Part shown: positions 1 through 64,000 of the stretch, piece after piece
How the letters are laid out: each line of letters begins with the position of its first letter
Position numbering within the stretch: position 1 is the first letter of the stretch
Source: Zoogloea sp.
GTDB lineage: Bacteria > Pseudomonadota > Gammaproteobacteria > Burkholderiales > Rhodocyclaceae
NCBI GenBank assembly: GCA_016703645.1
Contig: JADJBR010000010.1
Location: 124,001 to 188,000 of the forward strand
DNA: 64,000 nucleotides
Direction of reading: 5' to 3'
The notes under the pieces: model-generated
The model's database searches: none
Seen by the model: only the letters and a program-made list of their open reading frames with translations
Told to the model about the DNA's origin: nothing
Made by a program: the position numbers and the translations under genes

Positions 1-2
1 GC

Positions 3-326
3 CTGGGCGAGCGGCGGCGCGAGCTCGCCATCCTGCGCTCGGTGGGTGCGGGCCGGCGCCATATCATCGGGCTGCTGGTGCTGGAGGGTGCGCTGGTGAC
101 CGTCGCAGGAATTGCACTGGGCATGGTGGTGGTGGAAGCCGCCGGCCACCTGCTGGCCCCCTGGCTCAGGACCCGCCTCGGGATGGATCTCTCTGGTGCA
201 ACCTTGTCCATCGAAGCCCTCCAGCGCGTCGGTGCCGTGCTGGCCACCGGCATCGCGGCGAGCCTGATCCCCGCCTGGCGTGCCAGCCGGATGGCCCTGG
301 CCGATGGCCTGCTGCCCCGACTGTAG
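3..326 (+). CDS. ABC transporter permease, FtsX/MacB-type, C-terminal fragment
   Basis: The frame is open from the left edge, so only the C-terminal ~107 residues are present. They begin with a cytoplasmic loop rich in Arg (GERRRELAILRSVGA), typical of FtsX-family permeases. Two hydrophobic segments follow (around IIGLLVLEGALVTVAGIALG and LQRVGAVLATGIAASLIPAW), and the end ASRMALADGLLPRL matches the usual terminus of this family. Such permeases form lipoprotein-release or export ABC transporters with a separate ATPase, which would lie to the left of this window. The gene stops 2 nt before the DUF3299 gene and is probably cotranscribed with it. The substrate cannot be told from this fragment. 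Confidence 0.85.
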   Translation: MGERRRELAILRSVGAGRRHIIGLLVLEGALVTVAGIALGMVVVEAAGHLLAPWLRTRLGMDLSGATLSIEALQRVGAVLATGIAASLIPAWRASRMALADGLLPRL

Positions 327-328
327 CG

Positions 329-934
329 ATGCCCATCATGCGCCACATCCGCCTTGCTGCCTGCCTGCTGGCCGTTTCGCTAGCCGGCGCCCAGGCCCAG
401 ACGCCCCGGGGAGACGGTGAGTTCCGGATCGGAGACCGTCTGGCCGGCGGCGGCGCCCCGCGCGAGGCCAGCTACCGGGACATCACCTGGGACGATCTCC
501 TGCCCAGGGACTGGAACCCCATGGCCACCTTCAAGGGCATCGATTTTTCCCGCCTCAAGGACAATGACCCGCGGGCCACCGAGGCGCTGGAGAAGATCAA
601 GCGGGCCTGGGATGAGGCCCCCGTCAGCACGGCGCTGCAGGGGCAGCGGGTCCGGCTGCCGGGCTTCGTGATCCCCCTGGAACGTCAGGGCAAGCTGACC
701 CGGGAGTTCCTGCTGGTTCCCTACTTCGGTGCCTGCATCCACGTTCCGCCGCCGCCCGCCAACCAGATGATCCACGTGATCGCCCGCAGGCCGGTGGCCG
801 GCTTGAACACCATGGATCCGGTATGGGTCAGTGGCACCCTGAGCATCCACCGCGCCGAAACGGGCATGGGCACTGCCGGCTACCGGCTTGCCGGCGACAC
901 GACCCTGCCCTATACGGGCGCCGGCAAGCCCTGA
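329..934 (+). CDS. DUF3299 domain secreted protein
   Basis: A 201-residue protein with an N-terminal signal peptide (hydrophobic stretch LAACLLAVSLAGAQAQ, cleavage probably after AQA). The mature part resembles DUF3299: a VRLPGFVIPLE segment, then FLLVPYFGACIHVPPPPANQ, whose Cys-x-His-x-Pro cluster is the family's hallmark. The start at 329 is 2 nt after the permease stop; an in-frame ATG at 338 is an alternative. DUF3299 proteins are often encoded beside ABC permeases and are sometimes linked to metal (zinc) handling. That role is an inference from context. Biochemical function is unknown. Confidence 0.8.
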   Translation: MPIMRHIRLAACLLAVSLAGAQAQTPRGDGEFRIGDRLAGGGAPREASYRDITWDDLLPRDWNPMATFKGIDFSRLKDNDPRATEALEKIKRAWDEAPVSTALQGQRVRLPGFVIPLERQGKLTREFLLVPYFGACIHVPPPPANQMIHVIARRPVAGLNTMDPVWVSGTLSIHRAETGMGTAGYRLAGDTTLPYTGAGKP

Positions 935-955
935 TCCTGCCGGACGCGCTGCGGC

Positions 956-1696
956 TTAGACGCCGCTGGCCACCATCTTGCGGCGCAGAAAGGCAATCTG
1001 CGTCTGCAGGGGGAGCCCCTTGGGGCACACATCATGGCAGGCCAGCAGGCTCATGCAGCCGAACACGCCGGTGTCGTCGCCGATGAGCTGGTAGAAATCG
1101 TCGTCACTGCGCTCGTCGCGGGGGTCGAGGCGGAAGCGGGCGATCTTGTTGAGGCCGATGGCGCCGACGAACTCCTCCCGCATGCGCAGGGTGCCGCAGC
1201 CGGCCACGCAGCAGCCACACTCGATGCAGCGGTCGAGTTCGTAGATGGCCTCGGCCAGCTCGGGCTCCATGGGCGTCTCGACGGCCGTCAGGTCGGCCTC
1301 CCGGGTGCTGTGGATCCAGGTCTCAAGGCGCTCGGCGGTGCCACGCATCCACTTGCCGGTGTTCACCGACAAGTCACCGATCAGCTCGAAGACCGGCAGC
1401 GGCGCCAGGGTGATGACTGGCCCCAGGTCCCGGGTCAGGCTGCGGCAGGCGAGGCCGGGCTTGCCGTCGATGAGCATGCCGCAACTGCCGCAGATGCCAG
1501 CGCGGCATACGAAGTCGAACTGCAGGGCCGGGTCCAGGGTTTCACGGATCTCGTTGAGGGCGATGAACAGGGTCATGCCCTCGGCCTCTTCAACGTGGAA
1601 ATCCTGCCAGTGGGGAGTGACGCCCTCGGACGGGCTGCTGCGCAGGATGCGCAGAGTGAGGGCGCGAGGCCCCTTTGTCGTGTTCTTCGTCATCAT
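956..1696 (-). CDS. frdB: Fumarate reductase/succinate dehydrogenase iron-sulfur subunit
   Basis: A 246-residue subunit that carries electrons between the flavoprotein and the membrane cytochrome b. Three cluster motifs are visible in order. The [2Fe-2S] cysteines are in CRAGICGSCG with a later C in PGLAC. The [4Fe-4S] motif is CIECGCCVAGC. The [3Fe-4S] motif is CMSLLACHDVCPKG. The start is the ATG at 1696, whose first bases overlap the stop of the upstream 2Fe-2S gene (ATGA), indicating translational coupling; a second ATG follows immediately at 1693. The frame remains open upstream to 1900, but that stretch is a shadow of the upstream gene. It is the last gene of the frdC-frdA-fer-frdB operon. 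Direction in vivo (fumarate reduction or succinate oxidation) cannot be read from sequence. Confidence 0.93.
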   Translation of the reverse strand: MMTKNTTKGPRALTLRILRSSPSEGVTPHWQDFHVEEAEGMTLFIALNEIRETLDPALQFDFVCRAGICGSCGMLIDGKPGLACRSLTRDLGPVITLAPLPVFELIGDLSVNTGKWMRGTAERLETWIHSTREADLTAVETPMEPELAEAIYELDRCIECGCCVAGCGTLRMREEFVGAIGLNKIARFRLDPRDERSDDDFYQLIGDDTGVFGCMSLLACHDVCPKGLPLQTQIAFLRRKMVASGV

Positions 1697-2028
1697 CCGT
1701 GCACCTTGCGGGTGTCGTCGCGCAGGGCGTCCCAGCCCCGTGCATGTTCGCCCGGCGCGATGTCGATGACCGGACCGATACTGCGGGTGAACACGGAACA
1801 GAGCACCCCGGGCTGTCCGTTCATCACGAATCCGCAGGTGTTGCAGGCACCCGAATGGCACAGGGAGGCGTTCCGGAATGGCAGGGGCAGTGCGCCCCAC
1901 AACTGCTTGAGAATGGTCAGCACGCTCATGTCCTGGGTTTCAAGCAGCTCGTGCTCGCACACGCCGCCGGCACCATCGGGCAGGCGTACTTTCAGAACGC
2001 GGAGGGTGGGATCGGTCGGTGCATTCAT
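1693..2028 (-). CDS. Extra [2Fe-2S] ferredoxin-like protein inside the frd operon
   Basis: A 111-residue protein with a single plant-type [2Fe-2S] site: cysteines in [10 protein letters not shown] plus a later C in PGVLC. The spacing is the same as in the N-terminal domain of FrdB. Downstream residues ([15 protein letters not shown]) also parallel the FrdB sequence (SLTRDLGPVITLAP), so it looks like a duplicated FrdB N-terminal domain without the C-terminal [4Fe-4S]/[3Fe-4S] half. It overlaps frdA by 4 nt upstream (ATGA at 2025-2028) and frdB by 4 nt downstream, so the three are translationally coupled. It may be an additional electron carrier or complex subunit. No specific function is established from sequence. 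Confidence 0.85.
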
Positions 2029-4004
2029 GACGTCTCTCCAAGTCGTGCATTGCGCCCGCGAAAGCGGGAGGGAATCAAATGATCGAAGGGCATCAGGGCC
2101 TGCTGTACGGTGAAGCGGTCGGCATGGCCAAAGGCGGCACGGATGGCATCGATCTCGGCGGCGCGCCCGGCGGTGGCCGGGTGTTCAATGGCGTTCCGGG
2201 CACCGTAGCCGCGCCAGCCGGGCGGTAGCTCCATGCTGGCCACATCAAGGGCCTCGTAGTCGAGGGTCGGCAGCGTCTGGAAGTCGTCGTGCCAGGTGGC
2301 CAGGGTGCGTTTGAGCCAATTGGCATCGTCGCGGCGCGGATAGTCCTCGCGGAAATGCGCACCGCGGCTCTCGGTGCGCTGGAGGGCACCGTAGGCCACA
2401 CAGAGGGCCAGCTTGAGCATCTTCTGCACCCGGTAGGCGGTGACCAGCTCGGGGTTGGCCCCCGGCCGGCGGGTGCGCAGGCCGATGCGGCGGCTGCGAA
2501 CCAACAGGCCCTGCAACTCTTCCACGGCGGCCTGGAGCAGTTCGCCGGTGCGGAAGATGCCCACCTTGTCGGTCATGATGTCCTGCATGCGGCGCATCAG
2601 CTCGGCGCCGCTCTCCGTTCCGTTGCCATGCAGCAAAGTGTCGAGCTTCGCCTGCTCGCTTTCGAGGCATTCCCGCACGAGGGCGGTACTTACCTGCAGC
2701 TCCCCTGCGGCGGATTCCACGAAGTCGGCCATGTTCTCGCCGACGATCATGCCGGCCACCACCGTCTCGGCCACCGAATTGCCGCCCAGGCGGTTGAAAC
2801 CGTGGAGATCCCAGCAGGCGGCTTCACCACAGGCGAAGAGCCCCTTCAGGCCCCGGGCATGACCGCGCGCGTCGGTGCGGATGCCGCCCATGGAATAGTG
2901 CTGGGCCGGACGCACGGGAATCAGGTCGCGGGCGGGATCGATGCCCAGGAAGTGCTGGCAGATCTCCTTCACTTCCCGCAGTTTGCCGTCAATGTGGGCC
3001 GCGCCAAGCAGGGTGATGTCCAGCCACAGGTGTTCGCCGAAGCGGCTCTTTACCCCATGGCCGGCGCGGATGTGCTCCTCCATGCGGCGTGAGACCACAT
3101 CGCGGGAGGCCAGCTCCTTCTTCTCCGGCTCGTAGTCGGGCATGAAACGATGGCCGGCGGCGTCCTTCAGCAGCCCGCCGTCGCCTCGACAGCCTTCGGT
3201 AACGAGGATGCCGGCCGGGAAGATGGTGGTGGGGTGAAACTGCACCGCCTCCATGTTGCCCAGGCAGGCCACCCCGGTCTCCAGGGCAATGGCGGCGCCG
3301 ATGCCCTCGTTGATCACCGCATTGGAGGTGACCCGGTAGATGCGTCCGAAACCGCCGGTGGCGATGCAGGTGGCCTTGGCCACATAGGCCGTCAGCTCGC
3401 CGGTCACCAGGTTGCGCACCACGGCGCCGTGGCAGCGCCCGCCCTCGTGGATCAGGGCCAGGGCCTCCATGCGCTCGTGCACCGGGATGCGCTCCGCCAC
3501 CGCCTGGTCGCTGACCGCATACAGCATGGCGTGGCCGGTGCCGTCGGAGACGTAGCAGGTGCGCCATTTCTTGGTGCCGCCAAAGTCCCGGGCGGCAATC
3601 AGGCCGTGGGCCGCCTGCCCCTCGGTGAGGGTCACGCGCTTGCCGTCCATGATCACTTCCCGGTCGCCGGCCTTGATCCGGTTCCAGGGCACGCCCCAGG
3701 CCGCCAGCTCGCGCACAGCCTGGGGGGCCGTATGCACAAACAGACGCGCCACGTCCTGATCGCAGCCCCAGTCGGAGCCGCGCACGGTATCTTCGAAATG
3801 CACGTCCTCGTTGTCGCCCTCACCCTTGACGGTGTTGCCCAGGCTGGCCTGCATGCCCCCCTGGGCGGCGGCCGAGTGGGAGCGCTTGGGCGGCACCAGG
3901 CTGAGGATGATCACGTCGTGGCCACGGCGACGCGCGCCCACGGCGGCACGCAGGCCGGCCAGACCGCCGCCCACCACGAGAACATCGGTGTAGATGATGC
4001 GCAT
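2025..4004 (-). CDS. frdA: Fumarate reductase/succinate dehydrogenase flavoprotein subunit
   Basis: A 659-residue catalytic subunit, close to the usual length of the Wolinella enzyme. The dinucleotide fold [12 protein letters not shown] begins near residue 10. His43 within [10 protein letters not shown] is at the position that covalently binds FAD in this family. The substrate-site block HYSMGGI and the capping-domain region are present, and the C-terminus ends in a typical basic segment ([13 protein letters not shown]). It follows frdC by 2 nt and overlaps the 2Fe-2S gene by 4 nt. The frdC-A-B gene order and the sequence of FrdC place the complex with the diheme, single-membrane-subunit (type B) quinol:fumarate reductases. 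Confidence 0.95.
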
Positions 4005-4006
4005 GC

Positions 4007-4879
4007 TCAGCCCCCCGGACGCCGGGACAGGGCGAACTCCAGCTCACCAAGCTTCACCACGGCCGCCCGGGGCGGCACGTAGCGCTCGCCGGCCTTGTCC
4101 GCATGGGCAATGCCCAGTTGCACGTAGGCCAGCAGGCTGACCAGGCCCAGCCCCAGAAAGAACACGCTGAACAAGGTCTTGGCAATGCGCAGGCGACGCC
4201 GCGACGCACTCGGGTCGCGCCCCTCCAGCCAACCCCACTTGAGGGCCAGACGGTACAGACCAATACCGCCATGGGTCTCCACCGCGAACAGCAGGAGGAG
4301 GTAGAGCGGCCACATGCTGCCGGTCCAGATGCGATCGGCGGACTCATAGGGGCCGATCAGTTCCGGCTGGGTCAGCATGCCGTACAGGTGCACCGTACCC
4401 AGGAAGAACAGGGCAAAGCCGGTCCATAGCTGTATCCACCACAGGCCCGTGTCGCCATGGCGCAACATGGCCTTGTGCTCGGAAAACGCCTTGTACTGCC
4501 GAAAATTGGCCGGAAACTTGCGCAGGGCCAGCCAGGCATGGGCGATGAAGACCGTCAGCACCACGCCCACCACCACCGACACCAGCCAGGGGCGGGGCTC
4601 CGCCAGGAAATAAGCGCCCTCGAAGAAGCGCGCCACGGTGTAAAAGGCCTCGTGGCTGATCAGGATGGACGACACGAAGAACATGTGGCCGATGAGAAAC
4701 ACGGCCAGGAACAGCCCCGACGCGCTCTGCAGCAGATCCAGCCGGGCTGGCCAGCGGCTCTTGCGGGTGGGCGCGCGCCCCTGCGTGTCACGGGCGACGG
4801 CGGGACGGCCGGCCTCGGCCAAGGGGCGCACCGGGGCAAGGGGACGGGCGATGCCGGAGGAGTCGAAGGAACTGTCCAT
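4007..4879 (-). CDS. frdC: Fumarate reductase cytochrome b subunit (Wolinella type)
   Basis: A 290-residue membrane subunit with about five transmembrane helices and a ~45-residue hydrophilic N-terminal extension. Four histidines expected to ligate the two b hemes are visible: H65 (GHMFFVS), H114 ([12 protein letters not shown]), H164 (GTVHLYGML) and H203 ([10 protein letters not shown]). E201, immediately before H203, matches the glutamate of the proposed E-pathway in the Wolinella enzyme. Highly similar blocks ([26 protein letters not shown]) confirm the family. It is the first gene of the operon. The 294-nt gap to 5173 must hold the promoter; I see no convincing consensus element there. 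Confidence 0.93.
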
Positions 4880-5173
4880 GATGTGGAGACCTCTTTAACC
4901 ACCTCCCAACCGGGAGGCGGTGAATCTGGCCGGCAGCCGCCCCCGACGGACGCCACGGATGGCACCCGGCCAGGGCCGGACACACCGGAACCCTTGTCTC
5001 CTCGCCTTGTTCTTTTAATTTACTACGCTCTGTTGTGGCTTCAATGTAGCACAGCTTGCTGCACTGCAACATAGTCGCTTTTTGCGGAATTGGCTGTGAA
5101 GTGGGGCACGCAGACCCTCAGCAATGAGCGCCTACAGCGCTAAACTGCGGATCCTTCAGCCTTTTTCCGCCAC

Positions 5174-5626
5174 ATGCACATCTGGATCGATGCGGACGCC
5201 TGCCCCGGCGTCGTCAAGGAAATCCTCTTCCGGGCGGCGGAGCGCCTGCAGATCAACACCGTCCTGGTGGCCAACCGGTTGTTGCGCACCCCGCCCTCCC
5301 GCTTCATCCGCGCCATCCAGGTGCCGGCAGGTTTCGACGTGGCCGATGCCCACATCGTCGAACAGGTGGCCAGCGGCGACCTGGTGGTGACCGCAGATAT
5401 CCCCCTCGCCGCCGCCGTCCTTGAACGGGGCGCCCACGCCCTCAATCCGCGGGGTGAGATGTACACGGCGGCCAACATCGCCGAACGCCTCTCGATGCGG
5501 AACTTCCTGGAGGAGCTGCGCAGCAGCGGCGTCCAGACGGGTGGCCCAGCCGCCTTCAGCCACGCGGACCGGCAGGCCTTCGGGGCCACACTGGACCGCT
5601 TCCTGGCCCGTCACACACGGGCCTGA
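5174..5626 (+). CDS. UPF0178 (YaiI/YqxD, DUF188) family protein
   Basis: A 150-residue protein starting [16 protein letters not shown], the signature opening of the DUF188/UPF0178 family, which has a PIN-like fold with clustered aspartates. Further conserved parts are the [20 protein letters not shown] block and the C-terminal FLEELRSSG...[14 protein letters not shown] segment. Length matches the family. The function of the family is not firmly known; a nuclease-like role is suggested by the acidic residues. It converges on the CDF transporter gene with a 9-nt gap. Confidence 0.88.
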
Positions 5627-5640
5627 GACCCAGGCTCAGG
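5622..5640. terminator. Small hairpin between convergent genes
   Basis: CCTGAG and CTCAGG form a 6-bp stem around a 7-nt loop exactly at the junction of the two convergent stop codons. There is no T-run on either strand, so terminator activity is only a weak suggestion. Confidence 0.3.
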
Positions 5641-6601
5641 AGGGCACGCGGGGCGCCGGGCAACCGTCGTCGATACCGTCGATCTCGATCTGGATGGTGG
5701 GATGATGAATGCGGAAGCGCCGCACCAGGATCTCACCCATCTCGAGAAAGAAAGCGTCACCCGGGTGGCCCCCGGGCATGATGAGGTGCGCGGTGAGTGC
5801 CACCTCGGATGTGCCGAGGGCCCATACGTGAAGGTCGTGGACACCCGTCACACCCGGCTGGCTGCGCAAGAAGGCGTGCACCTCCAGCAGATCAATACCC
5901 TCGGGCACCCCATCGAAGGCCAGATGCAGGGACTGACGCAGCAGGCTCCAGGTGCCCAGCACGATCACCACGGCAATGACCAGACTGATGACCGGGTCGA
6001 GCCAACCCCAGCCGAACTGCAGGTAGAGCACCCCGGCCGCCACCACGCCGAGGGACACCAGGGCATCACCGGCCATGTGCAGAAAGGCGCCGCGGATGTT
6101 GAGGTCGTCCTTGCTCCCGGCCATGAAAAGGGCCGCGGTAAGGCCGTTGATCAGCACACCAACGGCGGCCACCACGATGACCGTCCAGCCTGACACCGGC
6201 TGGGGCGCCTGCAGACGCTGAAAGGCCTCGACCGCCAGTGCCCCCATGGCCACCAGCAGGAGCACGGCATTGGCCAGGGCGGCGAGGATCGAAGCCCGCC
6301 GCCAGCCATAGGTGCGCCGCGGGGTGGGTGCCAAGCGCCCGGCCAGGGCCGCACCCCAGGCCAGGATCAGGCCCGCGACGTCGGAGAGGTTGTGACCGGC
6401 ATCGGCCAGCAAGGCCAGCGATCCGGCCTGCCAGCCGAACACGGCCTCCACCACGACGAACCCGAGGTTGAGCAGAACCCCGATGGCGAAGGCGCGATTC
6501 CAGTCGTCCGGCCCCGGCGTGGAGTGGACATGCCCGTGATGGGAGTGGGCATGGCCATGCTCGTGACCATGGGAACAGGCGTGGCCGTGGTCGTGGCTCA
6601 C
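5636..6601 (-). CDS. Cation diffusion facilitator (CzcD/ZitB-type) metal exporter
   Basis: A 321-residue inner-membrane antiporter that exports divalent metals such as Zn2+. The first ~27 residues are His-rich (many HGH and HSH repeats), a probable metal-binding tail. About six transmembrane helices follow. The two HxxxD metal sites are visible as LADAGHNLSD (H70, D74) and HMAGDALVSLG. A cytoplasmic domain ends the protein (GVTGVHDLHVWALG...). The start is GTG at 6601, 7 nt after the stop of the ThiF-family gene, so the two are probably cotranscribed. Exact metal specificity is not readable. Confidence 0.92.
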   Translation of the reverse strand: MSHDHGHACSHGHEHGHAHSHHGHVHSTPGPDDWNRAFAIGVLLNLGFVVVEAVFGWQAGSLALLADAGHNLSDVAGLILAWGAALAGRLAPTPRRTYGWRRASILAALANAVLLLVAMGALAVEAFQRLQAPQPVSGWTVIVVAAVGVLINGLTAALFMAGSKDDLNIRGAFLHMAGDALVSLGVVAAGVLYLQFGWGWLDPVISLVIAVVIVLGTWSLLRQSLHLAFDGVPEGIDLLEVHAFLRSQPGVTGVHDLHVWALGTSEVALTAHLIMPGGHPGDAFFLEMGEILVRRFRIHHPTIQIEIDGIDDGCPAPRVPS

Positions 6602-6608
6602 CGGGCGC

Positions 6609-7490
6609 TCAACGCTTGGCTGCCTTCATTGCGCGCAACTGGCGCCGCGCCACGAACAGTCCGATCTGCTGCACCGGATTGCGGTTGCCCCAGGGCCGCC
6701 AGGTTTTCACATAACGGTTGCGATAGGCGTCGAACTGGAAACCCCACGGGGCGCACAACACCTTGCCCCGGCCGAGGAGGATCTTGATGGCCTCGGCGGT
6801 GGTCACACCGGCACAGAGCTGGCAGGCTGCAATGGTGCTGGGGCCGCGCCGGGCCGCAAAGTCCACCCGCGACGGATCGGCCAGATAACCCCTCTGCAGC
6901 ATGGCGGGCGACAAACCCAGCAGGAAACGCACGGCCATCTCGTCCTCGTCGCAGCCGTCCAGCCGGAAATATTCTTCAAAGGACATCTTTCCCGGCAGAA
7001 AACTGAGCACCGCCGTCCCCATGCCCAGGGGGGCGGCCGTCACCGCCGGCACACCCTTGGCATGGCAGGCGTTGAAGGTGTCGCGGCGGGCCTGGAAGGC
7101 AAAGAAATCAAGGCCATCCACGTAGAGATCCACTCCGTCGAGGAAGGCATCCAGGTTGCCGGCATTGACCCCTTCGCCAAAGACCTGGATATCGAGTTCG
7201 GGATTGATGTCCCGGGCCATTTCAATCATCACCTCGACCTTCGGACGTCCCAGCGTGGACATCATGGCCCCCGCCTGGCGGTTGAAATTGACCAGATCGA
7301 AGGTATCCATCTCGGCCACATGGAAGGCGCCGACGCCCAGCCGGGCCAGGCTGAGGAGGTGCACACCGCCGACCCCCCCGACCCCGGCAATGGCCACCCG
7401 CTTGCCCCGCAGGGATGCCTGCTCGGCTTCGGTGACCCAGCCGATATTTCGGGCAAAAGCCTCGTCGTAGCGAAAGAGACCTTCAGACAT
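6609..7490 (-). CDS. ThiF/MoeB/HesA-family E1-like adenylyltransferase
   Basis: A 293-residue protein with the E1-like nucleotide-binding loop RVAIAGVGGVGG (residues 31-42), the acidic turn VAEMDTFDLVNFNRQAGA with the conserved Asn-Arg-Gln, and DGLDFFAFQAR. These features predict adenylation of a C-terminal carboxylate using ATP. Only one CxxC pair (CQLC) is present, so the four-Cys zinc site of MoeB is lacking. It is transcribed away from the PEP-CTERM-system acyltransferase gene at 7754, and the two share a 263-nt divergent region. A partner in that pathway is possible but unproven; no ubiquitin-like acceptor protein was recognised nearby. Confidence 0.85.
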   Translation of the reverse strand: MSEGLFRYDEAFARNIGWVTEAEQASLRGKRVAIAGVGGVGGVHLLSLARLGVGAFHVAEMDTFDLVNFNRQAGAMMSTLGRPKVEVMIEMARDINPELDIQVFGEGVNAGNLDAFLDGVDLYVDGLDFFAFQARRDTFNACHAKGVPAVTAAPLGMGTAVLSFLPGKMSFEEYFRLDGCDEDEMAVRFLLGLSPAMLQRGYLADPSRVDFAARRGPSTIAACQLCAGVTTAEAIKILLGRGKVLCAPWGFQFDAYRNRYVKTWRPWGNRNPVQQIGLFVARRQLRAMKAAKR

Positions 7491-7753
7491 GGGATGAACT
7501 TCCGTCAGCCAGAGAACATCTATGATACGACAGTTCGACAGGCCCGCCGGCGCGCGGCCGCGTCTCCACGGGCCGGGCCGGCGGACGAAGGCCTCATCCC
7601 ATCTTCATGGGAGTGGTAACCTTGGAGGGCTGGCGCCGACCACCAGGCCACACCCGGGTTCATCGACTTGCACCACCCCACCTTCAAGGTTTCGCCCTTT
7701 CGGGTCGTTGATGTGCAATGCCGAAACGTTTGATCAGAGGGGACTAGCCCACC

Positions 7754-8536
7754 ATGTCATTGCTTGACCGCTTCAGTCTGGGCGAAGGCTTCAAGAAATA
7801 CTTCGAGATTTCGGCGGCCTTCGACGAAGGCAGCCGCAACGCCGTCTTCGGCATCCGCCACGAAGTCTATTGCGAAGAACTCGGCTTCGAGCCGGTCCGC
7901 CCTGATCGCCGGGAAACCGACGAATACGACCGCCACAGCCTGCACTGCCTGATGCGCACCGCGAGTGAGCCGCAGGTTCTGGTGGGCTGCAACCGCCTGG
8001 TGCTGGCCCGCCCCGAAGACCCGGACTACCCCCTGCCCTTCGAGCGCACCTGCGCCGCCACCCTCAACCGCTCGATCATCGACCCGGCCCGCCAGCCACG
8101 GGGTGCCATCGCCGAGGTGTCGCGCCTTGCGGTACGCGCCCAGTATCGGCGCCGGAAGGGCGAAACCAAGGCCGCGGTGGCCCTCAGCGACGAAGACTTC
8201 GGCACCCAGAACCAGCCGCGCTTCCCCTACATTCCCATCGGCCTCTATCTGGCCATCGTCGCCATGGCCAAACGCGAGGGCATCGAGACCCTGTTCGTGC
8301 TCACCGAACCGCGCCTCGCCGAGCACTTCTCGAAACTGGGGGTCAAGATCACCCAGATCGGCGGCCCGGTGGAACATCGGGGCATCCGCATTCCTTCCAT
8401 GATGGATGTGGACGGCATCATCAAGGGGCTGCGCTTTTTCGTGAAACCGATCTGGCGCGTCATCGAAGCCCAGGTGGACGCGGGCTACGCCACGCCCGGC
8501 CGGCCGAGCTTCCGCAACACCCTGCAGGGCGCGTGA
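7754..8536 (+). CDS. PEP-CTERM/exosortase system-associated acyltransferase (N-acyl amino acid synthase-like)
   Basis: A 260-residue GNAT-fold protein. The RHEVYCEELGFEP block near residue 35 and the EVSRLAVRAQYRR block near residue 120 are characteristic of the acyltransferases that co-occur with exosortase systems. Related enzymes acylate free amino acids, in the manner of autoinducer synthases, but the substrate is unknown here. It is monocistronic and divergent from a ThiF-family gene. A PEP-CTERM-tagged esterase is encoded about 2.3 kb downstream (10869), supporting an exosortase system in this genome, although no exosortase gene lies in the window. Confidence 0.85.
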   Translation: MSLLDRFSLGEGFKKYFEISAAFDEGSRNAVFGIRHEVYCEELGFEPVRPDRRETDEYDRHSLHCLMRTASEPQVLVGCNRLVLARPEDPDYPLPFERTCAATLNRSIIDPARQPRGAIAEVSRLAVRAQYRRRKGETKAAVALSDEDFGTQNQPRFPYIPIGLYLAIVAMAKREGIETLFVLTEPRLAEHFSKLGVKITQIGGPVEHRGIRIPSMMDVDGIIKGLRFFVKPIWRVIEAQVDAGYATPGRPSFRNTLQGA

Positions 8537-8623
8537 AGAAATCGTGGCGGGCGGATCAGGCTCGCGCAAGACAGCGCAGGGTTAGATCGGGCCGCCCGGC
8601 CCGGCACACCTGATCGCACGCCT

Positions 8624-8959
8624 TCAGTCTGTCGGATCGTCCTTTTCCACCAGGGGATAGGCATCGGCCACATAGGCGTGGCCCTTCATCACCACGACGA
8701 TGGCGCAGCCGATCGCCAGCGTGAACACGACCGTCCAGTGCAGGATGACCGTTGCAATCGCGAGGATGTCCGCCGACTGCACGGCTTTCAGCACCTCCGC
8801 CTCCGGCAGCCCCCCGTCGAACACGCGCACGCCCAGGGCATAGATCGCCGGCAAAAGGCTTCCCACCAAGGCCAGCGCAGGCAGGCGCCGCAACAGTCGC
8901 CACTCCAGACCCGGGGCCTCCCGCCGACTGCCGGGCAATCTCTTGAACCAGTTGCTCAT
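8624..8959 (-). CDS. Small membrane protein, uncharacterised
   Basis: A 111-residue protein with two strongly hydrophobic helices (LPALALVGSLLPAIYALGV and ILHWTVVFTLAIGCAIVVVM), a basic N-terminus and an acidic C-terminal tail (VEKDDPTD). The ATG at 8959 is preferred over the GTG at 8962 because a GAGGGG ribosome-binding sequence lies at suitable spacing. No family is recognised with confidence. It stands alone on the minus strand. Confidence 0.6.
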   Translation of the reverse strand: MSNWFKRLPGSRREAPGLEWRLLRRLPALALVGSLLPAIYALGVRVFDGGLPEAEVLKAVQSADILAIATVILHWTVVFTLAIGCAIVVVMKGHAYVADAYPLVEKDDPTD

Positions 8960-9173
8960 CACCGTCCCCTCAAAACCTGTCCGCCTTCCCTAGGGCAACG
9001 CCATGCGACAAGGGTTCCCCGCACGCATCACGGGCTTGTCATGGCGGCGCAACCGTAAGCCCCTACGCTGGAACACCGCATTCGTCCCCACGGAGCGCGT
9101 GAAGACCTCGTGGCGAAATCAGGCCGCGCAGTCGATCTGCTCACGCGCACCCACCTCATCCCTAGGAGCCATC

Positions 9174-9740
9174 ATGTATCTCTCTCCCGACGACATCCGG
9201 CAAACCCGCCTGGCCACGCTCGACAATCTGCTGGCCGCCTCCCAGATCTGGGTCGATGCATCCGGGCGCTTCGCCGACCTGGGCCTGCGCGCGGGCCGTC
9301 AGACCCTGGAAGAGGGGCGCGGTCAGCTCGAGGATCTGATCGCCCAGGAGCCCCTGCGTTTCGAACTGCCTCCCCTCCAACAAATGTCGGCATGGCGAGG
9401 CGACAGCGCCGAGTGGATGCGCGAAGCCTTCGAAATCATCGGTGACGCCCAGCAGGGTCTGCTCGCCACCGCCCGCGACCAGGTGGCCACCCTCGATACC
9501 ATCCTGCTGCGCCAGATGGACCGCGCCGCCCTCAGCGCCGACGCCACCGGCGAGGCCGCCATCGACCATGTGAAGCAGGCCATCCGGGAAGCCGAGGCCG
9601 GTTTCAAGGAACTGACCGATGCCGCCGCCCGGGGCACCGATATGGTCGAAGAACAGATCCGCCAGGTGTCCGAAGCCATCGCCGCCGAGCCCGGCACCGA
9701 ATCGGCCAAAGCGCCCCGCAGCCGCCGCACGCGTAGCTGA
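9174..9740 (+). CDS. Phasin-like protein (polyhydroxyalkanoate granule-associated type)
   Basis: A 188-residue, predominantly helical, Ala-rich protein without signal peptide or membrane segment. The arrangement (amphipathic helices through ATLDNLLAASQIWVDASGRF and AEWMREAFEIIGDAQ, then a basic tail APRSRRTRS) resembles phasins that coat storage granules. The ATG at 9174 is chosen because TAGGAG lies just upstream; the same frame extends to 9003 without support. Family assignment rests on overall character rather than a diagnostic motif. Confidence 0.6.
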   Translation: MYLSPDDIRQTRLATLDNLLAASQIWVDASGRFADLGLRAGRQTLEEGRGQLEDLIAQEPLRFELPPLQQMSAWRGDSAEWMREAFEIIGDAQQGLLATARDQVATLDTILLRQMDRAALSADATGEAAIDHVKQAIREAEAGFKELTDAAARGTDMVEEQIRQVSEAIAAEPGTESAKAPRSRRTRS

Positions 9741-9837
9741 GCAGCGGGCACGGGCACGGGCACCCGCCCTGGCGCTAAAATGCGGGCTTCCGGACGGTGC
9801 CTCCCGGCACCGTCCCACCGACCCCGCAAGGAAGCCC

Positions 9838-10659
9838 ATGAACGCCCGCGCCCCCCTCTACCAGGCCCGCTACGGCTCGCCCGACGCACCGACACCGACG
9901 GCCGGATCCCCGGTCATCGACCACCTGCTCGCCCACCGCTCCGTCCGCGCTTACCTCCCCGACCCGGTCAGTGACGACACCCTGACCGCCATCATGGCCG
10001 CCGCCCAGTCCGCCGCCAGCTCATCCAACCTGCACGCCTGGAGCGTGGTCGCCGTGCGCGACCCGGCCCGCAAGGCCCGCCTCGCCGAACTGGCCGGCGA
10101 CCAGGAGCACATCCGCCAAGCCCCCGTTCTATTGGTCTGGCTGGCCGACCTGGCCCGCCTGCACGACGTGGCCACCCGCGTGGGGGAGAGCGCCGCAGCC
10201 CTCGACTACCTGGAAATGTTCGAGGTCGGCGTCATCGATGCCGCCCTCGCCGCCCAGAACGCCGTCACCGCCGCCGAATCCCTCGGCCTGGGCACGGTAT
10301 ACATCGGTGCCATGCGCAACCGCCCGGAAGACGTGGCCGCCGAACTGCAACTGCCGCCCCGGGTCGTCGCGGTCTTCGGCCTGTGCGTCGGCACGCCCGA
10401 CCCCCGGCATCCCGCCGCGGTCAAACCACGCCCGCCCCAGTCCGTCGTCCTGCACCAGGAGACCTACTCCCTCCCCGCCCAGCAGCCCGGCCTCGCCGAG
10501 TACGACAGTGCCATGAGCACCTTTTACGCCAGCCAGGGCATGAAGGTACGCGGCACCTGGTCCCACCACTCCGCCAAACGAATCCGCGACGCCGACTCCC
10601 TCAGCGGCCGCGACCGCCTGGTGGAAGCCCTGCGCAAGCTGGGGTTTGGGTTAAGGTAA
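9838..10659 (+). CDS. NADPH-dependent nitroreductase family oxidoreductase (NfsA/FRP-like)
   Basis: A 273-residue flavin oxidoreductase. The N-terminal HRSVRAYLPDPVSDDTL, followed by AAQSAASSSNLHAWSVV, is the FMN-binding opening of nitroreductases. The middle helix ALAAQNAVTAAESLGLGTVYIGA is also diagnostic. The start at 9838 has AAGGAA upstream; the longer frame back to 9619 overlaps the phasin-like gene and is rejected. Such enzymes reduce nitro compounds or flavins in the cytoplasm; the physiological substrate is unknown. The gene ends 209 nt before the esterase; that gap contains only a small palindrome. Confidence 0.88.
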   Translation: MNARAPLYQARYGSPDAPTPTAGSPVIDHLLAHRSVRAYLPDPVSDDTLTAIMAAAQSAASSSNLHAWSVVAVRDPARKARLAELAGDQEHIRQAPVLLVWLADLARLHDVATRVGESAAALDYLEMFEVGVIDAALAAQNAVTAAESLGLGTVYIGAMRNRPEDVAAELQLPPRVVAVFGLCVGTPDPRHPAAVKPRPPQSVVLHQETYSLPAQQPGLAEYDSAMSTFYASQGMKVRGTWSHHSAKRIRDADSLSGRDRLVEALRKLGFGLR

Positions 10660-10821
10660 GTCACGACGGTGTTCTTCGGGTTCCTGGTGTGGGTCCAGAC
10701 TACTTTGCAAATTTGGCTGGGCCCGCTCTGCGCCCTGGGGACAGAAGGCACCCATGCCCCGTGCTTACCGCAAGACCACACGCCGCCCTCGGCTTTTGTC
10801 TCCTGATCAGCTAGTCTGCAT

Positions 10822-10839
10822 ATTCGCCCCCGGGCGAAT
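10822..10839. repeat. Perfect 8-bp inverted repeat upstream of the PEP-CTERM esterase
   Basis: ATTCGCCC and GGGCGAAT are separated by CC, 30 nt before the esterase start. It could be an operator. The same ATTCGCCC/GGGCGA core occurs in the 70-bp element between nrtA and nrtB, so it may instead be a relic of that repeat family. Confidence 0.45.
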
Positions 10840-10868
10840 GCATCCTCCCACCCCAGCAGGAGACAACG

Positions 10869-11843
10869 ATGAAAATCACCCGCCTTCTCAGGCACGCGGT
10901 GTTCGGGCTCGGCCTGGCGGCAAGCACGGCCGCCTCGGCGGCCTACTCGCAGCTCTACGTGTTCGGCGACAGCCTTTCGGACGTGGGCAACAACGCCATT
11001 GCCCTGCCCTTGGTCCTCGGCCCGGGCGTCACGCCGAACGCGGCCATCGGCAGCAACGACTTCATCCCTCTCTACACCTACAGCTCCGGGCGCTACAGCA
11101 ATGGGCCGGTGTGGGCGGAGGTGTTTGCCCAGCAGTTGGGAACAGGCCCCTTGTTGCCCTCCCTGGCGGGGGGCACCGGTTTTGCCCACGGGGGCGCCAA
11201 CACGGGTGGCGTGGATGACGTGCCGACCCTGCGTGACCAGGTGAATGGCTTCATCGCCCGCCCCGGCGGGGCGCCTTCCGATGCCCTCTACGTGATCGCG
11301 GGCGGTGGCAACAATGTGCGCGACATTGCCCTGCAGGTGCTGGCCGGGGCCGATCCCGCCGCCACCATTGCGGCGGGTGCGGCAGATTACCTCAATGACG
11401 TCGTCACCATGCTGGGTCAGTTGCAGGCTGAAGGGGCACGCCGATTCGTGGTGTGGAACACCCCCAACCTGGGGCTCACGCCCTTCGGACGCAGCCTGGG
11501 CGCGGCGGGCTCGGGGCTGCTGACCGGCATCTCCGCTGCCCTCGGGGGCACCCTCTTCAACGGCCTGGCGGGCATCGACGGGGTGAGCCTGTTCGATGTC
11601 TATGGCCTGATCACCGACGTGGCGGCCCATCCCGCCAACTATGGCCTGAGCAATGTGGACGACGCCTGCATTGCCGGCGCCTGCGACGTGGACACGCAGC
11701 TTTTCTGGGACGGCCTGCACCCCACCGCCGCAGCCCACGAGATCATTGCCAACGCCATGCTCCGCACCGTGCCGGAGCCGGCCAGCGCGCTGCTGGCCCT
11801 GTGGGGTCTGTCGGCCCTGGCCCTGCAGCGCAGGCGGGCCTGA
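10869..11843 (+). CDS. SGNH/GDSL-family esterase with PEP-CTERM sorting signal
   Basis: A 324-residue exported hydrolase. An N-terminal signal peptide (FGLGLAASTAASAA) is followed by the GDSL block VFGDSLSDVGNN, with Ser35 as the predicted nucleophile. GGGNNVRD fits the family's third block. DGLHPTAAAHEI supplies the Asp and His of the catalytic set. The C-terminus is a textbook PEP-CTERM signal: VPEPAS, a hydrophobic helix (LLALWGLSALAL) and a terminal RRR cluster, predicting exosortase-dependent processing at the envelope. A strong hairpin at 11848-11885 follows. The natural ester substrate is unknown. Confidence 0.9.
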   Translation: MKITRLLRHAVFGLGLAASTAASAAYSQLYVFGDSLSDVGNNAIALPLVLGPGVTPNAAIGSNDFIPLYTYSSGRYSNGPVWAEVFAQQLGTGPLLPSLAGGTGFAHGGANTGGVDDVPTLRDQVNGFIARPGGAPSDALYVIAGGGNNVRDIALQVLAGADPAATIAAGAADYLNDVVTMLGQLQAEGARRFVVWNTPNLGLTPFGRSLGAAGSGLLTGISAALGGTLFNGLAGIDGVSLFDVYGLITDVAAHPANYGLSNVDDACIAGACDVDTQLFWDGLHPTAAAHEIIANAMLRTVPEPASALLALWGLSALALQRRRA

Positions 11844-11847
11844 AAGC

Positions 11848-11885
11848 GGCAATGCCCGCCGGAGCCTCCCCCGGCGGGCATTGCC
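11848..11885. terminator. Strong 15-bp hairpin between convergent esterase and nrtD genes
   Basis: GGCAATGCCCGCCGG pairs perfectly with CCGGCGGGCATTGCC around an 8-nt loop. The position between two convergent genes suggests a bidirectional terminator, though T-tracts are poor. Confidence 0.7.
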
Positions 11886-11904
11886 TGCACTACGGCGGCG
11901 AAGT

Positions 11905-12696
11905 TCAGGCCGCCTTCTTCATCTGCTTCTGATACAGGAACTCCAGGATCGCGCCACGGCACTCGGCGAAATGCGGGTCGTGGGCCAACTGCAGGCGGTC
12001 GCGGGGTTTGGGCAGCTTCACTTCCAGGATCTCCCCGATCGTCGCCGCCGGGCCGTTGGTCATCATCACCACCCGGTCGGACAGCAGCACGGCCTCATCC
12101 ACGTCGTGGGTCACCATCACCACGGTGGCGCCGGTCTTTTCCATCACGCCGATCAGTTCGTCCTGCAGGGAGGCGCGGGTCAGGGCGTCGAGGGCACCAA
12201 AGGGCTCGTCCATCAGCAGGATCTTCGGCTCCATGGCAAAGGCCCGGGCGATGCCGATACGCTGCTTCATGCCGCCGGAGATCTCGTGGGGCAGCTTCTG
12301 GGCGGCGTGGCTCATGTGCACCATTTCCAGGGCTGCAGCCGTGCGCTCCTTGAGCTTGGGCTTGCCTTCCTTGGTGCCGAAGACACGCTCGACCGCCAGA
12401 TAGACGTTCTCGAAGCAGGTCAGCCAGGGCAGCAGGGAGTGGTTCTGGAACACCACCGCCCGCTCGGGGCCGGGGCCGGCGATCTCGCGGCCGTTGCACA
12501 GCATGACCCCCGAGGTGGGCAGGGTGAGCCCGGCGATGAGGTTGAGCAGGGTGGATTTGCCGCAGCCCGAATGGCCGATCAGGGAGACGACCTCACCGGT
12601 GCGGATCTGCAGATTGACGTCCTGCAGGGCAACGAAGCGGCCTTTCTTGGTCTCGAAGGCCATGCCGACGTTTTCGACCTTGACGATTGCGTTCAT
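11905..12696 (-). CDS. nrtD: Nitrate ABC transporter ATP-binding protein
   Basis: A 263-residue ATPase energising nitrate import. Walker A GHSGCGKST is at residues 41-49, the Q-loop is in VVFQNHSLLPW, the signature is ISGGMKQR, and Walker B with D-loop is ILLMDEPFGALD. The overall sequence is close to the NrtD/TauB-SsuB group, and the operon (NrtA and NrtB upstream) points to nitrate. It follows nrtB by 22 nt and ends just beyond the convergent terminator. Confidence 0.93.
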   Translation of the reverse strand: MNAIVKVENVGMAFETKKGRFVALQDVNLQIRTGEVVSLIGHSGCGKSTLLNLIAGLTLPTSGVMLCNGREIAGPGPERAVVFQNHSLLPWLTCFENVYLAVERVFGTKEGKPKLKERTAAALEMVHMSHAAQKLPHEISGGMKQRIGIARAFAMEPKILLMDEPFGALDALTRASLQDELIGVMEKTGATVVMVTHDVDEAVLLSDRVVMMTNGPAATIGEILEVKLPKPRDRLQLAHDPHFAECRGAILEFLYQKQMKKAA

Positions 12697-12718
12697 GGTG
12701 TAGCTCCTCGGTCCGGAA

Positions 12719-13645
12719 TCAGGCGTTGCCGTAGCTGAAGCGACGGGCGATCAGCAGCAGGAATTGTTCGAGCAGGAGGCCGACGATGCCGATCACGAAG
12801 ATGGCGATGATGATGTGCTCGACCTTGAGGTTGTTCCATTCGTCCCACACCCAGAAGCCGATACCGACGCCGCCGGTGAGCATTTCGGCGGCCACGATGA
12901 CCAGCCAGGCGGTGCCGATGGACAGGCGGATACCGGTGAGCATGTAGGGCAGCACGGAGGGGAAGAGGATCTTGGTGATGATCTTGAACTCGGACAGGTT
13001 GAGCACCCGGGCCACGTTGAGGTAGTCCTGGGGCACGCGCTGCACGCCCTGGGCGGTGTTGAGGATCATGGGCCAGATGGAGCAGATGAAGATGGTCCAG
13101 GTGGAGGCCGGGTCGGCAGCCTTGAAGACCATCAGGCCGATGGGCAGCCAGGCCAGGGGCGACACCGGGCGCAGGATGCTGATGATCGGCTCTAGCATGC
13201 TGTTCATGAAGGCAAAGCGGCCGATGATGAAGCCCAGGGGGATACCCACCAGGGCCGCCACGCCGAAGCCGATGGCCACGCGCTTGAGGGACGACAGAAT
13301 GTTCCAGCCGATACCCTGGTCATTGGGGCCGTTCGAGTAGAAGGGGTCGGAGAACAGCACGACCGCCGCATCCAGGGTCTTGGCTGGGCTGGGGAAATCG
13401 GAAGAGTTCATGGCCACCAGCGCCCATACACCGATCACGAAGGCAAAGCCCAGCAGCGGCGGCAGCACGGCGCGGATGAAGTTGCCGAAACGCTCGCCAA
13501 GGGAGACGGACGGTTCGGTGGCGGCGGGCGCGGGCGCCTGCGTTTGGGGAGCGGGAGCGGCGGCCATTTCGGTCTCCTTGACTGGGGGGGCGTCGGCGTC
13601 TGGCCGAACGGCCATGAGGCCGGGGGTGAGGGTCGCAGTGTTCAT
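12719..13645 (-). CDS. nrtB: Nitrate ABC transporter permease
   Basis: A 308-residue inner-membrane permease. An Ala/Pro-rich hydrophilic N-terminus (~50 residues) precedes about six transmembrane helices. The binding-protein-dependent transport signature region is visible at YLNVARVLNLSEFKII, where the permease contacts the ATPase. It sits between nrtA and nrtD; the 87-nt gap to nrtA contains an inverted-repeat element (13662-13731) that may affect transcript processing and subunit ratio. Confidence 0.92.
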   Translation of the reverse strand: MNTATLTPGLMAVRPDADAPPVKETEMAAAPAPQTQAPAPAATEPSVSLGERFGNFIRAVLPPLLGFAFVIGVWALVAMNSSDFPSPAKTLDAAVVLFSDPFYSNGPNDQGIGWNILSSLKRVAIGFGVAALVGIPLGFIIGRFAFMNSMLEPIISILRPVSPLAWLPIGLMVFKAADPASTWTIFICSIWPMILNTAQGVQRVPQDYLNVARVLNLSEFKIITKILFPSVLPYMLTGIRLSIGTAWLVIVAAEMLTGGVGIGFWVWDEWNNLKVEHIIIAIFVIGIVGLLLEQFLLLIARRFSYGNA

Positions 13646-13661
13646 GTTGATCTCCAGGATT

Positions 13662-13731
13662 CTGTAGGGGCGAAGTCATTCGCCCGCGGATGGGGTTCGG
13701 CAAAGGTGGGCGAGTGGCCTCGCCCCTACAG
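13662..13731. repeat. REP/MITE-like nested inverted repeat between nrtA and nrtB
   Basis: CTGTAGGGGCGA (13662-13673) and its exact reverse complement TCGCCCCTACAG (13720-13731) bound a 70-bp element. An inner pair, TTCGCCC and GGGCGAG, lies between them. The arrangement resembles short repetitive extragenic elements. In the nrt mRNA it would fold into a long hairpin directly after nrtA. Confidence 0.65.
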
Positions 13732-13732
13732 G

Positions 13733-14989
13733 TCAGGCCTTGATCTTGAAGCTGGCGGCGTACTTCTTCGGGTCCTTGCCGTCCCACACCACGCCGTCGA
13801 TGAGCTTCGACGTGCGGAAGTCGGACTTGGGCACCGGCACCCCGACAATGGAGGCGGCCTGCTTGTACAGCTCGGTCTTGTTGATGGCCTTGGCCACGGC
13901 AAGGTAGTCCACGTCCTGCTTGAGCAGGCCCCAGCGCTTGTGCTGGGTGAGGAACCACATGCCGTCGGACAGGTAGGGGTAGTTCACCAGGCCGTCGTTG
14001 TAGAACTTCATGTAGTTCTTTTCCGACCAGCTCTTGCCCAGGCCGTTTTCATACTGACCGATCATGCGGCTGCGGATCACATCCACATCGGTATTGACGT
14101 AGCTCTTGGCGGCCACGGTTTCGGCGGTCTTCGAGCGGTTGGCGGCGCTGGCGTCGATCCACTTGGAGGCCTCGAGGATGGCGCAGATCATGGCCCGGGC
14201 CGTGTTGGGGTACTTGGCCGCAAATTCGGCCGTGGAGCCCAGCACCTTCTCCGGGTGATCGGTCCAGATGTCCTGGGTGGTGACGGCGGTGAAGCCGATC
14301 TTGTCCACAATGGCACGCTGGTTCCAGGGTTCGCCCACACAGAAGCCATCCATATTGCCGACACGCATGTTGGCGACCATCTGCGGGGGGGGCACAACGA
14401 TGTTCTTGACGTCCTTGAAGGGGTCGATGTCGTGGGCCGCCAGCCAGTAGTACAGCCACATGGCGTGGGTGCCGGTGGGGAAGGTCTGGGCGAAGGTGTA
14501 TTCCTTCTCCTTCTTCGCCACCACCTTGGCGAGGCTGGCGCCATCCACCGCGCCCTTGTCCTTCAGACCGTTGGACAGGGTGATGGCCTGGCCATTGTTA
14601 TTGAGGGTCATCAACACGGCCATGTCCTTCTTGGGACCGCCGATGCCCAGGTGCAGGCCATAGACGAGGCCGTACAGCACGTGGGCGGCGTGGAGCTCGC
14701 CGTTGGCCAGCTTGTCGCGCACACCGGCCCAGGAGGCTTCCTTGCTGGGCGTGATCTTGATGCCGTACTTCTTGTCAAAGCCCATCGCCGAGGCCATCAC
14801 CACCGACGAGCAGTCCGTCAGCGGGATGAAGCCGATCTTCACCTCTTCGAGCTCCGGCTTGTCCGAGCCGGCTGCCCATGCACCACCTGCCGGGAGCATC
14901 GTGCCCATTGCTGCCATACCTCCAAGGGTTGCGCCGGCCTTGAGGAAGCCCCGGCGGGTAAGAATCTTGTCGTCGAATTGCTCGCTCAT
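13733..14989 (-). CDS. nrtA: Nitrate ABC transporter substrate-binding protein (Tat-exported)
   Basis: A 418-residue periplasmic nitrate-binding protein. The N-terminus holds a twin-arginine signal (TRRGFLKAG, RR at 12-13, then a hydrophobic AGATLGGMAAMGTM stretch). The mature protein opens EVKIGFIPLTDCSSVVMA, typical of NrtA/NasF/CmpA proteins, and contains GNMDGFCVGEPWNQRA. The start at 14989 is chosen over an upstream in-frame codon at 15031 because it has a GGGGCGAG ribosome-binding sequence and leaves the leader terminator outside the coding region. It is the first gene of nrtABD, controlled by the leader at 15014-15248. Confidence 0.93.
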   Translation of the reverse strand: MSEQFDDKILTRRGFLKAGATLGGMAAMGTMLPAGGAWAAGSDKPELEEVKIGFIPLTDCSSVVMASAMGFDKKYGIKITPSKEASWAGVRDKLANGELHAAHVLYGLVYGLHLGIGGPKKDMAVLMTLNNNGQAITLSNGLKDKGAVDGASLAKVVAKKEKEYTFAQTFPTGTHAMWLYYWLAAHDIDPFKDVKNIVVPPPQMVANMRVGNMDGFCVGEPWNQRAIVDKIGFTAVTTQDIWTDHPEKVLGSTAEFAAKYPNTARAMICAILEASKWIDASAANRSKTAETVAAKSYVNTDVDVIRSRMIGQYENGLGKSWSEKNYMKFYNDGLVNYPYLSDGMWFLTQHKRWGLLKQDVDYLAVAKAINKTELYKQAASIVGVPVPKSDFRTSKLIDGVVWDGKDPKKYAASFKIKA

Positions 14990-15013
14990 TGCTCGCCCCT
15001 GATCCGTAAGTAC

Positions 15014-15066
15014 AAAAAAAAGGGGCGTCACATCTCCCCGCTACTTCCGCGGGGGGATGGACGCCC
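15014..15066 (-). terminator. Leader terminator upstream of nrtA
   Basis: On the minus strand GGGCGTC pairs with GACGCCC, enclosing a CCCCGC/GCGGGG inner stem, and is followed by eight T residues (A-run at 15014-15021 on the plus strand). It ends 24 nt before the nrtA start and would stop transcription before the operon unless prevented. Its 5' arm overlaps the ANTAR-type hairpin at 15058-15073, so the two structures exclude each other. Confidence 0.88.
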
Positions 15067-15091
15067 TTGTCCAAGTCTGATCGCCTGATCA
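15058..15091 (-). promoter_or_regulatory. ANTAR-type antiterminator: two tandem hexaloop hairpins
   Basis: The proximal hairpin (15058-15073) has stem TGGAC/GTCCA and hexaloop AAGGGC, with A at loop position 1 and G at position 4 as in known ANTAR-binding RNAs. Four nt upstream in the transcript, 15078-15091 folds as TGAT/ATCA around CAGGCG, which keeps G at position 4 but has C at position 1 (or folds further into a tetraloop). Binding by the neighbouring ANTAR protein would hold the first hairpin and break the terminator. Confidence 0.75.
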
Positions 15092-15128
15092 AGCCGGGCC
15101 GCCGTTGGTCCGACTTCAGTCAAAACAT

Positions 15129-15144
15129 AGCGAGCACCGTGCCA
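15129..15144 (-). promoter_or_regulatory. Sigma-54 promoter for nrtABD
   Basis: On the minus strand the sequence is TGGCACGGTGCTCGCT. It has a perfect -24 TGGCAC and GG-N10-GC spacing, with TCGCT against the -12 consensus TTGCW. The start site would fall about 12 nt further on, just upstream of the ANTAR hairpins. Confidence 0.78.
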
Positions 15145-15231
15145 GAAAACGCAAAGCAATGATTTAAATCAACAAAACACAAAATCAAAAACATGCACCT
15201 CTTTAGAGGTAGAAAAAATCTACCACTTTCA

Positions 15232-15248
15232 TGCACTGGTGCAGTGCA
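15232..15248. promoter_or_regulatory. NtrC-like binding site
   Basis: TGCACTGGTGCAGTGCA fits TGCAC-N7-GTGCA, the NtrC dyad, about 100 bp upstream of the sigma-54 promoter, a normal enhancer distance. A further TGCACC half-site lies at 15194. The remaining sequence between 15145 and 15308 holds only small dyads (ACCTCT/AGAGGT at 15197-15210; GGTAGA/TCTACC at 15208-15224). Confidence 0.7.
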
Positions 15249-15308
15249 GCACGCACCGCTTTGGGACATCGCTGGAGATCAACAGCCCAGAATCCGCGAC
15301 CACCAAGA

Positions 15309-15348
15309 GATTCGGGGCGGAAGCTGCACTGCGCTTCCGCCCCGAATC
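15309..15348 (-). terminator. 16-bp hairpin downstream of the ANTAR regulator gene
   Basis: GATTCGGGGCGGAAGC and GCTTCCGCCCCGAATC form a perfect 16-bp stem with an 8-nt loop, 30 nt after the ANTAR gene stop on the minus strand. The following TCTCTT is only weakly T-rich. It probably separates this gene from nrtABD. Confidence 0.65.
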
Positions 15349-15377
15349 AAGGCATTCCCGGAACAAATCTACCTCTT

Positions 15378-15953
15378 TCAGAGTAGCAGACTCGCCATAT
15401 CCACCACATCCCGCGCCACATCGGCCAGCTTGCGCCCCCGCTCCATGGCGAGCTTGCGCAGGGCGTGATAGGCCGCTTCCTCATCAAGACCGCGGGCCTT
15501 CATGAGCAGCCCCTTGGCCTTGTCCACCACGATGCGCTCCGACAGCTTGCGGTTCGCATCGTCCAGCTCGGCGCGCAGGGTCTGGAACTCCTCGAACTGG
15601 GCGATTGCGACCTCGACCAGGGAATCGAGGCGCTCGGCGCTCACGGAATCAACAACATACGACGACACTCCGGCCTTGACCGCACGCCGGATCATCGCCG
15701 AATCGGTGTCCTGGGAGAACAACAGCACCGGACGCGGACAATCCCGGTTCATCGTTGCCAGGTGTTCGAGGGTGTCGCGGCTCGGGGAATCGGCCTGGAT
15801 GAAGATGACATCCGGCTTGGTGGCAAGCACCTGGTCGGACAGATCGAGGGCGCTCGTCAGCACGGCAGCCACCTGATGGCCGGCCAGGGCCAGGGCCGCG
15901 CACACATCGGCAGCCCGCTCACGGGACGAATCGACAACGAGAACTCGGAGCAT
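15378..15953 (-). CDS. nasT: ANTAR-domain response regulator, NasT-like transcription antiterminator
   Basis: A 191-residue RNA-binding regulator. Residues ~1-120 are a receiver-like domain (LRVLVVDSS...), and the C-terminal third is an ANTAR three-helix domain (RIVVDKAKGLLMKARGLDEEAAYHALRKLA). It should bind the hexaloop hairpins in the nrtA leader and allow read-through. In the receiver, the site four residues before Pro57, where the phospho-accepting Asp normally sits, is Gln53 (VIFIQADSP), so phosphorylation-independent control, for example by a NasS-type sensor, is likely. No separate nasS is visible here. The gene is transcribed toward nrtABD and ends in a hairpin at 15309-15348. Confidence 0.9.
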   Translation of the reverse strand: MLRVLVVDSSRERAADVCAALALAGHQVAAVLTSALDLSDQVLATKPDVIFIQADSPSRDTLEHLATMNRDCPRPVLLFSQDTDSAMIRRAVKAGVSSYVVDSVSAERLDSLVEVAIAQFEEFQTLRAELDDANRKLSERIVVDKAKGLLMKARGLDEEAAYHALRKLAMERGRKLADVARDVVDMASLLL

Positions 15954-16027
15954 GGGGGCAGAACCTCAAAGACACGTGCACTCATCTAGCACGAAGCACG
16001 CCAGGGAGCCCCTCGCCTCCGGGTTAG

Positions 16028-17575
16028 TCATCCGGCCCCCAGCCCGCAATCCAGCATGAGCACCGACACGTCGTCCGCCGCCGGATGCCCCGCCAGGTGA
16101 CGGTTCAACGCCTGACGCAAACCCTTCAACCGGTTGGCCCGCGGCGTGGCGTTGAGCACCTTCTCAAGGCCGGCACGTCCAAATGGCCGGCCATCGGCGC
16201 TCTCCGCCTCGGTGAGGCCATCCGAGCAGAGTACGAGCTGCCCGGGGGTATCCCAGTGAAGGGGTTCGCAGGCCACTCCCGCCTGGGCGGACGGCAGGAT
16301 GCCAAGGGGCAACTGGCGGGAGATGAAGCTCTGCCGCACCTGCCCATCATCATCGACGAAAATCACGTCGGGCACCCCCCCCACCCAGATCTGCCCCGCG
16401 GGATGGCTTCCGTCCAGACGCACCAGCGCCGACGCCACAAAATGCCCTGGCGGCAACAGGCCGCACAGCAGGTCGTTGAGTTCGGTTACCAGCACCTCAA
16501 GCGGCACGTTACGGGCAGCACCCCGATAGAAGGCGCCCAGGGCGGGCAGCACGCTCATGGCGGCCGCGAGCCCGTGACCGGTGGCGTCCGCCAGCATGGC
16601 GTACAGCGCGTTGTCGGCCGAGCGCGCCACTGCCACCACGTCACCCGAAAAGTTGCGTGCCGGCATCACCGCGTATTGGACCGCCTTGTCGTGCAGCCAG
16701 TCAGACCGGATCTGCCGCTCCATGATGCTCATGGCCAGCGCCTGCTCCCGTTCGGACTCGTCGTGATAGCGCTGCAGGCGGGCCGCATCTTCGGCCAGCT
16801 TGCGCTGGATGCGGCGGCCTTCCGACACATCGCGGATCACACCGATGAACATGCGGCGGTTGGGCATGTGCAGATCGGACACCCCCAGCTCGATGGGGAA
16901 GACGGTTCCGTCCTTGCGCACCGCCTCCAGCTCACGGATCTGGCCGACGATCTGCTTCTGGCCCGTATCCAGAAAACGCTGCAGATACCCGTCATGGGCA
17001 TCGGCGTAGGGGCCGGGCATAAGCATGCGCAGGTTCTGCCCAACCATTTCGGCCGGACCGTAGCCGAAGATCTTGCACATGGCCCGATTCACGGAAAGGA
17101 TGGTGCCATCCCCATCGGCCGAGACAATTCCGTCGATCACGCCGTTGGCCACCGCCCGCACCTGCTCCAGGGAGCTGGACAGACGCCGCTGCATTTCCAG
17201 CAGGCGCCGGAGCGCCTTGAAGCGCGCCGAGAACACGGGAAAGGACAGGGGCTTGGCAAGGTAGTCGTCGGCACCGACATCGAGGCCATGGACAATGTCA
17301 CCCTCCCCACTGAGGGCGGAGAGGATGATGATGGGAACCCAGTGGTCGCCGGCAATCGCCCGGATCTGCCGGATGGCCTCGAAACCATCCATGCGCGGCA
17401 TCATCAGATCCATCAATACGACATCCGGCGACTCACGGCGGAAAATGTCCACGGCTTCAACGCCGTCGCTCGCGAACAGCGGAACACAGTCCAGATGGGC
17501 AAGGAAGGCGCCGACGATGGTGCGGTTGGAGGCAATGTCATCGGCGATGAGCACCCTCAGTATCTTCTCAGCCAT
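16028..17575 (-). CDS. Receiver-PAS-PP2C (SpoIIE/RsbU-type) response regulator phosphatase
   Basis: A 515-residue cytoplasmic signalling protein. The receiver domain (residues ~5-120) has the acidic pair ADD and phospho-acceptor D56 in VVLMDLMMPRMDG. A PAS domain follows (~140-260: VSADGDGTILSVNRAMCKIFGYGPAEMVGQ). A short coiled segment leads to a SpoIIE-like phosphatase (DVVAVARSADNALYAMLADATGHG, later LVLCSDGLTEAES). Such proteins dephosphorylate anti-sigma-factor antagonists in partner-switching systems. The neighbouring receiver-HATPase gene, 75 nt upstream on the same strand, is a natural partner. No STAS antagonist gene is in the window. Confidence 0.9.
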   Translation of the reverse strand: MAEKILRVLIADDIASNRTIVGAFLAHLDCVPLFASDGVEAVDIFRRESPDVVLMDLMMPRMDGFEAIRQIRAIAGDHWVPIIILSALSGEGDIVHGLDVGADDYLAKPLSFPVFSARFKALRRLLEMQRRLSSSLEQVRAVANGVIDGIVSADGDGTILSVNRAMCKIFGYGPAEMVGQNLRMLMPGPYADAHDGYLQRFLDTGQKQIVGQIRELEAVRKDGTVFPIELGVSDLHMPNRRMFIGVIRDVSEGRRIQRKLAEDAARLQRYHDESEREQALAMSIMERQIRSDWLHDKAVQYAVMPARNFSGDVVAVARSADNALYAMLADATGHGLAAAMSVLPALGAFYRGAARNVPLEVLVTELNDLLCGLLPPGHFVASALVRLDGSHPAGQIWVGGVPDVIFVDDDGQVRQSFISRQLPLGILPSAQAGVACEPLHWDTPGQLVLCSDGLTEAESADGRPFGRAGLEKVLNATPRANRLKGLRQALNRHLAGHPAADDVSVLMLDCGLGAG

Positions 17576-17650
17576 CGACAGCCCCCAACCTGGAGAGAAG
17601 CAGGCGCCACGGGCCGCTCACCCGCACATGTGGCTTCGCAGGGGTGACCT

Positions 17651-18559
17651 TCATGATGCGTGCCGCTCCGGCTTGGCCACCGTCACCACCACCTGGTTTC
17701 CCGGGGGCAGGTAGGTCAGGCTGGCAAACGATAGCTGCCGGGACAAGGCAATGCCCCGGCCATTTGGCGCGAAGGCCCGTTCCGGATCGAAATCCAGAAA
17801 GCGCCGCCAGTCAAAGCCCGGCCCATCGTCGTGGATCTCGAAGGTCCAGCGGGAATCGTCCCCCCGCACCCGCAAGCGCACGGACTTGCCGCGGTTCTCG
17901 TCCAGGGCCAGACGACGGGCCACCTCCTCCTCCCAGCGATCGGCCTCGCGAAGGCGGCTCTTCTCGGCAAAGTCGATGCCCAGGTTGCCATGCTCGACGC
18001 CATTGACCAGCAGCTCCGAGAGCCCCATGGCCAGGGTCTCCGGCTGGGCACCGAGGAGTGCAATGAAGGACGCCAGGGCCCGGGCTTCTTCGAGGGTGCG
18101 GATGGAAAAGGAGCCTTCCGTGAGGCAGGCCAGGGCATGCTCGTGATCCGCCAGACTGGCCTTGAGCTCCCGACGAACGCGCATGTCATCCAGCGCCGAG
18201 CGGATGATGGTCTGCAGGGCTTCGCCCTCGAAGGGCTTGGTGAGGTAGTAGAAGGCGCCTGCCGCCAGGCCCTCCCGTACCTGCTCGGGCGAGGTGGCCG
18301 CGGTCTGCATGATCACCGGGATGGACCGAAGGCGGTCGTCCGCCTTGATCTTCTTCAGCAGCATGATGCCGTCCATGCCCGGCATCATGCGATCCAGGAG
18401 CACGAGATCGAAGCTACTGTCGGACCGGCTTAGCTCAACCCAGGCCGCCTCGCCCGACTCCACCATGACCAGGTCAAAGTCCATCTCGTCCAGGTACTCG
18501 GCAACGATATCCAGATTGAAGGGTTCGTCATCGACAACCAGTATGCTTACCTTGCTCAT
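17651..18559 (-). CDS. Receiver domain fused to RsbW-like HATPase
   Basis: A 302-residue protein. The receiver (residues 1-125) keeps the acidic pocket VVDDE, D56 in LVLLDRMMPGMDG and Lys in YYLTKPFEG. After a helical linker, an anti-sigma-type ATPase follows: N-box SELLVNGVEHGNLG, G1 DDGPGFDW, G2 GRGIALSRQ. No histidine phosphotransfer helix is seen, so it is more like RsbW/SpoIIAB than a sensor kinase. It starts directly after the stop of the histidine kinase (adjacent codons at 18559/18560), implying one operon. A paralogue with a decayed receiver is encoded at 26648. Confidence 0.88.
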   Translation of the reverse strand: MSKVSILVVDDEPFNLDIVAEYLDEMDFDLVMVESGEAAWVELSRSDSSFDLVLLDRMMPGMDGIMLLKKIKADDRLRSIPVIMQTAATSPEQVREGLAAGAFYYLTKPFEGEALQTIIRSALDDMRVRRELKASLADHEHALACLTEGSFSIRTLEEARALASFIALLGAQPETLAMGLSELLVNGVEHGNLGIDFAEKSRLREADRWEEEVARRLALDENRGKSVRLRVRGDDSRWTFEIHDDGPGFDWRRFLDFDPERAFAPNGRGIALSRQLSFASLTYLPPGNQVVVTVAKPERHAS

Positions 18560-21058
18560 TCAGGCTTCCTTATACTCGACAAGCGCCATGCAGCCGGGCG
18601 ACGGCGCGTCGCCCAGCGGCAAAGTGATGGTGAATTCCACGCCGCCCGCCGGATTGGCGCGGGCGGTGATCGTACCCTTGTGGGCAGTGACGATTTCCTG
18701 GCAGATGGCCAGTCCCAGGCCCGTCCCGCCCGCACCGGTGCGGGTCCGGCTGCTCTGCACGAACTTGTCGAAGACGGCTTCGAGTTCAGCCGGCGGGATG
18801 CCGATACCCTCATCGGAGACCACCAGGGCAACGCCGGGCAACCCGCCGGCCAAGCTGCAGTTGTTGAGGCTGACGTGAATGCCCTTGCCCTCCGGCGTGA
18901 ACTTGGAGGCGTTGGACAAGAGGTTGCGAACCACCTGACCGATGCGCACCGCGTCCACCGTCGGAGCGGGAATACCTGCGGCAACCTGGAATACCAGCTT
19001 CTGGTGACGCGCCTGGAACAGCGCGTCGAATTCGCTCAGGGCGTCACCCACCAGTTGCTCAAGCCGCACCGGCGCCAGGTTGAGCACCATGCGCCCCGCC
19101 TCGAGCTTGGAAAGGTCGAGAAGATCGTTCAGCAGGGTAAGAAGCCGCTCGCCACTGACACGGATGCGATGGAAGTAACTGCGCAGCTTCTCTTGCCCGG
19201 CCTGGGCCACCCGGGTTTCGCCAAGCCGGGCGTAGCTCAGCACGCCATGCATGGGGGTACGCAGTTCGTGGGACATGTTGGCCAGAAATACCGACTTGGC
19301 TTCATTGGCGGCCTCGGCGGCCTCCTTGGCCAGTTGCAGGTCACGGGTACGGGCAGCCACCAGGGAGGACAGGTTGAGGTTGTGATCCAGGATCTGGCTT
19401 TCCCGCCCCTTGGCCTCATCGATATCCGTATGGGTACCGATCATGCGCAGGGGCTGGCCATCCGGGCCGCGCTCCACCACCAGGCCACGGACCAGGATCC
19501 ACTTGTAATGGCCGTCCTTGCAGCGCATGCGGATCTCGTGGGTGAATCCGGGTGAGTCACCCCGCAAATGGGCATCCTGCGCAGCAACGGCAGCGCCCAG
19601 ATCATCGGGATGCACCCGCTGCGCCCATTCATCGATGGCGTCGGAGATCTCGCCGGGCTGAAAACCCAGCATGGTGATCCAGCGGGGGGAGCGATAGACA
19701 TGGCCGGTGACGATGTTCCAGTCCCACACGCCGTCGCCCGCCCCGTCCAGGGCAAACTGCCAGCGCGCCTCGCTCTCCCGCAGGGCCGACTCTGCCTGTT
19801 GACGTTCGGTCACATCCCGGATCACCGCGAGACTTCCGCCTGTGCGGACCGCCTGGAAGCGCGCCTCGAAATGACGCTCGCTCTCGCCCCTGCGCGATGC
19901 GTATTCGATGCGCTGAAGACGACCGCTGCGCGACGCCGCCAGGGCTGCCGTTGCAAAGCGCCTCGCCATCTCGGGCGACAGTGCGGCGTCGAGGCGACGC
20001 CCCAGAAAACTCTCGGGGGGCATGCTCAGGACGTCATCCGAGGGCGCGTGGTAACGCACGATGTGCATTTCGCCATCAAGCTGGAAGAGCATGTCCGGGA
20101 TGGCGGCAATCAGGGATTCGTTGGTCGCATGGGCTTCCTGGATGGCTTTCTGCTCGGCCTTGCGGGCCGTCACATCCTCGACGATCACCCACCGGGCCGC
20201 ATCACTGCCCCCCACCATGGTGGTCGTGACCACCACTGAAACCCGGTGCCCCAGCTTGTGGATGAGTTCGGTTTCATAGGCCCGGGTGGGCGCCCCCAGG
20301 CAGGCCTCCACCACCGCCCGGGCGTCCCGGCCGGCGAATTCCGAAGGATGCAGGGGCGGACAGGCATCGCCGCACAGTTCGCTCTCGGAGTAACCCGTGA
20401 TGGCACAGAAGGCCGAGTTGGCCTGGCGATAGCGCCCGGCCGCATCCACCAGGGCCATGCCCAGGGAGGCGTGGCGATACAGGGTGTCGAGCTTGGCATG
20501 GGAGTCAATGACCGCCTGCTGGGCACGCCGCAGTTCGGTCACATCGGAAGCGGCGCCGGCGGTCCGTAGCGGAAGCCCGGCGGCGTCGAACTCCGTCTTG
20601 CCCGCCAACTGGAACCACCCCTCGCTACCGTCGATCCGGCGGATGGGAATGACGCAAAGAAGCGGCCCCCGGCCCGTCACGTGAAGCCGGAAGGCCCGCA
20701 GGAACTCGCGCCGCGCCGGCCGCGCCATGGAACGCAGGAGGCCCCGCAGGTCGCGTGGCAGCCCCCCATCCGGATAGCCCAACAGCCGGTCACAACGTGG
20801 GGACAGAAACACCCTGGCCCATCCGGCCCGCCATTCCCAGATACCCTCATCCGTCGCTGACGCCGCAAGCTCGAAGCGCTTCTCGCTGTCCCTCAGCTCC
20901 CCCGTCATCCGTTCGGCGATGGCGAGCGCACGTTTCTGCTGGTCTGCCAGGTTGGCCACAAGAATGGCGAGAAGGATGCTGATCGCCCCGCCCCCAGGGC
21001 TGCCAGCGTCGACGGCACGACCGCGCCCGCATTGGGGGCCGTGAGGGACACCTCCCAA
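18560..21058 (-). CDS. Multi-PAS sensor histidine kinase, C-terminal part of a frameshifted gene
   Basis: This frame encodes, after a transmembrane helix (ISILLAILVANLADQQ), four PAS-like domains, a HisKA domain (SVFLANMSHELRTPMHGVL, His in SHELRTP) and an HATPase (VVRNLLSNASKF; DEGIGIPP; GTGLGLAICQEIV). The sequence before about 20996 in this frame is not plausible protein. The natural N-terminus lies in another frame (20905-21957), so the two are halves of one CHASE-PAS-histidine kinase broken by a one-base shift in the G/C run at 20985-20995. No receiver is attached; the downstream receiver-HATPase and receiver-PP2C proteins are likely phosphorylation targets. Confidence 0.85.
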   Translation of the reverse strand: MGGVPHGPQCGRGRAVDAGSPGGGAISILLAILVANLADQQKRALAIAERMTGELRDSEKRFELAASATDEGIWEWRAGWARVFLSPRCDRLLGYPDGGLPRDLRGLLRSMARPARREFLRAFRLHVTGRGPLLCVIPIRRIDGSEGWFQLAGKTEFDAAGLPLRTAGAASDVTELRRAQQAVIDSHAKLDTLYRHASLGMALVDAAGRYRQANSAFCAITGYSESELCGDACPPLHPSEFAGRDARAVVEACLGAPTRAYETELIHKLGHRVSVVVTTTMVGGSDAARWVIVEDVTARKAEQKAIQEAHATNESLIAAIPDMLFQLDGEMHIVRYHAPSDDVLSMPPESFLGRRLDAALSPEMARRFATAALAASRSGRLQRIEYASRRGESERHFEARFQAVRTGGSLAVIRDVTERQQAESALRESEARWQFALDGAGDGVWDWNIVTGHVYRSPRWITMLGFQPGEISDAIDEWAQRVHPDDLGAAVAAQDAHLRGDSPGFTHEIRMRCKDGHYKWILVRGLVVERGPDGQPLRMIGTHTDIDEAKGRESQILDHNLNLSSLVAARTRDLQLAKEAAEAANEAKSVFLANMSHELRTPMHGVLSYARLGETRVAQAGQEKLRSYFHRIRVSGERLLTLLNDLLDLSKLEAGRMVLNLAPVRLEQLVGDALSEFDALFQARHQKLVFQVAAGIPAPTVDAVRIGQVVRNLLSNASKFTPEGKGIHVSLNNCSLAGGLPGVALVVSDEGIGIPPAELEAVFDKFVQSSRTRTGAGGTGLGLAICQEIVTAHKGTITARANPAGGVEFTITLPLGDAPSPGCMALVEYKEA

Positions 21059-21957
21059 ACCCGATCCCCAAAATGCAGTCTGCGGGTCTGGCTCGCGCCC
21101 CCACCGTCAGCAAGTTCGAAGGCGTAGACGTCCAGCGCCGGATCCCTGCTGACGTCCACGACGCGCAATCCATACCCCGGTAACGCCGCCTGGCGCAGCG
21201 CATCGAACATCCGCACGACATTGACGCCGATCACGATCAGGCTGTCCCTACCCTGCCCGGCGCCCGCCATCAGATCATCCGTCGCGCGCGCGATTCGATA
21301 GACGAGCACGCCCGTAACAGGCTTGTCCCGATCATTGACCATCAGCGAGACCGGCGGGCTCATCGCCATCCGGCCGGTGCGGATCGCCGCATCCATGGTC
21401 TGGCGCCGCAAAGGTTCGGAGTAGCCGTCGTATCCGATGCCCCCTGCCGTCAGGGAGTTCAACGGCCAGAAATAGCTGATCGGGTAGGCATAGGGCCCCC
21501 GGGTACGATCAGGCACCGGGTAGATGCGGATATCGCGGCCATGGCTTGCGCTCAGCAGAGCCTCAATGGGCGCCAAGCGCTCCAGCTCGACCCGCCGGGC
21601 CAGGGCGATGCCGGCCACTTCGGGCAAGGCCTCAGCCGGCCGCAGGCCCGAGACATAGGTTTCGAACTCGCCCCGCTCAACCATGTGCTGGGCGTCGAAC
21701 AGCCCCGCCAGGCCGCGCAGGATCAGGTCAAGCTTGCCAAGGCGATCGGTCAGTTGCTGCTCGAGGCGATCGGCTGCCGCCCGTTGGACTGCCCGCTCAA
21801 GTTCGTCCTCATGGGCATGGAGCCGGTGCCAGCCCATGGCGGTGATCACCGTGCCCGCCAGCAGGACGGCGGCGAACCACTGCCATCGCCCGCCCGGCAG
21901 ACTGCCGGGCCGCGAAAGACCAGACCCACGGAATCGGAAAATGGACGCGCTCATCAC
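20905..21957 (-). CDS. CHASE-domain sensor, N-terminal part of the frameshifted histidine kinase
   Basis: It encodes an N-terminal transmembrane helix (WQWFAAVLLAGTVITAMGW) and a periplasmic CHASE-type ligand-binding domain (FETYVSGLRPAEALPEVAG..., YPISYFWPLNSLTAGGIGYD). It then runs into STLAALGAG, where the reading frame leaves the expected second transmembrane helix. Residues from about 20995 downward are out-of-frame shadow. Joining here to the other frame gives STLAALG-GGAISILLAILVANLA, a good membrane segment. The intact protein would be about 1120 residues. A sequencing error and a genuine inactivating mutation are both possible. Confidence 0.8.
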   Translation of the reverse strand: MMSASIFRFRGSGLSRPGSLPGGRWQWFAAVLLAGTVITAMGWHRLHAHEDELERAVQRAAADRLEQQLTDRLGKLDLILRGLAGLFDAQHMVERGEFETYVSGLRPAEALPEVAGIALARRVELERLAPIEALLSASHGRDIRIYPVPDRTRGPYAYPISYFWPLNSLTAGGIGYDGYSEPLRRQTMDAAIRTGRMAMSPPVSLMVNDRDKPVTGVLVYRIARATDDLMAGAGQGRDSLIVIGVNVVRMFDALRQAALPGYGLRVVDVSRDPALDVYAFELADGGGASQTRRLHFGDRVWEVSLTAPNAGAVVPSTLAALGAGRSASFSPFLWPTWQTSRNVRSPSPNG

Positions 21958-22028
21958 CGGGGGTGAACGGCGCGCGCCAGAGAAGCTTGAGGGGCCAGGA
22001 TGGGCCCCGCCGCCTCAAGGCATGAAGA

Positions 22029-22253
22029 TCACCCGCAGGCCGGACCGTCCTTGACGCCAAACTTGCGCAGGATGTTCTCCAGCGGGCAGAAGCGGGTGAA
22101 TCCGCTCTGCAGCAGATTGGCTCCCACGAAGGCCGTAAACCACAGGAACTTGCTGCTCACGAAGAGCGGGCTGCCCTCCACCCCGAGGGCCAGGGAGATG
22201 AGTACGAAGGAGCCGGCAAAGACCCGGACGAACTGATTGACGCTGAGACTCAT
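22029..22253 (-). CDS. DUF2892 (YgaP transmembrane-type) small membrane protein
   Basis: A 74-residue protein with two hydrophobic helices (VRVFAGSFVLISLALGV and FLWFTAFVGANLLQSGF) followed by TRFCPLENILRKFGV. The CP-(L/M)-x-x-I/L-L element and the VNQxVRxxAG opening are hallmarks of this family. Its start overlaps the RND transporter stop by 4 nt (ATGA at 22250-22253), so it is the last gene of the efflux operon. Function is unknown. Relatives are often encoded with efflux or sulfur-related genes. Confidence 0.85.
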   Translation of the reverse strand: MSLSVNQFVRVFAGSFVLISLALGVEGSPLFVSSKFLWFTAFVGANLLQSGFTRFCPLENILRKFGVKDGPACG

Positions 22254-25200
22254 GGAGATTCTCCCTGAAGGGCGGCGACGCGCTTGTGCATGGCCGCGAA
22301 GTAAAGGACGGGGATGACGACCAGGGTCAGCAGGGTGGACACCAGCACACCGAAGATCAGGCTGATGGCCAGACCGTTGAAGATCGGATCATCCAGAATG
22401 AAGATGGCCCCGATCATTGCCGCCAGACCGGTCAGGCCGATGGGCTTGGCGCGCACCGCCGCCGCATGGATGGTGGCCTCGGCCAGGGACGTGCCCGCCC
22501 GCACCTGCTGGTCGATGAAGTCCACCAGCAGGATGGAGTTGCGCACGATGATGCCGGCCAGGGCGATCATCCCGATCATGCTGGTGGCGGTGTACTGGCT
22601 GCCCAGCAAGGCATGACCGGGCATCACCCCGATGATCGTGAGCGGGATCGGCGCCATGATGATCAGCGGCACCAGATAGCTGCGGAACTGAGCCACCACC
22701 AGCACATAAATCAGCACCAGACCCACCGCGTAGGCGGCCCCCATGTCGCGGAAGGTCTCGTAGGTGATCTGCCACTCGCCGTCCCACTTGATGGCGTAGG
22801 CCGCGTAGGGGTCGTCGGGCTGATGGATGAACCACTCATCCAGCGTACCGGCCAGGCGCGGCCCCACCAGGGGCATATCCTTGAGCCGGCTGCGGATGTC
22901 GAACATGCCGTAGAGGGGCGAATCCAGCTTGCCGCCCATGTCGCCAGTGACGTACACCACCGGCAGCAGATCCTTGTGGTAAATCACCTGTTCCCGGGTG
23001 GCGGGCAGCACGTCCACCAGTTCCGACACCGGCACCAGCGTTCCGCCCGCCTCCGAGGCACGGGCACGCACCTTCATCTGCAGGATCTGCCCGACTGATG
23101 ACAACTGCTCCGGCGGCAGGCTGAGGCGCACCGGAATCTCGTACTTGTTGTCGCCGCCGTGCACAGGCGTCACGTTCTCGCCGCCGAGCCCCAGACGCAC
23201 CACCTCGACGATGTCGGCCTGGGCCACACCGAGCCGGGCGGCCTTGGCCTGATTGACGCGCAGCACCAGCTTGGGGGCCTCCTCGTCCACCGTGTCATCC
23301 ACACCGACGATGTCCGGGGTGGCCTCGAAGGCCTGGCGTACCTGCCGCGCCACCGCCACCTGGCCGGTGTAGTCGGGGCCATACACCTCGGCCACGATGG
23401 GCGACAGCACCGGCGGGCCCGGCGGCACTTCAACCACCTTGGCATTGCCACCGTGCTTCTTCGCGATGGCCGCCACGGTGTCGCGCACCGAGATCGCCAC
23501 CTCATGGCTCTTGCGGCTGCGCTGGTGCTTGTCCACCAGGTTCACCTGGATGTCGCCCATCTCCGGCTGGGCGCGCAGGTAGTACTGGCGCACCAGGCCG
23601 TTGAAGTTGATGGGGGCCGCGGTCCCGGCGTAAGCCTGGAAGTCGGTCACCTCGTCGACGCCCGCCAGCGCCTCGCCGATCTCCCGCAGGGCTTCGGCAG
23701 TCCGCTCCACCGGCGTACCGATGGGCATGTCGAGCACCACCTGGAACTCGCTCTTGTTGTCGAAGGGCAGCATCTTGAGCACCACCAACTGAACCACGGC
23801 CAGGGACACCGACAGCACGATGGCCAGCACCACCCCGAACCACAACTTCGCCCGGGCCCGACCGCCTGTCACGGGGTCAAGCAGCGGCGTCATGAGACGG
23901 CGGAAAATGCCTTCAAGGCGCGCCGTGATGCGATCAGGCACATGTTCGGTGCTATGGCCATGCCCCCCCTTCATCAGCTTGCCCGCCAACCAGGGGGTGA
24001 CCACGAAGGCCACCGCCAGGGAGATGAACATGCCCATGGACGAATTGATGGGGATGGGGCTCATGTAGGGCCCCATCAGCCCACTCACGAAGGCCATCGG
24101 CAAGAGCGCCGCGATCACCGTAAACGTGGCCAGGATGGTCGGCCCGCCCACCTCGTCCACCGCCCGGGGGATCAGCTCCCACAGGGGCTTGCCCGGCTCC
24201 AGGGTCTGCCAGCGGTGGATGTTCTCCACCACCACGATGGCGTCGTCCACCAGGATGCCGATGGAGAAGATCAGGGCGAACAGGCTGACCCGGTTGAGGG
24301 TGAAACCCCAGGCCCAGGAGGCAAACAGGGTTGCCGCCAGGGTCAGGGTCACCGCCGCGCCGACGATCACCGCCTCGCGCCGGCCCAGCGCAAGCAGCAC
24401 CAGCAGAACCACCGCAGAGGTGGCAAAGACCAGCTTGCCGATCAGCTTGTCGGCCTTCTCGGTGGCGGTGGCGCCGTAGTTGCGGGTCACGCTCACCTCG
24501 ACGCCCTCGGGCACCACGCTGCCCTTCAGGGCGTCCATGCGCCGGATCACCCCGTTGGCCACGTCGGCCGCGTTCTCGCCCGGCTTCTTGGAGATGGACA
24601 GGGTCACTGCCGGAAAGCGCTCGCCGGCAGCTTCCGCGCCGACCGAACCCTTGCCCAGCCCGTGCCAGACAAAGCGCGACGGCTGGTCAGGCCCGTCCAC
24701 AACCCGGGCCACGTCGGCCACCGTAACCGGCTTGCCGCCGGACACCCCGATCACCAGACGCTTCACGTCATCGGCGCTGGCGATGTAAGTGCCTGTCTGC
24801 ACCAGCACCTCCTGCCCCGCCGCGGTCAGGGTGCCGCTGGGCTGGGAGGCATTGGCCAGCAGCAGCGCGCCTTTCAGATCCTGGGGCGTCACACCGAAGC
24901 CGTTCATCCGGCCCGGGTCCATCAGCACCCGCAGCACGTGACCGGGGCCACCGATGGTGCTCACATCGCGGGTGCCACGCACGCGCTTGAGCTCCATTTC
25001 CACGGCACGCCCCACCTGCTGCAGCTCGAAGGCCGAACGCGCCGGATCGCGGGTCCACAGGGTGAGGGCGACGATGGGCACATCGTCGATGCCCTTCGGC
25101 TTGATGATCGGCTCACCCACGCCAAGCTGGGGGGAGATCCAGTCCTGATGGCTGTGGATGGTGTCGTAGAGGCGCACCAGGGCATCCTGGTTCTTCACCC

Positions 25201-25501
25201 CGACCTTGAACTGCACGGTGATGATGGCCATGCCCGGGCGGGACACGGAGTACACGTGATCCATGCCGGCGATGCGCGACAGCACCTGCTCGGCCGGGCG
25301 GGCCACCAGGGCCTCCACGTCCTTCGCCGAGGCACCGGGGAAGGCCACCATCACGTCGGCCATCGTGACGTCGATCTGGGGTTCCTCCTCCTTCGGCGTG
25401 ATCAGCGTGGCAAACACGCCGAGCAGCATCAGCACCAGGGCCAGCAGGGGGGTGAGCGCGTTACGCTGGAACAGCGCCGCGATACGTCCGGAAATGCCCA
25501 T
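22250..25501 (-). CDS. RND efflux transporter, inner-membrane pump
   Basis: A 1083-residue AcrB/HAE1-like proton-driven exporter. It has a first transmembrane helix (PLLALVLMLLGVFATLI), a large periplasmic loop (AFPGASAKDVEALVARPAEQ), helices containing SIGILVDDAIVVVENIHR (the Asp pair of helix 4), a second large periplasmic loop, and a final helical bundle (MIALAGIIVRNSILLVDFIDQ). The C-terminus is short. It begins 3 nt after the adaptor stop. No outer-membrane channel gene is adjacent. Substrate (drug, metal or other) cannot be assigned. Confidence 0.92.
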   Translation of the reverse strand: MGISGRIAALFQRNALTPLLALVLMLLGVFATLITPKEEEPQIDVTMADVMVAFPGASAKDVEALVARPAEQVLSRIAGMDHVYSVSRPGMAIITVQFKVGVKNQDALVRLYDTIHSHQDWISPQLGVGEPIIKPKGIDDVPIVALTLWTRDPARSAFELQQVGRAVEMELKRVRGTRDVSTIGGPGHVLRVLMDPGRMNGFGVTPQDLKGALLLANASQPSGTLTAAGQEVLVQTGTYIASADDVKRLVIGVSGGKPVTVADVARVVDGPDQPSRFVWHGLGKGSVGAEAAGERFPAVTLSISKKPGENAADVANGVIRRMDALKGSVVPEGVEVSVTRNYGATATEKADKLIGKLVFATSAVVLLVLLALGRREAVIVGAAVTLTLAATLFASWAWGFTLNRVSLFALIFSIGILVDDAIVVVENIHRWQTLEPGKPLWELIPRAVDEVGGPTILATFTVIAALLPMAFVSGLMGPYMSPIPINSSMGMFISLAVAFVVTPWLAGKLMKGGHGHSTEHVPDRITARLEGIFRRLMTPLLDPVTGGRARAKLWFGVVLAIVLSVSLAVVQLVVLKMLPFDNKSEFQVVLDMPIGTPVERTAEALREIGEALAGVDEVTDFQAYAGTAAPINFNGLVRQYYLRAQPEMGDIQVNLVDKHQRSRKSHEVAISVRDTVAAIAKKHGGNAKVVEVPPGPPVLSPIVAEVYGPDYTGQVAVARQVRQAFEATPDIVGVDDTVDEEAPKLVLRVNQAKAARLGVAQADIVEVVRLGLGGENVTPVHGGDNKYEIPVRLSLPPEQLSSVGQILQMKVRARASEAGGTLVPVSELVDVLPATREQVIYHKDLLPVVYVTGDMGGKLDSPLYGMFDIRSRLKDMPLVGPRLAGTLDEWFIHQPDDPYAAYAIKWDGEWQITYETFRDMGAAYAVGLVLIYVLVVAQFRSYLVPLIIMAPIPLTIIGVMPGHALLGSQYTATSMIGMIALAGIIVRNSILLVDFIDQQVRAGTSLAEATIHAAAVRAKPIGLTGLAAMIGAIFILDDPIFNGLAISLIFGVLVSTLLTLVVIPVLYFAAMHKRVAALQGESP

Positions 25502-25504
25502 GAT

Positions 25505-26566
25505 TCAGCGCTTCTGACGCAGGAGGCCGGCACGTACCGGGTCCAGAGCGATCACTTCGCCTCCCGACAGACCCGCCAGCACCTCGACGGAGCCGTCGGC
25601 CAGCACTGTGCCTAAACGCACCTGGCGCAAGCTGAAGCCGCCCTTGCCATCCGCCACGTAAACACCGGTCACCTCACCACGACGCAACACCGCCGCAGCA
25701 GGCACCGCCACGCGGGATGGCGCTTCGCCCCCGGTCAGAAAATGCACCCGGGCGGCCATGCCCGGCACCACACCTGCAGCGTCGGCCGGCAGATTGACGC
25801 GGACGCGGGCGGTATGGGTACGCGGATCGGCCGAGGGCAGAACGGTGATCCCACTCCCATCGAACCAGCGACCACTCTCGGGAAACTCGATTCTCGCCCG
25901 CAGACCGGGCTTGCCCAGATCCGCCAGACGCGACTGGGGCACATCTGCCACAGCACGCAGACCGCCGGGCTCGTGGATGATCAGCAGGGGCCGGCCGGGC
26001 TGGGCCATCTCGCCCACCTCGGCCAGACGCTGGGCCACCACCCCGGACAAGGGCGCGGTAACCGTCGCGAAGCCCCGCGTGGTGTCAACCTGCGCACGCC
26101 CCGCCTCGGCAGCCTTGTGCTGGGCCGCGGCCGTATCGAAGGCGGCCTGGGCCTGATCCACCGCACTCGCGCTGACAAAGTTACGCGCCTTCAGGCTGCG
26201 CGCCCGCTCCAGGGCCAGCCGCGCATCCTCCATCCGTGCCCGTGCCGCTGCCACGTTGGCACCGGCCGCAGCCACCGCCTGGTCGGCTTCACGGGTATCG
26301 ATGCGCATCAGCACATCGCCCTGGCGTACGCGGGCGCCTGCATCGACGCGGGTTTCGAGTACCCGACCCTGCACCTGGGCTGCCACGGTGGCCTGACGGA
26401 CCGCCTCGATGGTCGCCTCGGCCGCGTAGGTCTGTGCCAGCGCATGGGGCTTGAGCTGGACCGTGGGCACAGGGGAACCGGCCCCATCGGCGGACGCGGG
26501 CACGGAGAAGACAAGGAACACGCCGGCAAGGAGTGCTCCAGCATGGAGAACAGGGTATCGACTCAT
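25505..26566 (-). CDS. RND periplasmic adaptor (HlyD/AcrA family)
   Basis: A 353-residue membrane-fusion protein. The signal peptide (ALLAGVFLVFSVPASA) is followed by biotinyl-lipoyl half-motifs (VAAQVQGRVLETRVDAGARVRQGDVL; later APLSGVVAQRLAEVGEMAQPG) flanking an alpha-helical hairpin rich in Ala (residues ~95-160), then beta-barrel and C-terminal domains. I chose the ATG at 26566; a GTG at 26581 is the alternative. Both starts lie inside the 38-bp palindrome and neither has a clear Shine-Dalgarno sequence, so translation start is uncertain. It is the first gene of the efflux operon. Confidence 0.87.
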   Translation of the reverse strand: MSRYPVLHAGALLAGVFLVFSVPASADGAGSPVPTVQLKPHALAQTYAAEATIEAVRQATVAAQVQGRVLETRVDAGARVRQGDVLMRIDTREADQAVAAAGANVAAARARMEDARLALERARSLKARNFVSASAVDQAQAAFDTAAAQHKAAEAGRAQVDTTRGFATVTAPLSGVVAQRLAEVGEMAQPGRPLLIIHEPGGLRAVADVPQSRLADLGKPGLRARIEFPESGRWFDGSGITVLPSADPRTHTARVRVNLPADAAGVVPGMAARVHFLTGGEAPSRVAVPAAAVLRRGEVTGVYVADGKGGFSLRQVRLGTVLADGSVEVLAGLSGGEVIALDPVRAGLLRQKR

Positions 26567-26596
26567 AATATAAGAATACACTTATATTATGAGTCG
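26559..26596. promoter_or_regulatory. 38-bp palindrome at the head of the RND efflux operon
   Basis: CGACTCATAATATAAG and CTTATATTATGAGTCG are perfect 16-bp complementary arms around AATACA. The AT-rich dyad stands out sharply from the GC-rich surroundings. It resembles operators of dimeric repressors such as ArsR-type proteins and covers the adaptor's start codon. No regulator gene is adjacent. In RNA it would form a stable stem hiding the start. Confidence 0.75.
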
Positions 26597-26647
26597 TCAA
26601 GATAAGGGGGCGAGTCCGAACCGCGCAGTCGATGTATTCACATGCGC

Positions 26648-27508
26648 TCAGGCCCTGCGACGCACCACACCCTCCACGCAACGGCCGCCATCGAGAAACA
26701 CCAGATCCGGAAAGGCCAGCATCCGCGCGATGGCGATGCCACGACCGTGGGGCTCGACCGAGCGAGCCGGATCGAGTTCAAGGTAGGGGCCGGGGTCGAA
26801 ACCCAGCCCCTGGTCACGAATCAGAAAACGGACTTCCCGCGGGCGGCACTCCACCCTCAGGTAGGCGAAGCGCGCAGCATGCTCGGGCAGACCGAGCAGG
26901 CGCTCCACTTCATTGCGCCAGGCCCCCAAGGCCATGAGCTGCCCCTTGCGTGCGAATCCAAGCCCCAGGTTGCCGTGTTCGATGGCATTGCACATCAGCT
27001 CCGACAGCGCAATCTGGGCGCTCTCCGGATCGGGGCACAATCCGGCCGCCAGTTGCGACAGGCCGGAAACATCCTCCAGGGTGCGGAAAGGGAAGCACCC
27101 CCCCGACGGCGCCAGCACCTCGCCCCCCGGCAACATCATCGCCGCCATCAGGGTGGGCGTCTCAACAGGCTTCACGGCAAAACCCGCCACGCCGGACACG
27201 AGCCCGAGTTCGATGGTCGGCAAGTCTTCCACCTCAACGAGCATGGTCACGGCCACGCCACTACGGCGCAGACCACCCAGCAGCCCGGCAGCGACGGCGG
27301 TGGGAACCGCGTCCAGCAGCACTCTCCCCACGCCCGGTCGGCCCGAGGCAAGACGCACACGCGCCTCCTCCGTCCCCAGGCACTCACACACGAAGCCCGC
27401 CGTGGCGAGACTGCGCTCCAGCGCCGCCACCGATTGCCCGTTGTCGCCGACCACCCACACCCGCCCCGTCATCGATGGCAGGAAATTAGCTTGACCCGAA
27501 TGAAACAT
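26648..27508 (-). CDS. Degenerate receiver fused to RsbW-like HATPase
   Basis: A ~286-residue paralogue of the protein at 17651. The N-terminal half keeps a receiver-like outline (VWVVGDN, LLDAVP, GFAVKPVE with the conserved Lys) but lacks the usual DD pair and the MPxMDG loop. The C-terminal half is an anti-sigma-type ATPase: N-box SELMCNAIEHGNLGLGF, G1 RDQGLGFDPG, G2 GRGIAIARM. The start at 27508 has AGGAG upstream; the frame extends further but would overlap the CbiX-like gene, which ends 8 nt away. It may act as an anti-sigma or switch kinase. Confidence 0.82.
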   Translation of the reverse strand: MFHSGQANFLPSMTGRVWVVGDNGQSVAALERSLATAGFVCECLGTEEARVRLASGRPGVGRVLLDAVPTAVAAGLLGGLRRSGVAVTMLVEVEDLPTIELGLVSGVAGFAVKPVETPTLMAAMMLPGGEVLAPSGGCFPFRTLEDVSGLSQLAAGLCPDPESAQIALSELMCNAIEHGNLGLGFARKGQLMALGAWRNEVERLLGLPEHAARFAYLRVECRPREVRFLIRDQGLGFDPGPYLELDPARSVEPHGRGIAIARMLAFPDLVFLDGGRCVEGVVRRRA

Positions 27509-27515
27509 GAAAGAC

Positions 27516-27887
27516 TCAGACTCCTGCGGAGAATGCGGCCATGGCTTGGACAACGCCCTCGTCCTCCCCCACGGCGGCAAGCAATTCGATGCTGCAACCC
27601 GGGTGACGTGCCCGAGCCGCCTCGATCAGCGCCGGCACATCCCGCTTCAAATGCCCCCCCTGGGCCAGGAAAAGGGGCACAACCCTCAGTTGTCGAACGC
27701 CCGAGGCCGCGGCGGCCTCCACCGCAGCCCCCAGAGTGGGCTCCATGAACTCGAGAAAAGCGACCTGGACCCGTACATCCGGGCGCAGTCGCTGCACTTC
27801 CGCCGCAACCCGCATGGCCGGACCGGCCCATTCCGGATCCCGCGCCCCATGGGCAAACAGCACAATGGCCTCTTGCGGCATTTTCAT
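27516..27887 (-). CDS. CbiX/SirB-family sirohydrochlorin chelatase-like protein
   Basis: A 123-residue single-domain protein. The opening AIVLFAHGARDPEWAGP carries the family's His (metal-site) motif, and VVPLFLAQGGHLKRDVPALI supplies the second conserved His. This short form (CbiXS-like) inserts Co2+ or Fe2+ into sirohydrochlorin for cobalamin or siroheme synthesis. A siroheme role would fit with nitrate assimilation elsewhere in the window, but that link is inference. It is followed closely by the degenerate receiver-HATPase gene. Confidence 0.88.
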   Translation of the reverse strand: MKMPQEAIVLFAHGARDPEWAGPAMRVAAEVQRLRPDVRVQVAFLEFMEPTLGAAVEAAAASGVRQLRVVPLFLAQGGHLKRDVPALIEAARARHPGCSIELLAAVGEDEGVVQAMAAFSAGV

Positions 27888-28076
27888 CTCCCTGTCTCAC
27901 GCCCGGCAGAAGGAGCAATGGCTCCGCCTGCACTGCAGCCTTTCCCCAAGGGAAGAGACCACCCGAACGAATTTGCAATAAGCTTTGCCGGATCTTAATC
28001 CGGGGCCGCGCAGGCTCATGTGGAATTCCCCCTCGCACCCGGACTTCCTGCAACCATCCGTGAAATAGTCCATACC

Positions 28077-28922
28077 ATGCTGCATTTAGTTCGCCCGGCC
28101 CCTTTACTCCTTGTGATTGCCGGACTTTGCCCGCTTCCCGGCCATGCGGAACTTCGCCCCTCGGCGGTGCCTGGTGGCGTGGTCGCCCTCACCGTCGCTC
28201 CTGCCAACACCCCTCGCCCGGTGGTCCGCTTCGGCGGCCGGCCGGTGCTCCTGCAGCACGGCGCGGAAGGCTGGCAAGCGGTGGTCGGACTGCCCCTCGA
28301 CACCCCCCCGGGCGAGCACACCGTCGAGATCGGCCCCGAGGCCCGGCATCTGGCCTTTCAGGTGAAGACCAAGGCCTACCCGGAACAGCGCCTGACCGTC
28401 AAAAACCCGAAAATGGTCACCCCCGACCCGGAAGACCTGGACCGCATCGCCGCCGAACGGGAACGCCAGCTCCAGGTGCGCAGCCAGTTCCGGGAAGTGC
28501 CGGTGGCCCGCACCGATCTCGATCTGCCGACCCCCGGCCGCCTGTCCAGCCGCTTCGGCCTGCGCCGGGTGTTCAATGGCGAACCCCGTGCGCCCCATAC
28601 CGGCCTCGACGTGGCCGCACCCGCCGGTGCGCCCATCCGCGCCCCGGCGGACGGCGTGGTGAGCCTGGTGGACGATCTCTACTTCAATGGAAAGACGGTT
28701 TTCGTGGACCACGGTCAAGGCTTCGTGAGCATGGTCTGCCACCTGAGCGAGGCCGCAGTGCAGGTCGGCCAGCTTGTACGCCGGGGCGAACTCCTGGGGC
28801 GGGTTGGCAATACCGGCCGGGCCACCGGCCCGCACCTGCACTGGAGCGTCTATCTGAATGGCGCGGCCGTGGACCCGGCCCTCTTCATCGGGCCGACACC
28901 GGACCCGAAGCCAGCCCGTTGA
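28077..28922 (+). CDS. M23-family (LytM-type) metallopeptidase, exported
   Basis: A 281-residue protein with signal peptide (LLLVIAGLCPLPGHA), an N-terminal beta-rich domain (~residues 25-110), a charged helical linker, and a C-terminal M23 domain. Zinc-binding motifs are present: HTGLDVAAPAGAPIRA (H-x3-D) and GPHLHWSVYLNG (HxH), with FGLRRVFNGEPRAPH before them. It should cleave peptidoglycan cross-links in the periplasm. The ATG at 28077 places the signal peptide correctly; a GTG frame from 28020 is rejected. Its 3' end overlaps the convergent tcdA gene by 38 nt. Confidence 0.9.
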   Translation: MLHLVRPAPLLLVIAGLCPLPGHAELRPSAVPGGVVALTVAPANTPRPVVRFGGRPVLLQHGAEGWQAVVGLPLDTPPGEHTVEIGPEARHLAFQVKTKAYPEQRLTVKNPKMVTPDPEDLDRIAAERERQLQVRSQFREVPVARTDLDLPTPGRLSSRFGLRRVFNGEPRAPHTGLDVAAPAGAPIRAPADGVVSLVDDLYFNGKTVFVDHGQGFVSMVCHLSEAAVQVGQLVRRGELLGRVGNTGRATGPHLHWSVYLNGAAVDPALFIGPTPDPKPAR

Positions 28923-29700
28923 TCACCCGGGCTGCGGCAAACATACCGACGCAGGCCGTCACCGTGACCACCGAGCCGAAGCCGGCGCAGTTGAGGCCGG
29001 CCGGCCCCGGCGCCCCGGCGGCGCCTGCGGCCACATCGCAGGCAGCCTCCGGCGCCGGGTAACGCAGGGGCTCGGTGGAGAACACCGCCTCCACGCCGAA
29101 CTTCTTCTTCGGATCGCGGGCAAAGCCGTGGCCCTTGCGCAACTGCCCGCGCACCTTGGCAAGCAGAGGGTCCTGGAGGGTCCGGGCCAGGTCATCCACG
29201 CGGATCTGCGTCGGGTCGATCTGCCCGCCCGCGGCCCCGCAAGTCACCAGGGGCAGGCCCCGCTCCCGGGCCACGGCGATCATCGCCACCTTCACCCGCA
29301 CGGCATCGATGGCGTCCACCACGTAATCGAAGCCCCCCGCCAGTAGCTGCGCAGCGTTATCCACCGTCACGAAGTCATCCACCACCGCCACCCGGCAGGC
29401 CGGGTTGTAGCCGGCGATGCGCTCGCGCATGGCCTCCACCTTGGCCTGCCCGAGGGTGGCGTCGGCGGCATGGATCTGCCGGTTGATGTTGGACTCGGCC
29501 ACGTGGTCCAGGTCGATCAGGGTCAGCCGGCCCACGCCGGTACGGGCCAGCGCCTCCACCGCCCATGACCCCACCCCACCGATCCCCACCACGCACACAT
29601 GCGCCGCGGCCAGCCGGGCTCGCCCCGCATCGCCATAGAGACGGGCAATACCGCCAAAACGGCGCGAGTCGTCGGGGAGATTCAGGTCGGCGGTATCCAT
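28885..29700 (-). CDS. tcdA: tRNA threonylcarbamoyladenosine dehydratase
   Basis: A 271-residue E1-like enzyme that uses ATP to cyclise t6A to ct6A at position 37 of ANN-decoding tRNAs. RRFGGIARLYG is the typical start. The nucleotide loop is VVGIGGVGSWAVEALARTGVG and the acidic loop is LIDLDHVAESNINRQ. The DAIDAVRVKVAMIAVAR and CGAAGGQIDPTQI segments also match. The ATG at 29700 gives the family length; upstream in-frame extension to 29784 has no support. The HAD gene diverges from it. Confidence 0.93.
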   Translation of the reverse strand: MDTADLNLPDDSRRFGGIARLYGDAGRARLAAAHVCVVGIGGVGSWAVEALARTGVGRLTLIDLDHVAESNINRQIHAADATLGQAKVEAMRERIAGYNPACRVAVVDDFVTVDNAAQLLAGGFDYVVDAIDAVRVKVAMIAVARERGLPLVTCGAAGGQIDPTQIRVDDLARTLQDPLLAKVRGQLRKGHGFARDPKKKFGVEAVFSTEPLRYPAPEAACDVAAGAAGAPGPAGLNCAGFGSVVTVTACVGMFAAARVINGLASGPVSAR

Positions 29701-29782
29701 GGCAGTCCAGCAGCAGTCGAGGCGCGCAAATATAACCGAGCAGGCGATAATCGCCCCCATCCGATCCCTCCTGCCCCCCGCC

Positions 29783-30439
29783 ATGGCCCGCTACCCGCAC
29801 ATCCTCTTCGACCTCGACGGCACCCTCATCGACTCCGCCCCGGCCATCCTCGCCAGCTTCCGCGACGCCTTCGCCCAGACTGGCATCGCGCCCGTGCGCA
29901 GCATCGACGAGAGCATCATCGGCCCACCGCTGCTGGAAACCCTGCAGCTCCTTTCGGGCAGCCAGGACGCGGCCCTGACCGGCCGCCTCGCCGACGCCTT
30001 CAAGGCCAGCTACGACACCGAAGGCTACAAGGCCACCGCCGCCTATGCCGGTGTCGGCGCCCTGCTCGCCAGCCTGGCGGGTGCCGGCCTGACCCTGTCC
30101 ATCGCCACCAACAAACGCATCCACCCCACCCGCCTGATCCTCGAACACCTGGGCTGGCACACCCACTTCGCCCACGTCTACGCCCTCGATCTCTTTGCCC
30201 CGCGCCTACCCGACAAGGCCGCCATGATCGGCCGCCTGCTGGCCGACCAGGCCATCCCCACGGACAAGGCCATCTACATCGGCGACCGCAGCGAAGACGG
30301 CGAATCCGCCGACGCCAACGGCCTGCCCTTCATCGCCGTCACCTGGGGCTACGGCAGCATCCAGCCCACCGAGATGGCCGCCCACTGGCGCCACGCCGCC
30401 ACCCCCGAGGCCCTGGGCCGGACGCTGCTGGCGGACTGA
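29783..30439 (+). CDS. HAD-family phosphatase (phosphoglycolate phosphatase-like)
   Basis: A 218-residue HAD hydrolase of the Gph/PGP-like subfamily. Motif I is LFDLDGTLIDSAPAI, motif II is LSIATNKR, a conserved Lys lies in LPDKAAMIG, and motif IV is YIGDRSEDGESADANG. A helical cap domain lies between motifs I and II. In a Calvin-cycle organism it could salvage 2-phosphoglycolate, but HAD substrate range is broad. The ATG at 29783 begins ARYPHILFDLDG, the natural N-terminus; the upstream frame to 29699 is dismissed. Confidence 0.85.
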   Translation: MARYPHILFDLDGTLIDSAPAILASFRDAFAQTGIAPVRSIDESIIGPPLLETLQLLSGSQDAALTGRLADAFKASYDTEGYKATAAYAGVGALLASLAGAGLTLSIATNKRIHPTRLILEHLGWHTHFAHVYALDLFAPRLPDKAAMIGRLLADQAIPTDKAIYIGDRSEDGESADANGLPFIAVTWGYGSIQPTEMAAHWRHAATPEALGRTLLAD

Positions 30440-30597
30440 GAGGGCGTGAATGGATCCACTGCACGGCACGATTTTCATGACACGCACAGCCCACCCGTCG
30501 CAATATGTCGGTGAAGCCCAAACGGGTTCGTCGGAAGTCCCTCGCACCCCACCCAAGCTCGCAGCCCGTGCCAGTTCGTTCAACCCAGGAGATGCAG

Positions 30598-31014
30598 ATG
30601 ACCCAAAACGAAGATTTGAAGTTCGGCTGCGTTGTTCAAGGCGCCGCTAGCTATGTCAGCAAGCAGGGATCGGTGTACGCACCCGGTATCAGTGCTGAAA
30701 CGGTGGGCTCAAAGGTCGTGTTCCTGGGCATTGTCACGATCCCTCCGGAAGGAAGAACCAAGGCACACCTCCACGCGCACCATGAGTCTGCCTTCTACCT
30801 CATGAGCGGCGACGAAGTTGAGCTTTGCACGGGCGAGCAACTGGAGCATCGTGAAATCGCCAAGCCTGGAGACTATCTTTTCATCCCGGCGAAGGTGCCG
30901 CATGTTGCGGTCAATCGCGGGAAGACCCCCGCCGTCTTCGTCGGCGTACGCAACGAGCCGACCGCACAGGAGAGTGTCGTGATGCTCCCCGCCCTGGACG
31001 CTCTCGTCCCGTAG
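30598..31014 (+). CDS. Cupin-domain protein
   Basis: A 138-residue single-domain cupin. The first metal motif is visible in GRTKAHLHAHHESAFYLMSGDEVEL (His-rich with Glu) and the second in PGDYLFIPAKVPHVAVN. No catalytic partner is nearby, so enzymatic or sensory roles are equally open. The ATG at 30598 has GGAG at 7 nt; an ATG at 30592 is too close to that sequence. Codon use and base composition are less GC-rich than neighbouring genes, hinting at recent acquisition together with the SEC-C remnant next door. Confidence 0.82.
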   Translation: MTQNEDLKFGCVVQGAASYVSKQGSVYAPGISAETVGSKVVFLGIVTIPPEGRTKAHLHAHHESAFYLMSGDEVELCTGEQLEHREIAKPGDYLFIPAKVPHVAVNRGKTPAVFVGVRNEPTAQESVVMLPALDALVP

Positions 31015-31111
31015 GCGCCGGCCCAGCAACGACGCCCAGCGAGTAGGCTAGGATCGTGCATTTCCGAGCAGCGGTTTTCAGCGAAGCAACTGGCCTCAAA
31101 TAGCCCAAGAT

Positions 31112-31519
31112 TCAATCGTGTGTCGCGGCGACTCCGCAGCATTTCCTGAATTTCTTCCCACTCCCGCAAGGACAGGGGTCGTTACGGCCAAACTTCGGGA
31201 GCTCGCGTTTGATGGTTGTCGCTCGCTGAAGCTCATACGTCGCGTGGAGATTGGGCCACCAAAAACGGCAGATGCAGATTTCGACCGTATGCATACCGGC
31301 AGTGAGGTTCTGCTGTAGCTGGGAGTAGACCAAGCCGTGCTCGTCATAGATAGCGCGCTTGCCGATTGTCCGGCGACCAGGCGTGCATTCGAGGCCATGA
31401 TGACGCGGGGCAGGATCGATACTGCCATGATCGACGCGGCCCGGAGCAACGCCATCGCGGCCCCCTGTCGGCTTTCCCCGGCTTGTATCCCTGTGCGAAA
31501 CTAGATGCGCTTCCCTCAC
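31112..31519 (-). pseudogene. SEC-C motif protein remnant
   Basis: The frame ends with a clear zinc-binding SEC-C motif ([19 protein letters not shown]), preceded by a stretch that reads like real protein ([20 protein letters not shown]...). The N-terminal ~50 residues look like random translation of GC-rich sequence. An internal start at 31294 would give a 60-residue protein. It is most likely a 3' fragment or fusion left by rearrangement. No longer SEC-C protein can be assembled from adjacent frames. Confidence 0.55.
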
Positions 31520-31542
31520 CCCGATTTGATATCCATTCGGCC

Positions 31543-32139
31543 ATGACCACTACATCCTCGCGCAGCCTGCTTGCCCTCCTTACCCTGGCCAGCGCCCTTG
31601 CCCTCAATGCGCCTGACGCCGAAGCGCGACGCTTCGGCGGTGGTCGCAGCATCGGCATGAGCCACAGCACCTCAAGCCCCACACACACCCCTCACCACGA
31701 CACACATCACGACACCGCGCCTGACATCATCTATCGGCCGACGCCCCTGCCCAGCCTCCGCTATCAGACTCCCCTGCCCCCGTCGACGTCCAACTTCCGC
31801 TCAAACAATTACGGCAGTGACACGGCGCATGTCGTGTCGCGTGCTGAAGCCATGCTACGGGCCGAATCCCTGGCCGCCCGCCGCCAGCGCGCTCAAGCCG
31901 GCGCCGGCCCCTCCGACGCCGGCCCGACGGATGACGCAGCCCGCCTTCTGAGCCCGCGCAACCAGGCCTCCGCCCAGCCGGAACCCGCCCCCCGCTATGA
32001 GCGCACCGCCGACCCGCGTTTTGCCCGCATCACCGACAACGTGGCCCCTTCCCGCCCCTGCGAGTTCAAGCCCGTGATGACCGACGACGACTACATCGTC
32101 TGCGGCGCCACGCCACCGAGCTATTCCGCCGGCCGCTGA
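31543..32139 (+). CDS. Secreted hypothetical protein, low complexity
   Basis: A 198-residue protein with a signal peptide ([20 protein letters not shown]). The mature region is compositionally biased: RRFGGGRS, then a His/Thr/Ser-rich stretch ([12 protein letters not shown]), then Ala/Arg-rich helices ([17 protein letters not shown]). It ends with two cysteines ([15 protein letters not shown]) that could form a disulfide. No family is recognised. It lies directly upstream of the sugar operon, separated by 102 nt in which I see no clear signal. Confidence 0.6.
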
Positions 32140-32241
32140 GGCACGACGCGGACGGAAATACCCCCCTTTCCCCCTCCTGTTCTGCCCTAAGCCCGGCACC
32201 TGCCACGCATAACATCGGCGCCATATTCCCCTGGAGCGCCG

Positions 32242-33012
32242 ATGAAAGCCGTGATCCTCGCGGGTGGCCTGGGCACCCGCATCAGTGAAGAGACCGTCAA
32301 CCGCCCGAAGCCGATGATCGGCATCGGCGGGCGGCCCATTCTCTGGCACATCATGAAGATCTATTCCAGCCATGGCATCCACGACTTCGTGATCTGCTGC
32401 GGCTACATGGGCTACGTGATCAAGGAGTACTTCGCCAACTACTTCCTGCACATGTCGGACGTCACCTTCGACATGACCCACAACCGCATGGAGATCCACG
32501 AACGCCACGCCGAGCCCTGGCGCGTGACCCTCGTGGATACCGGCGACACCACCCAGACGGGCGGTCGCCTGGGCCGCGTGCGCCAGTACCTGGAAGACGA
32601 AGAGGCCTTCTGCTTCACCTACGGCGACGGGGTTGCCGACATCGACGTCAGCGCCGAACTGGCCTTCCATCGCAGCCACGGCAAGCTGGCCACCGTCGCC
32701 GCCGTCCAGCCCCCCGGGCGCTTCGGCTCCCTGGAACTGAAGGGCGACGCCGTCAGCGCCTTTGTCGAGAAACCCCTGGGCGATGGCGGCTTCATCAACG
32801 GCGGCTTCTTCGTGCTGTCGCCCAAGGTGCTCGACCTGATCGAGGGTGACCAGACCATCTTCGAGGGGCCGGTCATCGGCCGATTGATCGCCGACGGGCA
32901 ACTCTGCGCCTTCGAGCACACCGGCTTCTGGCGGCCCATGGACACCCTGCGCGACAAGACCGTGCTGGAAGACCTGTGGACCAGCGGCAACGCCCCATGG
33001 AAGACCTGGTGA
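32242..33012 (+). CDS. rfbF: Glucose-1-phosphate cytidylyltransferase
   Basis: A 256-residue nucleotidyltransferase making CDP-glucose from CTP and glucose-1-phosphate, the first step of the CDP-3,6-dideoxyhexose pathway (DdhA). Conserved blocks are VILAGGLGTRISEETVNRPKPM at the N-terminus, GYMGYVIKEYFANYF, TYGDGVADIDV (sugar/metal site) and FWRPMDTLRDK at the C-terminus. Length matches the family. It opens the operon and overlaps the next gene by 16 nt. Confidence 0.95.
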   Translation: MKAVILAGGLGTRISEETVNRPKPMIGIGGRPILWHIMKIYSSHGIHDFVICCGYMGYVIKEYFANYFLHMSDVTFDMTHNRMEIHERHAEPWRVTLVDTGDTTQTGGRLGRVRQYLEDEEAFCFTYGDGVADIDVSAELAFHRSHGKLATVAAVQPPGRFGSLELKGDAVSAFVEKPLGDGGFINGGFFVLSPKVLDLIEGDQTIFEGPVIGRLIADGQLCAFEHTGFWRPMDTLRDKTVLEDLWTSGNAPWKTW

Positions 33013-34064
33013 ATCCGGCCTTCTGGCGGGGCCGGCGGGTTTTCCTCACCGGTCACACCGGCTTCAAGGGCAGCTGGCTGAGCCTGTGGCTGCAGTCCCT
33101 GGGCGCCGAGGTTCATGGTTACGCCCTCTCCCCGGAAACCACCCCGGCCCTCTTCGAGGTGGCCGACGTGGCCCGCGGCATGCACTCCACTCTGGGCGAC
33201 GTGCGTGACTACGCCACCCTGCACGCTGCCATGGCCGCCGCCCGGCCGGAGATCGTCCTCCACCTGGCGGCCCAGCCCCTGGTACCGCTTTCGTATGAGG
33301 CGCCGGTGGACACCTTCGCCACCAACGTCATGGGCACGGTGCACCTGCTCGACGCCTGCCGCCGGGTGCCGGGCATCCGGGCCGTGGTGGTAGTGAGCAG
33401 CGACAAGTGCTACGAAAACCGCGAACAACCGCAGGGCTACCGGGAGAGCGACCCCATGGGCGGTCACGACCCCTACTCCGCCAGCAAGGGCTGCACCGAG
33501 CTGGTCGTCGCCTCCTACCGACGGTCCTTCCTGGCTGCCCAGGGCATCCCCGTGGCCAGCGCCCGCGCCGGCAACGTGATCGGCGGGGGCGACTGGACCC
33601 CGAGCCGGCTGGTGCCCGACGTGCTGGCCGCCTTTGCTGCCGGCAACCCCGTGACCCTGCGCAACCCGAGCGCCACCCGCCCCTGGCAGCACGTGCTGGA
33701 ACCCCTGTCCGGCTACCTGCTGCTCGCCCAGCGGCTGGTGGAAAGCGGCCCGGCCTTTGCCGACGGCTGGAACTTCGGCCCCGACGACAGCGACGCCAAG
33801 ACCGTCGCCTGGGTCGTCGAGCGCCTGGCCGAAGGCTGGGGCCCCGACGCCCGCTGGGCCGTAGCCGACACGCCCCAGGTGCACGAGGCCCACACCCTCC
33901 GGCTTGACTGCAGCAAGGCCCACGACCGGCTGGACTGGCGCCCCCGCTGGCATGCCGGGGAAGCGGTGGCCCGCAGCCTCGCCTGGCATCGCGCATGGCG
34001 CAGCGGCGCCGACATGCAGCGCTACACCCTCGACGAAATCGTCGGCTTCGGAAGCCCCCCATGA
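32997..34064 (+). CDS. rfbG: CDP-glucose 4,6-dehydratase
   Basis: A 355-residue short-chain dehydrogenase-type enzyme (DdhB) converting CDP-glucose to CDP-4-keto-6-deoxyglucose. The NAD-binding loop is [11 protein letters not shown] near the N-terminus. The substrate region is [18 protein letters not shown], and the Ser/Tyr/Lys set appears as [10 protein letters not shown] and [12 protein letters not shown]. The internal ATG at 32997 is preferred to the frame start at 32976 because it yields the usual N-terminus. Its stop overlaps the rfbH start (ATGA). Confidence 0.95.
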
Positions 34065-35425
34065 GCCTGATCCGCAAGACCCTCACCCCTGGCGCCGATG
34101 GCCGTCTCCAGCTCGACCTGCCGGAGCTGGCCGGGCAGGAACTGGAGATCATCGTCCGCCCGGCCCGGGCCGCCGCCTCAGCGCAGGCCTGGCGCCCGGG
34201 CATTGATGCCGTTCCGCCCTCCGGCAAGGTTGTCGGTGACCCCGAGAAGGATGCCATGATCGACGCGGCGCTGGACGCCTGGCTCACCACCGGGCGCTTC
34301 AACGACGCCTTCGAGGCCCGCCTGGCCGCCTTCGTCGGCGTGGCCCACGCCCTCACCGTCAACTCCGGCTCGTCGGCCAACCTGGTGGCCTTCTCGACCC
34401 TCACCTCGCCCAAGCTGGGCGCCCGCGCCATCCAGCCCGGCGACGAGGTGATCACCGTGGCGGCGGGCTTCCCGACCACCGTCAACCCCATCCTCCAGAA
34501 CGGCGCGGTGCCGGTCTTCGTGGACGCCACCCTGCCCGGCTACAACATCGATGTGAGCCTGCTGGAGGCGGCCCTGTCGCCCCGCACCAAGGCCATCATG
34601 ATCGCCCACACCCTGGGCAACCCCTTCGACCTGGACGCCATCTGCGCCTTTGCCCAGGCCCACGGCCTGTGGCTGATCGAAGACTGCTGTGACGCCCTCG
34701 GCTCCACCTGGAAGGGCCGCAAGGTCGGCACCTTCGGCCACCTGGCCACCCTGTCTTTCTACCCGGCCCACCACATCACCATGGGCGAGGGCGGCGCGGT
34801 GCTGACCAACGACCCGCAGCTGCGCCAGATTGCCGAATCCTTCCGCGACTGGGGCCGTGACTGCTGGTGCAAGCCGGGCTGCGACAACACCTGCGGCAAG
34901 CGCTTCGGCTGGCAGCTGGGCAGCCTGCCCCAGGGTTACGACCACAAGTACACCTACAGCCACATCGGTTACAACCTCAAGATCACCGACATGCAGGCCG
35001 CCTGCGGCCTTGCCCAGCTCGACCGGCTGGACGGCTTCATCGCCGCCCGCAAACGCAACTTCACGCACCTCACGGCACGGCTCGCCGATGCCACCGACTT
35101 CCTGATCCTGCCGGAAGCCACCCCGGGCAGCGACCCGTCCTGGTTCGGCTACCCCATCACCCTGCGCCCCGAGGCCGGGGTCAACCGCGTCGATCTGCTC
35201 GAATACCTGGACCAGCACAAGGTCGGCACCCGCCTGCTGTTTGCCGGCAACCTGACCCGCCAGCCCTCCATGGCCGGGCGCAATTTCCGCGTGGTGGGCG
35301 AGCTCCCGGTGGCCGACCGGATCATGCGCGACACCTTCTGGATCGGCGTGTGGCCGGGGCTCAGCGAGGCCCAGCTGGACTACAGCGCCGACCTGATCCG
35401 CCAATTCGTCGGCGCGGGCTTCTGA
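34061..35425 (+). CDS. rfbH: CDP-4-dehydro-6-deoxyglucose 3-dehydratase (E1)
   Basis: A 454-residue PMP-dependent, iron-sulfur enzyme (DdhC) that removes the C3 hydroxyl. In place of the PLP lysine there is His in [15 protein letters not shown], the E1 hallmark. The [2Fe-2S] cysteines are in [19 protein letters not shown]. From residue ~60 the match to the family is strong. The first ~45 residues ([20 protein letters not shown]...) look unlike the common RfbH N-terminus. The matching reductase E3 (RfbI/AscD) is not adjacent. Confidence 0.94.
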
Positions 35426-35439
35426 CGCACCGGGCAAAC

Positions 35440-36645
35440 ATGCCTCCCGACCTCCATCGCCCCTGCCCCCTCTGCGGCAACCGCGCGCCGGACCTGCTGG
35501 GGGCGCTCTCGCTGCCCCAGCCCAGCCACTCGCCGCTGCCATCCGGCTACCGGCTGGTGGCCTGCACGGCCTGTGACTTCGTCTACGCCGACACCCCGGC
35601 CGTCCAGGCCGACTACGATCACTACTACCAGCAGCTTGCCAAGTACGGCGGCCCCACCGGCACCGGCGCCGGCCAGAACCCGGCGGACCAGCGCCGTCTG
35701 GAACAGCTTGCTGACCGCCTAGAAGCCCTGCTCCCGGGCAGGGACGCTGCCATCCTGGACATCGGCTGCGGCGCCGGCGGGCTGCTTCAGGTGCTTCACA
35801 GTCGCGGATACACGCGGGCCGAAGGTCTGGACCCGGACCCGGCTGCGGTGGCCGCTGCCCGCGCCCAGGGTCTCCCGGTACGCGCCGGTCTTGCCACCGA
35901 ATCCCCCGGGCTGTACGCAGGCTGCGAATTCAAGCTGATCGTGCTGTCCCATGTGGCGGAGCACCTGCGCGACCTGGACTGGCTCGACGGTCTGCCCCGG
36001 CTGCTCGCCCCCGACGGTGCGCTCTATGTCGAGGTACCCGACCCCCGGGGCTACGATTGCACCCGCCGCCCGCCGCTCTACTACTTCGACAGCGAGCACA
36101 TCAACCACTTCAGCCCACGCGCCCTGGCGCGGCTGTTCACGAGGATGGGGCTGCACCCGACAGCCTTTCCGGCCACCCCGCTCATCCTCTCTGACGGCAG
36201 CCCCTACCCGGCCTTTGCCGGGATCGCCACCCGGGTGCAGAGGGGCATCGACGAGAGCAGTGACGGGAACGCCCGCTGCGTGGACACCCTGCGCGGCTAT
36301 CTGGCCGACAGCCTGCAGCGGAGCGCAGCCAGCCTGGGCATCCAGCCGCCCCTCGGCCCGGGGCCGGTGCTGGTCTGGGGCGCGGGCTCCTGGACCCAGC
36401 GTCTGCTCGGGGCAGGGACCATTCCGCTTGCGCAGGTGCGGGCTTTTCTCGACAGCGCACCCAACAAGCAGGGACAGCTTCTTGCCGGAAAGCCCATTGT
36501 GGCCCCTGCCGATGGACTAAGTCGTCACCCGGACGCACAAGTTCTCGTCTGCATCGCCGTAAACCCCCATCAGATCGGGGCCGAGGTCGCCCGTCTGGAA
36601 CCTGACCGAACACGTAGCCTGCACTTCATCACCGAGCCGACATGA
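35440..36645 (+). CDS. SAM-dependent sugar C-methyltransferase-like protein
   Basis: A 401-residue protein with three parts. An N-terminal zinc-binding region has two CxxC pairs (CPLCGN, CTACDF). A central class I methyltransferase has the motif AAILDIGCGAGGLLQVL and the acidic EGLDPDPAA. A C-terminal Rossmann-like region starts PVLVWGAGSWTQRLL. This order is that of deoxysugar C-methyltransferases (TylC3/NovU group) and related proteins. Acting on a CDP-4-keto-dideoxyhexose is a reasonable inference from the rfbFGH neighbours. Its stop overlaps the next start (ATGA). Confidence 0.8.
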   Translation: MPPDLHRPCPLCGNRAPDLLGALSLPQPSHSPLPSGYRLVACTACDFVYADTPAVQADYDHYYQQLAKYGGPTGTGAGQNPADQRRLEQLADRLEALLPGRDAAILDIGCGAGGLLQVLHSRGYTRAEGLDPDPAAVAAARAQGLPVRAGLATESPGLYAGCEFKLIVLSHVAEHLRDLDWLDGLPRLLAPDGALYVEVPDPRGYDCTRRPPLYYFDSEHINHFSPRALARLFTRMGLHPTAFPATPLILSDGSPYPAFAGIATRVQRGIDESSDGNARCVDTLRGYLADSLQRSAASLGIQPPLGPGPVLVWGAGSWTQRLLGAGTIPLAQVRAFLDSAPNKQGQLLAGKPIVAPADGLSRHPDAQVLVCIAVNPHQIGAEVARLEPDRTRSLHFITEPT

Positions 36646-38441
36646 AAGTTTCCGAACGCATCGCCGACTGGCTGGCCGATCACGGCATCGAGCAGGTGTT
36701 CACCGTCACCGGCGGCGGCGCCATGTACCTCAACCAGGCCCTGGCCAGCCACCCGCGCCTGAAGTGCACCTTCATGCACCACGAGCAGGCCTGTGCCATG
36801 GCCGCCGAAGGCTACGCCCGGGTCGCCGGCAAGCCGGCCGTGGTGATGGTGACCACCGGCCCCGGCGGCATCAACGCCCTCAACGGCGTGTTTGGCGCCT
36901 TCACCGACTCGATCCCCATGCTGGTCATCGGCGGGCAGGTCAAGCGTGCCACCTGCCTCGACTACACCCCCGTGCCGGGCCTGCGCCAACTGGGTGATCA
37001 GGAAGGCCCGGTGGTCGCCATGGCCCGCCCGGTCACCAAGCTGGCCGAGAGCGTGGGCAGCCCCGAAGCCCTGGTCGAATTGCTCCCCCGCGCCCTTGCC
37101 ACCGCCATCGGCGGACGCCCCGGCCCGGTGTGGCTGGACATTCCCCTCGACGTCCAGTCGGCCGAATGCCCGCCCCTGCCGGCCTTCACCGCCCCGGCCC
37201 CCCAGGCCCCCGCCGATCTGGACGACGCCTGCCGGCAGATCGCCGCAGAACTGCGCAAGGCCCACCGCCCCCTGATCATCGCCGGTACGGGCGTGCGCCT
37301 GGCCGGCGCCGGCAGCGCCCTGCTGGCCTTTGCCGAAGCCCACGGCATTCCGGTGGCGACAGCCTGGACCCACGACCTCATCGCCAGCGATCACCCGCTG
37401 TTCGCCGGCCGCCCGGGCACCATCGGCACCCGCGCCGGCAACTTCTGCGCCCAGAACGCCGACTGCGTGATCGTCATCGGCTCCCGGCTCAACATCCGCC
37501 AGGTGAGCTACAACTGGGACAGCTTCGCCAAAGACGCCTTCATTGCTCAGATTGATGTGGACCCGGCCGAGCTGGCCAAGCCCTTCGTCCAGCCCCATCT
37601 GCGCCTGGCCTGCGACGCCCGGCTGTTCATCGACGCCCTCGCCGCCACCTGCGCCGACGGCCTGCCGGATGTCCGCCCCTGGTCCGCCTGGTGCCGGGAC
37701 ATCCGCGCCCGCTACCCCGTCGGCGGCGCCCCCACCGACAGCCCCCAGCTCCACCCCTATGCCCTGGTGGAACGCATCTTCGACCAGCTGCGCGACGATG
37801 ACATCGTGGTCTGCGGCAACGCCTCGGCCTGCATCCTGCCCTTCCAGGTGGGCCGCCTGAAGGCCGGCCAGCGCATGTTCAGCAACTCGGGTTCCGCCTC
37901 CATGGGCTACGACCTGCCCGCCGCCATCGGCGCCGCCCGGGCTGCGGGCAGCCGCCGGGTGGTGTGCTTCGCCGGCGACGGCAGCCTGCAGATGAACATC
38001 CAGGAGCTGCAGACCCTGAAAACCCTGGGGCTGGACGTGCTCATCGTGCTGATCGACAACGGTGGCTACCTGTCCATCCGCCAGACCCACGAGAACTTCT
38101 TCGGCCGCATCGTCGGCGCCACCCCCGCCTCGGGGGTCGAGTTTCCCGACTTCGCCCGGGTGGCGGCCGCCTACGGCCTGGACGCCGTCAGCATCGCCAC
38201 GCCTGGCGATCTGCCGGCCCTGGACGCCGCCCTGGCCCGCCGCGGCCCGACCCTCATCGCCGCCCGGGTGGACCCGGCCCCCGGCTTTGAACCCCGGATC
38301 AAATCCCGCGCCCTGCCCGAGGGGGGCTTTGCCACCCCCGAGTTGGACGACATGTTCCCCTTCCTGCCCCCGGCCGAGCTGGCCGCGGTGCGTGCGGAGG
38401 CGCGCAGCCTCCGCGCCTGGACGGGTGGAGCCGGCGCGTGA
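36642..38441 (+). CDS. Thiamine-diphosphate enzyme, acetolactate synthase-like (YerE-like candidate)
   Basis: A 599-residue three-domain ThDP enzyme. The catalytic Glu is in FMHHEQACAMAAEGYARVAG. The central domain has LIIAGTGVRLAGAGSALLAFA. The cofactor motif begins GDGSLQMNIQELQTLK and ends in VLIDNGGY. The setting after CDP-3,6-dideoxyhexose genes differs from a branched-chain amino-acid locus; no ilvN or ilvC is near. YerE of yersiniose A synthesis is an acetolactate-synthase-type flavoenzyme that transfers a two-carbon unit to CDP-4-keto-3,6-dideoxyglucose, and this protein is a good candidate for a similar reaction. It overlaps both neighbours. Confidence 0.85.
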   Translation: MKVSERIADWLADHGIEQVFTVTGGGAMYLNQALASHPRLKCTFMHHEQACAMAAEGYARVAGKPAVVMVTTGPGGINALNGVFGAFTDSIPMLVIGGQVKRATCLDYTPVPGLRQLGDQEGPVVAMARPVTKLAESVGSPEALVELLPRALATAIGGRPGPVWLDIPLDVQSAECPPLPAFTAPAPQAPADLDDACRQIAAELRKAHRPLIIAGTGVRLAGAGSALLAFAEAHGIPVATAWTHDLIASDHPLFAGRPGTIGTRAGNFCAQNADCVIVIGSRLNIRQVSYNWDSFAKDAFIAQIDVDPAELAKPFVQPHLRLACDARLFIDALAATCADGLPDVRPWSAWCRDIRARYPVGGAPTDSPQLHPYALVERIFDQLRDDDIVVCGNASACILPFQVGRLKAGQRMFSNSGSASMGYDLPAAIGAARAAGSRRVVCFAGDGSLQMNIQELQTLKTLGLDVLIVLIDNGGYLSIRQTHENFFGRIVGATPASGVEFPDFARVAAAYGLDAVSIATPGDLPALDAALARRGPTLIAARVDPAPGFEPRIKSRALPEGGFATPELDDMFPFLPPAELAAVRAEARSLRAWTGGAGA

Positions 38442-39538
38442 GCACCACGGGCTTTCCGTCCCTGAGCTTCGAGGACGCCGGCACCGCCCTGGTGGAAGCA
38501 CGCCGGGAGGGCGTGCTGATCTTCGGCTGCGGCAGCTTCGCCCGGGATCTCCACACCGCCCTCGTCGGCATGGGCATCACCGTGCGGGGCTTCGTCGTAT
38601 CCCGCGGCGAGGCATCCCGGTTTGCCGACTGCCCGGTAGCCCCGCTCACGGCGCTCCCGACGGGCTGGACAGCCCTGCCCCTGTGGGTTGGCGTATTCAA
38701 TCGCGAACCTGGCGCCGATCACGCGGCCCTGGCTTCCGCCTGCGAAGCCGCTGGCTTTTCCCGCGTCCTGCTGCCCCAGCAGTACTTCGAAGCCCTCGGC
38801 GGCAGCATGGGCTGGCGTTACTGGCTGGACGAGCGGCAGGGTTACGCTGCCCACGCGTCCGAACTGCACGACAGCTTCGCCCAGTTGGAGGATGAACCCA
38901 GCCGCGCCTTCCTCGCCGCCATCCTGCGTTATCGGCTAGGGCAGACCCGGGGCATCCCCGCCGCCCCCGTCTCCGGCCCCCAGTACTTCCCCGACTTTCT
39001 CACCGGCCTCGCCCCCCCCCCGCTGGGCTTCGTGGATGCGGGTGCCTACAACGGCGACACCCTGGCCGAGGCGCAGCGTTACCTGCCTTTGCGCGAAGCC
39101 TGGGCCTTCGAGCCCGACCCGGCCAACTTCCCGCTCCTCGCCGAGCGGGCCCGGGGCCTGGGCGTACCGGTCACCTGTCTGCCCTGCGGCGTGTCCTCGG
39201 TGAATGCCAGCCTGGCGTTTTCCGGCGGTCACGGCGAAGCCAGCACCCTGGGCGGAGAAGGCAACAGCCACATCCAGGTGCTGCGCCTGGACGATTGCCT
39301 GCCCAACGCCCGGGTGGGCTACCTGAAGCTCGACGTGGAGGGGCATGAGATGGAGGCCCTGGCCGGTGCCGAAGCCCTCATCCGTCGCAACCGCCCTGTC
39401 CTCGCCATCGCCGGCTATCACCGCCGCGACGACCTGTGGCGCATCCCCGCCTGGATCTCCAGCCTTGATCTCGACTACCGGCTGCGTTTCCGGATCCACG
39501 CCCACAACTCCTTCGACGCGGTCTTTTACGCTTACTGA
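38438..39538 (+). CDS. FkbM-family methyltransferase
   Basis: A 366-residue protein. Residues ~1-110 form a Rossmann-like N-terminal part (VLIFGCGSFARDLHTALVGMGI). From ~180 on it is an FkbM methyltransferase: FVDAGAYNGDTLAEAQRYL, AFEPDPANF, and LKLDVEGHEMEALAGAE, the family's signature. These enzymes O-methylate sugars and related hydroxyls. The start is GTG at 38438, overlapping the previous stop (GTGA), so it is translationally coupled to the ThDP enzyme gene. Confidence 0.88.
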   Translation: MSTTGFPSLSFEDAGTALVEARREGVLIFGCGSFARDLHTALVGMGITVRGFVVSRGEASRFADCPVAPLTALPTGWTALPLWVGVFNREPGADHAALASACEAAGFSRVLLPQQYFEALGGSMGWRYWLDERQGYAAHASELHDSFAQLEDEPSRAFLAAILRYRLGQTRGIPAAPVSGPQYFPDFLTGLAPPPLGFVDAGAYNGDTLAEAQRYLPLREAWAFEPDPANFPLLAERARGLGVPVTCLPCGVSSVNASLAFSGGHGEASTLGGEGNSHIQVLRLDDCLPNARVGYLKLDVEGHEMEALAGAEALIRRNRPVLAIAGYHRRDDLWRIPAWISSLDLDYRLRFRIHAHNSFDAVFYAY

Positions 39539-39549
39539 GGTCCCACATC

Positions 39550-40641
39550 ATGAGCAACGCCATCTTCGAAAACCTGTTCATCCTCGAACTCGCCAACAAC
39601 CATTGGGGGCGCCTCGAGCGCGGGCTGCGCATCGTCAACGACTTTGCGCAGGTGGTGCGCTTCAACAACGTGCGAGCGGCCATCAAGCTGCAGTTCCGCG
39701 AGGTGGACCACTTCATCCACAAGGACTTCCGGGGCCGCGAGGACATCCGCTACGTCAAGAAGACCGAGGCCACCCGACTCAGCAAGGCCGAGTACCGGAC
39801 CCTGGTGAAGGCCATCAAGGAGCGCAACTGCATCCCCATGGCCACCGCCTTCGACGAGGCCTCGGTGGACCTGTGCGAAGAGCTCGACCTGCCCATCATC
39901 AAGATCGCCAGCTCCGACATCAACGACTGGTTCCTGATCGAGCGCATCGCCGAGACCCGCAAACCGGTGATCGTGTCCACCGGCGGCTCGACCCAGAAGG
40001 ACATCGACGACATGGTGACCTTCTTTGCCAACCGCAACATTCCCCTGGCGGTGAATCACTGCGTCTCCATCTACCCCAGCGAAGATGACGAGCTGGAGCT
40101 CAACCAGATCGACTTCCTGCGCCAGCGCTATCCGAAGAACGTGGTCGGGCTGTCGTCCCACGAGTACCACGACTGGACGTCGTCGATGCTGCTCTCCTAC
40201 GCCAAGGGCGCCCGCACCTGGGAGCGCCACATCGACGTCGAAGAGGACGGCATTCCCGTGTCGCCCTACTGCTCCCTGCCCCACCAGATCGACCAATGGT
40301 TCAAGGCCTTCCACAAGGCGGTGGAGATGTGCGGCGGCACCGGCACCGCCAAGCGCGTGCCCAAGAAGAAGGAAACCGAATACCTGGATGGGCTGGTCCG
40401 TGGTGTTTATGCCAAGCGCGATCTCCCCGCCGGCTACGAGCTGCACCACCAGAACCTGGAGGACGACTTCTACCTGGCCATCCCCCTGCAGAAGGGCCAG
40501 CTGTCCTGCCGTGAAACCATGAACGGCCTCAAGCTGACCCGCCCCGTCACCAAGGACTCGCCCCTGGAGATCGACGACGTGGACAGCCCGTATTCCCAGA
40601 ACGAATCCCTGCGCAAGCTCATCTACAGCCGCGGCCTGTAA
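39550..40641 (+). CDS. NeuB/SpsE-family nonulosonate synthase-like protein
   Basis: A 363-residue protein with a TIM-barrel NeuB domain (residues ~8-260) and a C-terminal SAF-like antifreeze domain (GVYAKRDLPAGYELHHQNLE). The metal/PEP site remains recognisable: ELANNHWG in place of NHNG, AIKLQF, IKIASSDINDW, VSTGGST, and GLSSHEYHD. Classical members condense PEP with a six-carbon amino sugar to make sialic, legionaminic or pseudaminic acid. The sequence diverges from those groups and no NeuA or NeuC partner is present, so its substrate may be a different sugar. Confidence 0.85.
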   Translation: MSNAIFENLFILELANNHWGRLERGLRIVNDFAQVVRFNNVRAAIKLQFREVDHFIHKDFRGREDIRYVKKTEATRLSKAEYRTLVKAIKERNCIPMATAFDEASVDLCEELDLPIIKIASSDINDWFLIERIAETRKPVIVSTGGSTQKDIDDMVTFFANRNIPLAVNHCVSIYPSEDDELELNQIDFLRQRYPKNVVGLSSHEYHDWTSSMLLSYAKGARTWERHIDVEEDGIPVSPYCSLPHQIDQWFKAFHKAVEMCGGTGTAKRVPKKKETEYLDGLVRGVYAKRDLPAGYELHHQNLEDDFYLAIPLQKGQLSCRETMNGLKLTRPVTKDSPLEIDDVDSPYSQNESLRKLIYSRGL

Positions 40642-40661
40642 GCCTTCGCAGCCCTGACGCC

Positions 40662-41720
40662 ATGTCACGCCCCCTGCTCCCGTCCCCCGCCTGCCCTGCC
40701 GTCCACGGCCGGCTCGGGGCGCTGCTGGATCACCTGGACAGCCGCCGCCTCCACGGGCAGCGGATCTTCGTGACCGGGGGAACGGGCTTCTTCGGCTACT
40801 GGCTGCTGAGCCTGTTCGACCTGCTGCACCGCCAGGGCGTGGCGCTGAAGGTCTGCGTGCTGTCCCGCTCGCCCACCGCCTTCCTGGCTCGCGCGCCCTT
40901 CCTCGCCGACGCCCCCTGGCTGGACTGGCAGCAGGGCGACATCAAGGATTTCGGCGCCCTCCCCCCCGCCGACCTGCTGATCCACGCCGCCACCGACACC
41001 GACGCCGCCGCCCATCGCCACCCGCTGGCGATCATGGACGACATCCTGCTCGGCACCCGTCACACCCTCGAGCGGGCCCGGGAAGCCGGCGTGCGCCGCG
41101 CCCTCTACGTGAGCTCCGGCGCCGTGTATGGCCGACAGCCGGCCAATGTGGCGCACGTTCCCGAAGACGCGGCCTTTGCCGGCGACGCCCTGCATCCGGG
41201 CAGCGCCTACGGCGAGGCCAAGCGCGCCGCCGAGCAGTGGTGCCTGCAGTACGGCCTGCAGCATGGCATCGCCATTCCGGTCGCCCGCTGCTTCGCCTTC
41301 GTCGGCGCCACCCTGCCCCTGGACGGCCACTTTGCCATCGGCAACTTCATCCGCGATGCCCTGGCTGGCCAGACCATCCAGGTCAGCGGTGACGGCAGCC
41401 CCCTGCGCAGCTACCTCTACGGCGCCGATCTGGCCATCTGGCTGCTGACCCTCCTGCTGCAGGGACAGCATGGCCGGGCCTACAACGTCGGCGCCGACCA
41501 GGCCCTGTCCATCGCCGAGCTGGCCCACCAGGTGCGCGACACCCTGGCCCCCGCAGCAGCCGTCCATATCGCCCGCGGCCATGACGACAAGGCCGGGCGC
41601 AACCGTTACATCCCGTCCATCCAGCGGGCGCGCCATGAACTGGCGCTGGACGCCTGGACGCCCCTGGAGGAGGCCATCCGCCTGACCGCGGAATGCGCCT
41701 CTCCCGTATCGCAACCCTGA
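40662..41720 (+). CDS. NAD-dependent sugar epimerase/dehydratase (extended SDR)
   Basis: A 352-residue extended short-chain dehydrogenase. The NAD-binding loop is FVTGGTGFFGYWLLSLF. The active site is LYVSSGAVYG with YGEAKRAAEQ (Tyr-x3-Lys). C-terminal substrate region: GDGSPLRSYLYGADLAIWLL. Such enzymes epimerise, dehydrate or reduce nucleotide-sugars. In this operon it could reduce a branched 4-keto sugar, the job of YerF in yersiniose synthesis, but that is inference. It ends 7 nt before the large glycosyltransferase gene. Confidence 0.88.
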   Translation: MSRPLLPSPACPAVHGRLGALLDHLDSRRLHGQRIFVTGGTGFFGYWLLSLFDLLHRQGVALKVCVLSRSPTAFLARAPFLADAPWLDWQQGDIKDFGALPPADLLIHAATDTDAAAHRHPLAIMDDILLGTRHTLERAREAGVRRALYVSSGAVYGRQPANVAHVPEDAAFAGDALHPGSAYGEAKRAAEQWCLQYGLQHGIAIPVARCFAFVGATLPLDGHFAIGNFIRDALAGQTIQVSGDGSPLRSYLYGADLAIWLLTLLLQGQHGRAYNVGADQALSIAELAHQVRDTLAPAAAVHIARGHDDKAGRNRYIPSIQRARHELALDAWTPLEEAIRLTAECASPVSQP

Positions 41721-41727
41721 GCAGTCG

Positions 41728-44700
41728 ATGACCGCCATGCGCCAACTCTTTTCTGCCCCCCGCCGCCCGTACTACATCGATGCCCCAGCCTATCGGCGCA
41801 CGTCGGCGGGCATCCGGGTCCTGCACCTGCTGTGCCATGCCCTCAACAGCATTGGTGAGGAGGCCTACGTCTACCCGACCGAAACCCACCCCGCCCTCAA
41901 CACCCCGCTGGTCACGCCCGAGCTCATCGAACGCCACAAGGCCGCCGGCCGTGAGCCCATCGTCGTCTATCCCGAAGTTGTCCCCGGCAACCCACGCAAG
42001 GCGGCCTCGGTGGTGCGCTACGTGCTCAACCGGGCCGGACTGCTGGGGGGAGACAGCGTCCATGCGGAAACCGAGCTCATCTTCGGCTTCGGCCTCAATG
42101 CGCTGCCGGACGGCGCAGACCCGCAGAACATCCTGTTCCTGCCGCCCATCGATACCGCCATCTTCAACAACCGGGACAACCCCGACGACCACCAACGCAG
42201 CGGAGCCCTGCTCTACCCGGGCCGCCATCAGGCCGCCCTGTCCCAGTACCCCAAGCTGGCCGCCGAAGCCACCCTGATCACCTATAGCTGGCCCGAAAGC
42301 CACGAAGCCCTGGCCTCACTGCTGCGCCGCAGTGAGGTGGTGTACTGCTTCGAGTCCACCGCCATCGCCGCCGAAGCAGCCCTGTGCGGCTGCCCGGCCG
42401 TGATCCTCCCGTCGCCCTTCTTCAACGGTGTTGCCCTGAGCGAGGCCGAGATCGGACGCAACGGGATCGCCCTGAACGACTCGCCGGAGGAAGTCGCCTT
42501 TGCCCGCAGCAGCGTCGGAAAGATGTGGGACGCCTACCAGGCGGCGGAAGCACGCTTCTGGAGCCAGCTCGACCACTTTGTCGCCACCACCCAGGCCATG
42601 CCGGTCAGCGACGTTTCCGGGCAACCCGCCGAAACCCCCGCCGCGGCCGAGGCCCGCCAGACCTACGCAATGTGGCGCAAGCGCCAGAGCCTGCAGGAAA
42701 TCGACGCCCAGCTCCTCGCCGAGCGCATGGTCCTCAAGTGGACCCGGCGCCCCGGCCTGCATCTGCTGCTGGCCCTGCACCCGGGGGAGGAAAGCCTCCT
42801 CGCCGACACCCTCGACAGCCTCGCCACCCAGCTCTATCCCGAATGGATGCTGACGGTCGTCACCGCCCTGCCCACGCCGGACGGACTGGCCGACATCCCC
42901 AACCTGCAGTGGCTGTCCGTACGTGACCCGGCCCATATCGACTACGTCATCGACGAAATGGCCGCCGCGTCGCCGGGCACCTGGCTGGCCCGCATCGAAC
43001 CGGGTGTCACCCTCGAGCCCCACGCCCTGCAGGTCATCGCCGACTACATCAACCACCGCCCCGACTGGCGCCTCATCTACTGCGACGAAGACACCCGCGA
43101 CAGGGACGGCGGCTTCAACCAGCCCCTGTTCAAACCCGATTTCAACCTGGATTTGCTGCGCGCCCAGGCCTATTTCGGCTGCCTGGTGTTCGTGGAGAAG
43201 CAGACCTTCCTGGCCGCCGGGCGCTATGGCGGGCACATCGGCGCCGAGACCTATGATCTCAGCCTGCGCACCCTCGATCAGGCCGGCGAGGCCGCCATCG
43301 GCCACATCAGCCAGATGCTGGTGCACCTTTCCCGCCAGTCACGCCGTGCCATGGCGCCCGACGCCGAGCGGGCCGCCCTGGCCGACCACCTGACACGCCA
43401 CGGACTCGATGCGCTCATCCACGACGGCGCCCTGTTCGGCACCCGCCGCGTGGAATACCGCTGGCACGAGGCGCCGCTGGTCAGCATCATCATCCAGACC
43501 CGTGACCGGGAAGAGTACCTGCGCCCACTCCTCGAGAGCATCGCCGCCCGCACCCGCTACCCCCACTACGAGGTCGTGGTGGTGGACAACGACAGCACCG
43601 ACCCGGACGCCCGCCAGTTCCTGGCGCAACTGGGCAGCACGGCCCCCTGGATCGACCGGGCCCGCGTCGTCGCCTGCCCGGGCACCTTCAGCTACGCCCT
43701 CGGCGCCAACACCGGCGCCGCCGCGGCCAGGGGCGACTACCTGCTCTTCCTCGACAACGACACCCACGTCGTTCAGGACGACTGGCTGGACCGCATGATG
43801 TCCCCGGCCTGCCGCCCGGACGTGGGCATCGTCGGGCCGCGCCTCACCTACCCGGAAACGGCCAAAGTGCAACAGGCCGGCTGGATCCTCGGTCTGCGCG
43901 GCACCGCCGCCAGCGTGTGGAACAACGACGCGGAGATCACCGACCCGGGCTACATGGGCCGCGCCCTGTGCGACCAGAACGTGAGCGCCGTATGCGGTTC
44001 CGCCCTGCTGGTGCGGCGCAGCCTGTTCGAACAACTGGGCGGTATGGACAAGGAGCGCTTCCCCCTCGTCCACAGCGCCCTCGACCTGTGCCTGCGCACC
44101 ACCGACGCGGGGCTCAAGGTGGTGTGGACGCCCTACGCCATGCTGGTGCACTACGACGCGATCTCTCTCAAGGCCCGCCAGCGCAAGCCGGAGGGCGCCC
44201 TGGCCGATCTCCTCGCTGCGCTCGACGCCAATGACCGGCTGCTGCAGCGCTGGCTGCCACGCCTGGCCAGCGACCCGGCGTACAACCGCAACCTGAGCCT
44301 TGCCGACGCCTTCAAGCCGGAACATGTCGCCCCCATCGACTGGGACACCCACTTCCACGACCGGCCGCGCATCCTCGGCGTACCTCTCACCGGCGGAGCC
44401 GGCGAATACCGCCTGCGCGCGCCCCTGCGCGCGATCGGCCAGGCCGGCCTTGCTCAGACAATGATCTGCGAACCGCCCCAGGCCTTTTCGGTGCGCATCC
44501 TGTCTCCCATCGAGCTGGCCCGCGCCGCGCCCGACTCGATCATCCTGCATCAGCCCCTCGACGACCCCCAGACCGATGCCCTCGAAGCCTACGCCCGCTA
44601 CACCCCGCAGGTGAAACGCATCATTACCATCGACGACCTGATCACCGCACTGCCCAAGAAGAACTCCTTCTACAAGTCCGGCTTCAAGGATGCCCGGCCA

Positions 44701-45360
44701 CGCCTGCGCCGCACCCTGAGCATGGCCGACCGTCTGGTGGTCAGCACCGGCCCCTTGGCCGACATCTGCGCTGACATGGTGGGCGACATCCGGATCATGC
44801 CCAATTGCCTGGAAGGCGCCCTGTGGGGCGACGTGACGCCGCCCCGTCTTCCGCACAAGAAGCCCCGGGTCGGATGGGCCGGCGCCCAGCAGCACCTGGG
44901 TGATCTGGAACTCATCTATGACGTTGTCGAAGCCCTGGCTGACGAGGTGGACTGGATCTTCATGGGCATGTGCCCGGAGCCGCTCAAACCCTTCGTGAGG
45001 GAATCCCACGGTTTTGTGCAGGACTTCCGGCTCTATCCGCAGGCCCTGGCCCGGCTTGATCTGGATCTGGCCATCGCCCCGCTCGAGATCCATGCCTTCA
45101 ACGAGTGCAAGAGCAACCTGCGCCTCCTTGAGTACGGCGCCATGGGATGGCCGGTCATCTGCACCGACATTCACCCTTACCAGAACGCCCCGGTCACCCG
45201 TCTGCCCAACGACCCGCAAAAATGGATTGCCGCCATCCGGGAACAGCTCGCCGAGCCCGATGCCCTGCGCGCCGCCGGCCTGAACCTGCAGCGCTGGGTC
45301 GCCGACGGCTTCATCCTCGAAAGCCACGCAGCAAGCTGGTTTGCCGCCTACGGGCCATGA
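41728..45360 (+). CDS. Multi-module glycosyltransferase (two GT-A and two GT-B-like units)
   Basis: A 1210-residue protein with no membrane segments. Residues ~1-280 resemble a GT-B fold (IRVLHLLCHALNSIGEEAYV; VVYCFESTAIAAEAALCG). Residues ~330-570 form a GT2-like unit with an acidic motif (LIYCDEDTRDRDGGFNQP). Residues ~575-820 form a second GT2 unit (VSIIIQTRDREEYLRPLLES; LFLDNDTHVV). Residues ~875-1210 are GT4-like (PRILGVPLTGGAGEYRLRAPL; ECKSNLRLLEYGAMGWPVICTD). One chain could therefore add several sugars. It is the last gene before flagellin, 287 nt away, so protein (flagellin) glycosylation is the favoured role. ATG at 41737 is an alternative start. Confidence 0.88.
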   Translation: MTAMRQLFSAPRRPYYIDAPAYRRTSAGIRVLHLLCHALNSIGEEAYVYPTETHPALNTPLVTPELIERHKAAGREPIVVYPEVVPGNPRKAASVVRYVLNRAGLLGGDSVHAETELIFGFGLNALPDGADPQNILFLPPIDTAIFNNRDNPDDHQRSGALLYPGRHQAALSQYPKLAAEATLITYSWPESHEALASLLRRSEVVYCFESTAIAAEAALCGCPAVILPSPFFNGVALSEAEIGRNGIALNDSPEEVAFARSSVGKMWDAYQAAEARFWSQLDHFVATTQAMPVSDVSGQPAETPAAAEARQTYAMWRKRQSLQEIDAQLLAERMVLKWTRRPGLHLLLALHPGEESLLADTLDSLATQLYPEWMLTVVTALPTPDGLADIPNLQWLSVRDPAHIDYVIDEMAAASPGTWLARIEPGVTLEPHALQVIADYINHRPDWRLIYCDEDTRDRDGGFNQPLFKPDFNLDLLRAQAYFGCLVFVEKQTFLAAGRYGGHIGAETYDLSLRTLDQAGEAAIGHISQMLVHLSRQSRRAMAPDAERAALADHLTRHGLDALIHDGALFGTRRVEYRWHEAPLVSIIIQTRDREEYLRPLLESIAARTRYPHYEVVVVDNDSTDPDARQFLAQLGSTAPWIDRARVVACPGTFSYALGANTGAAAARGDYLLFLDNDTHVVQDDWLDRMMSPACRPDVGIVGPRLTYPETAKVQQAGWILGLRGTAASVWNNDAEITDPGYMGRALCDQNVSAVCGSALLVRRSLFEQLGGMDKERFPLVHSALDLCLRTTDAGLKVVWTPYAMLVHYDAISLKARQRKPEGALADLLAALDANDRLLQRWLPRLASDPAYNRNLSLADAFKPEHVAPIDWDTHFHDRPRILGVPLTGGAGEYRLRAPLRAIGQAGLAQTMICEPPQAFSVRILSPIELARAAPDSIILHQPLDDPQTDALEAYARYTPQVKRIITIDDLITALPKKNSFYKSGFKDARPRLRRTLSMADRLVVSTGPLADICADMVGDIRIMPNCLEGALWGDVTPPRLPHKKPRVGWAGAQQHLGDLELIYDVVEALADEVDWIFMGMCPEPLKPFVRESHGFVQDFRLYPQALARLDLDLAIAPLEIHAFNECKSNLRLLEYGAMGWPVICTDIHPYQNAPVTRLPNDPQKWIAAIREQLAEPDALRAAGLNLQRWVADGFILESHAASWFAAYGP

Positions 45361-45432
45361 AGGTGGACGTACTCTAGCCTGAAAGCATATGGATAACCGG
45401 CCAAGAACCCTGCAAATTCGCGACTTTCGGCC

Positions 45433-45459
45433 TAAAGCTTTGTTTTTTCGGGCCGCTAT
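45433..45459 (+). promoter_or_regulatory. Sigma-28 (FliA) promoter of flagellin
   Basis: TAAAGCTT, 11 nt, then GCCGCTAT closely matches the FliA consensus TAAAGTTT-N11-GCCGATAA. The transcript would have an untranslated leader of about 180 nt before fliC; the ribosome-binding site AAGGAG is at 45635. I see no clear terminator of the upstream operon in this gap. Confidence 0.85.
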
Positions 45460-45647
45460 CTGAGGCCAAGCGGTAATCCGCCAGCGGCATCGCTAAGTAT
45501 AAAAAATGAAAAAAGTCAACAATTTTCTAAAGTCCTTCCGACACTTCCCGTTAATGATCTCAACGGCGGTTGCCTTACACATACCGGGCAAGGCGAACCA
45601 AAGTTAAGCCTAAACGCTTATCTTGAACGGACTTAAGGAGAACCAAA

Positions 45648-46472
45648 ATGGCTGCCACTATCAACACCAATGCGATGTCGCTGAATGCACAACGCAATCT
45701 TTCCACCTCCCAGGCCAGCCTGGCCACTTCGGTGCAGCGCCTGTCTTCCGGCCTTCGCGTCAATAGCGCAAAGGACGACGCGGCGGGCCTCGCAATTGCC
45801 GACCGCATGAACTCCCAGGCCAAGGGCTTCGACGTGGCGATCCGCAACGCCAACGACGGTATCTCCATGGCGCAAACCGCTGAAAGCGCGATGCAGGCCG
45901 TGACCGACAACCTCCAGCGGATGCGCGAACTGGCCGTGCAGGCAGCCAACGGCACCTACACCTCTGGCGACCAGGCCAACCTGGACACCGAATTCCAGCA
46001 GCTACAACAGGAAATCCAGCGCGTCGTCGGCGGCACCACCTTCAACGGCCAGAACGTGCTGAACCTGTCCTCTGCCGTGACCTTCCAGGTTGGCGCGGGC
46101 ACCGCGACCACCGACACGATCAGCGTACAAGGCAGCGCCGTGACCCTGTCCGGCGTGTCGGCCGCAGTGACGGGTAGCGTGTCCAGCGTGGGCGCAGCCA
46201 CCGCAGCGATTGCAAGCATCGACACCCAGCTGAACAACCTCAACACCGCCCGGGCCACCTGGGGTGCCGTGCAAAACCGCTTCAGCTCGGTCGTGCAGAC
46301 CCTGTCGGTCGCCTCCGAAAACGCCCAGGCGTCCCGTGGCCGCATCATGGATGCCGACTTTGCCAAGGAAACCGCCAACATGACCCGCGGCCAGATCCTG
46401 CAACAAGCCGGCACCGCAATGGTGGCCCAGGCCAACAGCATGCCCAACAACGTGCTGTCCCTGCTGCAGTAA
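45648..46472 (+). CDS. fliC: Flagellin
   Basis: A 274-residue filament subunit, short for a flagellin. The conserved N-terminal D0/D1 region ([49 protein letters not shown]) and C-terminal region ([20 protein letters not shown]...NNVLSLLQ) are intact. The variable centre (about residues 130-200) is small and rich in Ser and Thr, offering possible O-glycosylation sites for the sugar operon upstream. It is driven by its own sigma-28 promoter and followed by flaG. Confidence 0.97.
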
Positions 46473-46545
46473 GCCGCTTCAAGCAAACGTGGCAGGCGCC
46501 GCGCCCTGACCGGCGCGGCGCCGGTCGCACAACCGGGAGAACATC

Positions 46546-46935
46546 ATGAGCATCCAGTCCGTCGGCGCGAGCAGCACGCAATACGCGCCCCCCGTACAGA
46601 CCCCCGCCCAGAGTTCCGGGGCAGGCGCAGTACGTGCGGCGGAGGCCACTCCCGAGGCAGCCCGTGCCCAACAAGCCGCCACCACCCAGCCCCCTCCCCG
46701 AACCCCGCCAAGCAGCGAGCAACTGACACAGGCCGTCAAGCAGATTCAGGACGTGATCAAGCAGACCGCCAACAGTCTGCAGTTCTCCATTGACGAAGAC
46801 ATCGGCGTGACGGTCGTGAAGGTCATTGACACCGAATCCAAGAAAGTCATCCGCCAGATTCCGTCTGAAGAGGTCATCGACATCGCCAAGGCGCTGGACA
46901 AACTGCAGGGTTTGCTGGTCAAGCAGCAAGCCTGA
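46546..46935 (+). CDS. flaG: FlaG family flagellar protein
   Basis: A 129-residue protein. An Ala/Pro/Gln-rich flexible N-terminal half precedes the conserved FlaG domain (QFSIDEDIGVTVVKVIDTESKKVIRQIPSEEV). FlaG influences filament length and commonly lies between fliC and fliD. A Rho-independent terminator follows at 46993-47018. Confidence 0.93.
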   Translation: MSIQSVGASSTQYAPPVQTPAQSSGAGAVRAAEATPEAARAQQAATTQPPPRTPPSSEQLTQAVKQIQDVIKQTANSLQFSIDEDIGVTVVKVIDTESKKVIRQIPSEEVIDIAKALDKLQGLLVKQQA

Positions 46936-46992
46936 AGCCACGCCCCGGCGGGGCATTGATATCCGCTGCCAGCTCCTCCCCTGGCAACATTG

Positions 46993-47018
46993 ATCCCACC
47001 CCCGCGGTGGGATTTTTT
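46993..47018 (+). terminator. Rho-independent terminator after fliC-flaG
   Basis: ATCCCACC pairs with GGTGGGAT around CCCGC and is followed by a T-run. Confidence 0.88.
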
Positions 47019-47067
47019 CCCCATCGTCACCGGTCAACCCCACGAACCGACGCGACTCGAAGCAGAC

Positions 47068-47083
47068 TGGCACAGTCCATGCA
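47068..47083 (+). promoter_or_regulatory. Sigma-54-like promoter upstream of fliD
   Basis: TGGCACAGTCCATGCA has a perfect -24 TGGCAC, GG-N10-GC spacing and ATGCA against TTGCA at -12. It lies about 90 bp before the fliD start and after the flaG terminator, giving fliD-fliS-fliT their own promoter. Confidence 0.68.
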
Positions 47084-47173
47084 TAATGATTGCATTCCCG
47101 GCAAGGGCCTCAAGTTTGTTGAGCCACAGCCGTAATCGAAACCAGTAGCAACGACGCATCACAGGGGTACATC

Positions 47174-48568
47174 ATGGCAAGCCTTTCTTCCGCTGGCATT
47201 GGTTCGGGACTGTCGGTCGAGTCGATCATCAGCAGCCTGATGTCCATTGAAAAGCAGCCGGTCACCAAGCTGCAGAGCCAGCAGACCGGCTTCCAGTCGA
47301 AGATTTCCGCGCTCGGAACACTCAAGAGCGGCCTGTCTACCCTGCAGACGGCAGCCAAGGCGCTCACACCGGCAATCGGCCAAAGCGCGACGGCAGCTTT
47401 TTCCGCTTACAAGGCAAACCTTGCCGATTCAACGATCGGTACCGTTACCGCAGGCAACACGGCCGTGGCGGGCACCTACTCGGTCGAAGTGACGGCCCTG
47501 GCAACCAACCAGCGCCTTGCCCTTGGCAAGACCTACGCGGCAGGCGACCCTGTCCTGGACTTTGGCTCGGACTCGACCCGCACCCTGACCGTCACCAAGA
47601 ATGGCACCCCGGTGGACATCACCCTGGAAAGCGGTCAAAACACCCTTGCCGGGGTCCGCGATGCCATCAACAAGGCTGAGGCCGGCGTCAGCGCGACAAT
47701 CGTGACGGACACGGGCGGCAAGCAGAACCTCTTGCTCACCGCGACGACCGGAGGCACCGCCGCAGCGGTCAGCCTGTCAGGCACGGCCACCTTCATCGAC
47801 CCCGGTGCACCGGGTAGCCCCATTGCCGCCTCCAGCGCCTTTACCCAAACCCAGGCCGCCACGGATGCGGCGGTGAAGATCCAGGGCGTATCCATCGCCA
47901 CCAAGGGCAACACGATCACCGATGCGGTTGACGGAATCACCCTCCAGCTGACGAAAACAGGCTCGACCAGTCTGACCGTCACCCGTGACAACTCGGAACT
48001 GAAGACCAAGGTCGAGAGCTTCATCAGCGCTTACAACGCCCTGAACTCCTCGGTAAAGAGTCTCGGTGCCTACAACGCCAGCACCAAGACCGGCGCAGTG
48101 CTCAACGGCGATGCGTCCCTGCGCACCATCCAGTCCCAGGTCCGGGGTGCCGTCACCAACACGCCCGCCAGCCTCAACACCAACGCGGTCAAGACCCTGG
48201 CCGACATGGGTGTGTCCTTCCAGACCGATGGCACTCTGAAGCTCGACTCCACCAAATTCGACAAGGCCGTCAGCAGCAACTTCACTGCGGTGGCCACGGC
48301 ACTCGGCGCCTACGGCGACGCGATGAAGACCACCACCACGAACCTGCTTGGAACGGGCGGGGTCATCGCCAGCCGAACCGACGGCCTGAACTCCAGCATC
48401 AAGAACCTCGACAAGCGTATCGAGGCACTCAACACCCGCTTGACGATGATCGAAAAAACCTACCGGGCCCAATTCACGGCCCTGGATACAACCATGACGA
48501 GCATGAGCACAACCAGCAGCTATCTCACCCAGCAGTTGTCCATCCTCAGCAACATGGCAAGCAACTAA
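47174..48568 (+). CDS. fliD: Flagellar hook-associated protein 2 (filament cap)
   Basis: A 464-residue cap protein. The N-terminal domain (SSAGIGSGLSVESIISSLM) and C-terminal domain (LDKRIEALNTRLTMIEKTYRAQFTALDTTM) are typical of FliD, with a variable Thr/Ala-rich centre. It guides flagellin polymerisation at the filament tip. fliS follows 18 nt downstream. Confidence 0.96.
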   Translation: MASLSSAGIGSGLSVESIISSLMSIEKQPVTKLQSQQTGFQSKISALGTLKSGLSTLQTAAKALTPAIGQSATAAFSAYKANLADSTIGTVTAGNTAVAGTYSVEVTALATNQRLALGKTYAAGDPVLDFGSDSTRTLTVTKNGTPVDITLESGQNTLAGVRDAINKAEAGVSATIVTDTGGKQNLLLTATTGGTAAAVSLSGTATFIDPGAPGSPIAASSAFTQTQAATDAAVKIQGVSIATKGNTITDAVDGITLQLTKTGSTSLTVTRDNSELKTKVESFISAYNALNSSVKSLGAYNASTKTGAVLNGDASLRTIQSQVRGAVTNTPASLNTNAVKTLADMGVSFQTDGTLKLDSTKFDKAVSSNFTAVATALGAYGDAMKTTTTNLLGTGGVIASRTDGLNSSIKNLDKRIEALNTRLTMIEKTYRAQFTALDTTMTSMSTTSSYLTQQLSILSNMASN

Positions 48569-48586
48569 CCCCGACCGGAGAACAAG

Positions 48587-49000
48587 ATGTCGTTTGGCCT
48601 CGCCACCCGCCGCGCCGCCTCAGTCTATGCCGAAGTCGGCGTGGAGACCGGGGTCTCCACTGCAGATCCGCACAAACTCATCCTGATGCTTTTCGAAGGC
48701 GCTCTGCTGCAGATCGGTACCGCCGGCATCGCCATGGACAACAAGGACATTCCCACCAAGGGCACCGCCACCTCCAAGGCGATCGAGATCATCACCAATG
48801 GGCTCAAGGTGAGCCTCGACTATGAGGCAGGGGGAGAACTGGCAGAGCGCCTCGGCGCCCTATACGATTACATGACGCAGCGTCTCCTCTACGCCAACCT
48901 GAACAACAGCCGGCCCGCCCTGGACGAGGTCGCGCGGCTGCTCAACGAACTGAAAGGCGCCTGGGAAGAAATCGGCACCTACGACCAGGCCAACCGCTAA
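48587..49000 (+). CDS. fliS: Flagellin export chaperone FliS
   Basis: A 137-residue helical chaperone. AYxxxxVET-like start (VYAEVGVETGVSTADPHKLILMLFEGAL) and YDYMTQRLLYANLNN match FliS, which binds the flagellin C-terminus and prevents early polymerisation. It lies between fliD and fliT. Confidence 0.95.
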   Translation: MSFGLATRRAASVYAEVGVETGVSTADPHKLILMLFEGALLQIGTAGIAMDNKDIPTKGTATSKAIEIITNGLKVSLDYEAGGELAERLGALYDYMTQRLLYANLNNSRPALDEVARLLNELKGAWEEIGTYDQANR

Positions 49001-49019
49001 GATCGCCGGAGAATATTGC

Positions 49020-49364
49020 ATGAGCTCCCTCGCCCTTCTTCAACAGATGAGCGCCTACTCCACTGAAATGGTGGATGCGGCGCGGGCAAATGACTGGGAT
49101 CGCCTGACCCGCCTGGAGCGGCAGGTGGCCTCCCTGCGTGACCGGCTCGGTGTGGAAGAGGCACTGGGCTTCCCGGGTCGCCCACGGCAGATGTCGGAAG
49201 AGGAACGCAAGAAGAAGGTCGCCCTGATTCGGCGGATCCTCGACGACGACAAGGAAGTCCGCGTCCACACCGACCCCTGGATGGACAACGTGCGCCAGCT
49301 GCTCTCGGGCGGTGTGCGCCAGCGCAACGTGCGCGTGGCCTACGGCGACCCCGAGATCGGCTGA
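49020..49364 (+). CDS. fliT: FliT-like flagellar chaperone
   Basis: A 114-residue helical protein located right after fliS. WDRLTRLERQVASLRD and KKVALIRRILDDDKEVR fit the FliT four-helix outline. FliT binds FliD and, in enterobacteria, modulates FlhDC. The sequence is weakly conserved in this family, so position in the operon is part of the evidence. Confidence 0.82.
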   Translation: MSSLALLQQMSAYSTEMVDAARANDWDRLTRLERQVASLRDRLGVEEALGFPGRPRQMSEEERKKKVALIRRILDDDKEVRVHTDPWMDNVRQLLSGGVRQRNVRVAYGDPEIG

Positions 49365-49391
49365 CCGCCGCCCCGCGCGGGCAAGCACACC

Positions 49392-50477
49392 ATGATTCCC
49401 GGGGATCTTGCGGCTCGCCTGCGGATGCTTACCGAGGCGAGCTTCTTCTCGGGTGAGCAGAACGTTGCGCCCCTGGCCCGCGCCCGGGCCATCCCCGCGG
49501 AACTGCCGAACTTCACCCCGGGCGAACGCATCACCGCCACGCTGCAGAACATCAACAAGGACCAGACCTTTCAGGGCAGGGTCAATGGCCGTGAGGTGGT
49601 GCTTTCACTGCCCCAGTCCGTCAAGGCAGGTGACACCCTCGAATTGATCGTCAACGAGGTCACCCAGCGGGCCGTCTTCGCCAGTCTGGCCAATCCAGCC
49701 GCGCTCCCCTCCGACAAACCGGCCCTCAGCCAGACCGGCAAACTCATCAGTTTTCTACTGACCGGCCAGCCTTCTCCCGGAAGCACGCCTCTGAACGGTG
49801 GTGAAGCGTTGGCGCCGTCCGCCCCCCAGACCGCAGCCGCCACAGCCCAACTGGCTGCCCGACTGGGCACTGCGGTGAGCGAGAGCGGACTGTTCTACGA
49901 ATCCCATCAGACCCGCTGGCTCTCCGGACACCTGAGCACCGCCGCATTGCAGAAGGAGCCCCAGGGTCAGGTAAGCGCACGCCAGGAGGCCACTGGCGGG
50001 CCCGTCGCCTCCAACGGCTCCGATGAGACCGCGGGCTCCGGCACCGCCGCCACCATGACCACGAGCTCGTCCAGGACGCACGACCCTGCGCCCGTCGCCG
50101 AACGCCTTCTGCCGCTGGTCCATCAACAGCTCGACACGCTCGCAACCCACCAGGTGGTATGGCAGGGGCAGATCTGGCCCGGGCAGCAGATGGAGTGGGA
50201 AATCGAGGACCCGAGCGGTCGCGCCGGCGAGGACGACGGGGATCCCGAACCCTACTGGAATACGACTCTGCGCCTGACGCTGCCCGGCATGGGTGGCATT
50301 GAAGCGCGCCTGCACCTGACACCGGCCGGGGTCGCCGTCCGGCTCATCGCGGATGATGCCCGCAGTCGCGACATCCTCATTGCCGGTCAGCCCCGCCTGG
50401 CAGAGGCACTGGATGCCGCAAATGTGCCGCTCACCGGCATGGTGGCCGAGCTCACGGTGCCCGATGAACAGCCCTGA
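49392..50477 (+). CDS. FliK-like flagellar hook-length control protein
   Basis: A 361-residue protein. The N-terminal ~110 residues contain a small beta-rich part (ITATLQNINKDQTFQGRVNGREV). A Gln/Ser/Thr/Ala-rich disordered middle follows. The C-terminal ~110 residues resemble the FliK hook-length domain (LRLTLPGMGGIEARLHLTPAGVAVRLIADD). This plan matches FliK-type secreted rulers, though a canonical fliK may lie elsewhere. It overlaps the start of the FlhB-like gene by 14 nt. Confidence 0.72.
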   Translation: MIPGDLAARLRMLTEASFFSGEQNVAPLARARAIPAELPNFTPGERITATLQNINKDQTFQGRVNGREVVLSLPQSVKAGDTLELIVNEVTQRAVFASLANPAALPSDKPALSQTGKLISFLLTGQPSPGSTPLNGGEALAPSAPQTAAATAQLAARLGTAVSESGLFYESHQTRWLSGHLSTAALQKEPQGQVSARQEATGGPVASNGSDETAGSGTAATMTTSSSRTHDPAPVAERLLPLVHQQLDTLATHQVVWQGQIWPGQQMEWEIEDPSGRAGEDDGDPEPYWNTTLRLTLPGMGGIEARLHLTPAGVAVRLIADDARSRDILIAGQPRLAEALDAANVPLTGMVAELTVPDEQP

Positions 50478-50829
50478 ACGCCCCATCGAACCCCGCGCGG
50501 AGGCGGTTGCCCTGGCCTACAACGCCGGCAACGCCGCCCCGACGGTCGTCGCCAAGGGGCGCGGCCTGATCGCGGCGGAGATCATTTCCCGGGCGCACGA
50601 AGCCGGTGTTTATGTACACGAGTCACCCGAGCTGGTGGCCCTGCTGATGCAGGTGGATCTGGATGCCCGCATTCCCCCCGAACTGTACGTCGCGGTGGCA
50701 GAACTGCTGGCCTGGCTATACAGCCTGGAACAGGGATCCCAGACCGGCATGCCCGTAAAAACGGCCCCGCAACAACCGGGGCCGTCAGGCAGAGGGCAAG
50801 CGTCGAATCAGGACGCCGGCGGCACATAG
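50464..50829 (+). CDS. FlhB C-terminal domain homologue (FhlB-type)
   Basis: A 121-residue soluble protein matching only the cytoplasmic C-terminal half of Flh[25 protein letters not shown], then [34 protein letters not shown]. The NPTH autocleavage motif is absent; NAAPTVVA occupies that place. Such proteins can replace the cleaved FlhB domain in substrate switching. The last ~20 codons coincide with the yggX terminator and the end of yggX. Confidence 0.85.
50757..50785 (-). terminator. Rho-independent terminator of yggX
   Basis: On the minus strand ACGGCCCCG pairs with CGGGGCCGT around a 7-nt loop, followed by TTTTT. It sits inside the 3' coding end of the FlhB-like gene. Confidence 0.85.
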
Positions 50830-51080
50830 CCGCCGATCTGGTCGGCGCCGCCGCCGAAGAAGTAGCGCTCCAGCTGCTCCGCCAGATACTTGCGGGCCCG
50901 GGCATCCATCAGATTGAGACGATTCTCGTTGATCAGCATGGTCTGGTGTTTGACCCACTGCTGCCACCCCTCCTTCGAGACGTTCTCGAAGACCTTCTTG
51001 CCGAGCTCGCCGGGAAGGGGCGGGAAATCAAGACCTTCAGCCTCACGGCCGAGTTTCACACAATTGACCATCCGTGCCAT
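50808..51080 (-). CDS. yggX: YggX-type Fe(II)-trafficking / oxidative damage protection protein
   Basis: A 90-residue protein beginning [19 protein letters not shown], with the family's conserved Cys7-type residue in VNCVKL, then [18 protein letters not shown]. Length and sequence match YggX, which protects iron-sulfur clusters and acts in Fe(II) trafficking. It overlaps the 3' end of the convergent FlhB-like gene by 22 nt and ends in the hairpin at 50757-50785. Confidence 0.96.
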
Positions 51081-51157
51081 TTTATTACCTCTAGAGTTGG
51101 GAAGCCCGCACGGCCATCAGCGAACAAGCCCGGGGCCGCCCGAGACACCTCCGGATT

Positions 51158-52801
51158 CTAGCCCGCCGGAGAAGTACGATCCAGCAGCCCGGCATTCGAT
51201 TCGCGAGCGAACTCCCAGCAATTGCCGCCAAGGGCCTTGGCCACATACATGGCCCGGTCCGCAGCACCGATCAGGCGCTCGCCGTCGTTGTCGTGGCGCG
51301 GCCCGAGGGCGATGCCGATGCTCGCAGTGACAGCCACGGACTCCCCCGAGAAGGCGAAGCGCAGGCTGGCGATACACACACACACACGGCGAGCCAGCTC
51401 GGAGAGGCCTTGGGCGGTGGCAATGGGCACCAGAATGGCAAATTCGTCGCCGCCCATCCGGAAGAACATCTCATTGCGCCGCACCACGGCCCCCACAGCA
51501 TTGGCCAGACCGATCAGCACTTCATCACCGGCCTGATGCCCATATAGGTCATTGACCGGCTTGAAGCCATCCAGGTCGATGGCCAGAAGCCCCACCGACT
51601 CGCCGTGGCGGCGCGCGTCGGCCAGCATGCGCTCAAGCTCCTCGTGGAAGCGACGGCGGTTGTAAAGGTTGGTCAAGGGGTCACGTTCGGCCAGACACAT
51701 CAACTGCTCGGCCACCCGGAGCTGCTCGGTCACATCTTCGAACACCCAGATGCGGCCAATCTCACCCGCGCCGTCAGGCCCCGGCACCACCCGCGAAAAC
51801 TCCCTCACGACCCGACCGTCCTTGCAATGGATCTCGAAAGGTTCGCTGGGCTCATGCCGCTTCAACACTTCGGCCACGTGGTCCTGGTAAGCCTGGGGAT
51901 CTTCGAGGAACTGCACGATGTGTTGCTGGAGGACCACGTCCCGCACACCAACGAAGCCGTCACCCGGTGGCAGGCCCCAGATGCTGAAAAGCGCCCGGTT
52001 GCAATACACCACCCGACGATCCGTATCCATGAAGAGGATACCCATGCGCACCACGTCGAGCAGTGCCGACAGACGCGAACGCTCCTCGTTGCTGCGGCGC
52101 AGATAGTGCTCGGACAAGGCCTGGGCACGGCGCAGGGCCGCCACCGACTCGAGCAATTTGTACTCGGCCTCCTTGCGGGCCTGCACGTCGTTGATCGAAA
52201 CACGCAAGCCGAGGAGCGTGCCGCTCTCATCACGAATGGGCTGCCAGCGGCAGGACATCCAGACCTGCCCCCCGGACTTCGTGAGCATCCTCAATTCGGA
52301 TTCGGCAGCCCCCCCGGTCTGCAGCACTTGCCGCACCTGATCGCGGCAGTACCGGCGATCCTTCTCGTACACAAGGACGTCGATAAAATCACCGGCCAGC
52401 ACCTCCTCCGGCGTGTACCCGGTGGAAATTTCGACGGCACGATTGATCCAGTAGAGCTTGCCGGTCGGATCAATCCAACCCTCGATGGCGCCACCCGACT
52501 CGGCGGCAAACCGGAAATAGCAGTCCCGGTTGTCACCACCACCGCCGTCGGTGCAAGCACCCGGACCGCCTCCGGCAGCCCCCGCCCCGGCAAGCTCGGC
52601 AGTCATTCGGGCAATGCGCTGGCGCAGGAGCAGGACATAGACCACACCCGCCAGCCCGAGCATCATGACACTGCCCGCCACGGCCGTCGCCACGGGCGAA
52701 GCCAAGCTCTCCGGAAGCGCCGCCAGGGCAGGCCCGGCCGGAAGCAACCCCAGCGCGATGATCGGCAGGCGAACGGGGAAAACTGTCAGTAGGGATTTCA
52801 C
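51158..52801 (-). CDS. PAS-PAS-GGDEF diguanylate cyclase
   Basis: A 547-residue membrane-anchored protein. Two N-terminal hydrophobic segments (IIALGLLPAGPALAALP; VAGSVMMLGLAGVVYVLLL) are followed by two PAS domains (GWIDPTGKLYWINRAVEIST..., VRMGILFMDTDRRVVYCNR...). A C-terminal GGDEF domain (ERDPLTNLYNRRRFHEEL; FRMGGDEFAIL) should make c-di-GMP. The inhibitory RxxD is RRNE here, so product inhibition may be weak. No EAL domain is present. The start is GTG at 52801, overlapping the argA stop (GTGA). The frame stays open upstream, but that part lies within argA. Confidence 0.9.
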   Translation of the reverse strand: MKSLLTVFPVRLPIIALGLLPAGPALAALPESLASPVATAVAGSVMMLGLAGVVYVLLLRQRIARMTAELAGAGAAGGGPGACTDGGGGDNRDCYFRFAAESGGAIEGWIDPTGKLYWINRAVEISTGYTPEEVLAGDFIDVLVYEKDRRYCRDQVRQVLQTGGAAESELRMLTKSGGQVWMSCRWQPIRDESGTLLGLRVSINDVQARKEAEYKLLESVAALRRAQALSEHYLRRSNEERSRLSALLDVVRMGILFMDTDRRVVYCNRALFSIWGLPPGDGFVGVRDVVLQQHIVQFLEDPQAYQDHVAEVLKRHEPSEPFEIHCKDGRVVREFSRVVPGPDGAGEIGRIWVFEDVTEQLRVAEQLMCLAERDPLTNLYNRRRFHEELERMLADARRHGESVGLLAIDLDGFKPVNDLYGHQAGDEVLIGLANAVGAVVRRNEMFFRMGGDEFAILVPIATAQGLSELARRVCVCIASLRFAFSGESVAVTASIGIALGPRHDNDGERLIGAADRAMYVAKALGGNCWEFARESNAGLLDRTSPAG

Positions 52802-54189
52802 AGAGTCTTCATGAACACTTTTGAACGCCTGCTCACATCGTACATCTCCCGCTTCTGACGGGGCAGGTCCTCCGGCGGCGCCTCCCGGAAGCCCCGCTCC
52901 CGGAACCAGTCTGCCGTGCGCGTGGTAAGCACAAACAGGCGCTCCACCCCCAGCGCCCTGGCGCGGCTTTCCATCCGTCGCAGGAGCATCTCGCCGAGTC
53001 CGGCCCGGCGATGCTGCGGCACCACGGCGACGCACGCCATCTCCGCCGCCCGCTCATCGATGAAGGGATACAGTGCGGCACACCCGACCAGCACGCCATC
53101 GTAATCGACCACCGTGAAGCGCTCGATCTCCTCCTCCAGGCGCTCGCGGCTGCGGCGCACCAGGGTACCGTCCGCCTCCATGGGGGCGATGACGCTCCCC
53201 AGGGCGCCCACATCCTCGATCGTCGCCTCGCGCAAGCGGAAGAGGGGATCGCGGGTCAGCACGGTTCCCACCCCCTGGGGCGTGAAGAACTCCAGCAACA
53301 ACCCCCCGTCCTTGTCCCGATCAATCAGATGGGCGCGGCCGACGCCCTGGCGCACTGCGCGGATCGCACAGGGCAGGTAGAGGTCGAGATCCTCGGTCAT
53401 CCCTTCGCCTGTCTTCAGCTTCGCTTCCGCATCGTCTGCGGTAATGGCCTCGATCAGGCCGCCCTTGCTGTCGAGCAGACCCGGCGCGTCGCACAGGTAG
53501 ATGAGCTTCTCGGCCTTGAGGGCAATCGCCACGGCCTCGGCCACGGCCTCCATGCTCATGTTGAAGATCTCGCCGGCAGGCGAAACACCCAGCGGCGACA
53601 TCAGCACGACGTTCTGCTGATCCAGATCCGCGGCGATCTCCTCGGCGATCACCTTGCGCACCGTGCCCGTAAAGCCGTAATCCACCCCGTCCACCACCCC
53701 CACCGGCTTGGCGGTGACGAAATTGCCGCCCGTCACGCGCATGAAACTACCGGCCATCGGCGTGTTCGGCAGGCCTTGGGAAAGCAGGGCCTCCACTTCG
53801 ATGCGAGTCACCGCCATGGCCGCCTTGACACACTCCAGCGCCGCCGCATCGGTTACCCGCAGCCCCTTGTGATAGCGCGGGCTCAGGCCACGGCGGTCAA
53901 GCTCTGCCTCGATCTGCGGGCGGGCGCCATGCACCAACACGAGGCGCACACCGAGGGCTGCCAGCAGGTTGCAGTCATAGGCAAGCGTCTGGGCCAGTTC
54001 GCCAGCCGCCACCTCGCCGCCAAAACCGAGCACGAAGGTCTTGCCGCGAAAGGCATGGATATAGGGTGCCGCAGCCCGTACCCAGGCCACGAAACGCTGG
54101 GAAAGATGGTCTGCCTGCCCGGAGGCAGACACAGGGGAAGGGATAGTCACGCTTGTTTCCGGAACAGCCGGGGCGGCAGGGGTTTGCAT
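52798..54189 (-). CDS. argA: Amino-acid N-acetyltransferase (N-acetylglutamate synthase)
   Basis: A 463-residue enzyme of arginine synthesis. An N-terminal amino-acid-kinase-like domain (KTFVLGFGGEVAAGELAQTLAYDCNLLAALGVRLVLVHGARPQIE) is followed by a GNAT domain (FRLREATIEDVGAL...VAVVPQHRRAGLGEMLLRRME). This classical ArgA architecture binds arginine in the kinase-like domain for feedback inhibition. Translation is coupled to the GGDEF gene downstream. The first ~30 residues are Pro/Ala-rich and poorly conserved. Confidence 0.95.
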   Translation of the reverse strand: MQTPAAPAVPETSVTIPSPVSASGQADHLSQRFVAWVRAAAPYIHAFRGKTFVLGFGGEVAAGELAQTLAYDCNLLAALGVRLVLVHGARPQIEAELDRRGLSPRYHKGLRVTDAAALECVKAAMAVTRIEVEALLSQGLPNTPMAGSFMRVTGGNFVTAKPVGVVDGVDYGFTGTVRKVIAEEIAADLDQQNVVLMSPLGVSPAGEIFNMSMEAVAEAVAIALKAEKLIYLCDAPGLLDSKGGLIEAITADDAEAKLKTGEGMTEDLDLYLPCAIRAVRQGVGRAHLIDRDKDGGLLLEFFTPQGVGTVLTRDPLFRLREATIEDVGALGSVIAPMEADGTLVRRSRERLEEEIERFTVVDYDGVLVGCAALYPFIDERAAEMACVAVVPQHRRAGLGEMLLRRMESRARALGVERLFVLTTRTADWFRERGFREAPPEDLPRQKREMYDVSRRSKVFMKTL

Positions 54190-54207
54190 TTTAGAGTCAG
54201 ATGTCCT

Positions 54208-55695
54208 TCATTTCCTGATTGCACTTTCCAGTTTTTCGACAAGCTCGGTGAGGATCTTGACCCGTGCAAAGTACTTGTTGTCGGCTTCGACGAGGATCCA
54301 GGCCGCGTTCTCGGTGCTGGTCCGGTCGATCATGTCGCACACGGCGGGCTCGTAGGCGGGCCACTTTTCGCGATTGCGCCAATCCTCCGCGGTGATCTTG
54401 TAACGCTTGAAGGCCTCCGCTTCCCTGGCCTTGAAACGCTGGAGCTGCTCGTCACTGCTCACCGACAGCCAGAACTTGAGCACGATGGTGCCTGCTGACA
54501 CCAGCTGATCCTCGAAATCGTTGATCTCGGCGTAGGCGCGCATCCAGTCGGCCTCGGAGCAATAGCCCTCCACCCGTTCAACCAGCACCCGGCCGTACCA
54601 GGAACGGTCGAATATGGCCACCTTTCCCTCCCGCGGCAAGCGCCGCCAGAAACGCCAGAGGTAGGGCTGGGCACGCTCCTCGTCGCTCGGGGCCGCAATG
54701 GGAATGACCGCATATTGACGGGTATCCAGGGCCTGGGTGACACGACGGATGGCACCGCCCTTACCCGCCGCATCCATCCCCTCGAACACCAGCACCAGGC
54801 TGCGTCGCGCAAAGGCCTCACTGCGCACCGCCAGGGCCAGACGCCCCTGCAGCTTTTCAAGCTGCGTCTCATACGCTTTCTTGTCCAGGGGCTGGTTCAA
54901 GACCAGCGCATTGAGAAGATTGCGCTGATCCACGGGGGCGGGGATCGGAGGCGCGGTCACCCGCTGCCGATAACCCTTGCCAAGGGCATCAAGCTTGCGC
55001 TGCATGCTGTCGAGCAGGGTCTGACCCACCTGAACGGCCCGATAATTCGGATCGGAACCATCCACGATCACCCAAGGAGCAAGGCCGGTGCTGGTCCGGC
55101 GCAGCACGTGCTCGGCGACCTCCCGGTAGCGCTCGTATTCTTCGTAGAACAACCAGTCCGCATCACGCACCCGCCAGCGGGTATCGGGGTTTGCTTCCAG
55201 GGCCTTGAGGCGCTTCTTTTGCCCCGCTCGGGAGAGGTGGAACCAGAACTTCACCAGCAGCACCCCTTCAGCGGCGAGCATGGCTTCGAAACGGTTCAGT
55301 TCGGACAGGCGCTGGTCAAGGCGCGCTTTCTTGATACGCCCGAAAGCCCGGTCACTGATCGGCTCCGAGTACCAATTGCCGAAAAGGATGCCTATCTTGC
55401 CCTTGGGTGGCAGGGCCCGCCAGAAACGCCACAGGAAGGGACGCTCACACTCCTCGCCGGTGGGGCGGTCGAAGGCATGCACCTCGATGTGGCGCGGGTC
55501 CATCCATTCATTCAGCAGATTCACCGTCTCGCCTCGCCCGGCACCATCGATGCCGTTGATCAGGACCACCGTGGCGAAACCCTTCTTCTCCAGCAACTCG
55601 AACTGGGCATTGAGAAGATGCGTGCGCAGATCAGGCTCGATCACCTCATAGTCCGCCTTCGACAGCCGGTGGCCCAGCTCCGCAGATTCAAACAT
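54208..55695 (-). CDS. pap: Polyphosphate:AMP phosphotransferase (two-domain PPK2)
   Basis: A 495-residue enzyme that phosphorylates AMP to ADP with polyphosphate. It is a tandem duplication of the PPK2 kinase domain. The N-terminal copy has a loop VLINGIDGAGRGETVN that lacks the usual Lys. The C-terminal copy has the canonical VFEGMDAAGKGGAIRRV and lid FDRSWYGRVLVERVEG, so the second half is presumably catalytic. The ATG at 55695 gives the natural start; the frame is open further into rsmE. It overlaps the rsmE 3' end by 8 nt. Confidence 0.93.
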   Translation of the reverse strand: MFESAELGHRLSKADYEVIEPDLRTHLLNAQFELLEKKGFATVVLINGIDGAGRGETVNLLNEWMDPRHIEVHAFDRPTGEECERPFLWRFWRALPPKGKIGILFGNWYSEPISDRAFGRIKKARLDQRLSELNRFEAMLAAEGVLLVKFWFHLSRAGQKKRLKALEANPDTRWRVRDADWLFYEEYERYREVAEHVLRRTSTGLAPWVIVDGSDPNYRAVQVGQTLLDSMQRKLDALGKGYRQRVTAPPIPAPVDQRNLLNALVLNQPLDKKAYETQLEKLQGRLALAVRSEAFARRSLVLVFEGMDAAGKGGAIRRVTQALDTRQYAVIPIAAPSDEERAQPYLWRFWRRLPREGKVAIFDRSWYGRVLVERVEGYCSEADWMRAYAEINDFEDQLVSAGTIVLKFWLSVSSDEQLQRFKAREAEAFKRYKITAEDWRNREKWPAYEPAVCDMIDRTSTENAAWILVEADNKYFARVKILTELVEKLESAIRK

Positions 55696-56431
55696 CGCCC
55701 TCTCCCGGAAAATCACCCCACAGGGTCTGCAAGGCCGCCAGGGCCGCCAAGCCTGCAGTCTCGGTACGCAATACCCGCGGCCCAAGGGCCAGGGGCGCGC
55801 AGCCAGCACGCGTGGCCAGATCCAGCTCGCCCGACGACCACCCCCCCTCGGGTCCGACAAACACCGACACGGGCCCCGACGGCGCCGCCTTGCGGGCCAG
55901 TGCCCCATCGGCCCCCGGCGCCAGAATCAGGCGTGTGCCCTCGAACGGCAGTGACAGATAGCGGGACAGGGGCAGGATATCCCCCACCACCGGCACCCGA
56001 TTGCGTCCGGATTGCTCACAGGCCGCCACGGCGATCTGCTGCCAGTGGGCCACCCGCTTGACGGCCCGATCTCCGGCAAGCTTGAGCACGGAGCGTTCTG
56101 CCGCAACCGGCTGGATCGCCATCACGCCAAGCTCCACCGCCTTCTGGACAACCCAGTCCATCTTGTCCCCGCTTGCCAGCGCCTGCACCAGCGTGATTGC
56201 CAGGGACGACTCCCGCTCAATGGACAGACGCGGCCCGAGACGCGCCGCAGGCTGCTTACCGAGGGCGGTCAGGGTGGCGGAAAACTCGCCCCCCTGACCG
56301 TCGAACAAGACCACCGCATCCCCCACGACAAGACGCAGGACGCGCTCAGCATGGTGCGCCACCGGCGCAGGCAGTGGGATTTCACAATCGGGCACGAGCC
56401 CGTCAGGGCAGAAGAAGCGAGGATTCATCAT
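55688..56431 (-). CDS. rsmE: 16S rRNA (uracil1498-N3)-methyltransferase
   Basis: A 247-residue SPOUT methyltransferase acting on 16S rRNA U1498. An N-terminal PUA-like domain (HHAERVLRLVVGDAVVLFDGQGGEF) is followed by the knotted domain with KMDWVVQKAVELGV, AACEQSGRNRVP, VFVGPEGGWSSGELDLA and LGPRVLRTETAGLAAL, all diagnostic. An ATG at 56428 is an equal alternative start. Confidence 0.96.
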   Translation of the reverse strand: MMNPRFFCPDGLVPDCEIPLPAPVAHHAERVLRLVVGDAVVLFDGQGGEFSATLTALGKQPAARLGPRLSIERESSLAITLVQALASGDKMDWVVQKAVELGVMAIQPVAAERSVLKLAGDRAVKRVAHWQQIAVAACEQSGRNRVPVVGDILPLSRYLSLPFEGTRLILAPGADGALARKAAPSGPVSVFVGPEGGWSSGELDLATRAGCAPLALGPRVLRTETAGLAALAALQTLWGDFPGEGDV

Positions 56432-56567
56432 GCTATTATCGCCAAAAGCACGTCTCTTAACGGGACTGAAACGCAGGCCGCACCCGCTTCCGGCGGTGCT
56501 CCCGCCCGTAGTTCAGCCCAGCCCGGGTCTGCCGTAAAAGCGGTAGCCTCCAACGCCCTAGCAGCCG

Positions 56568-57374
56568 ATGACCAGCGCCCAGCGCCTCGAATACGCCCGC
56601 ACCCTGGCAGAAATGGTCCGCAAGATGGCCCGCGAGACCATCCTGCCCCGCTATTTGCGTGCCGTGCGCGAACAGAAGGCCGACGGCAGCGTGCTGACCG
56701 AAGCCGATCTGGCATCCCAGGCCGCCCTCGTGGATTGCCTGCCCAGACTCCTCCCGGCACCGGTGCTCGGCGAAGAGATGACCGCCGAAGAACAGGGCCG
56801 GGTGTGGCATGCGGGCGTAAATGGCCTGTGGGTCATCGACCCCATCGACGGCACCACCAATTTTGCCAATGGCATCCCCTTTTTCGGCGTTGCCGTCGCC
56901 TATCTGGTCAATCACAAGACGCAGATCGGCGTTGTGTACAACCCCGTCACGGACGAAGCCTTCTATGCCGGCCGCGGCGCCGGCGCATGGCTCAACGATC
57001 TCCCGCTACCCATGCGCCAGCCGGCGACCCATCTCAAGGAGGCCGTGGCCGGCGTAGACTTCAAGCGCATCAGCCACCACCTTGGCGATGAACTTGCCGT
57101 GCGCCCGCCCTATTATTCCCAGCGCAATTTCGGTTCCAGCGCCCTCGAATGGTGCTATGTCGCCGCGGGCCGCCTCGACGTCTATCTGCATGGCGGCCAG
57201 ATGCTGTGGGACTACGCCGCCGGACGGCTGATCCTGGAAGAAGCGGGTGGCAGCTACAGCACCCTGGGTGGAACGCCGCTCACCGCGGGGCCGGCCATCA
57301 AGCGCTCGGTCATTGCAGCCGCCAGTCCCGGGCTCTTCGAGCAATGGCGAACCTGGCTTCACGCCCACTCCTGA
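56568..57374 (+). CDS. Inositol monophosphatase family phosphatase
   Basis: A 268-residue Mg2+-dependent phosphatase. Metal-site motifs: GEEM near residue 70, WVIDPIDGTTNFANGIPFF, and the C-terminal GQMLWDYAAGRLILEEAGG. The family includes inositol-, fructose-1,6-bis- and histidinol-phosphatases. Closeness to phosphoribulokinase (57507) makes a sugar-phosphate role in carbon metabolism conceivable, but specificity is not readable. The 136-nt gap before it shows no clear signal. Confidence 0.88.
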   Translation: MTSAQRLEYARTLAEMVRKMARETILPRYLRAVREQKADGSVLTEADLASQAALVDCLPRLLPAPVLGEEMTAEEQGRVWHAGVNGLWVIDPIDGTTNFANGIPFFGVAVAYLVNHKTQIGVVYNPVTDEAFYAGRGAGAWLNDLPLPMRQPATHLKEAVAGVDFKRISHHLGDELAVRPPYYSQRNFGSSALEWCYVAAGRLDVYLHGGQMLWDYAAGRLILEEAGGSYSTLGGTPLTAGPAIKRSVIAAASPGLFEQWRTWLHAHS

Positions 57375-57506
57375 GAGCCTACCGATCCCCCAGCGGCGCG
57401 TTTATTGCTATCACCAACCCAGGCCCCGGCTCCCGCGACGGAGTGCTTTTGGACCAGGCCATTCCACGTGCCCTGCTCCAAAACTACTCACCTTCGGGAA
57501 GCGGAC

Positions 57507-58382
57507 ATGTCCATGAAGCACCCCATCATCGTGGTCACCGGCTCTTCAGGCGCCGGCACCACCACGGTGAAGCATACTTTTGAAGGCATCTTCTGGCGCG
57601 AGAAGGTCAACGCGGCCATCATCGAAGGCGACAGCTTCCACCGCTATACCCGCGAAGAAATCCGCCGCCTGATCATGGAAGCCGAGAGCAAGGGCCAGCG
57701 GGGCATCAGCCACTTCGGCCCGGAAGCGAACCTGCTCGAAGATCTGGAGCAGCTATTCCGCACCTACGGGGAATCGGGCTGCGGCAAGCGCCGCTACTAC
57801 CTGCACAACGCCGAGGAAGCGGCCCGACGGGGCCTGCGACAGGGCGACTTCGCCCCCTGGGAAGACCTGCCCCCGGACACCGACTGTCTCTTCTATGAAG
57901 GCCTGCACGGCGCGGTCATCACCGACAAGGTCAACACCTGCCGTCACGCCGACCTTCTGATCGGCGTCGTCCCCATCACCAACCTGGAGTGGATCCAGAA
58001 GATCCACCGGGACACACGAACGCGCGGCTATTCCCTCGAGGCCGTTCAGGAAACCATTTTGCGGCGCATGCACGACTACGTGCATTACATCGTGCCCCAG
58101 TTCTCCCACACCCACATCAACTTCCAGCGGGTGCCCATGGTGGACACCTCCAACCCCTTCATCGCCCGGGACATCCCTACGGCCGACGAATCCATGGTGA
58201 TCATCCGCTTCCGGGATCCCCGGGGGGTGGACTTCCCCTACCTGCTGCGCATGATCCACGACGCCTTCATGAGCCGCGCCAACACCATCGTGATCCCGGG
58301 CGGCAAGCTCGACCTGGCGATGCAGTTGATCCTCACGCCACTGATCTGGAAGCTGATGGAACGCCGCCGCCAGTGGGTGTGA
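57507..58382 (+). CDS. prk: Phosphoribulokinase
   Basis: A 291-residue class I (proteobacterial) phosphoribulokinase making ribulose-1,5-bisphosphate for Rubisco. P-loop GSSGAGTTTVKHTF is at residues ~12-25. IEGDSFHRYTREE contains the catalytic Asp, and the FGPEANLLEDLE and FYEGLHG blocks match the family. The ATG at 57507 has GGAAG upstream. Its presence with transketolase and GAPDH nearby indicates a Calvin cycle, although no Rubisco gene is in the window. Confidence 0.95.
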   Translation: MSMKHPIIVVTGSSGAGTTTVKHTFEGIFWREKVNAAIIEGDSFHRYTREEIRRLIMEAESKGQRGISHFGPEANLLEDLEQLFRTYGESGCGKRRYYLHNAEEAARRGLRQGDFAPWEDLPPDTDCLFYEGLHGAVITDKVNTCRHADLLIGVVPITNLEWIQKIHRDTRTRGYSLEAVQETILRRMHDYVHYIVPQFSHTHINFQRVPMVDTSNPFIARDIPTADESMVIIRFRDPRGVDFPYLLRMIHDAFMSRANTIVIPGGKLDLAMQLILTPLIWKLMERRRQWV

Positions 58383-58389
58383 TGGACGC

Positions 58390-60138
58390 TCAGCGGGCCG
58401 CGGCGATGTCCTTGCCCACATCGGTCTTCATGTCGTCCCGGAATTCGCCTTCCCAGCCCTCTCCGCTGGCCCAGAAGAAACGCCCCAGGCCATGCTTCTT
58501 GCCCAGCACCCAGGCGCCCTCATAACGGTTGCCGTTCTTCCAGGCGTAAGTGCCCTGGCCATGAAAGAGCCCCCGGGAGAACTCACCGGAGTAGCGATCA
58601 CCCGAAGCAAACACCAGGGTACCGCGCCCGACGGGCTCCCCATCCTGGACGGCGCCCTCATAGCGGTTGCCACCCGGAAACTGGATGATTCCGTAGCCCG
58701 TGGCCCGGTCATTCACCCAGTCCCCCTCGTACCACTGGCCACTGGCCCAACTGAAACGGCCCTTGCCCTGGCGCCGCCCCTTCACCAGCGTGCCGGTAAA
58801 GCGCTCGCCATTGGCCCACTCCACCGCCCCCGTGCCGCTGACCTCGCCGCTCGCAGACACGATGGCAAAGGCACCACGATACGTCGTGTCACCCGCGACC
58901 AGCACCCCGTCGGCCGCCGGAGCCGGCCTCGCATCGGGGGGCGTGCTCTCCACCGACCGGGGGGCGTCCGCCTGCACCTTCGGCGCCGTCGGGCCGGACG
59001 TCACCGGCGCTGTGGCAGTACGGGCAGCCCCCGCCAGCGCGCCGCCGGCCACCGTCGCAACAGCCACGGCCGGTGGCGCAGTTACCACCGGCCCCGGGGG
59101 TGGCACCTTTTTGCTGCCATACATCGCCATCGCCTGGGCGGGCAGCGGCGCGCCTCGCTCCCGGGCCAGGGCCTCGGCATTCGTGCGGGCAAGGGTCTGC
59201 GGGCTTCCCCGACAGGCTGCGGCGGCATCCCGCCAGCCCACCTCGGCCCGGATGGATAGCTGGTCCCGCTCGCCCGCCGTGAGGCTGGCGCCGTTGGTCT
59301 TCAGGCGCTGGGCCTGATCGGTGGCGGCATCCCACAGGGGGCCGCAGTGTTCGGCATTGTGGGCATCCACGTGGGTCTGCTCGGCCTTGCGCTGGGCCTG
59401 CTGCTGGCGCGTGCCGGAGCACTTGTCGGCCGCCCCCTCCCAGGCCATGGCAGCCTTGTCGTAAAGCATCGCCGCGTCGTCCCAGCGCTTGTCCTTCCAG
59501 GCCCCCCGGGCATAGTCCACCAGCGCTCCGGCGCTCTTCCAGGCGGCATCGCAGGCCGGTCCCGCACTGAGCAGCTCCGCATTGGCCGCCCGCACCCGGA
59601 CGGTGGACGCGAGGCTTCTCTCCGCTTTCTCCCGGTGGGGTGACTGGCACACCCCCACCGCGTCGCGCCACACGCCTTCGGCTTCGCCGAGGAGACGCTC
59701 CACCTCCGCCGGATCACCCTTGTCGTTGCGCGCAGCCGTTGCCCGCAGGTCCAGGTCGAGCGCCTTGTCGAGACGTGGCAGACATTCGGTCTGATGGGAC
59801 GCGGCGCTCTCGGCCAGCTTGAGCTCCGCGGTCGCCCGATCCCCCTGACGATTGGCCTGGATCGCCACAGACGGGCAACCCGCAGCCACCTTGAGAAAGG
59901 CACTTCCGGCCTCGCGCAGCACCGGCACCGCATCCCTCCAGCGCCGCGCCGCCGACGCATGCAGACCGCGCTCGAGGAGCACCTCGGCCTCCTGCAGCAG
60001 CACCGGACACTCGGCCACCGGCGGCGCCGAAGACTCCGTCGGCATGGCCGCCGCGGCCTCCGGCGGCTGCGCCCCGGCGAAACTCGCGACGGCCGACAGG
60101 CACAGAACAGCAAGGGCGAACACTCTGGTTTTCATCAT
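58390..60138 (-). CDS. MORN-repeat exported protein
   Basis: A 582-residue protein with a signal peptide (VFALAVLCLSAVASFAGA). A helical region with regularly spaced Cys and Trp follows (residues ~40-320), then a Pro/Ala linker. At the C-terminus there are about six MORN repeats (GTGAVEWANGERFTGTL, GKGRFSWASGQWYEGDW, GRGTLVFASGDRYSGEF, GQGTYAWKNGNRYEGAW and others). MORN repeats often mediate binding to membranes or proteins. It follows the PDZ-like gene with overlapping stop/start (TGATG) and is probably a functional partner of it. Start choice between 60141, 60138 and 60135 is open. Confidence 0.85.
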   Translation of the reverse strand: MMKTRVFALAVLCLSAVASFAGAQPPEAAAAMPTESSAPPVAECPVLLQEAEVLLERGLHASAARRWRDAVPVLREAGSAFLKVAAGCPSVAIQANRQGDRATAELKLAESAASHQTECLPRLDKALDLDLRATAARNDKGDPAEVERLLGEAEGVWRDAVGVCQSPHREKAERSLASTVRVRAANAELLSAGPACDAAWKSAGALVDYARGAWKDKRWDDAAMLYDKAAMAWEGAADKCSGTRQQQAQRKAEQTHVDAHNAEHCGPLWDAATDQAQRLKTNGASLTAGERDQLSIRAEVGWRDAAAACRGSPQTLARTNAEALARERGAPLPAQAMAMYGSKKVPPPGPVVTAPPAVAVATVAGGALAGAARTATAPVTSGPTAPKVQADAPRSVESTPPDARPAPAADGVLVAGDTTYRGAFAIVSASGEVSGTGAVEWANGERFTGTLVKGRRQGKGRFSWASGQWYEGDWVNDRATGYGIIQFPGGNRYEGAVQDGEPVGRGTLVFASGDRYSGEFSRGLFHGQGTYAWKNGNRYEGAWVLGKKHGLGRFFWASGEGWEGEFRDDMKTDVGKDIAAAR

Positions 60139-61292
60139 CACTCGGCCCCCGACTCCAGGGGCATCCTCAGCATTGCATCGATCAAACCGCCTTCGCCCGG
60201 CCCGGACGCCAGCAGCATGTCATCACTTTCGGCCTTCATGGCATGCTGGCCGGCATCGTCCGAGGCGCTGGGCAAGTCGGTCAGCTTGAGGGCAAACACC
60301 TCCAGCGACGCCCCCTTCAGCACGGCCGCCAGCATCTCCTCGCGCTGGGTCTGGCGAGCCAGCGCCGCGAAACTCTGCAGGCGTTCCTCGTCGAGCACGA
60401 AGGCATTGTTAACCAAGCCCCGGTCCAGCAACTTCTGGTGCAGGGTCGCGCCCGCCATCGGGTCGCCCCCCACGGCCACAATGCGGTCGTAGGCCCAGCG
60501 ATCGGCGTAATCAAATACCGTGGTCGCCACCCATGACAGGCTCGACACCGACAGGCCCACACGCATCATGAAGGTGTCGCGCAGCACATTGCCGGCCTGC
60601 AGCGCCACCGCCTTGCCCACCTCCTCCCCCACCCGCTGGACGTACTCGCGGCTGGCCTGCTCGGCCAGACTGCGGGCCGCCTCCTGGAGGGCCTGCTTGG
60701 CCGCCGCCTCACCGGCCGACTTGGCCGCCGCCGTCGCTGCCGCCTGGGCAGCCTGATTGGCCGCAACCTTGGCCGCCTGCGCCGCCGCGTTGACGCCCAC
60801 CGCCAGGGACGCGATGTCGAACAGGGTGGAGACGATTTCCTTGCTGTAGTGGTAGGTCTTCATCCGGGCCCCGCCCTCCTCCGACAGGCCCTGGGTCCAC
60901 AGGACCATCCAGAGGGCTTCGTCAGCGCTGATCTGGGGCACGAAGAGCTCCAGCGGGTGAATGCTCATCAGCCAGTGGAAATCCTGATAGCCCGGCGTCA
61001 GGGGAGGCGCCAGCCGGGTATAGCCGCGACACACCTCGAAGGGCTTGACCGTCACCGTCCGCCCCGCCGCCGTCCTGACCGGAAAAGGCTCCCCGTCGTC
61101 GCGCAACTCGGCGAGTTCGAGGAGCATCTTGTTGGCGTCATCCTTGCGGTACCCCTTGAGCTCCACCAGCCTGTCGCCGATCTGCAGGCCGCTATCCTGG
61201 GCCGCGGCGATCACGGTGAGGCGCTCATCCACCTGCAGAGCCCTTACCCAGGCCACCCGGTCATCGGCCGGCCAATCGTAGCTGGTGGCCAC
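60138..61292 (-). CDS. PDZ-like envelope protein, C-terminal part of a frameshifted lipoprotein gene
   Basis: At least 384 residues from a GTG at 61292. A PDZ-like segment near the start (LTVIAAAQDSGLQIGDRLVELKGYRKDDANKML) is followed by an Ala-rich helical stretch (residues ~165-215) and a charged C-terminus. The same frame stays open upstream and continues to read as plausible protein (ALRPAIVRSAALKDPGC), which has no start codon of its own. A lipoprotein signal peptide occurs just upstream in another frame (61334-61528). The two look like one gene split by a single-base shift near 61366-61390. Function unknown. Confidence 0.75.
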   Translation of the reverse strand: MATSYDWPADDRVAWVRALQVDERLTVIAAAQDSGLQIGDRLVELKGYRKDDANKMLLELAELRDDGEPFPVRTAAGRTVTVKPFEVCRGYTRLAPPLTPGYQDFHWLMSIHPLELFVPQISADEALWMVLWTQGLSEEGGARMKTYHYSKEIVSTLFDIASLAVGVNAAAQAAKVAANQAAQAAATAAAKSAGEAAAKQALQEAARSLAEQASREYVQRVGEEVGKAVALQAGNVLRDTFMMRVGLSVSSLSWVATTVFDYADRWAYDRIVAVGGDPMAGATLHQKLLDRGLVNNAFVLDEERLQSFAALARQTQREEMLAAVLKGASLEVFALKLTDLPSASDDAGQHAMKAESDDMLLASGPGEGGLIDAMLRMPLESGAE

Positions 61293-61333
61293 GCTGAAGG
61301 GCAGTTCCCACTGGCGGCTGCAACCGGGATCCT

Positions 61334-61528
61334 TCAGGGCCGCGGAGCGGACAATGGCCGGACGCAGCGCCCGCTCCCGTGGCCCATCAGGCGCAGGTTC
61401 GCAAGCAGCGTTTCGTTGACCTTGCGACCATCGTCAACCGTGTACTTCATCGAGCTGCAAGCACTGAGCAACAGGGTCGCAAGCGGCACAAGGAAAGCAG
61501 CCAGTCGGGGAAGCACGAGTCGTGACAC
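61334..61528 (-). CDS. Lipoprotein N-terminus, 5' part of the frameshifted PDZ-like gene
   Basis: It encodes a lipoprotein signal (LAAFLVPLATLLLSAC, lipobox LSAC with the Cys as lipidation site) followed by SSMKYTVDDGRKVNETLLANLRLMG. After that the frame degenerates (HGSGRCVRPLSAPRP) and stops. The downstream frame supplies the natural continuation. If intact, the product would be a ~440-residue lipoprotein. Confidence 0.65.
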   Translation of the reverse strand: MSRLVLPRLAAFLVPLATLLLSACSSMKYTVDDGRKVNETLLANLRLMGHGSGRCVRPLSAPRP

Positions 61529-61705
61529 GGGGATCTGAAAGAAAATGTAAGGAAACGGGGCCGATCACGATTATGCCGGAGTTCGGACGCCCCCGGCCCC
61601 GTACCGCGACACCCCGACAAATCCCCCGCCAAGACTACCCAAGTACAGGTAAATCAACGATAATTGCGGTCTTTGCGCGCCGTTCCCCCGGCCCAAGGTT
61701 CTTCG

Positions 61706-63736
61706 ATGTCTTCTTCGCGTAACGTCAAGCCGCCCGTCTTCAACTCCCTGACCGGCGCGATTCGCGCGCTGGCCATGGATGCCGTCCAGAAGGCCAATTC
61801 CGGTCACCCCGGCGCCCCCATGGGCATGGCCGAGATCGCCGAAGTGCTGTGGCGCCGCCACCTGCGCCACAATCCGGCCAACCCCCACTGGGCCGACCGC
61901 GACCGCTTCGTCCAGTCCAACGGCCACGGCTCGATGCTGATCTACAGCCTGCTGCACCTCACCGGCTACGATCTGTCCATCGACGACCTGAAGAACTTCC
62001 GCCAGCTCCACAGCAAGACCCCGGGCCACCCCGAGGTCGGCTACACCCCCGGCGTCGAGACCACCACCGGCCCCCTGGGCCAGGGCATCACCAACGCCGT
62101 GGGCATGGCCCTCGCCGAGAAGATCCTCGCCGACAGCTTCAACCGTCCCGGCCACACCATCGTCGATCACCACACCTACGTCTTCCTGGGTGACGGCTGC
62201 CTGATGGAAGGCATCTCCCACGAAGCCTGCTCCCTGGCCGGCACCTGGGGCCTGGGCAAGCTGATTGCCTTCTACGACGACAACAACATCTCCATCGACG
62301 GCCACGTGGACGGCTGGTTCACCGACGACACGCCGATGCGCTTTGAAGCCTACGGCTGGCATGTGGTGCGCGACGTGCAGGGCCACGACCCGGTGGAGAT
62401 CGAAGCCGCCCTGAAGGCTGCCCAGGCCGAGACCGGCAAGCCCTCGCTGATCTGCTGCAAGACCCTCATCGGCGCCGGCTCCCCCAACAAGCAGGACAGC
62501 CACGACGTCCACGGCGCCCCGCTGGGCGCTGCCGAGATCGAAGCCACTCGCGCCCACATCGGCTGGCCTCATCCGGCCTTCGAGATTCCGGCCGACGTCT
62601 ACGCCGCCTGGGACGCCAGGGCCAAGGGTGCCGCCGCCGAGGCGGAGTGGAACACCCGCTTCGCCGCCTACGCCGCCGAGTTCCCCGACCTGGCCACCGA
62701 GTTCACCCGCCGCATGGCCGGCGACCTGCCCGCCGACTGGGCTGCCCACGTCGAAGCCGTGCTCGCCAAGGTCACCGAAAAGGGCGAGACCATCGCCACC
62801 CGCAAGGCCAGCCAGAACAGCATCGAAGCCTTCGCGCCAGAGCTGCCCGAACTCCTCGGCGGCTCCGCCGACCTGGCCGGCTCCAACCTGACCCTGTGGT
62901 CTGGTGCCAAGGGCGTCAGCAGAACCACCGGCGGCAACTACGTCTATTACGGCGTACGCGAGTTCGGCATGGCGGCCATCGCCAATGGCATCGCCCTGCA
63001 CGGCGGCCTGATCCCCTACACCGCCACCTTCCTGATGTTCAGCGAATACGCCCGCAATGCCCTGCGCATGGCGGCGCTGATGAAGGTGCGCCAGATCTTC
63101 GTGTTCACCCACGACTCCATCGGCCTCGGGGAAGACGGCCCGACCCACCAGCCGGTGGAGCAGATCGCTTCCCTGCGTCTGATCCCCAACATGGACGTGT
63201 GGCGCCCCTGTGACACCACCGAATCCGCCGTGGCCTGGGCCGCTGCGATCGAACGCAGGGAAGGCCCGTCTTCACTGGCCTTCTCCCGTCAGAACCTGCC
63301 CTTCCAGGTCCGCAGCGCCAACCAAGTGGCGGAAATCCGCCGTGGCGGCTACATCCTTTCCGAAGCGGGTACTCCTCCACAGACGGGCAAGGCACAAGCC
63401 GTTATCATCGCGACCGGTTCCGAAGTGGCCCTGGCCATGACGGCCCAGAAGCAGCTCGCCGAAGAAGGCATTGCGGTACGGGTGGTATCCATGCCCAGCA
63501 CCAATGTCTTCGATCGCCAGGACGCAGCCTACCGCAGCGCCGTACTGCCTGCCGGCCTGCCCCGGGTGGCCGTGGAAGCCGGCGTCACCGATGGCTGGTA
63601 CAAGTATGTCGGCCTTGAAGGTGCCGTCATCGGCGTGGATCGCTTCGGCGAATCCGCCCCGGCGGGCGAACTGTTCAAGTACTTCGGCATCACCAGCGAT
63701 GCCGTCGTCGCTGCCGTGAAGAAGGTTCTCGCCTGA
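61706..63736 (+). CDS. tkt: Transketolase
   Basis: A 676-residue ThDP enzyme of the Calvin and pentose phosphate pathways. Conserved motifs are [18 protein letters not shown], the ThDP-binding [15 protein letters not shown]...[10 protein letters not shown], and the C-terminal [19 protein letters not shown]. The ATG at 61706 gives the usual N-terminus. GAPDH follows 99 nt downstream. Confidence 0.97.
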
Positions 63737-63767
63737 AGCGGCGACGGATCCGACAGGACAACAGGGC

Positions 63768-63786
63768 CGGCACCCCGTGGGTGCCG
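63768..63786 (+). other. Intergenic hairpin between tkt and gap
   Basis: CGGCACCC and GGGTGCCG form an 8-bp stem with a 3-nt loop. There is no T-run, so it may be an mRNA stability element and not a terminator. Confidence 0.45.
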
Positions 63787-63835
63787 CAAGCAACGTGATA
63801 TTGGTTTCGTGTATCTGAACTAGGGAGAAGAATCG

Positions 63836-64000
63836 ATGAGCATCAAGGTCGCCATCAATGGTTTCGGTCGTATCGGTCGCTGCACGCTTCGCGCCATCTA
63901 CGAGCAGGGTCTGCAGAACGAGTTTGAAGTGGTCGCCATCAACGCCTCCGGTGATCTGGCCACCAACGCCCACCTGCTGAAGTACGACACCACCCATGGC
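63836..64000 (+). CDS. gap: Glyceraldehyde-3-phosphate dehydrogenase, N-terminal fragment
   Basis: The first 55 residues are present and the gene runs off the right edge. It opens with [21 protein letters not shown], the NAD(P)-binding signature of GAPDH. AGGGAG precedes the ATG. It is likely cotranscribed with tkt, the usual order in betaproteobacterial central carbon loci. Confidence 0.95.

Follow-up and report, generated by a model that had tools for sequence, protein, structure and literature searches.

A probable flagellin glycosylation island of Zoogloea with a NeuB-like synthase as the proposed donor maker of a YerE-like carboligase

Organization of the gene run

Why does a gene for a NeuB-like synthase lie in a run of CDP-dideoxysugar genes that ends at a flagellin gene? 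The question was raised by a stretch of Zoogloea DNA of 64,000 nucleotides (GenBank contig JADJBR010000010.1, positions 124,001 to 188,000; termed the window), in which nine intact open reading frames on the + strand (32242–45360) are followed by fliC. Near-identical loci were those of Zoogloea. The features were assigned as follows (scores with NCBIfam cut-offs where these were reached).

29783–30439 (+): HAD phosphatase gene (HAD_2 family), possible member of the island
32242–33012 (+): rfbF, glucose-1-phosphate cytidylyltransferase (TIGR02623, 457.3 bits, cut-off 300.25)
32976–34064 (+): rfbG, CDP-glucose 4,6-dehydratase (TIGR02622, 481.8 bits, cut-off 278.45)
34061–35425 (+): rfbH, CDP-4-keto-6-deoxyglucose 3-dehydrase (NF011936, 725.2 bits, cut-off 423; PDB 3bcx, E 2.8e-192)
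35440–36645 (+): C-methyltransferase-like methyltransferase (Methyltransf_23; sugar 3-C-methyltransferases matched weakly over most of the protein)
36642–38441 (+): YerE-like ThDP carboligase (three TPP domains in Pfam; best PDB match 8rph)
38438–39538 (+): FkbM-family methyltransferase (TIGR01444, 63.3 bits, cut-off 37.7)
39550–40641 (+): NeuB-like PEP-dependent synthase, proposed donor maker (PF03102; best PDB match 3g8r, E 2.2e-66; linked to the ThDP gene)
40662–41720 (+): extended SDR, putative ketoreductase (Epimerase family in Pfam)
41728–42627 (+): GTn, the first 300 residues of the glycosyltransferase, proposed branched-sugar transferase (separable unit)
42628–45360 (+): GTc, the remaining ~900 residues, flagellin-linked part (GT2 domain PF00535)
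45648–46472 (+): fliC, flagellin, proposed acceptor (Flagellin_N and Flagellin_C in Pfam)

The initial annotation, made from the sequence alone, had described nine same-strand genes with overlapping stop and start codons running into fliC. Both points were confirmed by the positions of the intact reading frames, with overlaps at four junctions (37 bases at rfbF/rfbG and 4 bases each at rfbG/rfbH, methyltransferase/ThDP and ThDP/FkbM) and gaps of 7–20 bases at the others, all computed with the rfbH start set at 34061. The proposed identities of RfbF, RfbG and RfbH held, since all three exceeded NCBIfam equivalog cut-offs, and the ThDP, FkbM, NeuB, extended-SDR, GT2 and flagellin domains were recovered in Pfam. 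The extended SDR reached no NCBIfam equivalog cut-off and was assigned to the Epimerase family by Pfam only. For the C-methyltransferase-like protein, the best PDB match of residues 87–368 was a 'Sugar 3-C-methyl transferase' (E 8.8e-8), a weak match that is consistent with this call. An RfbI-type reductase (DdhD) was absent from the gene run; the same genome encodes reductases 41% and 38% identical to that of another locus (L188), which may itself be RfbI, and the 41% protein reached no NCBIfam cut-off.

These assignments and the comparisons below make it probable that the island attaches a nucleotide-activated, long-branched 3,6-dideoxyhexose to flagellin, with NeuB making the donor for the ThDP enzyme.

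Pairing of NeuB with the ThDP enzyme

In a PDB search, the island ThDP enzyme scored 348 bits against 8rph versus 239 bits against acetolactate synthase; its sequence thus resembles YerE-like enzymes more closely than acetolactate synthase. The 8rph protein was taken to be JanthE because it carries the CDG motif, which is assigned to JanthE in the accessible part of PMC12247030. The original suggestion of a CDP-3,6-dideoxyhexose that a YerE-like enzyme branches is well supported.

The surroundings of NeuB were surveyed in 80 loci out of 185 relatives, which were picked by NeuB and are not mutually independent; 45 of them have full flanks, defined as at least 8 kb on each side of NeuB. A YerE-like ThDP gene was present near NeuB in 75 of the 80 loci and in 44 of the 45 with full flanks, as against 0/40 loci of canonical NeuB. 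When the NeuB proteins were grouped at 80% identity, the ThDP gene was found in 15 of the 16 groups having a full-flank member. One locus (L093) carries a NeuB of the island type with more than 8 kb on both sides and lacks the ThDP gene. Two further loci (L014 and L089) have identical ThDP proteins and contigs of equal length, are apparently one record and are therefore not independent. Neither NeuB (at E 1e-40) nor the ThDP protein (at E 1e-80) had a match among plasmid records. The NeuB residues that we take to be catalytic were invariant in 80/80 aligned rows (79 loci and the window; L073 was omitted because its match is split). A match to rfbH was absent in 8/45 full-flank loci, so the acceptor may not always be CDP-4-keto-3,6-dideoxyglucose, or its genes may lie elsewhere.

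Eighteen loci found via the ThDP enzyme were sorted by their donor maker: seven carry NeuB, three an MhpE-type aldolase in place of NeuB, together with an acetaldehyde dehydrogenase (L187, L188 and L189), and three an HpcH/HpaI aldolase. In the remaining five none was found, and two of these sit on contigs of 5.5 and 12.3 kb. NeuB never occurred together with either type of aldolase in the 18 ThDP-found or the 80 NeuB loci. The aldolases of the ThDP-found loci are able to make 4-hydroxy-2-oxo acids. On a ThDP tree, from which 11/101 loci were dropped (ThDP absent, partial or with stops), the donor-maker labels need 7 changes versus a shuffled mean of 10.8, and 0/200 shuffles were as low; this clustering is weak because most rows were chosen by NeuB. 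Gene linkage and replacement by aldolases point to NeuB and the ThDP enzyme as consecutive steps of one route, and the earlier count of three candidate enzymes for carbon branching or extension is hence probably wrong; the methyltransferase alone may provide a separate C–C step.

NeuA is the activator of sialic acids. It was present in 0/80 loci of island-type NeuB versus 25/40 canonical NeuB loci, and the sole CTP_transf_3 protein of the genome itself is KdsB. First matches to NeuA in seven ThDP loci were traced to one query, which carries a fused HAD domain, and discarded. A HAD phosphatase gene, missed in the initial overview, lies 1.8 kb upstream of the run, with two other open reading frames intervening before rfbF. 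Phosphatases of this HAD_2 kind were found in 27/80 NeuB loci and, with wider seeds, in 28/80 versus 0/40 canonical NeuB loci. Among full-flank loci of Zoogloea or Zoogloeaceae, the gene is upstream in 4/5 and absent in L019, and four order-level relatives have a similar HAD and no match to NeuB. Given the intervening reading frames and these four relatives, it was rejected as a firm member of the window's island and is treated as a possible one.

A plain yersiniose-type sugar, for which the ThDP enzyme would use pyruvate to add a two-carbon branch while the ulosonic acid from NeuB would have another use, is unlikely. RfbFGH, the ThDP enzyme and the SDR would suffice to make it, going by the accessible part of PMC4509608, and the NeuB residues look intact. 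It leaves both the NeuB–ThDP linkage and the aldolase replacement without a reason, however, and the missing NeuA argues against a separate fate of the ulosonic acid.

Flagellin as the probable acceptor

The run is probably a flagellin glycosylation island, with a flagellin-neighbour glycosyltransferase beside fliC. In the giant glycosyltransferase noted previously, the GT2 domain was confirmed; that the protein consists of two separable units, GTn and GTc, had gone unnoticed. The fold predicted for GTn has its matches mostly among GT-B glycosyltransferases. FliC was encoded in 22/31 loci with relatives of GTc (the last ~900 residues), within ~1 kb in 20 of them, and the cassette lies near fliC in Zoogloea, Pseudomonas, Xylophilus and Rhodoferax and in two divergent clusters (G160 and G837). 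The view that flagellin is the target is well supported by these neighbourhoods; against it, 5/40 canonical NeuB loci are near flagellar genes too. A Ser/Thr-rich flagellin centre, also proposed at the outset, was borne out by 18/51 such residues at positions 140–190 versus 23/140 at 1–140 and 15/85 at 190–274 (end residues counted twice). The run and fliC are separated by 287 bases containing a sequence at 45528–45554 (+) that we take, by its likeness to the consensus, to be a sigma-28-like promoter of fliC; fliC therefore probably has its own promoter.

It is quite improbable that the sugar is destined for lipopolysaccharide or another surface glycan and that the cassette adjoins fliC for other reasons. 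FliC was found within the fetched flanks of 16/80 NeuB loci and was absent from those of the other 64, and in one genome (G068, locus L014) FliC is missing from the 18 kb around the cassette, whose neighbours look, as judged by eye, like polyprenol-type glycosyltransferase genes. That genome, however, encodes a GTn–GTc protein beside FliC on another contig (L240). Against a surface glycan also speak the recurrence of the cassette near fliC, the common neighbourhood of GTc and flagellin, and the nine proteins of the run, none of which matched a flippase, polymerase or ABC-exporter family in Pfam and NCBIfam, in agreement with the reported lack of Wzx, Wzy and an ABC exporter.

Proposed pathway and known systems

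By family assignment, RfbF, RfbG and RfbH would produce CDP-4-keto-3,6-dideoxyglucose. NeuB would use PEP and an aldehyde, or the phosphate of one, to form by condensation a 3-deoxy-2-ulosonate, a 4-hydroxy-2-oxo acid, after which a phosphatase might act. Instead of being activated by NeuA, this acid would be decarboxylated by the ThDP enzyme, which would couple the acyl residue left over to the CDP-keto sugar at C4. Reduction of the new ketone would fall to the SDR, the methyltransferases would decorate the product and, in the cytoplasm, GTn would transfer the branched sugar while GTc serves flagellin. The order of these steps, the aldehyde and the final sugar are what we infer. We lean towards the view that the carboligase consumes the ulosonate as its carbon donor, without CMP activation at any point, that NeuB, MhpE with MhpF, and HpcH are interchangeable donor makers, and that the flagellin sugar has about 11 carbons or more. 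The sugar residue was calculated to have, before methylation, a mass of 174.089 with a C2 branch, 218.115 with C4, 264.121 with C5 (from glyceraldehyde), 278.137 with a branch of the caryophyllose type, 294.132 with C6 (from erythrose) and 324.142 with C7 (from arabinose). The reverse order, in which NeuB would follow the ThDP enzyme and use PEP to lengthen the branch already on the CDP-sugar, would be allowed by the gene order in the window (ThDP before NeuB) but is very improbable, as NeuB-family enzymes are known for aldehyde acceptors, the ThDP enzyme would hand on a ketone, and the MhpE or HpcH aldolases that replace NeuB elsewhere make free 2-oxo acids. Of the original interpretation, the flagellin target and the YerE-branched CDP-3,6-dideoxyhexose are well supported, and the three branching enzymes probably do not hold.

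The proposed series of NeuB and carboligase shares parts with several known systems. Like the yersiniose A pathway (DdhA-D, YerE, YerF), the island has the CDP-4-keto-3,6-dideoxyglucose entry and a YerE-like ThDP enzyme, but NeuB is linked to the ThDP gene, the run adjoins fliC and does not form an O-antigen locus, and DdhD is not in it. With sialic and other nonulosonic acid pathways it shares a NeuB-family synthase with conserved residues; these pair NeuB with NeuA, whereas here the partner linked to NeuB is the ThDP gene. Erwiniose and caryophyllose (ErwE, MMAR_2332) have a long C4 branch from a hydroxylated 2-oxo acid, as described in the accessible parts of PMC12247030 and PMC5706390 and as proposed for the island; the preferred substrates of ErwE are 4-hydroxy-2-oxo acids, and a similar preference is stated for MMAR_2332, which is linked to caryophyllose (PMC12247030). 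In this comparison, drawn from the papers, the island differs in its proposed donor maker, a PEP-dependent NeuB. The flagellin islands of Pseudomonas (Fgt1, Fgt2 and VioT, 1,173 aa) likewise combine a large glycosyltransferase beside or serving flagellin with sugar genes near fliC, a likeness taken from their description in the accessible part of PMC3927599, but have different sugar genes. A non-exhaustive search of titles and abstracts gave, among the matches listed, no work joining NeuB with a YerE-type sugar; priority is not claimed. The three listed texts containing both 'neub' and 'yersiniose' bear titles on Yersinia diagnosis or epidemiology.

If correct, the pathway would join sialic-acid-type and branched-sugar chemistry in one modular system and assign a function open to testing to a subfamily of NeuB whose members surveys may be scoring as sialic-acid synthases. 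It would explain how long branches like the one in caryophyllose can be supplied and make pairs of donor maker and ligase predictable from genomes, for use in making tertiary alcohols. Flagella would be able to carry such branched sugars, and the sugar on this flagellin would be an undescribed one.

Genes of the island

The genes under study were delimited by ORFs and family matches as follows:

32242-45360, + strand, nine-gene run up to fliC (rfbF, rfbG, rfbH, methyltransferase, ThDP enzyme, FkbM, NeuB, SDR, giant glycosyltransferase)

RfbF, RfbG and RfbH exceeded the NCBIfam equivalog cut-offs, and RfbI was absent from the families of the nine proteins. The top PDB match of the YerE-like ThDP protein was 8rph (348 bits, compared with 239 bits for acetolactate synthase) and that of NeuB was 3g8r; sugar 3-C-methyltransferases were matched weakly by the island methyltransferase. 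In the source genome (5.0 Mb), no second NeuB match was obtained at E 0.001, RfbH scored 1106 bits against itself and 119 bits against its next-best match, and KdsB was the only CTP_transf_3 protein. Loci near-identical to the island originated from Zoogloea. A HAD phosphatase gene, possibly part of the island but of a kind also found alone, is located 1.8 kb upstream of rfbF. Two ORFs separate it from rfbF: 30505-31014 (cupin-like by eye, no NCBIfam match) and 31366-32139 (secreted by eye).

Linkage of NeuB and ThDP genes

NeuB relatives were searched with an alignment of three NeuBs, using one genome per species, and the best 80 of 185 were kept with flanks of up to 10 kb. A YerE-like ThDP gene was present in 75 of these best 80 loci, at a median spacing of 725 bases (100 bases or less in 32/75) and on the same strand as NeuB in 74/75. 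Of the five remaining loci, four have flanks shorter than 4 kb on either side. The fifth, L093, has flanks of more than 8 kb and is the sole locus with such flanks that lacks a ThDP gene; its NeuB (10001-11065) adjoins an ORF on the - strand (11091-11708) that looks HAD-like by eye. Among the 45 loci whose two flanks each reach 8 kb or more, ThDP was found in 44, rfbH in 37, SDR in 36, HAD in 15 and FliC in 14. Grouping at 80% identity gave 26 NeuB groups, 24 with ThDP; ThDP was present in 15 of the 16 groups that include a locus with full flanks.

Six loci (L039, L040, L041, L044, L045, L053) carried NeuB and ThDP genes but showed no clear match to rfbFGH within the flanks retrieved, and two (L046, L047) had weak rfbFGH matches only. 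The acceptor sugar of such loci may be different or made by genes elsewhere.

As controls, 40 canonical NeuB neighbourhoods of 18 kb each were hand-picked among the matches listed. They contained neither a YerE-like ThDP gene (0/40) nor a HAD of the sought types (0/40), whereas HAD occurred in 28 of the best 80 island-type loci. NeuA was found in 25/40 control neighbourhoods (28/40 with more seeds) and in 0/80 of the best 80 loci; three more distant NeuBs without ThDP (L016, L018, L215) were accompanied by NeuA. Taken together, the NeuA and ThDP patterns indicate that the ThDP gene occupies NeuA's expected place, and the island was not classed as a sialic-acid pathway because NeuA was missing from loci of its type.

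When the ThDP protein was used as query, 19/398 phylum genomes matched, including the source genome, and the other 18 loci were inspected for donor makers. NeuB of the island type was found in seven, an MhpE-type 4-hydroxy-2-oxovalerate aldolase with acetaldehyde dehydrogenase in three (L187, L188, L189) and an HpcH/HpaI aldolase in three (L174, L176, L177); families were checked with Pfam, with L174 and the L189 dehydrogenase resting on tblastn. No donor maker was found in five (L175, L184, L185, L186, L190), a negative limited for L184 and L186 by contigs of 5.5 and 12.3 kb. NeuB did not occur together with either aldolase in the 18 ThDP or 80 NeuB loci. All three enzyme types are capable, by family chemistry, of making 4-hydroxy-2-oxo acids. 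The three MhpE-type loci (in L188, 3376-14361) are likely erwiniose-type clusters; near their ThDP genes lie rfbFGH in L188 and L189, and rfbH in L187. A second HAD domain kind, resembling the domain fused to NeuA in L215, was seen in the ThDP loci L178, L180, L181, L182, L184, L185 and L186.

Flagellin as the probable target

FliC was found in 16 of the best 80 fetched NeuB loci (Zoogloea/Zoogloeaceae 6, Pseudomonas 6, Rhodoferax 2, Xylophilus 1, a betaproteobacterial MAG 1), and divergent clusters in genomes G160 (NeuB 38%) and G837 (NeuB 39%) likewise lie beside fliC. Adjacency of NeuB to flagellar genes alone is not special, since 5/40 canonical loci share it. In Pseudomonas sp. RIT-PI-AD (L048, 3-2428) the cassette sits between genes resembling, by eye, flgK/flgL and fliC; in Pseudomonas putida (L078, 15068-17132) two extra ORFs, by eye methyltransferase-like and ketoacyl-synthase-III-like, precede fliC.

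The glycosyltransferase is better evidence for a flagellin target. Its relatives (E up to 1e-100) occupied 31 loci among 369 class genomes, the source genome aside, with FliC in 22/31 and within about 1 kb in 20; at one of the nine FliC-less loci (G273), a wider fetch placed FliC ~4 kb from the gene. Pseudomonas is known to have large flagellin glycosyltransferases, such as VioT (1,173 aa; PMC3927599).

The first 300 residues (GTn) look like a unit of their own. Their match in Curvibacter is detached from the match to the rest of the protein, and in G020 GTn is a stand-alone gene beside ThDP and HpcH genes. GTn occurred in 5/293 class genomes: the source genome (G000), G160 and G068, all with the NeuB-ThDP cassette; G020, with the ThDP-HpcH set; and G273, with no ThDP inside the 20 kb fetched. 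G068 carries the cassette on a different contig from the set of GTn, the remainder of the glycosyltransferase (GTc) and FliC. The predicted GTn model (pLDDT 83.1, pTM 0.82) matched mostly GT-B glycosyltransferases, with moderate fit (TM about 0.3-0.5).

Proposed pathway and known systems

By family assignment, RfbF, RfbG and RfbH would provide CDP-4-keto-3,6-dideoxyglucose. The linkage and replacement patterns suggest that NeuB makes the donor, probably from an aldehyde, and that the ThDP enzyme acts as ligase; reduction by the SDR and methylation steps may follow, and the sugar would be transferred to the Ser/Thr-rich middle of FliC. A precedent for CDP-sugar genes in flagellin islands is one Enterobacteriaceae island type with CDP-4-keto-6-deoxyglucose genes (PMC4875605). 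Among the papers listed, a set short of three key ones, no title or abstract joined NeuB with a YerE-type sugar.

According to a review (PMC12247030), ErwE favours 4-hydroxy-2-oxo acid donors and MMAR_2332 is similar. The caryophyllose branch is given in PMC5706390 as 1,3,4,5-tetrahydroxyhexyl; we infer that a seven-carbon 3-deoxy-2-ulosonate, once decarboxylated, would yield this branch. The proposed pathway of the island would resemble those for erwiniose and caryophyllose, except that a PEP-dependent synthase would supply its donor.
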